Positions 1 through 64,000 of a stretch of DNA of 64,000 bases are shown here, piece by piece. Within the stretch, counting starts at the first letter, position 1. The number at the start of each line of letters is the position of its first letter. A program made the position numbers and the translations under genes. The notes beneath the pieces were generated by a model. It saw only the letters and a list, made by a program, of their open reading frames with translations. It did no database searches and was not told where the DNA came from. Source of the DNA: Paragonimus westermani (Eukaryota > Platyhelminthes > Trematoda > Plagiorchiida > Troglotrematidae); assembly GCA_008508345.1 (NCBI GenBank), contig QNGE01000846.1, positions 45,565 to 109,564 on the forward strand. The letters run 5' to 3'.

Positions 1-1318
1 CAGGCATTTGATTTATGCACAGTCGTCCAGAATATCGTGACTGGTGCGAATTCCATGCGCAGGTACCTAAGATCTGCTCAGGGAAGAACGGAAGAGAAAA
101 TATCTCACATCTCTCGATATCTGAATAAAAGTTTAACGTCACGGTCGCAAAAACTATGACCAGTTGGCTGATGTTCCTCTTGACTGTGTGATAATAAAGT
201 ACTGCCACTTCCAAACAATGGCGTGCACGCTGTCCAATGACATTATCTTCATGGGACGCCGGAACGCCGATTGTTTTACGTGCGACCATCAATTGAACAT
301 CATCGTCTACGTTATGAATGGTAACAGTTAGCTTTGCGGTCAACTATAAGCTGAATGGATTTGTAACTGGGACATAACTACTTAACGCCAGTGATAAAGT
401 CAAAATCATGAGGTTGATCTACACAACTACCACCATACCCAGATGCAACACTTCAATCAAACCGACGAATTCACTTAGACATCCAACCGTGCAGGACGCC
501 GTCGACAGTACCTCACGGCTTACGGATTCAAACGTTCCAGTAACTAACACCAAGAGCACCGGACTCAGAATTTCTGCAGATTTGTTCAAACAGAATTCCT
601 GCAAGAACCATCCCGAATCAACCCATGGGACAGGTGCCGTGATAAGTGTCACTGCTTTGCTCGCCCTCTTACGTTTAGACAGAAGTAAGATCAGGAGATT
701 TTTGTACCCATGAAGAATCGTTTCCTTTTCACAGATGAAGTGAACCGACGGAAGCAAACCATATATTAAAACCGGGTTTCCGTGCCTCCAAAGTTCCCCG
801 GCAACGTATCTTTACGTGCAAGCCATCTGTTTCGCAGTTGTTCAGCAGTCTTCCGTGCGTCTGTCAAATCCCGGAGGAGGGCAGATGACTGTTTGATAAT
901 TTGTTGTTACAAGCTATTATCCACTATCCAGTCAGCGGTGGCCTGCCAGTTTAGTTAACCACTAAGATGCTTGCGCCAGACGTTAAAGTTGCCCTCGGAT
1001 TGTGTGCACAAATCACCGGAGTATCTGTCGCTCAATGCTTTTGTAAACTAAAACAAATCGTCGTGAGCGAATCACAAAATTCTTTGTGCACTCAACTCTC
1101 AGAATATCCGTGCTTAAACTCATATCGCCTTTTTCGCCAATCAGCTTTGATTCCGTGTGGTCCTTCAAAAAGTTTTATACGAGCACTCCGACATGTGGTT
1201 CCTTCGTCTTCATTGCTCGGGTACATAGTGAAACCAGCAGACATTTCCTTCTCATACTACGCTCTAAATAACCTCACCTTTAACCTTGAACTAGTTCGGG
1301 CATTTTTAACTCTGAACA
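1..1318. other. no recognised gene
   Basis: Open frames exist on both strands (about 100-110 codons at 408-757, and 151 codons at 967-1422). Their translations show no domain I recognise and no obvious codon structure. The part nearest 1319 may be the decayed downstream half of the LINE that starts on the minus strand at about 2285, but I could not identify reverse transcriptase motifs in it. Confidence 0.4.
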
Positions 1319-2285
1319 TCAATCTTCTCGATGGCTGCCGGTGTGCTCTGCTTCATAAAGTGCTAAAACACGGGGGAATAGGTAAGGGGGCGTCTTTGAA
1401 ACGAACGGCAGCTGTAAGCTGAAACTTTTTCCTCGTCTGCGAGCTCCCCAGCCGCTTGATATCAAGGTTATGTCATTGTCCGAATCATCTATAATAAACG
1501 AGTTTGCACACATAAACAAGCGGCTAAAGCCTGACCTGCTATATTCAGCTCCATGCACCACCAACGTGTTACACACTTTGCGAGTGCCGCGCTGTTGCAA
1601 GTGATCAACCACATGGTGATGGGCGCTTTGCGGAGGAGTCCAGTTCGTGATATCGTTCGCTCTTAGCTGGAACCAGGTGTTCGTGCAAACCAAACCGTGA
1701 GTAGCACTCCTGTGAAGCAAGTGATCACCGTTCTGGTTGACCGCACCAATGCTGTGTTGTCCGAGGGTGCCAATCCAGGTTGTTGAGTAGCTCCCAACTC
1801 ACATGTTGAAGTCACTAAGAACAATCAATCAACCACTCACCGATGTCAGGCGGGTTGCGGTGTACAGCTGATCATAGAACTGGTTCTTTTTATCAACGCT
1901 ATGGCACATAGACCATGAGAACTAGAAATCGCTACAGATTTACCTTGATCGAATAGCAGGCGTATAAACTTGTTTTAGGAACTGATGCCATGTAGTTCGC
2001 CTATTACCGAGTAGTTCATTCGGTCAGCGACTGCGAAGCAGACATGATGCTCGTGAGCACCTTTTACTAGGTAAACCACTCAGCAGAAGATGTACCAAAC
2101 CCTTACTTCTCAAGACTTACATTGATCTGCAAGCCCTGTCTTGTTCCGTGCTGCAAAGTTGGTGACGTAGCTGTTTAGTCCGGTGCACTTTCCTGGCTAT
2201 CTGGTTTTGTATCGAACCAACAACGTGCTCACATTCCGTTTTGCAACCGCCAGCGTGCTACGACCGCGAGCAGGCTTGAGGTTGA
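1319..2285 (-). mobile_element. LINE (CR1-like) endonuclease remnant
   Basis: Minus-strand remnant of the apurinic-type endonuclease domain at the start of a LINE ORF2. Reading 5' to 3' from about 2285, the translation follows the family order. An N-terminal segment near 2230 corresponds to the usual WNVRTL block. Next comes a stretch like YTFYWSG near 2090. A degenerate GDFN motif follows, read as LSDFNM then a stop, at about 1801-1820. The block GTLGQHSIGAVNQNGDHLL follows, and then the conserved TNT-F segment (CTNTWF) near 1675. The domain would nick target DNA for target-primed reverse transcription. Several in-frame stops, for example directly after DFNM, show that it is dead. The reverse transcriptase half was not recognised below 1319. 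The family assignment rests on motif order and is fairly firm; the clade (CR1 or a relative) is less sure. Confidence 0.72.
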
Positions 2286-5200
2286 TTTGAGGGGTTCCGG
2301 CCAAAGTATCTGACTCAACAGTGTTCCCGCGGGACGAACGGAAGTGGGCTTCTCTTAGAGGACCCTTCTCAATTATGTTGACTCAAAAGTCTAACTCATC
2401 TGACGACGAGGGGCAAACCTGTTTCAAAGGTATGGTGAATACGATGTTAACGTCTGATTCCAATTTTTGTTATGAGAGGGAGATGTTCTGTTAACCACAT
2501 TAAGCTTACGAGAATTAGTGTGGGTTTTTTGACCACACAGGATAATTCGCCGATGGTCACGGCTAACCATTAGACAAAGAACTGGTGTTCAGTTGGATAA
2601 CGGTGTTGACTCGCTAAGGGAGACCGGTTCGTTCCCTCACTTAGGTCACCTCAACCTGGTGATTCCAAACAAGGAAGAAACCAGTCTTGGAGTGCCGGTT
2701 GGAGGATGAGCATCAAAGAGCCCTACAACCAGGATGTTCTTTGTTCCAGGGTTTCTTTTTTAACCTCCTCAATTCGTACACCGGAGATGGCAGTGCTGTA
2801 ACTATTAATATAGCTCTGCCGTAGGCTCACAGGCCCATGCCTCACTACTTACATACAATCCTATGCGGTTGACTGATTTTTCCTCGGTATTCTCATTTTA
2901 ACCTACCTAACATGGTCACACAGTCGATATGCACCTCCGGAACAAATCAACACACATGTTTTGACCCCCCGCCAGTATAACAGAGAATGTCAGAATAGGT
3001 CACGGGCGCGCGAACACAAACGTTGCGTAACTAGCTCACCTATGTCCTGTTCCATAGTATCATATAATACTTTTGAACGCGTATTTTACCACATACTATC
3101 TACAAACAATAGCTAAATATTGTGTGGAACGAAATGACCGGTGATTGTTGTTTAACCTTGGCACTTTTGATTGAAGCACCATTTAATTAGTCAGTCTAAC
3201 ACAAAGGAGCATGCAGCCAGGATGGTTTGATGAATCGGGTGAAAATTCCTCCGAAGGTCCATCGAAAGCAATAAAAGCTGTCTTTCCAGTGGGCAGAAAC
3301 GGATAGAAAACTGTGATTATTGCGGCACGGTCAAATGATACTGAGAAGTGTTTTTAAAATCTCCAACCTTTCAACAGAAAGAAGGGCAAGAACTCACGTT
3401 TAGATTTGAATAATGGAAAAACATTAGTGTCATGAACGGTTTTACAAAAACAAGGTGAATTATTGTTGTTCTCTCAAACTTGGGTAAAAATACGTGATTT
3501 GATGTCATTTAATAAGTTGTCGATTATGTGAATAAAGGTAGGCAGTAGAATGGGGAAGTCTGTTGTGACCGCACGCCAGCGGACCAGAAATGCTAATCCG
3601 ACAGGAGACCTCAAAATAACGCCGTAGATAAACTAAGTGTTTTAATTTAAATAACAAAATGTGGTAGGTGGTGTATTAATATGCACCGAATATACACAGG
3701 ATGATTAGGCGAAGCCAGATTATAGTCGTACATCGAAGTAGCATACTTACCATGGATGCCTACCTCATTTTGTGGAATTTGCAACTATCTGCTTTAAGTG
3801 ATAGTTGAGTAGTACGGCCAGTACAGCACTATCCCACCTAGCGAATGGGAGAAACTTAATTTCTTTCTAATGCATAGTGCCTTTATTTTCTATAGGCTAT
3901 TATTTTGTACAGAAAGCTTTTACCATAGTTTGGGCAGATGAGTTTGTGACGAAACATTTCTTTACGGTAGTGGAGGACTGCAATGCGATCACCCAAACAA
4001 AAACCGCTTTACACTGTATTTATGAGGTTGGCCAGCATTAAATTTGAATCTGGAAGTTTTGAAGAGGAGTGGAATCAGACGAACTTCTGGTACTGTCAGT
4101 CACATGGATCTGAAGTGGAGTGAAATTTGGTTTGCGTTGGAAAGTAGGATTTAGCAGAGTACAAGCCAGGTGAGTGACAAACTTCACATCCTAGAATAGT
4201 AACTTAGGGCAATCGAAGTGCATGATAGGACAAAACCTGATTTTTGATAACCTTAGTATAAAGTGATTGAAATGCTGCAGAACGGTGATCGATATCTGTC
4301 TTCTGTGTAGCATCCGGATGCCATATGAGTTACTGGACAGTGGGGTGGATAACTCTATAACAATATTTGCTCAACATACTGCTCGACAAATTTTATAAGC
4401 CTAAAGTCTCCCCAATTCATATACATTACCCGAACAATGATGACCAACTGCATTATGCAGTGGAACTGCTGACCATTATGCCATATGCTTCCAGTGGAGT
4501 TCGGGTTAACGAGTACACAGTATTGCAATTCGTATATTCTTTTGGTCATACTGACTGTGGGATACAACTTCAAAGGAGTACTATCCGACCGTGCTCACCA
4601 ATACATATGCTGTAAATACTTCGGAGGTTATGAGCGCAGTTGTTGATGTATTTACTGTTAACCTGTGATACACTTAGATTACCTAAACACAGACTGTCGA
4701 CGAGAAAACGACCTTGACTTTTCAGTTGGCTCTTACCACATGCTGTTTGGAAATGTAAGCAATTAATGTAAAACAGTGGGAAATGGATGGCTACGTGTTT
4801 CATGCAATTAAATCGTTATAAGTTATATTTACCTCTAACAGTCAACCTGCAACTTAAGGATAGCTCTGCGTGACCACGAGTTTTGTGCACGCGTTTGAAT
4901 AAGGGTTGGTGGATGAAGTCCGGGGACTGATATCTTACTCGAGGCATCTGGGATTTTCTGTTTAACTCAGTGCTGCTTCATCCATTTATTCAACAACATC
5001 AACACAAATGTTTTGGCAATGTCGCTTAAAAAGGGAGTTATTTAAAACCTGTTCATCTTGGAGCTAGTGAATTTAGTACCCTGTCCACTTCGTTCATTCA
5101 CAACTACACCACTATCATGTCAAGTCGTTTTACGTCGCTGCTTCACAGTCCACCACAGAGATGCAAGAAAAATTGTTCGTGTTATTTCGCAAGAGGCACT

Positions 5201-5949
5201 GGCACTAGTCCATTAGAGACTGCAATACGGACTGTAATATGGTATAAAGAACACAATATTTGTGAGGTGACATCAATTCGTACACTCGTGTCAATCAAAA
5301 GTGCGTAACATTTAAAAAGGGCAACCAAACGACTAAATGATTAACCGAAAAGTGTCAGTGATTTCTTAGAATTCGCCACATCTAGGTCAATAAAAACTAG
5401 GCAAGCGTAAGTTTTACTCCTTCTGGGTGAACAATAGTGGTTTGAGACGGGTGAGTAAAAAAGCTTTAGTTCGTGTTTAGCAGGTTGACGCCAATCTAGA
5501 TCGCGATCACACAAAACGATGCAGTTAGTTCTGCACTATTTCTGATTAGAGTAAACTGTCTAGTGACAAGTGGTGTTGTACGTCAGGTGGCTGATTCAGA
5601 GCTATTGTCCGCTTTCTTTATAACAGAAGCAGTAGACTCCAGTTACAGCTCCTAAATAATGCGTATCGTTGTCACAGCCCAGAATAAAACACCGGCCATA
5701 CTTTCATGCTGAGCACTGTGCCACCGGCCATAAATTAGGTAAGACCAAATTATTACACTTGGACCCTCGATCACTTTCGCCCGTAAGTAATGGTCACGTT
5801 GCTCGATCGCCTGGACAAGAGAGGCAATAACTTTACCATTAAATTCGGTCGATAACCCCGTGATTAGAACATTCAGGACAGGTCGAAATCTTCGACCTCA
5901 TTAAACCTGTTAGGTGATACTTCAGATTAGTGATGAGTAATGAGGGATT
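2286..5949. other. intergenic or intronic, nothing recognised
   Basis: About 3.7 kb with only short open frames (the longest are 72-82 codons near 4355-4803) and no domain, RNA or repeat that I can support. The first few hundred bases may be the 5' region of the LINE whose endonuclease ends at about 2285. Confidence 0.4.
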
Positions 5950-6160
5950 TGGTTGATATCAAGTTGAAGATCCCTTAAATTTGATCACAGCCTTCACATT
6001 CAGAGAGAATTTCCCAACCAGCCTCCTTCGAAAATAAACACCGGATTCAAGTTTTGCTTTTACGAGAGCTTGTCATTACTAACGAGGTAAGAACTCTGGC
6101 CACATATTCATGAGGCAACCGTGTTGACCACTGCACGACTGGTCTCACATTAAGCACGAC
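5950..6160 (-). mobile_element. tRNA-related SINE copy, decayed
   Basis: Minus-strand copy of the dispersed SINE best seen at 42.2 kb. The tRNA-like head is recognisable at about 6100-6150, where the plus strand reads gaggcaaccgtgttgacca. The SINE tail, with its antisense of the caacttga motif, lies near 5960. The ribozyme segment in the middle (about 6020-6080) has lost the CUGANGA box, so this copy cannot cleave. Identification is by alignment with the copies at 42.2, 55.0 and 59.9 kb. Confidence 0.65.
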
Positions 6161-6968
6161 TGAATGACCGTATACTTGTTTGTAACTAAAGCTGACATTG
6201 TCCGATCATCTTGATGGAAGGTACGGCAACTTTCCTGTTACGTCCAAACGGTAACCCCAATATGCAGCCTTTTCTTCAAGTTGAAATTATAAGTCATTGA
6301 CCTGGTGGGCGGTATTTTGATTACTAATAAGTAGTACTGGGAGATTTCGTTTCACATGAATTGAACAACACTTGCAAATAACTGCAGCTTCCTCATTCCT
6401 GTAAACTCTTGTACCATTCAGTTGAAAAAAAGAGCCAAGTGTGTGTTAGAACTTGTTGGGAGCGCCTATCAATGACTTGTTTACCAAGCCGTCCTTCTGT
6501 CCTTCCAGTGTACGTGACACTGCAGTTATATGCAAACAATTAGATATGATGACTGGTGGAGAGAACGGACTCTGGCATTTAAACTATTATCAAGGAAACG
6601 CCTATGTTTTGTGCATGGAAACCCGATCCTCCTATGGCGTTAGTTCCATTTAACTCAGCATAAAGACAGTTTTTTCCACCTAATCAACAAGTTTTCACCT
6701 GGCTATTCTTCTCAAGTGGACAACAACCTGGGCCTTTTTTGGAAATGTAGTTGGCTATGACGATGGATGAACGCATCAGGATAATTGTTTTAGTATAGCA
6801 CATCTTACTTTGTGCACAATCCTCTCCCTAAATATTATTGTATGAAACTTTTGCTTGCTCCGTAATACACTTTTCGTACCTTATAGCATGTGCGCCACAG
6901 CGATAATAAGCTATGGAGATTAAGTTACCATTTTTCCCCCGTGAGTTTTTGGCACATCAGTTGTCTCA
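6161..6968. other. nothing recognised
   Basis: Non-coding sequence between a SINE and a PLE fragment. The one open frame (66 codons at 6453-6653) shows no recognisable domain. Confidence 0.4.
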
Positions 6969-7334
6969 TCACTCTCCCCGCCTTCCATTAATTAGTACAT
7001 CTACGGTAGTCAATGGGTTATCGTTCTCACACTCACCGTGGGGACAAATTTTAGGATAAGGCCAGCTAAAATTACTCAAAGATAATTCAAGTTTATTATG
7101 TCCACTGGCAACTGTTAAAATATCATTCATGTGTCTAATGTATGAAGCCACTTGACTGAATGCATCTGAGGTTTCTCTTTTCAAGTTCGCCTCGAAAATA
7201 GTAGCCAGCAATGGGTTCAGTGAAATTTCCATGGCGACCCCATAGATCTGCTCGTGATTATCCCCGTTTAAATAAAACGTAATATCCCATGTGCAAAAAA
7301 AACAGAATCCATGGTATTCGAGCCCACTATTCAT
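6969..7334 (-). mobile_element. Penelope-like element, reverse transcriptase fragment
   Basis: A 121-codon minus-strand open frame covers the palm of a Penelope-like reverse transcriptase. Visible motifs are the block EQIYGVAM with NPLLATIF (residues about 28-50), which matches the family's GVAMGSPLGP-LANIF region. Next is RHMNDIL, standing where the catalytic Y-DD box should be, with one of the two aspartates lost. Last is PLTTVDVLI, the degenerate form of the family's LPFLDVL motif. PLEs copy RNA into DNA and use a GIY-YIG endonuclease. The endonuclease is not attached here, and the damaged active site shows the copy is dead. Both ends of the fragment are undefined. Confidence 0.75.
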
Positions 7335-8220
7335 GCGGAATGTAGGTGTGCCGAGATATGGTCACATGCAAAATCTATTGCTTCAATCAAAGCAACTTTT
7401 GGAACTTCGACTGAACACACTGGGGCTAAGGTACATCAATCGCTTCAAGAACTTTGTGTGGAACGTAAGTGTCTTGCTCAGCCATTTATTATAAGTTTCA
7501 AGATGTTTATCAGCCATCTAATAGACTAGTAAAGCGAAGGTATTCACGCCCAAAATGGGTGGAATACGTGCGTCGGGTTTTGTGGGCTTTTGGAAAGCCA
7601 CACATTCATGGTGCGTTCAAACCAACCAGTTTAAGAGTGTGTTACTAGCTTATGTAACGACACCATGCAACAATAACGTTTGTACCTCACATGTTGTTTG
7701 TTTCCCGACCAACGACTTAACATCAATAATTCTACCAGACACTAGGTATGTACCAATCAATCGAAACACTACTTTGTCGATCGGTAGACATTTTTCTCTG
7801 ACCGGAGACAATACAGGGGTAACTACCGTTTCGCGTGATCATGACGTGCATCCGCGTTAGCGTGTTGAAAATCGGTTTTGTCAACCACTCGTTTCAAGAT
7901 TGTGCTGTGCTCTCAAAAAGAGTTACCGTTAAGCTTGCCTTAGTTTCCTGACCAGAGTGGAACAGGCTTTAAAAAAAATTCTTGTTACTTATTCTCTTAC
8001 TGGTGACCAGTAGGGGATTCTGTTTTATTCATACTGAACATCACTCACAACTGATCGCAGTTGCCGCTTTCCCATATACCTTTCACTCAGCGTTTTTTAA
8101 AGAAGCACTATACGTGGGTTGCGTTTTTGTTGCCTTTAATCGCTTCCGACTTCTTAGGTGTTAGTTATAAACAAATATGACTGAGGGTTTGTGTATGGTT
8201 ATTTAATCTCGCCTCTTAAG
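7335..8220. other. no recognised gene
   Basis: Open frames of 60-101 codons occur, the longest at 7555-7860 (+), without any domain I recognise. A stretch near 7910 (ctcaaaaagagtta) recurs near 12593, hinting at a weak dispersed repeat. Confidence 0.35.
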
Positions 8221-8305
8221 AGTTAGTGGCACAGTGATCAGTATGGTTGTCTCTTGAAAGCGTGGCCGGAATTCTGGTCCAGGCTGTGGCAAGAATATAC
8301 TCTTA
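8221..8305 (+). mobile_element. SINE copy, tRNA-like head only
   Basis: Plus-strand fragment of the hammerhead SINE family. It contains the A-box-like tggcacagtga near 8226, the segment ggttgtctcttgaaagcgtg, and the degenerate B-box region ggccggaattctggtcc. It ends soon after gtggcaagaatatac, just before the point where the ribozyme begins in the full copies. The ribozyme and tail are missing. Confidence 0.65.
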
Positions 8306-8780
8306 ATTTTTATGTTAAATGCTTAGTTATTTTGGTTTCTAATGGTAATTGGATTTACTTGAAAGACAAACAAAATGAATTAATCTCGGAGGCTTTTCTC
8401 CATACAGTATTCCATTCTGTAAACAAGTCATACTACTTCGCAGAACTACAATTGTTAACAACCTAGACATACCGGATTGCCACAGTTAAGTCAGTTTTCC
8501 CTCTCACTCACACTGGTGTATGGTCGGACTTAGTGGTAGGTCAAGTTCTTCGTCAACTGGATGACATCATAGTCGACGTGTTGTTTACAAATTATGGCAC
8601 GCGACGATAGCAAGCGTGATTATCTGATTTTCGGTGCCATTACTCATCGGGAATTCCCTCAGCATCCGTTTCATGCGCACTGACCTACCAAGCTAAATGG
8701 TTCGCCAAACTTGGTAGTTTGAATGGTTACTAGAACATAATTAGTATGAATGGAAGCTCCCTCTAGCCTACAACGACTGG
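8306..8780. other. nothing recognised
   Basis: AT-rich spacer between a SINE head and a PLE 3' end. A 70-codon open frame at 8254-8466 overlaps the SINE and has no recognisable domain. Confidence 0.35.
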
Positions 8781-9167
8781 ATGCCGTATTTAAATGAATT
8801 AGTTGCCTCAGTGGTGTTGGTGACGGAGGTTTGTGTAATTATAGTTTCTGTAATTACCACAAGACGATGGTCTGATATAGTGCGTAAAAACCTTCTTGTG
8901 TGGTTGACCAGTGCGATTAAAACAGATTTAGGCGCGATTTGTACTCATTTGACCGAATCTAATCATTCTGTCATTAAGAAAGTTGCCTTGCAGATTGTCT
9001 GTCAGGGGCCAAAGAATCGAGCAAAATGGCTGAGATTCCGAATATTGCCCCCTGCCGAAGGCATTAGCATCCAATTGCGCAGCCCTGACCTCTGTGCTCA
9101 GAAGTTCATGCGGACAGTTAATCTCCCTTGGCCCACAATCAAGCAAGCCCACGATTTTCAAGAGTGA
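8781..9167 (+). mobile_element. Penelope-like element, GIY-YIG endonuclease C-terminus
   Basis: A 128-codon open frame carries the C-terminal part of the PLE GIY-YIG endonuclease. From about residue 30 it aligns with the copies at 52.5 and 59.2 kb: HLTESNHSVIKK, then QIVCQGPKNRAKWLRFR, then the EA-I-LR-P-LC-QK region read as EGISIQLRSPDLCAQKFM, and the terminal NLPWP. The first half (the YIGRT-RRLSDR block) is replaced by a frame-damaged segment, so the enzyme is not functional. It is followed by a tail shared with two other PLE copies in the window. Confidence 0.82.
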
Positions 9168-9345
9168 TTACGCAACGAATAACAGACACCGTCCATAGCC
9201 TCTATTGACTGTTTTTCTGACTAACCCTAGTTACTGTTTTCATATTTATTACGTTGTAGATAGCCTGATGATCAGACACGGAGAACAAGTGTTGTTCGTT
9301 ACTTTGTCGTTTTCGGTGTGTAATATGCAGAAGATCGAATTATGT
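9168..9345 (+). repeat. PLE 3' tail
   Basis: Sequence directly after the GIY-YIG open frame. The segment around 9255-9310 (tagcctgatgatcagacacg and what follows) recurs after the PLE endonucleases at 52.95 kb (+) and 59.0 kb (-). It therefore belongs to the element's 3' tail. It contains the hammerhead-like motif listed separately. Confidence 0.7.
9261..9301 (+). ncRNA. hammerhead-like motif in PLE tail (mutated)
   Basis: Contains CTGATGA at 9265-9271. The second catalytic box stands at 9281-9284 as GAGA where GAAA is required. It is followed by a 5-bp stem III (AACAA with UUGUU) and a C at the cleavage position. The 4-bp stem I (tagc at 9261-9264 with gtta at 9298-9301) includes one G-U pair. 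Stem II is weak. Hammerheads in PLE terminal repeats are known in animals. This copy is probably inactive because of the box mutation. Confidence 0.5.
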
Positions 9346-9739
9346 CGAGGAAATAGCTTTCTTGTCGAAACAAATAGGCAATGCTTCAGCGCTTTGTGCG
9401 CACTGTACGGCACGTTTTGTCGGATCTTTCTAAAACAGTGATAGAACGACAATTTAATATGTTCGGTTTTGTAATGTAGAGGAAGGTTTCACAATCGTGT
9501 GTTCGTAACAGCAACGATGACATCAGTGATAGATAAGAAACTGAATAGTGGATAAAGTAAACATTTTCGGCACTTTGGATAGTAATATCGTTACATCTGT
9601 GTCGATTAACATCCGTGGTTTCTTCATCGATGGTATCATAACACTCAACGGTTGTGTAATACTGCGGGTAGGCACATAGATACGATCACTTGGTAGAAAC
9701 TGATTTGAAGAAAACTAACTTTAGAAAACTAACTAACCA
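9346..9739. other. nothing recognised
   Basis: Spacer downstream of the PLE tail with no coding or repeat signal that I can support. Confidence 0.35.
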
Positions 9740-9894
9740 ACTTACCGTGCTTCATTGATAAAATCATCTTCAGATCGACACTCCACGGCCAGATTCACGT
9801 TGGTTTGGATTCATTAATTACAGACGGTGAGAGTGGGGAATCAAACTGGCGGTCCTTTGCGCTGGAAGATAAAGCTCTTAACTGCTCGATCACC
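9740..9894 (-). mobile_element. second tRNA-like repeat (SINE candidate)
   Basis: On the minus strand, 9894-9825 reads like a 70-base tRNA relic. It begins ggtga and ends tcaccg, so the outer five bases pair. It has an A-box-like agcagttaagagc and a B-box-like agtttgattcc. The T-arm does not pair, so it is not a functional tRNA. A body follows down to about 9740. It differs from the hammerhead SINE family. No second full copy was found in the window, so calling it a SINE is inference. Confidence 0.4.
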
Positions 9895-10780
9895 AGCTTA
9901 ATCGGCATCGGTTGTGATGGGTAACGGGACGTTCCACTGAGCTGTTACGTTGCATTCCATTATTGAATGTGAAGACAATCCACCGTAGTTTGCCAAGCAA
10001 TATTTTGCATGCGTGTTTGAGTTGGCTTGAGCGCAACCATTTAGTTTAGTAAAGTTTGATTAATAATATCGACATAAAATGTTACAACGCAGTCCGTCAT
10101 AACTTTGGTGACAGTGTTATTAACCAACAACAGATGGTACAGAGTGTTTATCCAAAAACTTGATACACGGCTACACGATTCAACACCAGTTCGAAAACAA
10201 GCACTCATTTGCACACAGTGATAACCTATTGATACCACAATTGCTAGTGCCAAGTTCGTATCTGGACATCACCATTTCGCGCCTCATCATTCAGTTATAT
10301 ATTTCTTCCCATATGCTTCACTACCTGCGTAGGCACCTCCGTTTGACTAACCACAGGTAGTGTGATGTGATCGTTCATTCTCACTACAGTAGAACTTACC
10401 GAAAAGGAAGATTGTCATGAGGGAGTATGAATGGTTCCTCCTTGAGGTGTTGAAGACTTTAGTTATTTTGAACCCGATTGATCTGAATGTTTTCCATTAA
10501 TACAAAAAGCTTATCGCGTTGGTAATCAGTCGGTGTAATCAAAGCTTGCATGAAGTAGACAGCCCCACCCATACACTCACCTAAACAGTTGGAAGTGAAA
10601 GGTTCAAATAAGTTTTTTCTTGATGTAAATTTGGAACGAAATCAAAAACAACAGACTGTACGATGTATTGTCTGATGAATTTAGCCTTATCTTATCAGAT
10701 ACATGTTGCAATGTTGATGTTTTATTAGCAGAATCAAGCAATTTTAGTGAAACACTTATCACCTGCTTTTCAACGCATCA
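9895..10780. other. nothing recognised
   Basis: Short overlapping open frames near 10041-10360 without recognisable domains. The part close to 10780 may be earlier PLE reverse transcriptase sequence too decayed to identify. Confidence 0.35.
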
Positions 10781-11445
10781 ATGTCAATTCAACAAGAGAT
10801 TGATCAGTCTGTTGCCTCTCTAGAAATTCTTATAACACGACTATCAGACAGCACGGTTGAAAGATTTGTTTACAGAAAGTGCTGCAATTGAATGGCAATT
10901 CCTATGCATTCAACCATGCTACAACAAGAGAGCCAACTGAGCCCAAGTAATGATATGGTGAAACAACTTAGTTGGCGACTACGAGCAACAGTCGGTCGAA
11001 CGTTTTACGCGTCGTCTGTCACTACACTATACTGGATTAGTCGAACACCAGTCACTCTGGTGAAATTGCCACTACATTCGTATGCCAATTCTCACTGTAC
11101 TTATCAATTTCAGCGTGGGTATCAGGCCATCTACATGAGCAGAACAGAGAGACAATAGCGTAATTGAGTAGCCATGCATGTTCCGGCTTGGGTTGAACGT
11201 GAGGCGAAACAGGCCTTATCAATGGTTGTTGCACGACCGGTGCAGTGCAGGCAGCCAACATCTTCGGCCGCACGTCATTGGCTGACCTTTTGACGAAGGA
11301 ACATTACCGCTCGTGTCTTCAAAGTTAACTACATGACCGACAGTCGACGACTGCTTCAGTTTAGTTAATTTGGTGCTCTTCGTAACTGTCAACTAGTCCT
11401 TCAACAACAGAAGAATAGGGTCGTCAGTATGGAACTGTTGAGGTG
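10781..11445 (+). mobile_element. Penelope-like element, RT end plus GIY-YIG (second subfamily)
   Basis: Plus-strand remnant of a PLE. At 10825-10890 the reading ASLEILITRLSD followed by FVYRK matches the RT motif that carries the family's FLDVLV and VYRKP residues. The thumb region follows (MVKQLSWRLRATVGR, about 10955-11000). Then comes the GIY-YIG start: SHCTYQFQ, YIG decayed to AIYMSRTERQ near 11130, and VPAWVER near 11180. A decayed C-terminus is legible to about 11445. Stops and frame changes break the frame, for example after RKCCN and after RTERQRN. Its residues differ clearly from the copies at 8.8, 52 and 59 kb, so this is another subfamily. Confidence 0.7.
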
Positions 11446-12463
11446 AGTGCACAATCTCAATGCTCTTGTGTGCTTGCCTGCTTGTGCTGTGTGTTTGTGG
11501 TCCTTTCAGCAGCTTTGTTTGATTCTGCTATATAGGAACCAACATTGCAGCACATACCAGATGAGATGTAGCGAAATTGACAGAGCAATAAATTATGCAT
11601 TCTGCTGTTTTTGACTTCAAATTGCAAATTAGAGATGACATATTTGAACTCCTCAAATTGTCCTATGATCTGTCTGTTCAGCTTCGTCAACCTGAGGGCC
11701 AACATCAGATCTTACTTAGGATGACTCATTGATTCGTCTGTTGTCATGGCGGATGTAGAACTATCCCCGTTGAAATAACTGTCAGTTTAAAAATACTGGG
11801 GCATTCCATCTCTTGGAAGTGCAGGCTAACCAGCGATTACTCAAAGTGTTTCAGCGTAGGACTTTCTGGGGGACTGTTGCTTGCTTCGTATGATTGTTTA
11901 CCTCGAGCAATCACCTTACTCAGAAGGCAAATGTGTTGTGCCAAGAGGGTCAAAGCACGCTGACCACACAACGGGCTAATTATCATTCTGTATCAATTTT
12001 ATGATTGCGTTGCTTAATTCGGTAAGAATGAACAGCTTTGAAGTTTACATCATGGCAGCGGATGGAGAATTCAGGTATTCCAGCGCTACGAACAGGCGCA
12101 TTATAAACTGATGTAAGGTAACTAATTGCAAAATATCATTCTAGTTATGAACATATTAAGTATATATGCTGAATTACGTTTATTTCTCTAGGTCAATTAA
12201 ACAGGATTCGGTCTAGGTCCACGTACCAGTTTGCATGTAATTCGTCAAAACTATTTGTGTATACTATTCGTCAGTGGTGTTAGGTACTTAGTGATTCACT
12301 TTGTGATCAGTGGACAAACAAACTCGGTTTAGTTCAACAAGACTATCGTCTTTAGTAGGACGTCTACACAAAATTTAGTACGAATAAAGCCAACCAGTTT
12401 GGGCGTCGGGTTTACTATGCTACTGATAAACAGTAAAACTGATGAACACAACTTTAAAAGCAA
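11446..12463. other. nothing recognised
   Basis: About 1 kb with no supported feature. An 82-codon minus-strand frame at 11457-11705 has no domain I recognise. Confidence 0.35.
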
Positions 12464-12566
12464 ACTGTAATACTCTACATTTTAAAATTCAGCCACCTAG
12501 ATGGGCCTTTCTCATAAACTCAACTTGTTCCTAACGTTGTGTTATTCTCAATCGGTTTATCAACTG
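12464..12566 (+). repeat. diverged copy of the 63.7-kb fold-back repeat (one arm)
   Basis: Aligns along most of its length with 63709-63800. Shared blocks are tgtaatactctac, ccacct with gggccttt, and gttgtgttattctcaatc. The left inverted arm found at 63670-63710 is absent here. No protein signal. It shows that the 63.7-kb insertion belongs to a dispersed family. Confidence 0.55.
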
Positions 12567-15500
12567 CCGTCCTTACCGGTGTGTTAGCTTCTCAAAAAGA
12601 GTTACGTAATACAAACGTTTCCACTGTGCAAGTTTGACTCTTGAATGGAAGTGTTAATGGTCCTCAATTTCTTCTTGGAAGGAGTGGTGCATTATTTTTC
12701 TCAACTTCACAAACGGATGGGCTACAAAGCGCACCAAACGACCGTGTTAACCAACAGATAACTCGTCTTTTAACCACTGGATGGATTTCTTTTCAAGCTG
12801 TATAGTTTCAGTAATGTGCAAGAAAGACCAAGGTATGTATTTCTCGAGGTCACCTTGGTTATCTGTAAATCTTCCGTTGTGGTACCTGCGGCAAATTGAA
12901 AGGCCTTGTTTATATCAAACAGCTATGGTAGATTACCCACAAACATTGTACGTTATGATCACCAAAATCGCACAGTCATTGGCGGCCTCATAGTTTACCG
13001 GAATTAATGAGTACTAAAGCGGACCCCGTTTATTAAGACTGATATGATCGATAATCTTAAGAACATTAGTATGACATCTGTTGGCAGTGAAATGTGTTGT
13101 TGTGACAGTCAGACACTTGGTAATGACAGAACCAGAATGTACCGAATCTCACAATATGGTCGCTAAATCAGTTTTCAATGCCGTCAGGCGAATTCTACCT
13201 CGCTCGTCAGCTCGATCATTAGTCACTGCAGAATAATTCTTATATACTGGTGCTATTGTTGACCATTATGTTTCAAAACACTGTTTACTCGATCCATTTA
13301 ATCACAACGCAGTGAAGAAGTATGCCTCCAGACGGTTTAATCAGATCAGTCTCTATCGCAAAACGAACACACTATTCAAACTATTCTTAGCAACAATAGT
13401 TCAACATAAATTTGAAGTTTTGTGTGCTGATGGTGCAACCATTTCCATAACAAGGGTAATGATTGTGTCAAAGGCCTGCGTGTGCACACAATACCGATCG
13501 ATGTTGTCTGAATGGTATTGCTTCATTGATCGCTAGCAGTTTTGAGTTACCACTAATTAACAATATCTTTTGACAGGGTAAACTAGGTGGTCACATGCTA
13601 AGATGTGTTTACCGATTGATGAAGTCGGATTATTCGAGCTTGTTACAACCAGCAGGTCATCTTTGACATCGCCGTCCAACCCGCCGAAAATTCGGAACAG
13701 TTGTACTGCTGACTTTTTGATCTTGACTTATAACGAATCTGGACTGTTCTACTAGCCGCGTTACTAGCAGGTGGTGCCATAATGCGAAATATGTTCACTA
13801 AGATTTTCATGAGGAACTTCAACTTGTTGCGTTTGCGTTTGCTGTTATCACTGAGGAAACACTTCAGTTCGTCATAGTGGCTACATGAACATTTTTCGCA
13901 GTTAACAACTGGATTATGAAGATTTCGTCTCCCACATCTCACTGAACTTTCATTCTTTCCGTTGGCGCATACTTTTACATTGGAAGTAATTGTATGTAAT
14001 TTGTTATTGTTAGTAGTCAACCTGAAGTTCGTGGAATCACACCAAAGCTCCGTCTACATAATGTTAACGTGACTATTATTAATCAGTTCTTTCTGCACTG
14101 TACTGCACCCCACGGTGAGTAAAAGGTATCTGACTAGTCCCGGTTTAATGTGATTAGTTTAGTGTTTGTACTACTGGATAGTTTTGTTTGTTCAGGAAAA
14201 TCGCGAGATTGTCTCATCTGTTATCATGTGCATGTGTATGTGAAAAATTGATTTTCATGTCTACAGGAGTACTTGGGGGGTATGTTACCGGACTGACTGG
14301 TTTCGTGTAACAAGAAAATAAAGTTATTTCTTTACAATGATCTACACAATTTCAACGAAATCTACCGGGTTGAAATGCCATCAGTAATAAGTTCTGGTGA
14401 AAATGCATACGATTGTTCTGATGGGCTTAATGTTTACGATCTAGTAGTAATCAACAACTACAATTTATCAAATATTTCTGGCTAAAACGTTCGTCATACG
14501 CCACAGTAGATCGGTCTCACGAAATGTCAACGAATTTACATGTCACAATGAGTTGAAATGTTAGAGAGTTTGCAACCGAAACCGTTTTGTGTGTTCCCAA
14601 ATGTGGTAGACTGGTACGAAGCACAGTGGTGTGAGTTTACATGTGGCATCAGTTGGCCGTAATAAATCGACGGACTCTTTGCGGCGTCTTCAGCATGAAT
14701 TCGAGTTTTTCGTAAATTCCAAGTACGGTTCAAAGTATGAAGAAAACACGCCAAGTGAAGTATAATCTGAGATGTTCCCATAAATATATCATGTGTTGGT
14801 AAGTGGGAGATGAGGATATTCCTCGGAATCCTTTGGAACGAAGTAAATAGAACAACGATGAGCAATTGATTACGTTTCTTCCGCGTTATTATCGTTTGCA
14901 AGCTATTTATAAACGCACTTGTAATTAAGTACAAACATAGGAATTAGAATTCACGAGGCTGAAGTCATGGCTTCAAGGGTTATACAAGCCAAGTGAACAC
15001 AAATACAAACTCATGCATGCGAAAATGATGAAACGGGGCTACTGGTTTGGCTGCAGTATAATACTATATCGTTTGTGTACATTCAGGTGTTCTAATAGCC
15101 GGGGACGTGTCAGACCGAATGATGCGATTTGGTATTTCCAAACAATGATTCGGCGTTCAGTTTGGATGAAGTTTTTTAAAGTTGATGTTGAATGTAGTCA
15201 GTTAACTTCCAAAAAAGCGGTTTAGTGCGATGAAGCAAGAACGCGGATAATTTCAAGATTTTTTATTCGGAAAAGCAACACTAGGGTTTATGCGTTTCAA
15301 CAACGTTGTCTCTAGGACGCCACGTCTGATAACTTTGCCAACTCCCAGCTAATTCACAAATAAAAACATTGTTTTATGCAGTAATGCATTCTGCTATTTC
15401 GCATTGTATTCTACCGTTTTGATATTTCGATATCCAAATACATGTTCATGCCCCACTGCTGAGTAGTAGTTCGAGTAGTAAAATGCGGTCATTGATCTTC

Positions 15501-18334
15501 ACTACATTGGCACATTACGAGTTGAACGACTTCAAGAATTAGTCCACATCTTGCTCCTGTTAACACTGTTACCCAAAACGCTTGAAAACTTTATTTTTAC
15601 CGGGCGAGGAAAATCAGTTTCATTAGTTGAGGACATCCAACTACTAATTGACTTTGTGGTTATACTCCGCTCTCATATTGTCAGACATTTAGAACTCCAC
15701 TAGACTACAGCACAGTATGACTCCTTCTTGTGGTTAATTTCTCCTAAAATCCGGAAAACAGCATAGTACGATTCGTTAGTTTGAGTAGTTTCCGCTTCAC
15801 CTAATGTTCTCCTTCGAATAGAAACTAGCTATGTACACCAACATTGTTTGGGTTGCTCTCCTGTCATGTTCTTTGGTATGTTAACCAAAGATAGTAACGT
15901 AATCCCGATTACTGAGATATTTATTTGTCCATTAGCATCTTTAATGTGAATTTGGTAGATTCAAGCGTTATACAAGAACGTCGTAGCAGTCAAAGTTAAT
16001 CTTCCTCAGGATCCCTCAGTTTTTCGCAGGATAAATGATTAAACGCGGGAGTATATGATTATCCCTAATTCGCTAGTGACCTGGTTTTTGTCAAATACTG
16101 ACCGTACAATGCGCAAAAGCACCCACAGCTTGAGTCAGTCGTTTCTTACGTCACTTTTAATATGACCTCTCTTCAAAATCTTTTAGTTACTGAAGGATAC
16201 GGTTGTGGTGGTCCCATTTGGTGTTTTACTGATCTTCGAGTACCCTGTATATCAGGAACAGCTAGGTTCGGGTTTAATTTCCTCACATGATTCATGATGC
16301 GACCATGTAAAACCTTCCGTGGAAAGTGAAGTATGTCCGACAAAGACTAGTTGTTTATGATGGAGGAAAGTGATTAGACTCTAGAATCGCCCCATTTCAG
16401 ATTTTCCATACAGGGCTTGGTGAATGAAGCATTGCAATTATTGACCCGTGGCCACATGCTGACTAAGTTTTAAACGTATTCTGTACTTGGTTACCGTTAT
16501 TTGCATTTATGAGAAGATAGGACTGTTATATTTTTGACAGTCCACAAACTCGAAGGTGTCCAGTTCTCCGATAAGTATCAGTTATCAAAACGTTGCTCAA
16601 TAAACCATTCGGTTTTTGTGATTTCTACTTGGCTAGAAGTCTTGAGCGTGAAGTCATCGATTAGAAGTAACAAGAAGATTACTGGGTTTCTCCTCTAGTC
16701 CATCAGACAACTTGAGAAGTATTCACAAACGAGTGCAGCGGAACGCTTGCTTATGATGTTTTGTTCAAACATGAGGTCAGTGGCACGCAACTGTCAGCAT
16801 CGTTGTTTCGTGAGTGCGTGGTCAGGTTTTAAATCTTGGGCGTCACGCTGCTATGTACTACTGACAGGGTTCAACAAGAAGAAACCTCGAGTATATTATC
16901 TGTTTAAAAATATGTTGGCCGAAAATTTTATGGGACTGTGTCAACTCTAATAAGTGTGAGGGGGTTTCATTTCATAGTTGAATTAAAGAAGTCTGTTAAA
17001 ATGATGGGGATATCTCATACGAAACTTTTGCGCAACAGTTTGAAGGTTTCCGTACAGGGGTATTTCGTTACAGCGATGAGGTAGTCTATTGAAACAAAGT
17101 CTAGTATAAGACTCATTGTAAGGCTGTTCTTCTTATGGAGGTAATGTTGAGAATTTAGATCCGACCTCATGTATGCACGGAAGTAGTGATGATCACAGTT
17201 CAGACAGAGCTGGTAAAAAACAGTACCGATGCTCAAAATATCATCGTAAACATAAACGACTATTTCATAGGATGGAACGGTTTGTTTGTTTGATGACACA
17301 TATCCCACCTCAGGTGCGCTTGGTCAATAGGATGTTGATACGGACGTTACCGAAACTACTAGGGAGCAGATAAATTGGGTAGAAAACAGAGTACTGTGGT
17401 AAGTCACCATTGTGGTTATCTGAAAAGTCTGTGTGGACGTGAGAGCTGTGAGCCAATGTGAATGACGTTTAGGGTATGCTCACCAAAATTTCCCGACTAC
17501 TTATTAGTAATCCAAGCACCTTTCAGCAGGTTCATTAATTTCTGCGCTCTCGTCCGGGCCCAGAGATTAAAGGGTTTAATGATCAAACGGTTGCTCTGTT
17601 CCCTTGAGGCAGTTAAGTCATTGACGTGTAGAACCATCAGCAAGTTCGGACATACTGAACAATACGGAGACTACACTGGGCTGGCTGGCTTGATTAAGAA
17701 AACCGAATGTTTTCTGGGACATGAACGATGAAATCATTTGAGGTGCCATTCCGATGAAAACGTCGTGTGCTGTGTTAAGCAAAACCGAATCATTTGGAGC
17801 GAGAAGAAAGCTCACACGGCGGAGAGAAAACTGATGGGGTTACGGGCTGGCACCCGAATCCGCGGCGAGTAAAGGGGAGGCTTTGCTCCAAGAATGAAAA
17901 TTGGAGCCAAAAATCGCGACCGCGAGAAATAAAGGTACCACTCAATGGATCACACGAGAATCGTTGTTTCCCTTCTACCTCACTTGATCGATTCCGTTAT
18001 GAGATGCATGTCTGTTTGGTGACTAACAGTAGCATTTTCTGAGCCGGTCTTATCGTACCAGTCGTTGAATAACCTCGACAAAGAGCCTTCATATTCCAGA
18101 AGTGTTTCCGAGCCATTTCTTCACTGCAATCAGCATGGCTAGATCCAGGGTTTGTGATGGAAATCGGTACATGTTGTAAGGTCAGTTGTGGAAAGAGATT
18201 AGGTCCAGCAGAAATCTGCAACTTGATACCATAGTTAGGTGATGTGTTACATTGTATCTGGTACAGTTCAATAGAAACGCTGCAATTAGGAGCGAAAATG
18301 CTCTGCTATCTTCCGGAAACGGTTTAAAAACCGA
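12567..18334. other. no recognised gene
   Basis: Almost 6 kb without supported features. The longest open frames are 125 codons (13643-14020, -) and 132 codons (14536-14934, -). Neither shows a known domain, signal peptide or plausible splice context. The interval at about 17780-17930 is locally more GC-rich than its surroundings, with no identifiable function. Confidence 0.35.
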
Positions 18335-18440
18335 CCACTAGACTAGAGTTTCGCTTCTTTTCAAAAGAGGCTGGCTGGAAAGACTTTCTGAATGCGAAGG
18401 CTGCGATCAAATTTGAGTGATGGTCAACTTGAAAATAAAC
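18335..18440 (+). mobile_element. SINE copy, 3' half only
   Basis: Plus-strand fragment matching the part of the SINE after the ribozyme. The segment actagagtttcgcttctttt begins it. It continues through ggctggctggaaagactttc and ends in the family tail gtcaacttgaaaataaac near 18437. The tRNA-like head and the hammerhead are missing. Confidence 0.65.
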
Positions 18441-21400
18441 CCAATTTGGTTGACTATCTTTATGAAACTGTACATGATACACGAACATGTCGACGAGAAC
18501 ACGGGACAATGATATTAGGGGACATACAGATATATATATATATGTATATAGGATTATTGCATCGAGCTGCGGAATCTGAATGGAAAAAGAACAGAAGATG
18601 GAAGGCACATGTTGAAGTATAAAGGATGAGTGATGATTAAGCTCATGCAAAAGTATTTCTGAATATACCTCCACGAACACAGATTGGCAGGGTCTATTTT
18701 GGTTCTTAATATCGAGGACAAATCAGTTCAGTGATTTGCAACTAGTACGTTTGCATTAACCAGGGTTTAAGGTTAGGCAACAGCTTTCCGAACACTTCCC
18801 AATAAATGTTCAATTGTGGAAGAGACTTTCCAGTCAGATTTCTTCACAGTCTCATTAAATTGTAAATAAATGGTGTTTAAGTGCCAATAAGCTACTGTAC
18901 CTTGATCTAAGGTAACCGTAGTTCACGAGTTTGATCAGTGACCACGGTGTCAGTGATATCATAAATTTACTTCGTCGATGTGTTCAAGCATTTGACGGTT
19001 AGAAGTAAAACATTGCTAATTTTGAATGGTCGACTGTTGTTCTTTTGGTTTGGTAGCTGTGCTGGTTTCATATCTTATTATACGTTAACGGCGGAGAAAA
19101 ACGACTATTCTGTCTTCTGTCTGTGTGTTATTTGTATGTGCGTTTTACCCTACAAAATGAGTGAACCTCAACTATCCCCACTGATAAAGCCGGTACAACA
19201 AATGTGCACTAAATGCCTTGATTGCTCAGTAGCGTTGAACATCAGGCTAGGAAATGAACACATTTTCAATGATAATCAAGTGGTTGATTAGATCGGTCTC
19301 GATTCACACATCTCCTTGGTCTTGCATGTTACTACAACATATCGCGTGACAGTAGCTGTTTCAACGGTTTCTTTCGTTCGCGACCCATCAGACATGGTTG
19401 ATCTGACTAAAATGTTAGAAATGCTCAAAAAAATGAAAACTACTGAAAAGATTTAACAAAGTGAAGTGAAACGCAATGTCGTCCCCGCATTAGTGCCTGT
19501 TGACCGATAAACTGCTTAGCGGTGAATTCGGTTGTCGTAGTGGTGTGCCTTTCTAATTGGCTTATGTGATAAGTTTTTTGTATGAACTATTGACTTGTAA
19601 TGAAATTCCTGACCTATTGCAAACATTTTGCCATTTCGAAGTTCTTCGTTGAGAGAAATCGTTGAATTTTAAAGTACACTCATAATTCCCGAGATTTTGA
19701 AAACCGTACTTCCATTGCCAAGAAAAGCTTCACGGGAAGACGAAAGCGCTTCATCAATGTGTGTGTGTTCGAAAGACATTTTGATCTCAGTAAGCTCGAT
19801 TTATACGGCATTGACACAGTAAATAGGCCAAAGATGTGTTCGGACAACTTTGAAACTTTATATGTGTTCATGATTAATATCGGGGGAATAGTAAGATAAT
19901 TCTAATTATACAAAAAAGATATAACCCCTTAAAAGAACTTGTACACTCGGCTGAAGACTACCCATTCAACGAAGTTTAAACAATGACTACGCGTCGGAGT
20001 AAACGTTGAGATTACTTGCATGTGGCTAGGATTAAAAGACAAGGATTCGGAAGCAGAACAATCTGTGAAGAATCACTCATCACATCCAATCTTACGACTG
20101 GATAATTTCACGTAGGTTGGAATAATTTCAGGCTGCCCGAACCTGGACAGGATTCAAACAATGATCCTTCGAACTCACAAACTATCAACAGACGGAACAT
20201 TACAGTATGCACCTTATGTGAACTAATGGCTAGGTTAGGCAAAGCGACTTGAACATAATCATTATAGATCAGATACCACCGTTCAGTTGTTGGACTGCAA
20301 TCGAAAGCTCCAAAACATTAAAAATGCTCGATTAACCTCATTTAATTTGTCATGTGAATGACTTGTAGTTCAGCTAACAATTATGTAACCGGCGTGATTT
20401 GCTTAATGTATGCTTTCCAAAAAATGACTTTGCTCCATCACCTTCACAGTTGAGAATTCATACCCTAACAGTCGTTACTAAAATCCTACCTTGCTAAGAG
20501 ACCTTTCTTGATTGTGTTGACCGAAGTGTCTCTGAGCAAAGAATGTGAGTTGTATGTTTCGTGCTTTATTTTCTGATACGCCGATTTTAATGAGGTTTGA
20601 AAGCAACAGATATCAGTAGGTCTTAATATTCGTGGTGTACGCTGCAGCTAAACGAATGCACTTGGAAAACGTCCCACATCTGTAAGATGTCATCACTGAA
20701 AATGTCACACGCAGATCCCAGCGGTCATTTGACACGCAGTGGTTTGGTGTAGATTCCGCCGACTCAGACTTACAACAAACTGCCGTCATACTGACGCAAA
20801 ACAAAACCATCAGGAAAAGAAGGTGCTGTTTGGTTAGCTCCGACGGCCAGACTATCGTGTTCAGTTCCTAAGCATCGTCAACACAATTCGGACAACAATT
20901 CTACAGTAAGTGCAAATTAACCGTCAGCCTGCCAGAGTGAATTGTGAAGACTGTTCACGAACGAACTGATGGGTGATTCGTTTTATCGTCAGTGAGCTAA
21001 GTTTTGTTTAACATAACTACTGTATTGATTACTTCCGGTCACTTCTGGATTAGCCAGCTGGTATCAATTACCCCACAACTTCTGCCATTGAGCATCATTT
21101 TGTTGATGCCTAGGTTATCATCAGACATTTTCGTAGGAGCTATTCAGATGTTTCCAGATGAACTGTTTGCTACTTGTCTAGGCTATCTCACTCAGACGTG
21201 GTTCACACAAGTTAAATCATTGTCTGGTCTTAGATTCCGCGTTTTCACAAAGCTTCTTCTAAAAAGTGTGTCCTTTTTCGACATAAGATACATCCAGGCT
21301 TCTTACCGATTCATAAATGGCAATGTTAAACTGAATCCACGTTTCTAATGGCGCTTTTTTTCATGTAATCCGTTTGAAGCTATTCACGCTTCAGGTAAAA

Positions 21401-22085
21401 ATATAATCCTGTTTGGAAAAATATTCGTTAACTTTCCACTAATTAATAGCCGTGTTAATTCGAACTTCCAGTAATGATGCTTGTAAGAAGGTTGCCTTTA
21501 CTCTCATTCTTGGTTTCAGGTAATGGCCAGTTTACGGCTTTTATGACGACCCCACTCTTTTCATTTATCTGATCGGTAGGTGAACTGGTAATCTGGCTTG
21601 CGACTGAAATAACAGAACTGTGTAGCTGAACTGAGATGCTCCCTTTGAAACCAGTTCTTCTAACTCCTGTTGTTTGACGAAATGATATTGCAATGTGGTT
21701 ACTACATTTTGCTTATAGATTGTGCTCAAAAGATTGACGTCGATGGTCTTCAAAATACTCCGGGTGATTTATGGGTAATTCACTCAGTAACGCACACTCG
21801 TCAATCCCGATAACGCTTATTCAGATGGTTGGGTTAACGGGACTATCATCCAAGTCGAAAAACAGTCAGAAAAAGTGATCGAAAGGATTGGAATTTATAC
21901 GGTACTACTGAATAAGATGACAATAAAGATGCTAACTCACTTTGGATGCGAATTATTAAAATACACAAATTATCCAACAGAAAGGCGTTCAAAATGAAGT
22001 AACCAAAACACAAATCCGCCAGAAGCCACCAGTCAACGCGAAATGAGCTCATAAAAACAGTCGGGTGTGGATGAAGGTGGGTTAC
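18441..22085. other. no recognised gene; short TA microsatellite at 18530-18550
   Basis: About 3.6 kb. A short alternating TA run at 18530-18550 is the only simple repeat seen. Open frames up to 114 codons (21004-21348, +) have no recognisable domain. Confidence 0.4.
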
Positions 22086-22443
22086 TGTCAGATAATATCA
22101 AGAAGGAGAGTTTTACTAGATAGGTAATGATAGTTATAGAAGAAATTAAATACTGTGCAGTAATAGAACAAAATTCGTAATAATCGTTTACTACCCACAG
22201 CAGAGACTAATGAGGTCAAATTTAAGATCGGCTTTTTACAAACAAACCAAATAGACCTCAACGAATTCACCGCTCCGGATCATACCAAATAAAGACGACA
22301 AACGTATCTGACAAGCTTCAACGTATCTAGCACCACACCCCAAAAGTCACTCAAGCTTTCTATAAAACTTACGAATACCATTGGAGAACAAAGCGCTGAA
22401 AAACATAGAACAGCTCTTCACATACCAAAATTAATTTCTGACA
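22086..22443 (-). repeat. BEL/Pao 3' long terminal repeat
   Basis: Proposed 358-bp LTR at the 3' end of the minus-strand BEL/Pao element. On the minus strand it begins TGTCAGA (22443-22437) and ends TCTGACA (22092-22086), a perfect 7-bp inverted terminus of the TG...CA type. A purine-rich tract, GGAAGGGCG, lies directly before it and can serve as the plus-strand primer. The pol frame runs about 12 bases into the LTR before its TAA stop. A matching 5' LTR was not found, so the boundary rests on termini and position only. Confidence 0.65.
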
Positions 22444-25400
22444 CGCCCTTCCAGAAGACACAACGACCTTATATCACGCTTCACAAAACCTTCTGGTGGT
22501 TTCACGAATACTTGTCTTACGTGATTATTTAATACTGGAGATGCATTAGTTACTACTCCTTTCGACCAGGCACCCCGATCAGTTGGCGTGTCACAAAGGA
22601 GGAAGACGCCCCCTAATTGCAAATCACGTGAGGTAGTGAACCATTTATGGTAAGCTTGCAGCCCAGGCAGGTATTCACTTCGCCAGTTTCCAAAATACGC
22701 AAGCGAGATATTGGGCTTGGCCTCAACCCTTAGTGTAGCGCTTTGATAATGAGAAACCCAATTCGACCGAAGCAATAACAGATCGCTCGGTCTCAGTAGT
22801 TTCGGAGTTTGGGGATTATCATAGACGGGTGCAAGCGGACGATTCTTAATTAATCGCTCCATCTCTACCATGTAAGTGAGCAGTTCCTCTTTATTCCTAG
22901 CCTGCTGGAAGTGACAGAAGTAATTACCCGCCGGATAGTTCTTATCACTCTTTCCCGTATTCTACCTCGAAGGCTGGCTTCAGGTGAGTTTAAATGCCAG
23001 TTAATTTTGCGAAGTAGCAAACAGTCAGCAATCTTTCTTTGGTCCAAAGCTTGGAGCTTCCTCTTCAGCTCTGAATTTGCTCCTACAAAGTTGGTGCCGT
23101 TGTCGCTGTGTATGGCATCCGGAGCTCTTCGTCTACCGACATATATAATAAGTGCCATCGTGAACGAATTAGTAGACAGTGAATGAGCAACCTCCAAATA
23201 GATAGCACAGGTCTGAAAACAAGTAAACACACAGTCGTAACGTTCGTATTTGCTGCTGCCTATCTTGACCCTGAAGGGACCAAATTAGTCCACTCCAGTA
23301 TACTGGAGTGGATACCCGTCAGCAGTCACTCTACTTATTGGTAGTGGAGCCATTAACTGTTCACATGGCTTAGAAAACTGTAATCTACATTATTAGTACT
23401 TACTAATCGTGCGCCTAACAGTCATAATCCCTTTTAACACCCGGAATTTCGTCCAAATGGATGCAAGTACATATGTGGCACCCATGTGACCTTCCATCTC
23501 GTGGTAATGCCTAACTATAAACTCTGTGACTGTGCCGTGTGATGGTAAAATAACAGGCCTTGTATCTTCTTTGTCAGAGCCACTACTTGCTTTCCCCCCA
23601 CGACGCAATAAGCCGTTTAGTGGTACTGGTCTCAACCGGGACAGATGATCTATACGTCTCTTGTCAATGGGTTTAGCCTTGAGATATTTCATGTCGTCTG
23701 AAAACCATTGTTCCTGATCACGCGTGATCAACTTATTTGTAGCTCGTTCCAGTTCGACTAAACTAAGTGGCCTTGACTTCACCGGATCTCCTTGGCTCCC
23801 AGACTTTAGTGAGCAACCGAACCTAGAGAAGCCTGATAGTCATGCCACTGCCTTCACTAATTTCAACCAATTTGAATATCATGGTACCAGAAAGTCTAAA
23901 ATGGGATTCAGCGCAGTCACAGTCTCAACAGCTAAAACATGCCTAGCCTCGCAGTTCTTGTTCGTCAGTGCAACTTGAGAAAGTGATAACTTTGGCCAAC
24001 TGCTTTCTGAAAACTCTAGAAGCTCCGGTCCCTGAAGTCAATGATCAATCTCATGGGAAAATGAATGTGAAACTCCTCTCGATGCCACGTCGACCGGGTT
24101 CAGCTCGGATGGCACATGTCTCCACGGTGATATAGTGATATACTCACGTATTAATCTCACTCGGTTCGCAACAAATATAGCAAAGCGCGACATGGTATTC
24201 TGAATATATTGCAGTACTATCACTGAGTCCGTCCACAAAAATACGCGGTCGATACGTATTCTCAGTTTGTCCACAAGGAGCCGCATCATTCTTGCTGCGA
24301 GGACGGCCGCCGTGAGTTCAAGTCTCGGGATAGTAATTTGTTTTACTTAGAGCCACCATTGATGTGCCTAGAATGATTGAGCACTTAACCAAACCGCTCG
24401 AAGCTGTTAGCCGAATACAATCAAATTCACCGTATCCTATCTGAAATACATCACAAAATAAGTGCAATTTTTTCCCCGGAGAAACACACTGAGGCACTCA
24501 AGTTGATTCAAAAGACCGAATGTTCGTCAGCCAATTCTTCCAGTTTTGACTATGGGTCTCTTCTATTAAACTATCCCAACCAAGACGCCGATCACAAACG
24601 TTTTGCAGCTGCTTACGAGTTTGAATTAAAATTGGATCAACCACTCCCAAATGGTCTTATAAGAAAGCAACGCACCTCAATATACCCCTCCTAGTGTAAG
24701 ACGTATCCTCAAGGTGCACTTGAAACTGAAAGTAATTATTTATTACTTCCCACGTCACACCCAAGGCTCCTTGGTTGTCGAAAACCCCTAGGTCTAGGTT
24801 AATCATTTTGTACAGTCTATCCTCTAAGGGTACATGTTCGACAACCTCGGAGCTATTAAATGTCCACTTTGTAAGATGAAACCTCTTCTGTGACAGGGCG
24901 CGAAGTTCGTCTACCACAGAAACAGCCTTCTCAATCGTCTCGACCGATAACTAGTAGTCATCCACATAGAAGTTCTTCTTTATAGCTGATAGTGTTGAGG
25001 GCATCAAATCCTGTGCATGATCAGTAGCCACTCGTTAAGGAGCAAAGTTTGTACAGAACGGTGAAGAAGTGGCACCAAAGGGTAAACATTCAACTCATAT
25101 ACCTCAGGAGGTTCATCCAATGAAGGTGAGCTCCACCACAGGAAACTCAAAGCCCACCTGTCATATTCCGGAACCTAAACCTGCAGAACATTTTCTCAGT
25201 ATCCGCCGTGATGGCTGTTGGATGCTTACGAAAATGGAACAGCACTCCAACAAGATTTTGAGTTAAATCAGACCTTTGCAGCAGAATATGGTTAAGAGAC
25301 ACTCCTTGACACACACCAGTGCAATCAAACATTATTTACACTTTATCCAGATTATTCCGGTTAAGTACTGGATGATGTGGTAGATACCATCGTCTGTCAC

Positions 25401-26210
25401 GATTAGAGCTTTGCTGATGTGGTTGGATATAACGTCTGCATACTTCGATTTCAACGTGGCATTCCTAAGTAGCCTTCGCTTAAGTAAGTACAGACGTCAC
25501 TCACACATTGCAAGATTATCCGGTAGTTGGTTAACTCCTGTCCGCAATAGCAAACCAATTTCGTAGTGACCACCCGAAAAGGATAGAGAAGTCTCCACCT
25601 TAACTAGGGCTTCGTCATCCTCGATTGACAAGGATTTTCTTCCGAGATCCCCTGCTCAACGAATCCCAACTAAAACATTCTTTGAATTTTTTCCTTCAAA
25701 GACACTAGCCGAGCACCAACGTGGTTTACACACTTGGACATTCCAGGTGCAGCATGAACTGCACCCATGAGGCTCCACCCAAATGCTGTTCTAACAGTAT
25801 ACGGTTTCATTCTGGCATCCATTCTTTGCTCAAGTACCCAATGAGCCTCAGGAACAATGAATCAAATGAGAAACCCTACAATTTTGTCTAAGATACCGGC
25901 GAAGTCAATTGGTCTTCCGTTCATTATTTCTCACTGGTTCCTTCTTCTGACGGCAGTATACGTATAGCATACTGGAAAGTTCAACATATTTTTGGGGTTT
26001 GCCTGGCATACCAGACCGAAATGATCAAAGCAAGCATTGCCGGTGCGTCTTGTTGGACTGATCATGACAGAAGAATAATGGATCAGATCATTGTTTTCGA
26101 GCCGTATTTATCTTCTCTAGGTTCAAAGCACAATGTACCGAGCATTCCACGAGTTTCATCTACAGCTGTCAGAATATAGCAAGGTATTATTTTACCGGTT
26201 AATTCCTTCA
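22431..26210 (-). mobile_element. BEL/Pao LTR retrotransposon, pol remnant
   Basis: Minus-strand pol of a BEL/Pao element in canonical order. From about 26210: a possible protease region (KIIPCYILTAVDE, uncertain). Reverse transcriptase follows: pre-RT residues near 25840 (RTAFGWSLMGAVH), HHPVLN at about 25360, SLNHILLQ at about 25290, YVDD at 24957-24968, and LTKWTFNS with LGVTWEV at 24917-24700. RNase H is at 24330-24038 (LWTDSVIVLQYI, NPVDVASRG). The integrase zinc-binding segment is at 23782-23393. The integrase core holds GVD near 23290, HSDNGTNF near 23100 and ERVIRT near 22965. The C-terminal domain is at 22871-22431. Key RT and integrase residues survive, but stops and frameshifts separate the pieces, so it is dead. 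Gag and the 5' LTR were not seen. Confidence 0.9.
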
Positions 26211-27225
26211 CTCAGATTGGTTTTATGAATGCGGATGATCTGAATTTTCACAACCCCAGTTAACCACCACCATATTTTCTGTCTAGCTCAGAAGCCTCTG
26301 AATCAGAAACGTGAGTTTCTAAATATCACAAACATCCAAATTCACTGTTATGTTTATCCTCTTCGAAAATCGTGTCGTGTTCATGTTATAACGGGAGAAG
26401 CGGTAGCAACTCAGAGTGCACTGAAAACTACAGTTCGTTAGTGCACCCGGCAGCTAAAGTTTCGAATACTCTACCAACCCGCGGTTGCTTCGTTCAAGCT
26501 ACACTTATGCACGTTATTGTCTACACCTCTGCTAATTAAGACGGCAAAAAGTCATACGTTGCAAAAGGCAACTACATGAAATATTCAGCCATATAAAATT
26601 GGAGTATGACAAAAAACATCGGAACGAAAGCACGTCACATGGGTGCATATCAGGTGAGGGTAGAAGCAAGGTTGTTTGCACCATCGCCTTCTACCAACAG
26701 AGGACCGGTGTATGAGACTTGGTTTAGAACGCCTGGCGAAACGATAACGTGTCGAAGTTGCCATTACTTAATCGGGTCAGAAACAAGATGGTGTGTTGTA
26801 AACCACACGACCTGTTGTAATTATACGTTTCACGACCGAATACACCGGATTTCCGTTTAGATTTTTGTCGATCCCCGATGGGTCATCGCAAACACTACCC
26901 ATTTGGTCATATTGTATTAATAACAGGTTGCGGGATGGCAGTTCACGGAGGGTAGCGTTTAATGCCTGGAATGATACGACTGCAGCCAATAGGGTGTCCG
27001 GATTACCTTGCTACTACGAAACAGGTTGAGCCATTCACGTCTCATGAAACAATCGAACGCAGAGTGATTGACCACTGTCCGCATCACATTCCCAAACCGA
27101 TTGTTTTACCAACTACCACCTATAAAAGTGTTTTTAACCCAATCTACACGGAATTCGTAACTGTGTCCACAGTTCTCGGTATTCTATTTCTACTGCGGCA
27201 AGACTAGCATTGTGCCAGAAATGAG
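26211..27225. other. upstream flank of BEL/Pao, no gene recognised
   Basis: Should hold gag if the BEL/Pao copy is full length, but no zinc knuckle or 5' LTR was found. Plus-strand open frames at 26606-26860 and 26962-27207 show no known domain. Confidence 0.35.
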
Positions 27226-27450
27226 TCAGTACTTGCTATTAGCCTCACGACATGGACTATCACCTATATGCTCTACCTTTCTCTGACGTAAGTGCTGGTC
27301 TGCCATCCCAATGTGTACATCACTGCAACTACAGGTGAACTGGTAGATGATAGAAGTAGTAGAGTTTCCCGAGAAACAGCGATTTGCACACTGGCAAGTA
27401 GAGAACGCAGCTGCTTCGCAGAATCGGTTGCTGACCTTAACCTTTGACAT
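27226..27450 (-). mobile_element. Penelope-like element, GIY-YIG fragment
   Basis: A 74-codon minus-strand frame with the start of a PLE GIY-YIG domain. IIYQFTCSCSDVHIGMADQH stands where the family has VYQFTCSCG-YIGRT, followed by EHIGD where EHIP is usual. The tyrosine of YIG is changed to histidine, and the remainder of the nuclease is missing. It resembles the 10.8-kb subfamily more than the 52- and 59-kb copies. Confidence 0.65.
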
Positions 27451-28065
27451 ATATCAGTATTTTGTCTCTCACTTACAGAAGGTTAATGCAACCGATCGAT
27501 TGCTGTGTATGCAGTCACAAGCAAGACGAACTGAATGATTTAGAGAGGTAAACTGAGGGAACTGGAAGGAATTAACAACAGCGAGATGAACTGTCGTGTG
27601 GTGGACTATTCAGCTTTCGTGTGGTCCACTGTGAAGTAACGTACCGATTTTGCTTAAACCCCTGACCAGTCTGTTTGAATTATCTAAACCCCATCCTATA
27701 GTCCAGAGGTTGTTGCGGTCGTAGAGCAAAAGAATGAGACGATTGATCTGATCTCTACATTATAAAGAATATGTAGAAATGACTTAGAACTAATATTGTT
27801 GAGCAATGAAGCATTTCGGGTTGTGGCAAAAAACGAGGTGGTTACATCTGTAACTGGTTGCATGATTCCTCAGAGGAAGTTTGGGAAACCCTCAGATAAA
27901 CTGTTGGTAGTTTGGGATTGTTTAGAATATTGAGTGGGTTGATAACTCAGGTTAATGTTCGTGGTCTTTGGTTGTTCGCCGCGTTCGGCATTTAAGTTAC
28001 GAATTGAATGATTTGACATCATCAGTGTGTGGGATTGAACACTCAAAATCTTACGAGTACTGATG
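27451..28065. other. nothing coding; tRNA-like B box on minus strand near 28030
   Basis: At 28042-28025 the minus strand reads gtgttcaatcccacaca, a good match to a Pol III B box. An A-box-like tggcatcagtactcg lies about 25 bases before it. This could be another short tRNA-related repeat, but no structure folds convincingly. Otherwise nothing was seen. Confidence 0.35.
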
Positions 28066-28135
28066 CCACCTTAGTCGGTGATAGAATGTTTACAATCTAA
28101 CTACCAAGCTTGGCTAACAACCGAAGATCGAACAG
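28066..28135 (+). repeat. dispersed repeat shared with 59.83 kb
   Basis: Aligns with 59825-59886 on the same strand. Both contain a gg(t)gat segment, then gtttgcat or gtttacaa, then accaagct with ggc. At 59.8 kb it directly follows the tail of a minus-strand SINE. This copy has no SINE beside it. No coding potential. Confidence 0.5.
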
Positions 28136-31100
28136 TACTGAAGATACTTCAGTAGGAATCATAGGTACAACTGGTCACCTGGTGTTATGTATCAGCATGT
28201 TCGTCGCGAGAAGGATTTCGAGCTTACTATACTGCAGCTCTTTACATTACAAGCTCTAAAGTTAAGGACCACTCACTGACTTTTCATAAACTTTATGCTT
28301 CCGTTTTGTTCCCTCAATTTCTCAGATAGCCTCTTTCTAAGGTACAGCTAACTTCTTGGTACCACTAAAAAAGCTTTCTTCCTCTCGGTGAGTTTTAATC
28401 AGTCAAATATGGGCGATAAGTATTAAATCACTATTGATTCAGTGACAGTTCTTAAGTTTGATTAATTTTGCTTGACGACTGTCTTGACAGGGAGGGGTTA
28501 GCTTCATCTCAGCGCATGTAGGACCATGTACTATGTATACTTACTTCCGTTGACGTGTTTGTATGTCCACTCTAGTCGAAGTATATGAAACTTATAGGAA
28601 AAATACCCTTATGCATCTTTTGATAAGAGAAAGCTTAATAAAATTCCTCCTTCACACTCCACTATCTTACGGCACCGGAATGAGTGAACCAGATTCTTAG
28701 CTCCGACAGCTCCGTCTTCCAGCAACCACATCCGTCCTTTATGTATCGTAAGAAAGCTATTGGGATCTTCTCAAGTAATTTCAGTGTGTCCTCTTATGCC
28801 TTGTCTGATTTTAGTCTCTAGAACTCTCCAGCATCCTTTAATAAAGTTGAGTGTGACAGAGCATGGACTAGGTTGAGGCAATTTCAGTTGTATGTACTCA
28901 GTTTCCGGGAATATTGGTGCGATCACATGTTCAGTCAACGACATCAGACTATCAGTTGCCCTGTTGTGATGAACCGTCGAGTGATGTCTTTGGATGAGAC
29001 TTCATCTTACATAATTATGCGCCCATCATTGCAGATACGCAACGCAAAATAAAGGAGTGACTCATCGTTACCCTCCAGTCCATGCTTGACCGAAATCTGA
29101 TCGACGGGTGCAGTCAATCGCTGTAATTTGCAGAGTGCTGGCTTGATATGTGCAAGCTTCGTCCTAGTGGGCACCTCAAGTGGACTTCTATTGATCGCTA
29201 ATGTGCCAACGATTAACAGGCTGGATTAGTCACGACTGCCCATAGTGGTTGCACAGCCAATCGGTCACAACTAACGATTGATTCACTGGGTGACCTGTTG
29301 ACTTGGTGTTTGAAATCCCAACTTGTTACTCGTCTTCCATCGTCACAGTTAGGAAAATTGCAGCGAATCTCTATCTCATTCTCAAGAGGGGTTGCAACAA
29401 GATTCTAACTGACTGACGATGATAACATTGTTTGCAGCTTAACTGTACTGATTGGGGATTTACGTGTTCTTCACGGGGAAAACCTGAAAACTAGAGGATT
29501 CAACCCATAAGTGTTGTAGATTCGGACAGTTTGGGTGTATCTCAACGCACGTGCAAACATGGCGTTGTACGACGGCAAACGTTGGAAGGCGTGACCTCGG
29601 CTCATTTGTTTTTCACGTTCAATTCTAAATCGTCTTTCTAAACTGTAATGCCTCGGTGTACACACCAATATGCATATACACAAGTGTACTGCTATATATA
29701 CAAATATTAACTGCAAACTTGTCAGAGTAGGTTGAATCAGGGTCTGCTCTACAGTAAGCTTCAAGTTAAGAGGTTTGCGATCACGTACGATACTAAGAAC
29801 AGACATGATTACACCCCAGTACGAACCGTGAGCGCATGTCTGCATTGAAGGTTTGCCTGATTCGCTATGCAGCACTCAGATCGATCAGGAGTTTTGTATG
29901 TACAATGTCCTCACCCCTGAGAGATTCAAGTCCATCGAAGGAACGTCTATGCGCTCCTTTTCTGAATGGGTGTAAAGATTCATTGTATTGAACTGTAGTA
30001 TTCAAGCCCTAAATAGGCGTCCTGTTCAACAAAATCAATACTCAACTTAAGCCTAGCATACTTACTGTGGACTCATGAGTTTCTGCGTAAATTATCTTCT
30101 ACTGGAGGCAGCCAAGACTCCAAAATTTGACAAAGCGGTCGCTTTCGTGTTTAAGACCGTAGCCATCCCTATTTGCTGCTGATAGAACAGAATATATTGA
30201 TGTCGAGCAAAAAGCACTGTGTTTCATGAGATTTTAAGCGGTACTGTTACACGCTGCCATCTAACTTCGTGTGAAACTCATGCTTTTGCTAGTTTCGTTT
30301 AATTTTCAGAGTCAGTTCAACACTCTATTAACCTGTTTTAATTTTTCACTGGTACGTGACAAAACCCAACAGCATTATTTGTCTGTAGTTAACTCGATCA
30401 CTCAAGCTGATTGAATTTGTCCATCTCTGAGCAAATCACGTTTTAATCTCACTCATTCATCTTCTATCCAATTGAGCTCATGTTCCGATATGTTTTCACA
30501 CTCAACACTTTCCAACATATCTGAGTGCATCATTCAGTTTAGCACCAGTTCCGAACAATTTAACTTAGTCCAGCATGTTGATTGAGAGTAGCTCCAGGGA
30601 TGGTAAATTAAAAGGTTTTTGGGTGTCGATTGATTTTCTGGAATTCCATCAGTTGAATTTGCACTCTGTTGAACAGGTTGTAGGTAACGTACGGAGAGAA
30701 GTGTGTGTAGGACTGAAAAAGCGAGGGCTTGATTAAAAAGTCTACAAGAACATCAAAACTGCAGTCACTCCATTGAACTCTCATTTATGTAGCCCTAGAC
30801 GTTAAATCACCAAATATTGTCTGAAAACGACTTTTCACAATCGGAACTTACACAATTTACTCGTGAGTAATACACTCATATCACGATGGACAGATGAGCG
30901 TAAAACTGATACAAGCATACATTAGAAAACTAAACGACGCATATCCAGATTACATCTTAGTGATTATCCGGACGCATCCAGTTCGGTTATTCATTGCATT
31001 ATATACTTCATGCTATTAGCAGCCTAAACCAAATGGGACTTGGGATGACACATAAAGATGTGTAGATATACTCTGTAACTGCTCTACGTTAAACTAACTC

Positions 31101-32070
31101 GAATATCCTCGTCACTGATGCACAGCAAGTTCACGATGTGAAACGCATCTTGCAGGCCGTTAGCTTTGGGTTTAGTTAGCTACGTGCGCTTACTGTCTTG
31201 TAATTGATTTTGTAGGGAAACGACAGTAACTGCGTAGGCTTTAATGAGTATTGAGCGATGTTTTGTGTTTCTTAATCAACTCCCAGATTATTTATTAGCA
31301 TTGAGACAAATAATTCATTCGAATGACCGAAGTTAACTTGTCCGAACTGCTCTGCCGTCTGACTGGCGCTCAGGAGCTTTCTCAATACATAAGTTATCTA
31401 GCCGTTCATGTCATAATTGTATTCGACCGAAGTTACTATGTTCGTTTGCTGTCGTGTTTGCGATCACTTTGCTGAAAACTCCACGCTCGTAAGCTACATT
31501 TCATTGAGACCCAAAATGTAGTGGAAACTTCTGAACGAAATCAGCTCATCTTTCGCATTCCAAATGCTTTATAACTTTAATAAAACAGGTCTATCAAGAA
31601 CCGTGTAATCATTCACGCACACAACACAAACAGTACCAACTTTTAATGGAGAGCAGTGAGTGAACGGTGTTATAAAGCTGTGTACAATGACTTACAGTAA
31701 GTATTCATCATTGATTTCACTACTCCAGATCCCTTGTAGAATGGAAGGACTTTCCTATCGAATGGCGGAGAAAGTCCAGTAAATCTGATTACTCTAGTCG
31801 GTCACGTGAAAGCGCAAAGAAAGAGGCATGAAGAGTCTGTTTGATTGGTTCAAACCAATGAACACGTGTTAGTAAGAGTGGTAAGTAGTTAGTATGCACA
31901 GTATACAGAATAGGCATGAAAATGGTGTATACTTAAAGATCAAAACGATCATTGTGTGGTGGAGGAGAAAAAGCGCTCACTAATCAAAGAAGCTGGTAGC
32001 AATTCAATAGCAGTAATCTTTAGAGGTTGTCATTCGTCTTGCAGTTCGGCCAGAACAGGTGTGTGCAACG
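28136..32070. other. no recognised gene
   Basis: Nearly 4 kb. The longest open frame, 134 codons at 29471-29875 (-), has a basic stretch in its middle but no domain I recognise. No RNA or repeat is supported. Confidence 0.35.
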
Positions 32071-32163
32071 CCCGAGTGGGGATGAAGTGTATGAGTTGGA
32101 CGAAGAGTGAGTGGTGTTTAACATAGGATAATCGGGCTGAATGAGCCCTTGTGAGTCAGCAGA
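32071..32163 (+). repeat. LINE 3'-UTR-like repeat, copy 1
   Basis: Aligns with 34697-34782, which lies directly downstream of a LINE C-terminus. Shared blocks are ggtgtttaaca and cttgtgagtcagc. It is therefore probably the 3' untranslated end of a second LINE copy whose coding part is lost. The core cttgtgagtcagc also recurs at about 50718. Confidence 0.5.
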
Positions 32164-32559
32164 TGAATGTACAGTCTCCTGGCTAAAAACATCTTCAGGT
32201 GTGGAGTTTCACGTATTTGACGAGATCATAACAAACTTGAGCAACATTTCAGTCGACTAGTGGCTTGATTTCGCTTTTCTTGCTTTGTTGTAGAACCGTG
32301 CTAACAGTTCACCGAGATGCACCGGCATCCGAAATGAACAGCGAGCGTTCGATTGATTCCAACCGACATAACGTAACCAATATGAGTGAAACCTCTTGGG
32401 CTACGAGAAATAAAAGGTTGGATCCAGTAGATTAAACGTAGTGTGTAGGACTGACATTCAACATGTCCACGGGGGCTAACAGTTCTAGACTCCATTTTAC
32501 ACACGTACCATGGTAATTAGCACTACACAAGAAACGTCGAGGACCCCTCAATTATCGTG
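32164..32559. other. nothing certain; possible continuation of Gypsy pol
   Basis: Should contain the next part of the Gypsy RT/RNase H if that element is continuous. The translation is too decayed to assign. Confidence 0.3.
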
Positions 32560-33841
32560 GATGCGGATAATCCTCAGTGGTACTAGTTTTCTCGAATAAA
32601 GATTGAATGCCGTTACAGTCAATTAGACTTCAGAGTGAACCTATACAATATATTGAGAACGTGCACTTCATAAGTAGTACGTACACACTGCATCACGTAA
32701 AACATTCACATAGCTTTGTAGATTCGACACCTATCGTTGGGCGTCCTCACTCATGGCTGGGTTTTGATCAGTGCACACGGAATCAGAACCACAAAGTATT
32801 TGATTCGTGGACCTTTGGAAATTTTGAGGAACATTTTGTAAACCGAATAATATGTGAACAATGGGATGATTGCGGTCTACGAAACGTCCTCTAGGGTCAT
32901 GGGATTTGATGATAGGCTCTAACCAAATCTCTATTCAAAAAACCGCTTTCCTTTCACTCCGACTGATGTGCCGTGAATGGGGGGTGTAGGTTATTAGTCG
33001 GGGACAGTCCCGTTGTTCAGTGTACAGCAATCACCACAGGGACATCGGCTACCAGCTGATATTATGGAAACCATGTGTATAGGTGAGGTCCATGGGTTAC
33101 TTGAAGGCTGAATAGTATTGAACCACAAAAGGTGCTGGAACACCGTCTTTCTGACTTTGAGTTTGTGCGGTGGCAAGAAAAAGTAAGTGGTTCTTTGATA
33201 GCAATAGGTCAAAAAAGTTACGTCTAATCAGTGATGTCAGATTCGACGGATTTGTGTAGACTGTCGAATTAGGACTGCGAAGCAGTAAGGTCAAACGGGG
33301 TCCAATCGAAATGATTGATGTGACTTTGTAATATACATGAAACTTGGTTATGCTACCGATCAAATTCCGGCCGCAGGCGTCAACGACGAGTCCAAGGTGT
33401 GATGAGAAGTCAGTCTCCATTATTAAGTGCTACGTGTCCGTGACAACAAAGGTCCAAAGAAACCGACGCCTAACGCTCAAGAATGAACAGCTTTCTGCCG
33501 AAGGTTTGAATAGTTGAACGACTATTGGCCACTAACGTGTACGACACCGGTTAGATGTAGTGTTCGCCTACTTTCACGGGGACAACATTAACCCCTGTGT
33601 CCGTATTAGTAGGACAATTCTCGTAAATAGAAGGGTCAAGCATAAAGAAGAGGCGACAGTCTGAAAAGCCAACATCGGTTGTTACCAGTATTACTTCACC
33701 TTGACGTTTCCAGATAAGATATTTCCCGCGACGAAACTGTATAAATTGGTAGAGCGGACTTCTCTGGAGCCAAAACGTTGATGGTAGTAACAGTTGTCTT
33801 GGATACCAGAAAGTCTGTGGGAATGATTTCGAGCTCAACAA
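32560..33841 (-). mobile_element. Ty3/Gypsy retrotransposon, protease and RT remnant
   Basis: Minus-strand Gypsy pol in family order. Protease: CRLFFMLD with the catalytic DTG in TNTDTGVNVV (DTG codons at 33601-33593). The protease C-terminal block lies at 33550-33420, followed by METDFSSHLGLVVDACGRNL, matching the family's ADFL-HFGL-VD linker. Reverse transcriptase: PSSNPWTSPIHMV and CPCGDCCTLNNGTVPD (33110-33000), then DLVRAYHQIP (about 32925-32900), then LFGLQNVPQNFQ (about 32830-32800). Frameshifts and stops separate these, so it is inactive. RNase H and integrase were not identified, and no LTR was seen. Confidence 0.87.
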
Positions 33842-34275
33842 CGGCAGAGTGAGAGCCTCGACTGCGTTACCGGTTGTTTTCCATTGATGAGATCTGCAAA
33901 ATCATGTCAGAAGACCACTATTTTAGCGCACCCAGTTCTGTCTGTCAGTTATGGTCAGGTAACTACTCTGATGACCCTAAGTGAGTAACCCAAAACGACT
34001 TTGATAGTTCTGGCATGCCTGACCGGTTAGCTCTGCTAGTTTATATGGAGGAGTGTCCCATTCAGCAATCGATAGTACTTCTTGAATTTCGTCTAGTAGA
34101 TTTTTGTTCCACAATTCACCCATGTTTGTGTTGAAACTGCGTCATATGGCAGAGGAGATGTGAATAAATTGTACCATCCAGATTCTCTGCTGCAAACGGT
34201 TTGTGCAGGTTTTGTTCAAAATTTGCTGCTGATTGTGACCCTTAATGTATCACACTGGTCAACTTTGTGTCGCGT
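33842..34275. other. junction between Gypsy (-) and LINE (+)
   Basis: Would hold Gypsy gag on the minus strand and LINE RT on the plus strand if either were longer. I recognise neither with confidence. Confidence 0.35.
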
Positions 34276-34657
34276 ATGAATACAGAAAGCAAATTCAGTG
34301 GTCACCTGATAGACGCGTTTGGCAGCTACAAAACGGTTCTTAATTCTTCATCAGCGGATTTGTCGACAATCCACAGTGGCTTCAACTTGAGCAAACCAAA
34401 GTGTGGGATCAAAACTACCGAAATATTGGGAAGATTTAGCGCTGAACCAGACGGCCTGGAGGAACACGATCCGGACGGGCGTGCGCTGGTTCAACAAGCA
34501 TTTGTGGCTGGACCAAGAACAAAATCGTGCGTTACGCAAAGAAACCATCGGTGCTATAGGTCGCGCTGACGAAATTATATGGCGTGGCGATGTGTGCGGC
34601 CGCGAATGGGCTGGCCGTTTAGGATTAGTAGGTCACCAGCGTACTCATAGTACATAG
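34276..34657 (+). mobile_element. LINE ORF2 C-terminus with zinc-finger tail
   Basis: Plus-strand end of a LINE ORF2. It begins with KFSGHLI (about 34285), which matches the W-GHL-RM motif after the LINE RT. A segment ending SKPKCGIK follows, and after a frame change near 34403 comes YWEDLALNQTAWRN with TIRTGV. The C-terminal finger reads VCGREWAGRLGLVGHQRTH and ends at a TAG near 34656. The first cysteine of the expected C2H2 finger appears to be lost. The finger is typical of LINEs with APE endonucleases, the same broad type as the 1.3-2.3 kb remnant. The frame change shows that the copy is dead. Confidence 0.8.
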
Positions 34658-34696
34658 TCAGCGAAGAGACGGTCATATGATATGTGATATGCACCT

Positions 34697-34782
34697 ATGG
34701 AAATGAAGCGTACGGGTTGGGGAATGGTCATTAGTGTTTAACACGCGATGACCAGGTCGAGTAAACTCTTGTGAGTCAGCGG
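34697..34782 (+). repeat. LINE 3'-UTR repeat, copy 2
   Basis: Lies about 40 bases after the LINE stop and aligns with 32071-32163 (agtgtttaaca and cttgtgagtcagc blocks). It is most simply the LINE 3' UTR. Confidence 0.55.
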
Positions 34783-37700
34783 AGAGATTTTTCAAGGCAG
34801 AAAGGTCGTATTAACAATAACTCATGATTGCAAGAAGCCTCATGCAGAACTGCGGAACAGATCAAATGAAAAAGTTTTGGGTATGTGGAGAAGAGAAGAA
34901 ACTAAAAACTGGGCGTACAACAGAAATTTAGGCGGAGATTCAGCGATCATTTACTGGGACAAAATGAATGATCAGTATTACAAGGCTACACTCAACGAAT
35001 GACTACATTTACACAAAACAGACTCCTCTAAACTAAATTCGATGGGTGATGGGAAAATTCTCCGTTTTAATGGCAGTGAACTTCCAGCAAACCTGGCTCC
35101 TTCCACTTGTTAGATTGGATGTTGTCACGGTTAGATTACGACAGTAACGACTACATAAAAGCAGAAATCAAAGCATGGAAGGACGTGATGATGTACTGAT
35201 TCAAACATTTGACTGATCGTCAAGATACACATTATTCATTTCCAATGTTTATCCCGTTCGTCATCTTGTTTGCATGACCGCCTACGCATAAAGCTGTTGT
35301 CTAATTCACTAGTATTTCTGAATGAATTTGAACCTCAACGGCCTATACTATCTATTCTCGTTTAATTTTCGAAGATATACTTACTGTGTCGAATGTACTG
35401 TCCACATTAGCTTAATTTCACTTATCCTGAATTCAACCTCCCACTTTCAGCAAAACGTTGATCACGTCGGATTGCTTTAGTCTTCGTAACACCATCAAAT
35501 TCTCTACTGTCGTCTGTCATCTCGGCGAAAACAGCCTGTTTGCTTCCTGCCGCCGATGTAATTGTGCACTCGTGTTCTACCAACCTGTGTCGCCATCGTT
35601 TTACTCTCGAATTTATTTCACAAATATCTAATATTGGATTACTGAATGTGATCAACATAGAAGAAGATACGGTTAACTGATTACGCTTCCAATTTTTAAA
35701 TCTGTCGGCTTCTGGATGTCAGTGACTTTCATGGACATTTCTGATGCATTCTTGTCAACCCTACATCTATCACTACAGCTGCCCGATTTTCGCATAGCTT
35801 ACTCTTCTACAGGTTAATACAGACCACTGTTTCGATATCCTGTTCGGGTCGATCCGGACCATCCTCTGACCTTAGCCGTTGACACCACAAGCTTACGCAC
35901 TTATACACAATCAGTGACATGGTTCCGTGGTCTCTGTACCGTTTTCCTACATTGAACTCATTTAGCTACTCAGCAGTGTACTCATCACTGATGCTCCCAA
36001 TCTAGAGGTGCAAACCAAACTTACAAAGGCTGATGTCTATATCAAAATAACCATATTTGTAGTAACTGCAACTATACCAATCATAATGATACCGAGGATG
36101 TAACATCGTCTCCGACTGTTCAACGCTCTATTATTCGCAAATGCAGGTTACTAAAACATCAGAATTCCTAGTGTATATCATTTCTGTCTCTGACGTAAGC
36201 GCCTCAGTCGTATCAATTTGTACTGACTGCTTTCTGGAGGAAAGCATGAACACAGAAATTGCCAGAAATTAGTATCCTTTCAGTACACTGTATATTTCGT
36301 ACTCCGTCACAGAAGTACAGGCCGAAATAGTGATGGCTGTGTGAATCAGTAACGCGCAGCCAATGTTCATGCCTTTACACGCTATATGGTCAGATGATTG
36401 AAAATCTGAGACATAAAGAACGGTAAGAAAGCGCAAGTTCTTAAAACTAATTTATCGGTATCCTCCGGACATTTCTGTCAGCATAGGCATGCTAATTTAG
36501 AAAGTTGAACCACATCCCAATCCGTGAACCAGAATTGCCCGCGCTTCGACGAGAGTTCTTGAATTAAGCCCCCTAAATAATAATGTGCATAAACACACTT
36601 CAATACACACTTTGCCACACCTATTAATCAAAACAAAGAAGCAAACTCTATCACTGAAAAAAGTTCTACGAGAAGATGGCAGAAAAACCGTCTATTGATT
36701 GAAAGAGTAAACAGATGATTGAATCGATTATCTTCAACCTTACCATTTACCATCATATTTCCGAACGAGACAAGGAAAGGGTAAGATGTATGGGTACTTG
36801 CCAGTAGATGTGGGAAAAGTCACCTGTCCAAAATAATTAGCTTAATGGAGAACAAACAATATTCAGATCATAACTGTGTTAAACAAATCTGTTTAGGCAA
36901 TAATATCACTAAACAGATCAATACACGATCACTGTGACCTCCCTCTAACACTAAGTCAGAACGTAAATCATGTTCGATTTCATTCTGCTCACCAATTCTA
37001 ACCTTCAGACAGTGTTTGACCGTGTACAGGAAATGTGTGTACTTATTTGAGACTCATTAGTCAGAAGCGCTGAACAACTTTAATCTCAGACTGTTAGAAC
37101 GTTTTCACTGAACAAATGCTTGAACAAATTTGACGAACCAGAAAAACGAACAAAGTTGGTAAGTTGGTTTCACTCGAATCATTTTTTATATGCTGCAAGC
37201 ATGGAGAGCGGTTTTTGAACTCAAAATTAGTTACGCTAAATACTAGTGTTAGACTTCAGAAGAAATATACTGTAAAATCTAGTTGTATGAAAAGTTGTCA
37301 TCCTACAGTCTTAGAGCAGTGCTGAATTATAGTTTTAATGGTGAGTACTTCACAAATTAGACGGCTAGTTCACCACAACACTACCAAACTCATGACAGCT
37401 GATCCTTGAATTATCAGAATGTAAAGTTTCTGGAACTGCAGATTTTTTTCCATACAAGCTTATTTAGCCGCTGAAAAATTGCATTCAATGTTAACATCTC
37501 GCGATGTATGTCTTCTATGGCTATTGGTGAACTGGATCAAGGGAACTCAGTGTTTTAAATTTTTCAAACGAAGACTCCCTGCGCATACAACGCGGGCGTT
37601 GGACAGATTNTAGAATGGCCTGATTACAGAAACAACGTGAATGTTATTTCCGAATGCGTTTTGTTCCCTACCAATTACGAGTAGCCCTGACTTTGATCTC

Positions 37701-37958
37701 TTTCAATTCTGTGGGTTCTTACCTGGTGTTCTCCTTATGATTAGTCGTCACATGACCAGTTCCAATCTCCCAAACAGTTTCATGCTGAGACAATGGCCAG
37801 TTGACTTGGTTTCCTCTTAGATAGTGATGATGTCAAACCCTCTTAGTGTATCCCAAACACTGGTGTGATCATGCAGCGGCTTGGGTTGATGGAATACTGA
37901 GAAATGCAGTTATCCCAAGAGTGTGTGAGTGAAAAAATATTGCGCAAAGAATTATTTC
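34783..37958. other. no recognised gene; single N at 37610
   Basis: About 3.2 kb with hardly any open frames (78 codons at 35422-35658, -). One undetermined base at 37610. Unlike the two later N characters, I see no duplication across it. Confidence 0.4.
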
Positions 37959-38359
37959 AGTCAAATTCTCAGGCAAATGTTGGATGCAACTACGGCTCCT
38001 CCAAAAATCGCTCATCCGTGGAGTGAGAAAAAGTGTTTCATTTTGGGAGTATTTATTTCTGGAAAGCAGTGAACTCCATTGTGTATTTTCTGTTTAATGT
38101 GACTGGCTAAATCGGTGGAATTGTGGCACTTTTATGAAAGTCTTCGAACTAGCCAGCGTGCACGGTTGACGCTTTGGCTTGCTTTGGAAGAAAATCCATC
38201 AGCTTGTGGCTTGTTGTAACAGTTACACAACGTGTATGACACACAATTGAGAAAGGGCGTTACACAGTGATTAAGAATCACAAAGTGGTGAATAATAACG
38301 TTGTCTCTCAACGTCGCCGAGCGAAATATCGAGAAAAGGTCGGCTTTCCGTTGTCATAT
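37959..38359 (+). repeat. direct duplication A, copy 1 (ends at N)
   Basis: 401-base segment that ends exactly at the N at 38360. It is repeated immediately after the N as 38361-38775 with scattered substitutions and one insertion of roughly 15-20 bases in the second copy. Likely an assembly join of overlapping contig ends or two haplotypes rather than a biological tandem repeat. Confidence 0.85.
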
Positions 38360-38360
38360 N

Positions 38361-38775
38361 AGTCAAATTCTCAGGCAAATGTTGGATGCAACTACAGCTC
38401 CTGCAAAAATCGATCATCTGTGGAGTGAGAAAAGTGTTTCATTTTAAAAGCATTTATTTCTGGAAAGCAGCGAACTCCATTGTGTATTTTCTGTTTAATG
38501 TGACTGTGGCTAAATCGGTGGAATTGTGTCATTTTCATGAAAGTCTTCGAACTAGCCAGCGTGCACAGTTGACGCTTTGGTTTGCTTTGGAATAAAATGC
38601 ATCAGATAGTAACTCCAGCATGTAGCTTGTTGTAGCAGTTACACAACGTGTATGACACACAATTGAGAAAGGGCGTTACACAGTGATTAAGAATCACAAA
38701 GGGGTGAATAATAACGTTGTCTCTCAACGTCGCCGAGCAAAATATCGAGAAAAGATGGGCTTTCCGTTGTCGTAT
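38361..38775 (+). repeat. direct duplication A, copy 2 (starts at N)
   Basis: 415-base near-copy of 37959-38359, starting directly after the N. Extra bases relative to copy 1 lie around 38605-38625 (agatagtaactccagcatg region). Confidence 0.85.
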
Positions 38776-38972
38776 CATGTCGCACTTATGGACATCTGGC
38801 AGTACAGTTAAACGCGGACATGGATATTATCGTGTTGCCTTGTCTTACCTCGGCTCACAGTCGATTCCAGAAACGACCGATGTGAGTAGAAGGATTATAT
38901 ACTAGAGTGTTTTATCCAGTCACTCAGCGTTTTAAGAAGCTCTGATAATTAGCCACTCATGGTTAGGTTCTT

Positions 38973-39208
38973 TCTGGTTTGCAATGAATGACTTTCGGTT
39001 CACAATACAAACGCGGTACTGGGATCACCAATCGTAGGTGCTCCGATTCTTTGGCGAAATCTGTGTTATGTTTTGAGCTCTCACACTCTGCATGAGGTAT
39101 GAAAGCCATCATACTCATGGTTCAAGTCTCATTCGATGGACGTTGGTTACTGTGTAGTTCAGAGGACAAATGTTTGCTGATTAAGTCATGTACTAGATAA
39201 CCTAATCT
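38973..39208 (+). repeat. direct duplication B, copy 1 (ends at N)
   Basis: 236-base segment beginning tctggtttgcaatgaatgac and ending exactly at the N at 39209. It is repeated after the N at 39210-39446 with only a few substitutions. Confidence 0.88.
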
Positions 39209-39209
39209 N

Positions 39210-39446
39210 TCTGGTTTGCAATGAATGACTTTCGGTTCACAATACAAACGCGGTACTGGGATCACCAATCTTAGGTTCTCCGATTCTTTGGCGAAATCTG
39301 TGTTATGTTTTGAGCTCTCACACTCTGCATGAGGTATGAAAGCCATCATACTCATGGTTCAAGTCTCATTCGAGGGACGCTGGTTACTGCGTAGTTCAGA
39401 GAACTAAGTGTTTGCTGATTAAGTCATGTACCAAATAAACTAATCT
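39210..39446 (+). repeat. direct duplication B, copy 2 (starts at N)
   Basis: 237-base near-copy of 38973-39208, starting on the base after the N. Confidence 0.88.
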
Positions 39447-42217
39447 TGGTTTTATTTTGCTAGATCTGTGCATAAAGCTAACTTGTGACTTAATTATATA
39501 TCTCAATAATTCCTCATCAGGTTTAATCATGAGCAAGATGGATTTTGTCCGAGATGTTCACCTTACTGTTTCCATCTCTGACAGTGTCGGACAGATTTCA
39601 AGTCTTAGGAATGTTTTCTGCATGACCACTGGAGTGTTGTTACAATCCTTAAGGTACATGCTGCGTAATGCTTCTTAACTCCCAAGTCTTTTTTGCACAG
39701 CAGATTGCCTTTTTGAGGTTTATTTTCTGCAGACAGCGCTGTTCTAGCAACATGACCCTCTGCCCACTTGTTCACCGAAATCTGTCTCTCAGTGCAAGGT
39801 GGGGATTATCTCTGAACAAGAATGTTGAATATCCTGTATCATCTTCAAAAACCTCCACCAAACTTTTCACGGACAATTATTTTAACTTCCGCATCCTGGA
39901 CAACATAAAAAGCTATTTGCTTGATCCGGTTGATTATGAACTTCGAAAGGACTGTGGCCTTCCCAAGTCGTTTGTTCACATCCTGATGCGGATATTGATA
40001 ACCAAGTAGCTTGTTGTTGAATTCTCGTCACAAACCAACTAACAGGAATTACCATATGATTAGCTTCTTATCAGGTGTGCATAAGCCCCAGTGATGTTAT
40101 GGGTAAACATGTGCGTGTGTATGATTAGCTGCCTCACATATGGTACCTGGTTGGTTGTGGCCATAGGTGAAAGAAGCAAACCGTCCATGCCCAGGTCTGT
40201 TAATGTAACGTATCAGTTGTCATCACTACTCACCTTGTCGAATCTGTACACTTTGAACCCTCCTGTACTCGTGCGAATCAGAAGAGGAATTTAGGGCCTT
40301 CACACTACCTGCAGACTTGTTGACTGATATTGATTGAAAAACACGTACATTTGTTCACAAGTAAATTTTGGATGTCAGGCCACGAGCGACATACTTCAAC
40401 TCCAGTCACATCAAGTCTAAATGATCGAAATTCAATGAACCATCCGGATCAATTACTTGTCTACGGAGAGCAATACTTCTTCCTTTAACCAACAGCCCTT
40501 TGCTTTGGTGGACAGTCGTGACCACTCATCATCAATGTGACTACGTTCGGGCTATCTATGCTGTCAACCACACAGCTACCTCCCTATCCCCTCGTTGGTG
40601 ATACCGACCAGTGGACAGACCGACACATTCTCAAGCTGCTCCGCAAAAGTCCATTTACTCTCACCGTTTTCCCAGGCCTGGCCTACAAATCCGGACAAGT
40701 TAAGTCAGATTTTTGTTGCTAAGTTATTTTTTTGTTGTTCACTGAAAAGACGAGAAAACAGCGTTATCAGTCGAACGAATCCAATACACCAATTACGGAC
40801 TTTTTAAGCACAAGTTAACTCTTCTGTCTAGAAGAAGATAAGCCGGAAACGTTGGAAGTATCAGTTTCCAAGGTGAGACAACAATTCTGTGTACAAATCA
40901 ATCGTGTAATTAAAAATGCGGAAAAGATATGATATGAAGGAGACCATGGTTGTGAGTGCAAGACAACCAGATAGGTTAAGCGTCATCTAATTACTGCGTT
41001 TGTTATTAAGTGGGATGAATTAAACGATTGCGATGCGGGCCGTCAGAATAAACGTTGTTTGCATACTTGTTTTGAGTGTATCTGCCCTTTGTGTGGATGA
41101 GCGTTGGGTACAATTCACTTCAGATAGAGATGTCTAACTAGACTAAACTAAAATATGCATACGAACCAGTTCATTTCACACGGGAAACTGGGACCTTAAC
41201 CTAGTCTCTTCATATCCCAGTTAGTTGATTTGTTTGAATGATGACAGGAAGAGAGATGACAACAAAATTAACAAACCGACGATATACAAACAGTAATAGC
41301 GATCCATTTGTTGGAGAGGCATATGTCGACTTGAGCATCGGTGAGAAATTTTTCCATGAAGAAACAATCTTATGGGAATTGGCAAAATAAAATGTCTTTG
41401 GAAATTTAAGTGATGGAGACAAGTGTTAATGGAATTATCCTCATTGTCATTGGTTAAACTACTATATCTAATCAATGATAAACCCAAGTAGGCGTTGTAT
41501 CAGTTGACACTTGTCAAGAGGTCACCAGACAAAATGTGATCAATCCTGCCAACCTAGCCAGTGCAACCGGAAAGTAGAATAATTTCAAACTTACCAAAAT
41601 CTTAACGGGCAGTACTTGAAGGCACGGATTTAAGTCATGTTGAATTATTTAACTGCACTTTGGGAATTTATTTGGACCTACACAGACAAATTAATGTTTC
41701 CCATCTTCTGGGTAGAAAAAGTACGCTCAGCTGATAGTTTCTGAAATTTCGACAGCCGAAGAACCTGTTGGGGTTACTCCGTTGCTGACAGTTTCACTAA
41801 CCAGTGGAGGGACGTTTTTAACGAGACATTCTTCTGTGTGCTTATAATTAAAAATCATTTGCAATCTCTATAATAAACAGAGTTAGTTTATTGTATGACC
41901 TTCTGTTTGATATTCAGTCTGTTATACAAAACGTTTCAGTCTGTGGAAAATCTCCACGATTTGTTTGTGTGTTAGCGCTTGTATTTCACACAAACTTATA
42001 TCTCAATTGTCTGAATTACTATTTATGTAGAAGGATTATGCGAAAGTTAATCTACTACTCATCAGTAATCTAAAATATCGCCTTGCAGGTTTAATGAGAT
42101 CAGTGATTTCGACCTGTCTTGGATGTCCTGATCGCTGGGTAGTCGGTTGGAGCTAACAGGACAGTTTCTGTGTCTTCTCTCGAGGCAATCGGACAACCTG
42201 ATCATTGCTCACAAGCC
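39447..42217. other. no recognised gene; possible exon-like frames near 39.7-40.8 kb
   Basis: Plus-strand open frames at 39457-39678, 39668-40009, 40091-40294 and 40537-40722 follow each other, but none has a recognisable domain. The frame at 40537-40722 ends in a segment (DRHILKLLRKSPFTLTVFP) faintly like the last helix and strand of a PDZ domain, with a possible donor near 40705. This is weak and not annotated as a gene. Confidence 0.25.
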
Positions 42218-42461
42218 AGAGTGGTTGTGCGTTAGGATTTGATAATTTGGTCGTGCCTAATGTGAGGTCAATGACGCAGTGGTCAACACGGTTGCCTCAT
42301 GATTGGAATGGCCGGATTTCATATCCCTGTAGTGGCAAGAATATGCACTACTGACGAGCTATAATCACAGCGAAACTCGAGTCTAGTGCTTCTTTTCGAA
42401 AGTCTATCTGATTGCAAAGCTTGCGAGCAAGTGTGAGTGATGTTCAACTTGAGGAAAAAAA
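42218..42461 (+). mobile_element. tRNA-related SINE with hammerhead ribozyme (best copy)
   Basis: Most complete copy of the window's SINE family. The head carries an A-box-like tgacgcagtgg (42272-42282) and a B-box-like ggatttcatatccc (about 42314-42327), spaced as in a tRNA gene, so Pol III transcription is plausible. A hammerhead ribozyme follows at 42345-42389. Next is the body (gtctatctgattgcaaag) and the tail gtgagtgatgttcaacttga, followed by an A-rich stretch. Other copies lie at 5950 (-), 8221 (+), 18335 (+), 54890 (-), 55206 (+), 58416 (+) and 59905 (-). A SINE with this arrangement (Sm-alpha) is known in schistosomes. Whether this family is homologous is not established here. Confidence 0.82.
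42345..42389 (+). ncRNA. hammerhead ribozyme in SINE
   Basis: 45-nt hammerhead. Stem I is a perfect 6 bp: gcacta (42345-42350) with tagtgc (42384-42389). The first catalytic box is CTGACGA (42351-42357); position 7, the C, is the freely variable base. Stem II is gct (42358-42360) with agc (42369-42371), closing an 8-nt loop. The second box GAAA is at 42372-42375. Stem III is the palindrome ACTCGAGT (42375-42382), and the cleavage base is C at 42383. All conserved core bases are present. Stem III has almost no loop, as in known metazoan retroelement hammerheads that cleave poorly as monomers and better as dimers. Confidence 0.85.
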
Positions 42462-43015
42462 CAAGTTAACCTGGATTTTACACGTAAGCGGCATATATTT
42501 TTCACAAAAACCACTTAATCCGGTTCACAATTAATAGGCTGAGGTGGCATAACACTGATTCAAAACAACTAAGTCTGAGCAACCTGTGATTCAAACTTGT
42601 GGGCAGTTTTCCAAACGGTACTGTTGAAACTTATCTACCAGATCAGGAGTTAAGGATCATCGAACTTGTGAGAAGGCTTACGACAAACATAATTCATCCG
42701 CTAAAACTCTGTTTGAGAATCACTTGCTTTCCGGTAAAGCCATTAACTGCCGTCTCGTGGTCTAATGAATAGTCTTCCAGGTCATCATTCTGATGATCAT
42801 TTACTTATCATGTACATAATTTCATGGCACACATAAAGCTGCACAGATAAAACTGTGTTGAAAAATTAGCGTATTGTTTTGTCTACGTTCACTGTGATCA
42901 AATACACATGAATCACCTTCCGTCAACTATATCTGGGCCTTTGTTATGCGATCGCAACAGAAAAAGAAATGAAGCAGAACAATGGGAACAAAATCAGCTC
43001 TGTTAACAATCCACT
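42462..43015. other. nothing recognised
   Basis: Spacer downstream of the SINE with no supported feature. Confidence 0.35.
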
Positions 43016-43237
43016 TCAAGATTCACTAAAAGTGTCTAAAAAATAACACGAAATCTCCGCAATCCCCTTCAAACAATGAATAAAATAATCTCCCCGGATG
43101 TTCTGGACCGTATGGGACACGTCTCTGTTTACAGCGGAACGACTGTGTATAAAGTCAGCAACATGTTGTCTCTTTTCTGGGGCACCGATAATGTTCACGC
43201 CAAATACATCAAGGCGGTGCCTGTAGCTAGTGAACAC
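43016..43237 (-). mobile_element. possible LINE reverse transcriptase fragment
   Basis: 73-codon minus-strand frame. The segment VFGVNIIGAPEKRQHVADFI resembles the G---LG-PIG----V--FI block that follows the RT palm in some non-LTR elements. NIRGDYFIHCLKG follows. One short match, no catalytic motif, so this is tentative; it could be chance. Confidence 0.3.
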
Positions 43238-46200
43238 TAAACCGTTAACCTCAACGAAACACTCTCCGACCGGACCACAGACATGGATGCAACGGGTGTT
43301 CGTCGACCGGCGTCCAGTTATTTATTATGCACCCAGTTAGTATTTTTCTGGGTCTCATGATTAACGGGTTTAGTCATCGGTGTAAGCTAATGGTACACTA
43401 TCACAAAAGTCAACCAAGTAACTTCCGAGATGTTTTACTGTGTTCATCTTTTAATGGACACAGAAATTCTCAAATTGATTGATCATATTTCCAGAAAACT
43501 TATGAGCAGGAAGAATAATGTAATACAGAATTTCATAAATATTGTCGTTATTCACACGAATTTCCATTGATCGTAGTTACACCTTCCTTGTTCAAATATA
43601 CTAGTCATCAAACTTGAGGTAGGACTTTATCATAATTTGCCAGCAGTCAATACCATCGTCATGACCACGAGTTGAGTTTTGTGAGGGAAATATGTTGACC
43701 ATTGGGACTTCGATGTCAACTGAAGGAAGGCCAAATTATATTGACTAAAAGATCACCCACGTCCATTCATATGTAAAGGTCAGTTTACCCAACAACTAGA
43801 ACGGTGAGTTCATGGATCACTTATCATGCTCACAAGCATCGGTTTAGTCATTCTGGTACCAGTGAATCTAGGTATCTTTGTGTGGTGATTATCCTATCAG
43901 ACGGCGAAAGAGTGTGCAATCACTGATGTAGGCTGTCAGCACGCACCGAGTGGTTATGCGTAATTGAACAAGAGTCTCATAGTTCGATAATGATTATTAC
44001 ATGAATATTTCCGTCTGCTCGTTTTGCGTCTACAGCTGAAGCAACTGTATTTCGCTACTACGCTTACGGTCGTCTTATACACGCGACCTTTAAGTTTCAG
44101 AGGGATGCTTCTCAATCATCAAAGATAACAAGTGTAATAGGCACTACCGTTTTTCACACATTAGCCTACAAATTACGTAGTCACTCGTTTGAGACCGGTT
44201 GCTTCGGATAGACTTTTACAATTTTAGAAGGACTGACAATTTCATACAGTTCCTGTGTTCTGGGTGGTGAGAGGGGGGAAACGATCAGTCCCCTCCTTTC
44301 ACGACATCCCATGCACCAGAATGTGTATGTATCAAGTGCTTCAATCTTAACTAACTGTATGAGTTAACTAACCTTATTTTGTAAGTCCAGCCAAGGTTTC
44401 AGCTGATGAATCGGTGGCTGGGGTAGCAAAGATACCTGCACTTGAGTTTGGAGAGAACTCTGTGTGACAATTCACAGTGGATCGTTCTAACTTTGGCGAC
44501 CTCACTGGTCCACGGAGTAATGTCGGCTTGATGACATTACTTGAAGTGGCTACACAAGAATGTGGTGATTCTGGTTGGTGATTCATTCGATTATCTGAAA
44601 ATTTACAAGTTATGCAAAGCCCACATTTTTAGTCTGCCGTGAATGTGAGCTTCACCGTTAACAGAAAGGTATGCTGAAAAGAGTTCACTGATGTGATTAG
44701 GGGGAGTAAGTGAACATAAGTGTGCACTAATTAGAAGGTAGAAATCACATCTGAAATGAAACATAACCGCTTTATTTGATACACATGATTAGCACTTCAC
44801 TATGCAGTGAAACAAAAAACCGGCGGCAAAATGTGATTACTGAGTATAGTTGCATTCCACTGTAAAGATTCCAGCTGCCAAGCTGTCAAAAATGTCGCGA
44901 TTGTGTACTGTGTGTAATGGTATGTTCTGAATAAAAGGATGTTTTGATAACAGCGGTATGGTAGGTTATTCTTCAATCAAGTCAATTCTGGCATATTGTC
45001 ATCTCATAGCAACTCGGTTTGATGTAAATGTCATATACAAATACTATTATTGACAATGTATTAGGAATTATTAAGTTGGCTTACGTTGTCCTGGAATTGT
45101 GTTGGAATTAGGCATAACAAAAGCGATTTCAAGAGACTCTCTTCACTTGTCCGACTACTAAAACATAAATAGAAACAACCTAGTTTGGTTCTGCAAACAA
45201 ATTCGTTCATACAACTGACTGTTAACAAAGTGAACGATGTTACTTTCTATGATAATCCCAGGCCCGTTGCAGATGCTGACAGAGTACTTTCCACCCGGTG
45301 CGTAATTCTGTTGGCGTATTGCACAGAAATTAATCTACTTCGATAATGTGCCCAAAGTCTAGTACATTCTTTCTGGTTTACCCTTATATCTATCGCATGC
45401 AACGTTCAAGAACCATTGTTGCAACTGTTCACGTACAAACACACGCACACAATGTGTCAGTGTACACGAAGGTTTATCAGGAAGTGCTGAACAGACAGAA
45501 CGTCTACGTGCGTAGTTGACATATTAATAATGTTAGGTGTTGATGGCTATTTTTGAAAGGTCGCCACCTTTCAGAACGAAATCAAAAGCAGAACTTGTGG
45601 CACGAAATAAATCCAAGTTCGTTGAGTTCTTAATAGTTATTTTAGAGACAAACTATACCAGTGAAACAAAGAAATGGAACTGGTGCTGACGCCTTAGCTC
45701 GGCTTGGTTTCTAGCTCCATTGTTTTAACGCGGGACGTACCAAACTTGTTTCACTCTGATGTTCGTAACATATCTGATGTCAATGAAACGTGCTATCCTG
45801 ATTGGTCACCGCGCTGACATACCAGTGTGCTCACATTATCGACAGTGATTGGCCGTGGCTTTCTATGAATCGCCGGTTGACTTCGTATCGATGCGTTTGT
45901 TCAACCCAATTTCTTTACACCTATGATCCGGCGCTACTTGTCGCTAAGAAAACTGAATGACATACGACGATGCATGGGTACGCCATGAATATTTGTTTTA
46001 ACTGTATTGTTTTCCGTGTTAAGGTGCGCATAATTTAACAAGTCTAGGTGCATATTCTGAAATTTCTCAGTAAGAAACACAAATGCCAAATGTTACTATG
46101 CAGCCAATGAATTGATATTGCGGGTAAGATCAACTAGCCTGAAACTGTACAAAGAATCCAAATTTTCAAACGTTGGATCCAGAGAAACGCACAGGTTACA

Positions 46201-49200
46201 AAACATATTACGAGCAGATAGATGAAAGTTTCATACAAAATTTGTCCAGCAGTACAACCCCTGAAAACTGTCCGACCAACTTTTTCGTGAAATATTTAAC
46301 CGCATGAATCGAGAAGACGAAGACGTTATTACTAAGATAACTAGTCTTTATGTCGTTATATAACAGGCATATGTCCACAATTTAAAAAACGCCAGCCAAA
46401 CGCAAAGAACCAGCCACAGATGCATACGGAATTCAACTGGAAATCTTGCTTTGTTGTGGAATGGAATTCTACGTCATGTATATCTGCGTATGAGCGGCGT
46501 AGATGCATGTAAACTAAACTACGCCAATCTCCATTTATCCAGAGATCTTTCGCAACGACCTCATTTAAACAAAATTATTCAAAACGCAACGAGCCACCAC
46601 TTTGAATATAGTGGACCATGTGGTTTTGCTCAACTGTGCAAACCGAGAGCAGAGTCAGTTGGTAAAGAGCTACTGATTCGAACCGAGTGCTGATAATTCA
46701 CCTCACCAGCGGAATACAATGCACACACTCCAGTTCTGCTTTATCTTCACACTGTGTGGCTAACTCTGGCCTCCTTCAATGGAATACTGTGTCGTACTTT
46801 TATTCAAAGTTTACCTTAAGTTTAATGCAATTACTAGAACTAGGCATGTTGAAAATGTGGAATAGACATTAACACCTAGGGGTAACACTTCAGTTTGCTT
46901 CTGGCAGTAAATGAATTAAATTTTTTATAAACTGCGTATAGAAAATGAAGTGAAGAAACCACCAAAAGATGGTTCAGTGCGCGTGAGCTCCAATGATTCA
47001 CTGACCACCATCGCAGAGAAAGTGTGATCGTATGAACGTCCTCTGTGCACACAAAAAGTGAACGATGTTTTCTGATTGCAAATGCTTTCGTTGGCAGTGT
47101 CAGCTTCAAGTAGCACTTCAATGTAGCACTGTCCTGAACAATTTGGGCGGGTCAGTTGAATGGTCGTTTGCTAGACTGTGCCTGATGATAGATAAAGCCA
47201 GGTTCTTTAACGTTTTTTTCTTCAGTAGGTCGTTTTTGGACTTTATGTTTAATGTAGACTTCGATAGGCGTATTTACAGGAACTGGTTTGTTGTACACAT
47301 GTGTACTTCACAGCGGCTGCATTTGAACTCTCACAGTATGTATGAGACAAATTGTTTGTGCCAATGTGATGCACAACCAAGCTCTTACACAGTTGAGTAG
47401 CTAAGTTCAACAGGTGATTCAACTGGCTAATTGACTGGCCACCCTCTAAATGTAGTTGCATCGGTATACTCTTCTTTCAAACACTGTAGTCTTCCAGTTT
47501 CAACACTTTTTCTTACTGAGGATACCCGCGTACTTTGTCGGTTAACCGCAATCGATTATTGCCTCTTTAATGGATATCTTTTCGCAACCACTCTTCTACT
47601 CTTATTTTTCTAATTCTGTGAAATTGGATTATTGCTTATTGTCATTTCAAGACTATCCGTGTGTGTCTCATGAAGATCTAAAATAAACGGACTGTCAAGA
47701 CTCTCATGATTATGTCCGTCAGGGACGATATTGTGGGTGTAGCTTATACTAAAACTTCTGGCGCAACACCATTGCACTGAGTTCTTTTTTGAACCAATCA
47801 GTAGTTGGTTACAAACTGATTATTGTTGCAGTACTCAGAATCTCGTACTCGGTTTGTGTTCAGTCATAAACAGCTTCACTTGGGATAATCGGGGGTTAGT
47901 TAATGCCATGACATGCTTCTTCCCACATATATTTTTTTACGTGTCAGGAGTCACCAATTTCATTCGGTTCGTCCGGAAATGTTTTCACAGTCACCAATAC
48001 CCACTACCACATTTCAAGTTTGATCAATGTCTTTACATCTTCCATTGCATTGTACAGCAAACACTTAGTCTTTCATGATACAACTGAAAAAAACAGTCAA
48101 AAGAACGAACTGCTTTAAGTTTTTGCCTGTCTTTTTGAATAAATGCAGTTGGCCTTAACAATTGGTGGTTCTGAATCACAAGTGAGTAACAGTGAATGAT
48201 TTACTGACGGAAACATTGGGATATTTCTCTGATTTCAGACTTATCTCTCCTTTATCTACTTCTGTGACACAAGTTCCTGTATGTGAACCAAAAGTGCCTC
48301 TAGTGAGTATGGCCGTTTCCGGTATGATCAAAGTATGTAGCACACCACAGTGACAGGGTTTTCAAAGCTAAAAGAATCACAACACATCTAAGGTGTTGAA
48401 TTTCAATCGCAATGTGTCATATGTGGTCTTTCAGTTGACCGAATAATCCAAGTTGTTCACCACTGGCGTTCTTAAATCTCATTCACACGCGCCCAGTGTC
48501 AACAAGGTCGTGAAAAACAGTACTGACAACGAACGTGCCTGGTTTTATGTTTACTGGCAGCCAACAGTGAGTGTTTCTCAATGGATGCCCGCGTTAGTTA
48601 ACCGAGTTCACTTGGTATGGTTTCAAACCATTCATGACACTCTGTTGTACAGTCAATGTGAAAGAGAACTAGTGAGGTGAAAGTGTTGGAATGGTCAATA
48701 AGGAGTAGACTAAACTAAAGAGAACCCAGAAGTAAGCCTACCGGGAATTTTATATCGATGGAAAACCACTTTAACAGTTGTTGTACCCTCTTCAATCTGA
48801 ACACGAAAAATTTGGTAATAAACAACCCACCTAAGGAACAGTTCGATGAGACTTCAGTTTTGGACTCTTAACAGGATGGAGTAGGCAACTGTGTAAGAAC
48901 CGTACACAATATAAGCTAGGTAACGCAGATGAGTAGACTTCAGTCAGATTCCTCGACAGGGTAGTCATGAGAAACCATCGGACTTGTAATACATGAGTGT
49001 CTTCCAAGACGGTCAAGCCACGCTTAAGATATGTAAATTTACAACCATTTACTCGTTCGTTGTGTACAAAACGTTACTGCGATGAAGCCTGTTATTTGAC
49101 GCCACGACTGAGCACATTTTTCCTGGGCATTTTTCATGTACGTGCTTTTTACGTTCGTGAGGCAGCTTTATAACTGTGTTGTTTAAGGACGTGGTTATGT

Positions 49201-49502
49201 GACAACAGACCGTCAAGTTCAATGCTCACGGAACAGTGGAGAATACTTACTTGACTTCGGTGAGAAATCTGCCAACGGTAATTTTAGAAATTGGCTTGTT
49301 AGTTACATCTCTCTACTTCACGAAGACAGTGTTGCATTAAACTTACACTTTGGCATGGCAGCCAGGTGTAGCGCAAACTGAGAATCTTATGAACATACAC
49401 ACACAACAGGTTAAGAATTATGTGAAGCGCATTCTGGCGGAGGGCACACTAGTATAACATCTTTGTTTAAATTACTTAGGGCCGCTTACTTATAGTTTAC
49501 CT
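43238..49502. other. no recognised gene
   Basis: More than 6 kb. Open frames up to 111 codons (47065-47400, +) show no domain. A short stretch near 45,685 (GADALARL) recalls the end of a retroelement RNase H but has no supporting context. No RNA gene was seen. Confidence 0.35.
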
Positions 49503-49665
49503 ATTCACAACAATTGCACCGGTCACACAGCAAGGCGCTTGTCGGACAGAATGCACGAACTCCATCCAGCTTGGTTGACGACCGTGCGTCAACGAAAGAT
49601 GTCTAGTGCAATACTGATTCACCTAGTCGATCTAAGCCCCAGAATCATTGTGCATATCACAATTA
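49503..49665 (+). mobile_element. Penelope-like element, GIY-YIG fragment
   Basis: The reading CTGHTARRLSDRMHELHPAW followed by SSAILIHLVDLSPRI aligns with the middle of the PLE GIY-YIG domain (YIGRT-RRLSDR-REHHP-WL block) in the 52- and 59-kb copies. YIGRT has become CTGHT. No C-terminal EA-I-L motif follows, so the copy is cut off or scrambled after about 49665. Confidence 0.7.
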
Positions 49666-51608
49666 TCCCGGTTTGCTGCGTCACAAATGTTCACCCCAGA
49701 GGGGAAAAGCCATATTCTGGTCCTTGAAGAGAGACTGCGCGAATTCAGCTGCCAAACTTTAATCTTGGGTACAGAAGTCTGCTGTTCATGAGCTTGAGTT
49801 GATACGGTCCACTACAGTTCAAACAACTGGTATGACACCACAGTTACCGTGTCCGTAATAACTAAATGACAGTAGATTTACACTTCATTACGGTACGCAA
49901 AATCATAGCTTGACAATTACTCGTACACCTTTTATTTTATAATCGATTTGAATATATCAGCGATGAGCAGTGTGTCTACTGTATTTTAACCCGTCACTAA
50001 ATCTTTGTTTGTATCAGAACAATTTTACAAGATCTACCTTGTCAGCTAAACTTTGTAAATCGAAATAGTATTAACGGTGTAACATTTTCATGGGTTTACT
50101 TATAGTTGGTCTAACATAAAATCCCCGATAGACCAGGTAAGCCATTTTGAAAGCTGGGATCTCGTTGTAGAAATGATGAGCCTTAATGAACGAATGTTTT
50201 GGGTCATTTAGACGAGCGGTGCCTATGAATGAATTACGGATGGAAGGTCGACCGTGCGTCAACTGAGCCTCCATCGTGATATGCTAAGTGAGGGGCGTGA
50301 CTATTGCTAGTAGTAAGTGGTCTAGGGATGATCAAATGGGGGTTTGGTTGGTTTGAACTAAACACCACACACTTGTAAGTACAGCTATCACCTCTACCTG
50401 TTTGACTGCCTTTATGTTCGTCACTAGCGCATACCCTAACCACGACCGAAATTTTCACTGCGACCAAACGTCTATGAGGCTGCTGTATCGAGACAAGTTG
50501 GTAACTTGTTCGATATTCACATATGAAGATGACTGAGAATTCATATGCACTAATTCAGTCGCGCTTAATTCAAAATCGCTAGTGCGGTGTTCGCCAGAGT
50601 TGTTACTTGAATGCTTAGCGAATAGTGTTGAATGTACCTACTACTAGTAACTCCCAGCGGTAGCGACAGTCAAGTCTGTCGCCTCTCGTTGGATGAAGTT
50701 AAGTAAATTAACTGTGCTTGTGAGTCAGCTGCGATCAAACGCGTGTGACGTTCCGTTCAAATGCATTTGATTGCTGGTGAATTCGTAAGATTGTCACGTT
50801 TCTGCGATTCTCTAATTCACACGATTTGTGTCTTTTTCAGTCATCATGCCTCCCCTCACCAACTGGAAGTAATTATTACGCCAGCTTGATTACGCCCGTC
50901 AGTATGTCAGTTTTAGCAATCCTCTTGTTTGCCATACGTTTCTGAACCTACCGGCAACTGAACATCAGCACCTAGTCAGGTAGTCAGTGTGACCAAATTC
51001 TGAACTACACAATTTCTTTGATAATTTTTTTCTAAGTGGCTCGTGGAAAGGCTATATCTTTGTTACCGTTCATACCACACTTTGTTCTTAGTATCGTTTG
51101 TTAAGATTACTGCTCGTTAATGTCACTTTTGAATATGAAGACACGTTTCATTGAGGAAGCTTCAACCGCATAAAAACTTGACTACTTAAACAATCAATTG
51201 TAAGCAATCATCTCGGTCTCGCCTGAAAGCATTAGAAAACAAATAACCAGATGAACAACTCTCGGGTCACTTGTTGAGGTGCTCTCCTACTCATATTCTA
51301 GTTTTGTAGTGAGACACATGCAAATAAGGAGTGCAAGAAGGAACATGAATTGTAGATTGTACACAATCTACCACACCTGCGGAGCATCAAACAACATAAG
51401 GAGAAAATTACGTTCACGTTACAGTCAACACAGTGTTCAGGTTTTTTTTCGTACATACTTAGATCACATACCGGTGATACTCAATGTGATATGTAGAAAA
51501 TGATATAGGTCACAGTTTAAATTTACTTAAAATGCTGACTTGGTTTCGGAATTTTTTCACGGTGTTTGCGGTAGATAACAGCCCGTAACTCACCGGTTTT
51601 ATGATCAT
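49666..51608. other. no recognised gene
   Basis: Nothing coding is supported. The LINE 3'-UTR core cttgtgagtcagc occurs near 50718, perhaps a short remnant. Confidence 0.35.
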
Positions 51609-51775
51609 ACGGTAGCGAAAAAGGCGTTCAATAGATCACAGTCTTTATTGCCCAAATTGCATGTTCCCATTTCACGCGTGCGCTCGCTTGTATGAGCCAG
51701 AATTCCGAACCACAAGAGCCCAGGTCTCCGCTCACACATCGTTTGCACTTCGGCCCGGTTTGTGTGTATCGAACG
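51609..51775 (+). repeat. dispersed repeat shared with window end
   Basis: Aligns with 63633-63673 joined to 63880-64000, i.e. with the repeat at the right edge once the fold-back insertion is left out. Shared blocks include gtagcga-aaggcgt, tctttattg-ccaaat, tatgagcca/tca with aattcc, and cgctcacac or cgttcacac. It lies about 200 bases upstream of a PLE remnant, so it may belong to that element's 5' side; this is inference. Confidence 0.6.
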
Positions 51776-51979
51776 CCTTCTGTCAGGGGAGTTTTCACCT
51801 GCCATTTCTCTTCCTTTGGTCCGACTCAGTTGAGCGATTGGTCATCCGGTCTTCCCACGCTGTCCCCGATCTACTAGCTGTGGGCTTTCTGACGTACCTC
51901 TCGGCCGCGTTGAGGTATTCGGCAGAGAGTTGAAGTACCCGCACCTCCGGTTAGATAACCCACCACAGTATGATAAACC

Positions 51980-52804
51980 ACACGTCGTGAGGACGGTACG
52001 ATACAACGTAAGGTATATGGTAAAGCAACTTGGACAGGACAGTATACAAATTTTAATAGGTTTTTACCTTTGAGACAAAAGAAAAGTCTAGTCCGATGTT
52101 TGCTAGATAGGGCCGTGAGAATTTGCTCAGATGACACCATAGAGGAAGAAAAACAGTTTATATCTAACACACTCCTTGAAACTGGCTACCCAGAACAGTT
52201 TATTTGTAAGCACATGATAGTTAGCACAAAGATAGGTGTGCCTCAAACTGTAGACAAAAAACCTGTCTATATTACTTTGCCTTTCAAAGGCAATAGTAAT
52301 GCTGAACATATAACCAGGAAACTCAACTTGGTGCTTAACAAAACCCATTTCGCAACTCAATTACGTATTCGGTTTACACCCACACCAGTTTTGCGTCCCC
52401 AGTTGAAAGATGTATTGCCTGTACATGTTGCCTCTTTTTGTGTTTACCGTTTCGTTTGATCCTGTGGAACAAGCTACATAGGCCGCACAATAAGGCGACT
52501 ATCTGAACGTATGCGGGAGCATCATCCGACGTGGCTAGCTCGAGAATCGATCAAGGTTTGTTCATCAGCTGTTGATACTCATTTGGTGGAACCCAATCAT
52601 CTGATCAACCCCACCCATTCGTTCAAGCCTATATATCGAGTCGGTGGAGCGCAATCAAAGTGGGTCAAAGGTCGTCCACTAGCTTTTGCAGAAGCCATCG
52701 CAATCCGCTTACATTCGCCTCCGTTATGCTCACAAAAACGTCTGGTCAAAACACTGAACCTTCCGTGGCCCTGTATTGATAGCCCGGATCGATCTGTTAC
52801 ATAA
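51980..52804 (+). mobile_element. Penelope-like element, RT thumb plus GIY-YIG endonuclease, one stop
   Basis: Best preserved PLE coding stretch. In a single frame from 51986 it reads REDGTIQRKVYGKATWTGQY (RT VYRKPTWTGQY motif), then FLPLRQKKSLVRCLLDRA and YPEQFICKHM of the thumb. The linker TPTPVLRPQLKDVLPVH follows, then the GIY-YIG domain: CVYRFV, a TGA stop at 52457-52459, SCGTSYIGRTIRRLSERM, EHHPTWL, and near the end FAEAIAIRLHSPPLC with NLPWP. The stop stands where relatives have cysteine (CSCG). Apart from it the frame is open to 52804. The RT palm upstream is missing, so the copy is 5'-truncated. The nuclease would nick DNA during PLE integration. Confidence 0.88.
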
Positions 52805-53010
52805 GAGTACCGATTTTCCGAAAACCGTTTACAACCCAATTCACTGGTGCCACATAACTAGATTTCACGAGTTTGAATAACTGAACGTTAATCATCACCA
52901 TCCCTCAACCCACGGATATACTACCCCTAGCGAACCCATGTAAATATGTTGTATTTAGCCTGATGATGAAGCACTGAAAACAAGCTTGTTTGCTACGCGT
53001 TTTTTCTCAT
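52805..53010 (+). repeat. PLE 3' tail
   Basis: Follows the GIY-YIG frame. 52950-52998 aligns with the tails at 9255-9305 (+) and 59017-58969 (-), and includes the hammerhead-like motif. Confidence 0.7.
52956..52995 (+). ncRNA. hammerhead-like motif in PLE tail
   Basis: Stem I tagc (52956-52959) pairs with gcta (52992-52995). CTGATGA is at 52960-52966 and GAAA at 52976-52979. Stem III is formed by the palindrome aacaagcttgtt. The cleavage base is T rather than the preferred C. Stem II (tgaagcact) barely pairs. Both catalytic boxes are intact, but weak stem II and the T make activity doubtful. Confidence 0.5.
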
Positions 53011-54889
53011 GACTAAACTGGGCATATTCACGATACACAATAAAAGAGTTTATTTACTACCAACGTGAAAGTCCAAATATTTGCTTGTCTTCATATTTTT
53101 CAAACCCTAATTCGGAATTCAGCTGTGCACAAACGAATGGACAAATTAGGCAGCTGCACTGATTCACAGAGGTCATAAAGGCATTCTTTTTGATTCCGGT
53201 TCTCAACGTTACGTACTACTCACTGATGTTAAAGAGTAGTGAACAAAGGTGAATGAAGAAATCTAGAAAAACGAAAGGCAACGGCAGGTTTTAAAAATTA
53301 ACCAGGCGAACTGTGTAACGCAACTCGCTGTGATATCAGTACGAGCTTTTTGATCGGATCCAATTTGAAGCTGACTCGGTAAAGTTGTTTCTGAGAAATT
53401 CTCCGTAGTCCTGAGCTGACTGTATTCGCAAGCTCGCAACAAATACAATATTGAACACCCAGTTTTAGCAATATGTTTCTCTTCGTCACTAAGCTGTTCA
53501 AATTGATATCTTAGCAAACACTCCGCAATTCATGACAGAAAACAGTACGGTAAATTTCGGTTGCAAAACCGTCATGGTAAATGCAAAACAAGGGAATATA
53601 ACTGCGGCAGAAAACTGTACCTGCGGTCATAGTTTTTATGATGCTGTCAGATTGCAATCCTGGTGTATGTCAAGGTGCCTCCGTAGACCTGGTACACTGA
53701 ATATCAGATCTTTGTAACCGATTAGCCGATAGTGTAAGTATACGCCTACTGTGTTTGCAGTCTGGATCCAAACTTGCTATCTTTCGTCGTCGTCCATGTC
53801 AGCAGGGCTTCATTTCGTACTGATTTTTCCCACAACTTTTGTGATGAATTAAACTGGAGAACCGGGAAATTGAAGAGGACCTCCTTATTTCAAAAGGAGT
53901 CCAGTACATTAGACATACTGTTGCGCTGTTTATGAGCGTCAAATGATGTCGTACAGCGAAATAAATCAAATGCCAAGCAATTCATTCAAGGGGGAAAAAC
54001 GGGTGGTGGTCTCGGCCTCCACTGTAGCGAGGAGAGCTTCAAAGATCAAATCGCCATATTGAAACAATATCCACACGAAAATAGTGCAAGAAGGCGTTTG
54101 GTGAATCTCTATCTGTAATGCGAATGAAGGTATATCTCTGAACCTGCATCTTCTATTTTGTTGCCAAACACTTTGGGTAGAGCCATCACTGGCAATCCAG
54201 TTTACTCCAATGTTTAGATAGAATTTCCGCCGAACCGGCCTGATAAACGAAGTTGTCACTGACACGCTCTTTGGGAAATACAGATATGTATCCACGGACA
54301 TACTAGCAATAAACGATTACCGATCGCGTGGGCACTTCAACCTTTGAAGTAAGCTGTATCAGAAGTTTCAAGAGCCAACGATCTTAGTGTTTAAATGTTG
54401 CAACGGCCTAAGTTCCAATTCGGTTCTTTTATTCAGTAATAAGCTCACATTCTACAGCAATTCAATGTCTTGATTTGTAGGCCTGTTACCATCAAATGCA
54501 AGGCTAGATCCCTATCTTCTAGAAAAACGAAGGGCTGGAAACTTCGGCGAAAGCACTAAGGCATACTGCGAACCGGTTGGATTGACAGTTGGCTCCAAAC
54601 AAACAAGGAAATTTCTCGAGTTGCACCACACTCTTGCTATTTATTGAGAACAGTTACACAAGTTTTAGGGAAGAGCTGAAAGGAACAGATAAAGGTAAGT
54701 TCTGTGCAAAAGAAAATTTTGCAAATTGGCCACAAGATTTCACCTTTTTCTTTATTCTACTCCTTAGATCAATCGATTTTTCAAAAATATATTATTTGTA
54801 AGAGTCGTCTGTTTAACTTTGATAGGGTGTGATTTTTGCCGCGGAAACTGATTAAAATGGACCTAGAGAGAGAAAATCCTTGAAAAAGT
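53011..54889. other. no recognised gene
   Basis: Open frames up to 111 codons (53966-54301, -) without recognisable domains. No repeat found. Confidence 0.35.
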
Positions 54890-55139
54890 CTTCAAGCTGA
54901 GTACGACTTAAATTTAATTGCGGCCTTTGCACTCTGGTAAACTTTCCAGACGGTATATTCTTGAAAGAAGCACTAGACTCAAATTTCGTTCACGCTAGAG
55001 CTCGTCAGAGGTTCACAGCCCTGTCACAGACGGGATTAGAACTCCGGCAACGCTTTCATGAGACAATCGTATTGATCACCACGTCATCGACCTCACTTTC
55101 GGCAAGACCGAATTACCATGTCTGAACGCTCAACCACTT
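54890..55139 (-). mobile_element. SINE copy with partly decayed hammerhead
   Basis: Minus-strand near-complete SINE. The 5' end near 55139 shares with the 42.2-kb copy the leader (agtggttgagcgttcagac region) and gaggtcgatgacg. The B-box region (gttctaatcccg) lies near 55040. The ribozyme region is 55014-54970, and the tail is near 54890. It faces the plus-strand SINE fragment that starts near 55206, forming a head-to-head pair. Confidence 0.72.
54970..55014 (-). ncRNA. hammerhead in SINE, stem I damaged
   Basis: Keeps CTGACGA (55008-55002), GAAA and the GTC-type cleavage site before tagtgc. The 5' strand of stem I has diverged and no longer pairs well. In stem II the fourth pair is C-G where the 42-kb copy has an A-C mismatch and the 60-kb copy has G-U, which fits a conserved stem. 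Probably inactive. Confidence 0.6.
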
Positions 55140-55205
55140 TTGCACATGAATACTCGTCAGTTTGCCAGGTCGTCTCATTAGGGGACAGTTACCCTTAAAA
55201 AATTT

Positions 55206-55355
55206 GGTCGAAGTTCTATTCTGACCGTAGCAAGGATATGCACTAACGACAAGCTATAAGGGGAAACAAAACTCAAATCCAAAGTTTTGTTTTGAAGGAA
55301 GCTTGCTGGAAAGTTCAACAGCAGTGATTACCTGTGAGTGATGCTCAACCTGAAA
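55206..55355 (+). mobile_element. SINE copy, ribozyme to tail
   Basis: Plus-strand copy aligned from gtagcaaggatatgcacta through the body (gcttgctggaaagttcaaca) to the tail gtgagtgatgctcaacctga. The ribozyme boxes are lost: the CUGANGA position reads ACGACAA. The head is not convincing. Confidence 0.65.
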
Positions 55356-57683
55356 TTCATCAAACTTCCCATTGCTACCAAACGACATCAAAATATCCAT
55401 TTCCCATTGCAAAGTATGATGTTAGTATCAAACCAGTTGCGCTCGAGTGACCTTCGCTGCGTCCATATGTGCGACTGACGGAACACAACGTCCCTGGCAC
55501 TATTTCACTCCGAAATGAACCTTTGTTACCTCACACAGAATCACTCATCGTAGTATGTAACCATTTTGTTGGAAGCGCACAAAACATATGCTCATGGCAT
55601 CGATAAAGCCTTAATACTAACTGAACAATTACCAATTTATGTTGAATTGGTTGTGGTTGGAATTTTGCATGTTCGAGACATGTGCACTAAATACCTGTAA
55701 GGACTTCTAGACAAAATATGAAATGGCTGTTTACATTTTCAGTATATAATAAAGTACACGAAGATGGTTGAGTGACACTGGTCCCATCAAAGTTCACGCA
55801 ATGGCCGATTTTCCATCAACTTTATGTAAATTCACAACAGAAACTCGTCGTTTTAAACAGATACCTCCAACCAATTACTCTATTCCAACGCAAAATATGC
55901 AACGAATGAATATAGGATTTTGACTTGGAGCTGAACGGCGTCCACTTAGAGGGCAACGCGAGGTACGGCCGAAGCAATGCAGTCTGTCAAAACGATAGCC
56001 TCATTCACGTCGTTGAATTTTCGATCACAGCTTTTGCCGCCAACTTTCACCAGTTAGCAACATAAAACGCTCCTCCCCACTGTATACCCGTGAACTTTGT
56101 TATACGCATTATCTGACGTTGACTCTCTGCTTTTCATAATCTGGAGCCAAAATTAATGTGTAATTTGGTGATCAGGTGAGCTCAGTTGAATGTCACTGTT
56201 TCAGGAGCTGGTTGTGTCTGAAAGTTTTAGGCAGCGGTGTTGTGAATTTACGGTTCAGTAGTACCATTTGAGTGGGTAACTACAGATGTTGGAATGAAGA
56301 CAACTTGAACTGTCAAAACAACAACAATCATTTGGATATCAAACCTTCGTGCTTCGGAAGACAGTGGACGAAAGCTAGGACAAAAACTTTGAATATAGAC
56401 TATCGAAGGTTATTGTTATTAGCGGGAGAAAATTCGTTGAAAAGGGTGACAACATTGAGTGGATGTAGTGGGAGCTGAAGTTTGGCTTACCTATGTTCTA
56501 GAGAAGTAAACACAAATCGTGTTTCGGTCACAAACGCAGTGTTTTACTGCCGCTGGCGAGGCAATGACAACACCACACGTCGGGAGTTATTCCCCGCACC
56601 ACGTGGTCGTTGCGGTAATAGCCCAGTTGAGTCTTATGCGGATAAAGGTTCCAGGGTTTTCATCTTTGTTCCAAACAACACATCTAAAACAGAATGGACG
56701 GTGACTCTTAACAATACATTGAACCATGATGAAGCCCACAAGAACGGCCACGTAAGCCATCTGTTGTCGATGCATTCAACTGTTTCCTGTGATTGTAATT
56801 TAAATAACACCGTAAGTTAGGAATGCAAATAAATTAGAGGAGATTAAATCTCCCACCAATTTTGCACAGATTGACTGATTGTGCAGAATATGCTATAGTC
56901 GAATAAAAGCACTAGAGTGCGTGTTCTTCCGCTACATAGAGCAAAAATTGCTAGGCAGATCCTTGTCCCTGGTATTTACGCTTGGTACACGAGCATCTCA
57001 ATCACTGCTGCACTGAACTCATCACACATACTTGATCGGATTGTCACACACAAACCCTCAGTCTCCTACCGACAGCAATCAGATTGCTCAATCATTTCTG
57101 GGGACAAACCCGTGCTCAGTGAACCTCAGTCAAGCTGAAGTAACCTACTTTTTGAATTATCAATTGAATCCAAAATGATACTGTTTGAAGTTCTCCACCA
57201 GAAATCCGTTGCTAACATACGGGCACCAGTTAGTATGGTAATAATGCTGATCGATATTTCTCTATTAACACAGTGAGGTTCTTTTGTCGATGAACGAGTA
57301 AGTGAGAGATTTGGTATGTTCTAAGTGGCACCTGTTTTCGAACAGAACACAATTTATATTGGCACTTATTGAAACTTCTTACTGCTGTTAGTGTTATGGC
57401 TTTTGCTAACAAACAACCGTTTTGTCTAGGTTAGACCATGCAACTGGGTGCAACCTAATATACTGTTAGCGAGCACGATACATTTTTATTAACCTACTGA
57501 AAGAGACATGGTTCTCTGCCGTGTATCAGTGCATGGACTTTCGTTGGAACGCCTGCTTCGAAAGAACGCTGTCTTTCAGTATCTCCACGTTGCCCAAAGT
57601 TGATCCACGAGCGTAGCAGATAATCAAGTGGAAACCGGCCAGCTTTCCCTTGTGTGGATAGTGAACAAACGGGTATCGCAGAA
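55356..57683. other. upstream flank of LysM exon; no element recognised
   Basis: About 2.3 kb. Plus-strand frames at 56482-56820 (112 codons) and others show no known domain. Promoter or upstream exons of the LysM gene could lie here, but I see no clear TATA-box, initiator or spliced-leader acceptor to annotate. Confidence 0.35.
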
Positions 57684-58019
57684 ATGGCGGAGACCAAGAA
57701 TTCAAAGAAGAAAAGTGAAGATTTGGCGGTAATCAGGAGAGAAGATCAAGCTGATAGCGTGGAGTCCGCTAGACGGAAACAAAAAACAAGACGAAGGGCA
57801 GGCCGTACCCGACTGGAAGGGATTGAATTGTTGTCGGCACCCACCAAACCATTGGTTGTGAAGCCACAACGGACGATGGAATATAAAGTGCAGCCTGATG
57901 ACACACTTTCCAGCGTAGTTGTTCGATACCAGTCGACACTGTCCGAGTTGTTTCAGGTTAACAGGTTGTTTTGTCGCAGTCTGTTCCCCGGTCAAATCAT
58001 CAAGGTCCCAAAAGCGATC
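57684..58019 (+). CDS. LysM-domain exon, OXR1/NCOA7 (TLDc) family homologue
   Basis: Probable first coding exon of an OXR1/NCOA7-type protein. In animals these proteins act in oxidative-stress resistance and V-ATPase regulation through a C-terminal TLDc domain. The chosen ATG at 57684 has G at -3 and G at +4. Residues 1-45 are polar and strongly basic (KNSKKKSED, RRKQKTRRRAGR). The LysM domain covers residues 65-109: TMEYKVQPDDTLSSVVVRY, ELFQVNRLF and PGQIIKVP. The lead-in VVKPQRTMEY and the NRLF...PGQ...VP pattern point to OXR1/NCOA7 rather than LYSMD proteins. The frame stays open to a TGA at 58125-58127, but homology stops at KVPKAI. A GT at 58020 (ATC|GTATGC) is a possible donor. GRAM-like and TLDc parts were not found downstream in this window. 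No clear polypyrimidine acceptor precedes it, which suits a first exon. Confidence 0.7.
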
Positions 58020-58127
58020 GTATGCGAAGTTCAGAGAAAACTAGTGGGAAATCTTAATCAAGTTGTGTTTGGGCTACTCACATTCATACTTAAAAACAGA
58101 CGAAACCAGATATCTGACCTGATCTGA

Positions 58128-58415
58128 TGAGGTCACTTTATCCAGAATATCAACCGCCGTGTGTGGAGTCGACCTTAGGTTACGTTTTAGTTACTGAATA
58201 TCTACCTACCCGACCGGTTGTACAAATTGTCGTCGACCCTTCTTAGCATGCTATTACAAACAACTCGTGTGTGAGTCAGCTACGTACAGTGATCGACTGT
58301 GTTTAAGCTAACACGATTAAAAAATAAAGTGTTTTACAGTACTTTGGAACTTCCCAGTTTAAGTTCGTCAGCCGCTTATCACGGTTGTTCACCGTTTCCA
58401 CTTGACCAGCTGAAA
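58128..58415. other. nothing recognised (probable intron)
   Basis: If the LysM exon ends at about 58019, this is intron. Nothing else is visible. Confidence 0.3.
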
Positions 58416-58444
58416 TGTGAGTGATGTACAACTTGAAAATAAAA
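58416..58444 (+). repeat. SINE tail fragment
   Basis: Only the family 3' end is present, tgtgagtgatgtacaacttg followed by aaaataaaa. It matches the tails at 18430, 42440 and 59.92 kb. Confidence 0.5.
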
Positions 58445-58929
58445 GTTGTATGTTCTCTGGTTTCGAGTTGAGATAACTGCTGTCAACAAGACTCCAATCT
58501 AGTTCGGCTACTAACCAGATAAAACCGAGTGCTGTGTCTCAAAATAACCCACCGGATTAGAAATGAGACCAATGAGTTCTGCAGGCAGAAGCATAAGCTC
58601 AATTGTCACGCATGACCGGTTTCTGTCATATATGAGCACACAAGACTGGAAACTTGGGCGATTTCTTGTGGATGCGGCATAACTACAATTTTCCGAGGTC
58701 AGATGTTACTCATGCGTTATGTAAAAAGCACATAAAAGTTATTCATGAATTGTTAAAATGGGGTGAAAATTGAGAGAGATAGAAGATTGCAAAAGGGATT
58801 AATCGAATTATCAATCCACCTTGGTTACACAATGTTAGTATTTCTGAAAAATGAGGACGTAATGTGCTTAGACCTTGACTTTGTGTATGACGGGATTTGT
58901 CTGCACTTAAAAAGCAATACTTTTCATTA
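58445..58929. other. nothing recognised
   Basis: Spacer between a SINE tail and the minus-strand PLE tail. Confidence 0.35.
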
Positions 58930-59121
58930 AATTCGTTCGAAAATACCCACTGAAGTCATGAGAACGACAAAGTAGCGAACAAGACTTGTTTTCCGTGTTT
59001 GATCATCAGGCTAATTACAACGCAATAAATTTGAAAACAGTGGCTAGTGTCAGTCAGAAAAACTGTCAAGATAGGTTAAGGACGACGTGCTTGTTATAAG
59101 TTACATGATCACTGTTCCAAA
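58930..59121 (-). repeat. PLE 3' tail
   Basis: Minus-strand tail following the GIY-YIG frame at 59122-59490. 59017-58969 aligns with the tails at 9.26 and 52.96 kb. Confidence 0.7.
58973..59013 (-). ncRNA. hammerhead-like motif in PLE tail (best of three)
   Basis: On the minus strand, tagc (59013-59010) pairs with gcta (58976-58973). CTGATGA is at 59009-59003 and GAAA at 58993-58990. Stem III AACAA pairs with UUGUU around a GUC triloop. The cleavage base is C (58977). Both catalytic boxes and the NUH site are intact. Stem II (nine bases, ucaaacacg) has at best one wobble pair, which is the main weakness. Confidence 0.6.
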
Positions 59122-59490
59122 TCATAGGCTTGATTGATTGTGGGACAGGGGAGGTTGTGTCCACACGAACTTCTTCTGAGCGCAGTGGTCAAGGTTGCGC
59201 AATCGGATGCTGATGGCTTCGGCAACGGTCAACATTCGAAATCTCACCATTTTTGATCGATTCCTTGGCACTCGGTAGACAATCCGGAAAGCATCTTTCT
59301 TACTGACAGAATGATTGGAGTCGGTCAAGTGAGCAACACTCGCGCTTGAGACAGTTTTAATCACACCACTGTTCAACCACGCAGGATGGTGTTCACGCAC
59401 TCTGTCCGACAATCGCCTTGTAGTACGACCAATGTATGATGCTCGACACGAGCAAACAAATGATTACACATAATAATTGGTTGTAAAACA
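59122..59490 (-). mobile_element. Penelope-like element, GIY-YIG endonuclease
   Basis: Minus-strand GIY-YIG domain. From 59490: a stop-interrupted start (YYV, stop, SFVCSCRASYIGRTTRRLSD), then VREHHPAWLNSG. Next comes SVAHLTDSNHSVSKK, FRIVYRVPRNRSKMVRFR, then AEAISIRLRNLDHCAQKKF. The YIG motif and the EH-P-W block are intact. The final NLPWP is replaced by a frameshifted end. It belongs to the same subfamily as the 8.8-kb copy and near the 52-kb copy. The reverse transcriptase is absent (5'-truncated). Confidence 0.87.
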
Positions 59491-59824
59491 TGGAGTTTGT
59501 CTTTGGGTTGTGACAAGGTAACTGGTGTATCAGTTTCTATTCAACACGTAAACGCCATCAAGCCCAAATACCGGTAAACCCAAACGACAGAGAACAGCCA
59601 ATCAGACTGCAGCCCAAGGACTCCAAGGAACAACCAGTCGGACATCAGGCCAAAGTTCAATTGCGACAAAATTAACCAATGGTGGGTCAGGTCAAATACG
59701 ACAGAAAGCGACCAACCAGAATTCAGACCAGTAGCTCAACCCACTCTGCTATATAACAGCAGGCATCGATCCAACTTCACCAAACGCCACATTCAAAATT
59801 ATACGCTGAAACACTCACGCACTG
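59491..59824. other. nothing recognised
   Basis: Spacer upstream (in element sense) of the PLE fragment. No RT motifs were seen. Confidence 0.35.
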
Positions 59825-59886
59825 ATGATATCACCTCGCTTGGTGATGAAACGTTTGCATCCCAAATACCAAGCTCGGCGAACATG
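59825..59886 (+). repeat. dispersed repeat shared with 28.07 kb
   Basis: See 28066-28135. Here it adjoins the 3' end of the minus-strand SINE at 59905-60133, so it could be part of a longer SINE tail or a separate repeat. Confidence 0.5.
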
Positions 59887-59904
59887 TCACTACCAAAACC
59901 AAGA

Positions 59905-60133
59905 GGATTTGGTTCATTTTCAAGTTGTACATCAGTCATATTTTGATCGCAACCTTTGCGTTCAGATAGACGTTCCAGCCAGCCTTTTCCGAAAAGTAGC
60001 ACTAGACTCGAGTTTCACTATGACTACAACTCATCAGAAGTGCCTATTCTTGTCACGGCCGGGATTTGAAATCCGGCCACGTGTTCATGAGACAACCGTG
60101 TTGACCACTGTGCCATTGACCTCGTATTAGGTA
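59905..60133 (-). mobile_element. tRNA-related SINE with hammerhead ribozyme (second good copy)
   Basis: Minus-strand copy. The head has A-box-like tggcacagtggtcaacacgg near 60115 and B-box-like ggatttcaaatcccgg near 60070. The hammerhead is at 60043-59999. The body contains ggctggctggaacgtctatc, and the tail is gatgtacaacttgaaaatga near 59920. The order matches the 42.2-kb copy, in the opposite orientation. Confidence 0.82.
59999..60043 (-). ncRNA. hammerhead ribozyme in SINE
   Basis: 45-nt minus-strand hammerhead. Stem I is gcactt with tagtgc: five pairs, with a U-U mismatch next to the core. The boxes are CTGATGA (60037-60031) and GAAA (60016-60013). Stem II is rich in G-U pairs (guugu with auagu around a 4-nt loop). 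Stem III is the same ACTCGAGT palindrome as at 42 kb, and the cleavage base is C at 60005. All core bases are present. Confidence 0.8.
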
Positions 60134-63100
60134 ACTTGTGACAAATATTTTTCTGCGGAACTCCTCTCAACAGCCATCGTCATATGTATAGAATAATTGT
60201 TAGATATACTTCATTAAGGTTTGCACGCATCGTAACAATTTTCTCACGCGCTGTTATCTTTCTAATAGACAAATGTGTGTTATGGACTGAAAAGACACAC
60301 ACATCAGTAAGTGCATAGTCTGTAATATCTTCATTTTTTCTGCCTACTCTACATAACTAGGTATCCTCTCTTCATCAGCCTTATAAATTTACAGTTGCAC
60401 ATTTAGTGTCCGTTTCAACGTTCATTTGACCTTCCCAGAATCGGAATACTAAAGCACAGTAAGAATGTTGAGAGAATATGGATTACTGTACTAGAGAAGC
60501 TACGGAATGCTGATGATCTGCTTCTGTGTTAACAAAATAGGGGTTTACCCGAACAACAACAATAATCTGAACAAACCTCAAAATTCGTTTCCTTTTCGTG
60601 ACAGGTGACGGTGTATGTAGCCTCCCGGGTAAGTTGTCCACGTAGACACTTCGAATGGTACCAGCCTTGAACCATCACAAAAAGTTCACTGGGTAGCTTA
60701 TCCATTTACGCATCATCATTTCGAGTTATATACAGGCAGCATATTTGCTGTCGTGCAGAGGTCCTAAACTGCACCACTCACCCTTCTGAACCAAGTGTGT
60801 TGTCCCCTAACTTTGAGACAACCCTGTTGGTCAATGCATCTCTCAGACATGAAGACCGTTCGATTTTCCTGACTTCCCCTACAGGAAAGAGTAATTGTCG
60901 TGCTAACTCCACTTGACAACGAAATACACTAAACTAGGTTGAGAGCAAAGAAGTTATTGAACTTGACTATAGCTAACGGACTATCTGGTTAATAAAGTTT
61001 GTCGTCACGTTTCATCGTGGCTTTAGTTTGCGTATGAAATTTCAGGCCAGAATAAATACAAACAGTGAGTATTGCTGCTGTTAGGTCACCTCAGTAGCGC
61101 ACACTGCAGGCCTGGATTCGAGCTTTTTCTGGCAAAATAACTGTTCTTGACGATTCTTTCATGAATTAATACTCCGATTACCTCATTCAGATATCAACGC
61201 TGCGGCTGTGATAAGAGTGACCTCGAAAAAGAACTAGCCCTAAACCGCTGTAAAGGCTAATATGTTCCCTGTTACATAAGAACGGCACTCGTGTGAATGA
61301 ACCAAAGTTCAACGCCTGATCAAATACCAATCAATCTGTAAACATTATGAGATTGTGTGAAATTACCGGTAAGCCGAAAACTGAGGCCTGGACTTGATCA
61401 GCTACATTCTGAAATGAGAAATACTCTAATTTTTGACTGTCATGGTTAACATTTTTATGAGTGTCCGGCAAAAAACCATAATCAGCTTTCTTTTTCAACG
61501 AGTTACACTATAGTTAGTAACGTGGGAAAACAAGGATTGACATAAATTTCATCTTCGATTTAAGAGAATTCAGCCAGGAATCTGATGTTAACCATATGGT
61601 CCATCATCTACAGATGCGACGGTTACATCACCAGTGTTATCAACCAATATCCACTGTAAATTTGTATTTGTGGATAGGGTTGCACCGCTCATAGTGTAAG
61701 CTATTTACTTTAACCGAACATTGCGACTAACATTGATGTTTTTATTCAACTGACCAAACCGAGCGTTCCCTCAGAAAAATCGCTCGTAATCATGACTTAT
61801 TTTCTGTGCTGGCATCTTTTGAAACATCACAGTTACTCAAGCACAAAGTCCTATCCATTGCGGTTGTCTTTCGTTGGCAATCTTTAGAGAAATGAAACTG
61901 GCAAAAACTTTGTAAACTATACTCTCATAACCTTTATCCTGTGGATTTTTGTCTACGTCAGAACACGTCTACTGTTTTGTAGTTCCGAAATTATTTGACT
62001 TTTTCAGGGTGGATGTGTCCCATTTCCCAGCAACATTAGTTTGCTCACCGGTCATGTGAGAATAATGAGAAATATGAGCGGTTCTACTTTCTATAAAGGA
62101 TTATCCAAAAACGTTTTTTATACGTAGAAGCAGATTCTGCAACTCACTTCCTTAGCGATTTTTTTGACGTGCAGGCGAACGTGTTTCTTGATCGTGAAAA
62201 GACATCCCAAATAATTTTGCCGAAATTTCGTAAGTTCGAAATTTCCCTTCAAAAATGCAATGCAATGTTTCCTCTACCCTGGTCAACGAGAAACCGACAA
62301 ACCAACAATCACCCCCACCCCTCATAAAGAAGCCCGTTAACCCAGTGTATCCAGAAGCACTTTTCGATAGTTCTTGGCGAACATTAGCTACTGAAAAGCG
62401 AGCAAACTTCACCATTTTCAGCTCAGCAGTAGCAAAAGCACGTTCATCATAGGGTTCAATTGCTGTATAAATTTATCACTCTCATATTCAGCTTTTTCCG
62501 GACGTCAACTGTGACCTAAACGACAGGTCATCATTCAAAAATCCCATTTTCTCAACAGTAGTCTTGTTGGCACCAGTTAGCCAGTTATCCATGTGGTCAG
62601 CTTAATCAAATCATGAAGCTGCTTTACGAACGAGTTGTATGACTAAATTAACCGCAGATTAACTGTTAAGCAGAATGTGCCATTTTTATTGATTCAATTA
62701 CTCAGCAACTTCCGGAAAAATGACTAGGATTAACAAATATTCTAGCTATATGATAGATCGCCGTAGCAGTGTACGCTCTGGTGAAAGTGTGATGTTCGTT
62801 AACCGGTCTAACGAACGATCCAATTTTATTCTGTGTATAGTACTCAAAAAATATTCAAGCAAATAAAATCAATTGCCTGACGAGCAGCTTCCTTTCACTA
62901 GTGACCTCATTCATGTTCAAGCAAATTAGGGGTTTTCTCCACCTGCAGCGACGACTGGCAAAAAGTTCGGACACACGTTTTGAGACCTCTGCGATACTGA
63001 CGCAGTACGGTTCATTAATGACCCCTTGATAATTCGAGGATTTCTCCTGAGACCAAGTAGGTATAACACATTAACGTGTGACCTCATAAAGGCGCATATG

Positions 63101-63632
63101 AAAAACTATATATATCTTTCAAATCATTTTCAAACGGAAGTGAAGAAGGCGATTTTTTGTTTGTTTCTCTGTTGGGTATCAAGGACGCCGGTGTTTGATC
63201 GTAAACTACCACAATCATAGACGTAACGTAATCTCACTTTTCTGATGCGAAAGAGACGTTCTGAAATTACGTTCCGTCCGGTACTCCCACTTAATTTTTC
63301 ATGAAAGTGGGCTAGGGAAGCGGAAGTGTAACTTGCATTTTGATGTCTTATAAGCAGATGTTCATCAGATAGAACTTTGACATTTTCCGATGGTCCCAGC
63401 CATAACATCAAACTTAATCCGTGTGTTCTAGCAAATAATGGACCTACCTTGAAAGTCAGTTCGACTGAGTAAATTGACAGCCCAATCGAAACTTTTTCAA
63501 TAATCACTCATTTCGTGTTTACTCGAAGCATAGAGTACTGAGGGCGTAAATATTAAGTTTCAGTTCAGAACTGGAACTGAACTAACTTCTCTGATTTTTG
63601 TGAATATGGATTCTTCAGAGGAGTTTGATTGT
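60134..63632. other. no recognised gene
   Basis: About 3.5 kb. A proline-rich frame at 62255-62452 (+) has no recognisable domain. A possible but weak SINE-head-like stretch near 61085-61130 is too diverged to call. Later exons of the LysM gene were sought here and not seen. Confidence 0.35.
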
Positions 63633-64000
63633 AATGTAGCGAGAAGGCGTCCATTAAAGCACAATCTTTATTGATATACAGATTGGGAATAACACAATGT
63701 TTCGAGCAAGTTGTAATACTCTACGTTTCAACCACCTCGGGTGGCCTTCCTCAGGAACTTGCTCGAAACGTTGTGTTATTCCCAATCTGTATATCAATAA
63801 CATGTTAAACACGACGCCCAAACTATTCAACTTCATTCGTACTACATTTGGTGCGGATATCTTACCACAATCTTTATTGTCCAAATCGCCAGTCACATGC
63901 AACGCGCGCTCTCTCGTTTATGAGTCATAATTCCAACCCGCAGCACCCCCCGGTTTCCGTTCACACGTCGTGTGCACTTCTAACCGGTTTACGTGTGTGA
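63633..64000 (+). repeat. dispersed repeat, interrupted by fold-back insertion, runs off window
   Basis: 63633-63673 and 63880-64000 together align with 51609-51775. The interruption at 63674-63865 is flanked by 14-bp direct repeats. Confidence 0.65.
63660..63879 (+). mobile_element. fold-back insertion with 14-bp target-site duplication
   Basis: The 14-mer cacaatctttattg occurs at 63660-63673 and again at 63866-63879. Between them lies an insertion of 192 bases. It contains an inverted repeat: 63670-63710 and 63758-63798, 41 bases each with one mismatch, separated by 47 bases (accacctcgggtggccttcc region). An unrelated 67-base right portion follows. The uninterrupted target exists at 51.64 kb, which confirms the insertion. 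No coding capacity. It could be a truncated PLE end (PLEs make variable-length duplications and carry inverted terminal pieces) or a small non-autonomous fold-back element. Confidence 0.78.

Follow-up and report, generated by a model that had tools for sequence, protein, structure and literature searches.

What kind of element carries a hammerhead ribozyme in the trematode Paragonimus westermani, and which machinery inserts it? The question is raised by positions 42345 to 42389 (forward strand) of a 64,000-nt stretch of DNA, hereafter the window, where sequence, Rfam alignment and a structural descriptor all place a type I hammerhead with a predicted cut after 42383. A sequence-only reading of this locus had reported a complete ribozyme with an invariant core, a perfect 6-bp stem I and a 3-bp stem II, and direct inspection bears this out. 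Stem I pairs GCACTA (42345 to 42350) with TAGTGC (42384 to 42389) without mismatch, the core boxes are CTGACGA (42351 to 42357) and GAAA (42372 to 42375), stem III is ACTCGAGT (42375 to 42382), and C17 lies at 42383. Stem II is GCT/AGC, followed by an A·C mismatch and then a U-A pair; the family consensus has five pairs, GCUCU/AGAGC, one of which is lost in the window copy. The earlier description did not include positions 42337 to 42344, where an outer stem I, AAGAA (42337 to 42341), can pair with TTCTT (42390 to 42394) in the same layout as in the HH9 alignment, separated from the inner stem I by a UAU bulge (42342 to 42344) that is a possible partner of loop II.

To judge specificity we used a descriptor that demands the hammerhead core, stems I to III and the cleavage site on either strand, with dinucleotide shuffles as the null. 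Its sole match in the window was (42351, 42383), and 200 shuffled windows gave one match between them. The sequence-only reading had proposed a covariance-model search as its check, and here the outcome was divided. The best Rfam model for the window copy was HH9 at 27 bits (E 0.00017 over 701 bases, 0.016 over the whole window), and in a scan of the whole window no family reached its gathering score, which for HH9 is 52 bits. Young copies elsewhere, however, met the RF00163 (Hammerhead_1) cut-off of 34 at 5 of the 23 different loci scanned, with 34.7 at L015, L016 and L017, 34.8 at L078 and 35.8 twice at L095; L028 stayed below it at 31.4. In one Rfam scan, 12 of 13 loci had a hammerhead match at E 0.01. 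A weak HH9 match at 2641 to 2709 lacks the CUGA core and was set aside as chance. Folding of the hammerhead interval alone was no better than that of shuffles (z -0.14), and in the stems of 32 divergent old copies 231 of 324 pairs were kept, about what independent decay predicted pair by pair, which gives the stems no support from covariation. Among 55 young copies, conservation of the core (0.949), stems (0.960) and flank (0.945) did not differ, a comparison in which the position used for the GAAA box was off by one base; the whole core was kept in 40 of the 55 by a loose pattern, and the most variable core base was N7 (72% C), a free core position. Judged by its sequence, the hammerhead is real and its core complete.

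The sequence-only reading also took the palindromic stem III to suggest cleavage as a dimer or multimer. Dimer cleavage does not follow from the palindrome itself, since ACUCGAGU can form a two-pair stem with a tetraloop, an arrangement likened to that of invertebrate hammerheads in the account of PMC7229834, which also gives coral and mussel ribozymes that cleave as monomers at about 0.8 and 0.1 per minute. The broader suggestion of multimer cleavage fares better, as genomic multimers of up to 2.5 units fit multimer processing.

The ribozyme belongs to a noncoding, high-copy unit of 432 nt with a GC content of 0.477. We derived the unit from 30 loci found through its head-to-tail junction, which was located in 28 of them; genome searches at the DNA level yielded between 1382 and 3303 candidates each, of which the best 40 were scored. 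In unit coordinates (u), the A and B boxes are at u244 and u280 and the ribozyme core at u315, with the cut after u347. The sequence-only reading had placed the A/B region at the head of the element, which the map contradicts: about 240 nt of the unit precede that region, and 85 nt follow the cut. The window holds a full-length monomeric copy at 42051 to 42462 (+), starting near u18 and stopping at a short 3′ end near u7. The copy is slightly worn, with 42054 to 42462 aligning to u18 through u7 at 87% identity to the young-copy consensus; the start at 42051 is taken from a candidate target-site duplication, AAGTTAA (42044 to 42050 on the left, 42463 to 42469 on the right), read by eye and a candidate only, as flank matches of 7 bp or longer occur in 0.9% of mismatched flanks. 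Iterated profile searches found about 15 related stretches in the window; a later consensus found 14 there (3.8 kb) and 4 more in loci, 80 kb in all, that had been selected for a different element. The assembly comprises 9701 contigs totalling 823 Mb, and scaling these 18 stretches, from 144 kb, to that length gives on the order of 100,000 genome-wide, mostly fragments, a rough figure from a small sample. A 24-base piece had no match among viral contigs. The whole unit is predicted to fold as a self-paired circle (z -2.8). It is a noncoding tandem repeat within the range of about 150 to 450 bp that bears a type I hammerhead, and its target duplications, when present, exceed 4 bp (8 to 12 bp, 15 of 52 insertions). 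On these sequence features it is an element of the Sm-alpha or animal non-LTR retrozyme kind, noncoding and non-autonomous, which supports the earlier view of a hammerhead housed within a SINE-like element with A and B boxes, for which Sm-alpha is the precedent.

To see how such units enter the genome, we mapped 60 loci (20 + 30 + 10) onto the unit, 30 of the first 50 having been chosen for the tandem junction. In these 50 loci, 55 of 73 arms end in one of two 3′ classes about 30 nt apart, a short class at about u2 to u12 (28 of 55) and a long class at about u26 to u42 (27 of 55), and 18 end elsewhere. The 5′ ends vary freely, as in 5′ truncation; of the 55, 50 cross the ribozyme cut and none starts six bases or less from it. 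Arms longer than 440 nt make up 19 of the 55, a share drawn from loci of which 30 in 50 were selected for the junction; among the 20 loci without that selection, one arm, outside the 55, exceeds unit length (L026, 543 nt). The longest, 910 nt at L071 and 1075 nt at L095, reach up to 2.5 head-to-tail units. The single insertion at L095 contains three hammerheads, with 431 nt from the first to the second, the same spacing as between the two at L071. Target duplications of at least 8 bp (8 to 12 bp) flank 15 of 52 insertions, compared with 0.15% of mismatched flanks.

Many insertions are head-to-head composites whose 3′ ends face outward: 18 entries (17 loci, with L022 present twice as mirror copies) and at least seven more. 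In the main composite and duplication count, segments below 84% identity were left out before grouping. Twelve composites with an unclassified end (seven plus five) were dropped, among them L093 and L086, whose end at u24 narrowly misses the long class; a further 12 could be classified at both outer ends. In 11 of these classifiable 12 (L014, L018, L020, L024, L049, L053, L054, L056, L062, L089 and L090) a short outer end is paired with a long one, the long arm carrying about 30 nt of extra tail. The exception is L022, short/short and counted once; adding an old short/short composite in the window at 54891 to 55355 makes the tally 11 of 13. With equal class frequencies, hand arithmetic puts the chance of at least 11 of 12 at about 0.003 and of at least 11 of 13 at about 0.011; for the first ten loci it is 0.011. 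The whole composite lies within one 12-bp duplication at L014 (by eye; 8 bp by script) and L089, and none was seen at L090. At L022 (G000:C3977:57264-65260), the outermost 1.2 kb of one side recurs in inverted form on the other at 99.9% identity, through either a recent inverted duplication or an assembly palindrome.

Given this architecture, we compared the ribozyme units with the Penelope-like elements (PLEs) of the same genome; the comparison covers these two kinds of insertion. In the window, PLE ORF fragments lie at 51977 to 52801 (+), which has a GIY-YIG-like end and represents the proposed class of autonomous partner, at 59158 to 59493 (-; 48% identity to the first) and at 8856 to 9140 (+; 39%). 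Pfam gave no match for the 51977 to 52801 fragment, which we take to be a PLE from motifs typical of such elements and from its tail structure. PLE fragments are extremely common in the genome, with 19,821 first-look candidates, of which 150 were scored. PLE 3′ ends also fall into two classes, about 25 nt apart, and the head-to-head PLE composites readable at both ends are short/long in 5 of 5 (L082, L083, L084, L085 and L037); L034 and L045, each lacking one end, and L041 and L042, which are the L082 locus, are not in this tally. At L082, L085 and L037 the two arms meet to within 8 nt; unaligned gaps of 55 nt and 168 nt separate them at L083 and L084. Target duplications measure 12 bp in L037, 7 bp in L084 and 6 bp in L083, with none in L082 and L085. 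Endonuclease (EN)-containing PLEs are described, in PMC3846280, as having an adjacent inverted pLTR, target-site duplications of 8 to 10 bp and an optional 31-bp tail on one inverted pLTR. The ribozyme units show the same set of traits, an inverted second arm, an asymmetric tail of about 30 nt and a target duplication, in 11 of 12, or 11 of 13, composites.

The likeness does not extend to sequence. An eye-catching match between the unit tail and the PLE tail was ruled out by a shuffle test, in which 37 of 500 shuffles reached its score, so that the two tails have no significant similarity. The PLEs here have a terminal repeat with a hammerhead-like motif; one copy, L079, shows a terminal repeat of 119 nt at 4274 to 4392 and 6945 to 7063 (98% identity between the two). 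PLE 3′ tails have the hammerhead-like CCTGATGATGAAGCACTGAAAACAAGCTTGTTTGCTA, whose stem III is palindromic and which lacks a clear stem II, in the window at 52960 to 52979 and 58990 to 59009, and a string of the CCTGATGATGAAGCACTGAAAACAAGCTTGTTTGCTA type is present in the tails of many of L029 to L048. In 6 loci Rfam gave this motif no match at E 0.1, and we do not count it as a hammerhead. L079 and L080 belong to a second PLE family with long open frames of 832 and 810 aa.

Because the insertion anatomy, as opposed to the sequence, is shared, PLE machinery probably inserts the ribozyme unit. We are fairly confident in the reading as a whole, that the unit is a non-autonomous retroelement of the Sm-alpha/retrozyme kind inserted by the machinery of GIY-YIG PLEs; the ribozyme unit would then stand to PLEs as SINEs stand to LINEs. 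We propose that transcripts with tandem hammerheads would self-cleave into monomers of about 431 nt, and that the PLE protein would begin reverse transcription on each target strand at its own 3′ site, the two sites lying about 30 nt apart. As a rule two different RNA molecules would be copied, one for each strand, and the truncated cDNAs would be joined head to head. We speculate further that animal hammerhead retrozymes in general are non-autonomous partners of PLEs, with each insertion arising from two RNAs, one per nick, at two 3′ sites about 30 nt apart, and with circles as a side product or reservoir instead of the usual template. We hold this wider proposal tentatively, at a little under an even chance.

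What RNA was copied bears on a strict retrozyme cycle, in which a single RNA circle, processed by the hammerhead and ligated, is copied round repeatedly to yield head-to-tail cDNA, as in the published model where a primed circle yields tandem cDNA (described in PMC7229834). Head-to-tail arms of up to 1075 nt speak for such a cycle, as do the predicted self-paired fold and the 5′ ends, which avoid the cut while 50 of 55 arms span it. So do private variants at a few loci: consecutive full units share 18 of 20 (90%) at L095 and 5 of 6 to 7 (77%) at L071, and 6 of 9 to 11 are in common at L062. That the units of L095 and L071 share most of their variants means that template variants survive in the copy. 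Against the cycle, among the 18 loci where one arm covers 60 nt or more twice over, only 3 (L062, L071 and L095) have at least half of their variants in common; by hand tally, eight share some (about 10 to 35%) and seven share none (L052, L055, L068, L073, L075, L078 and L090). The low sharing indicates that most of these insertions drew on more than a single RNA molecule; what was copied was usually a second RNA, or else a mixed multimer. Between the two arms of composites, 16% of private variants are in common, compared with a background of 7% between loci. We therefore consider a strict circle unlikely as the general route, though one circle copied repeatedly explains a few insertions, and the others are compatible with template jumping or a mixed multimer transcript.

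Transcription of the unit bears on a second alternative: a classical Pol III SINE with a tRNA head, mobilised by a LINE, in which the hammerhead either rides along as a passenger or serves to process the ends. Features of such a SINE are present, as an A-box-like TGGTCAACACGG lies at 42280 to 42291 (+; consensus u244) and a worn B-box-like ATTTCATATCC at 42316 to 42326 (+), and the consensus B box, AGTTCAAATCC at u280, sits inside a T-arm-like hairpin. Sm-alpha itself is called SINE-like, with A and B boxes, in PMC2576457 and PMC2770079, and Pol III drive by these boxes is stated for schistosome ribozymes in PMC2576457. In the unit here, too, the sequence places A and B boxes ahead of the type I hammerhead, and these could drive Pol III. 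The only run of four T in the consensus unit, however, is a possible Pol III terminator at u357 to u360 (TTTT, 42393 to 42396, +, in the window copy), which starts at the tenth base past the cut and is conserved at 96 to 100% per base in 55 young copies. A Pol III RNA would thus end just past the ribozyme, and a stop there would possibly yield a short ribozyme-tipped RNA. The claim of the sequence-only reading that any Pol III transcript would contain the ribozyme is thereby softened: such a transcript may contain it, but the TTTT follows soon after the cut and insertions extend beyond both transcript ends. The full unit must be the product of a transcript other than a Pol III RNA running from the A box to the TTTT. 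The SINE account also calls for a tRNA-like head at the 5′ end, where the unit has its A/B region some 240 nt in; ARAGORN, run on the window and on 12 loci, found no tRNA, and two-arm, one-tail composites are a PLE trait. Together this makes a LINE-moved SINE improbable.

We attach equally little weight to a third alternative, in which the unit is a solo pLTR, or a deletion derivative, of an undetected PLE that carries unit sequence around its ORF. Minimal hammerheads in the pLTRs of PLEs are published (PMC7761336), and the local PLEs have, as noted, a terminal repeat with a hammerhead-like motif. The local PLE tail is a different sequence, however, and among 23 PLE entries (some overlapping) the unit occurs at four distinct longer places and as one 31-nt match, never on both sides of the ORF, so that none of the PLE loci examined has the unit as a pLTR. 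Nor is the unit itself a PLE, with RT and GIY-YIG ORF between pLTRs, as it is too short for such an ORF. Finally, satellite DNA spread through unequal crossing-over or DNA circles without reverse transcription would account for the head-to-tail arrays, but is scarcely credible given dispersed copies, recurrent 3′ ends, graded 5′ truncation and 8- to 12-bp duplications, all marks of target-primed reverse transcription.

The preferred reading, a retrozyme-like unit inserted by PLE machinery, can be set beside known systems. Sm-alpha and Sj-alpha of schistosomes, as described in PMC2576457, are like the unit in their type I hammerhead, their high-copy noncoding nature, their size of a few hundred bp and their A and B boxes; the W36.2 copy is 335 bp (PMC8490949), compared by description only with the 432 nt here, and over 38,000 hammerhead hits are given for S. 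mansoni (PMC2770079). In the parts of the Sm-alpha literature available to us we found no account of head-to-head tailed composites. With the metazoan non-LTR retrozymes of Cervera and de la Pena (2020), the unit has in common a type I hammerhead, head-to-tail dimers and multimers, GC below 50%, target duplications over 4 bp and a predicted self-paired circle, and its copy number, itself a rough estimate, is of the order of that of axolotl retrozymes. At 432 nt it is longer than their range of about 170 to 400 nt (150 to 450 bp in an earlier survey that they cite). It also has A and B boxes, whereas retrozymes seem promoterless as portrayed in a 2020 review (PMC7761336), which describes no motif betraying their autonomous partner; unlike the retrozymes reviewed there, the unit has an insertion anatomy that points to PLEs. 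Newt and axolotl satellite ribozyme repeats likewise combine a very short stem III with tandem repeats a few hundred bp long; the stem comprises two to three pairs in the unit described here, as against one and two in the two axolotl families, which do better as dimers (according to PMC7229834). The likeness to EN-containing PLEs in the account of PMC3846280 covers the adjacent inverted arm, an optional one-arm tail of about 30 nt, short duplications and partial tandems; the unit differs in lacking an ORF, and it does not significantly resemble the local PLEs in sequence.

In PMC7229834 and PMC11722881 the candidates put forward as movers of animal ribozyme repeats are LINEs or PLEs. We found no report of PLE-type composites for retrozymes in the portions of that literature at hand, and absence of a report is not proof. 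A young, very abundant family with a PLE-type scar of two arms and one tail offers a genomic test of the mover in any retrozyme species, and comparison of private variants is a second test, of the circle-as-template model.

The window holds further copies of the unit, most of them old. A second, 5′-truncated copy lies at 59904 to 60131 (-), with a readable hammerhead core at 60037 to 60005. Seemingly paired changes in stem II of this copy (60013 to 60037) were set aside, as among the best 40 relatives scored the nearest kin has 88% identity and most have 84 to 86%, so that this copy seems to be a worn member of the family. The short/short composite at 54891 to 55355 consists of arms at 54891 to 55187 (-) and 55205 to 55355 (+), and old head-to-head pairs lie at 7997 to 8323 (7997 to 8141, -; 8152 to 8323, +) and 50330 to 50758 (50330 to 50495, -; 50428 to 50758, +). 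An old head-to-tail array of two to three units spans 5595 to 6480 (-), and old degenerate copies occupy 16564 to 16972 (+), 43561 to 43822 (-) and 60851 to 61123 (-), the last found by the unit-consensus search alone; that search also found an old fragment at 17389 to 17563 (+). A 3′ fragment at 18342 to 18444 (+), 94% identical to the consensus, is joined to an inverted ribozyme scrap (18336 to 18355), and the two form a small fold-back at 18334 to 18445.

Two other features of the window were noted. A DUF5641 match at 22431 to 22958 (-; E 1e-14) is presumably the end of a Pao/Bel-type LTR retroelement, and an open frame with a LysM domain at 57624 to 58124 (+; E 8e-10) is likely a host gene exon.
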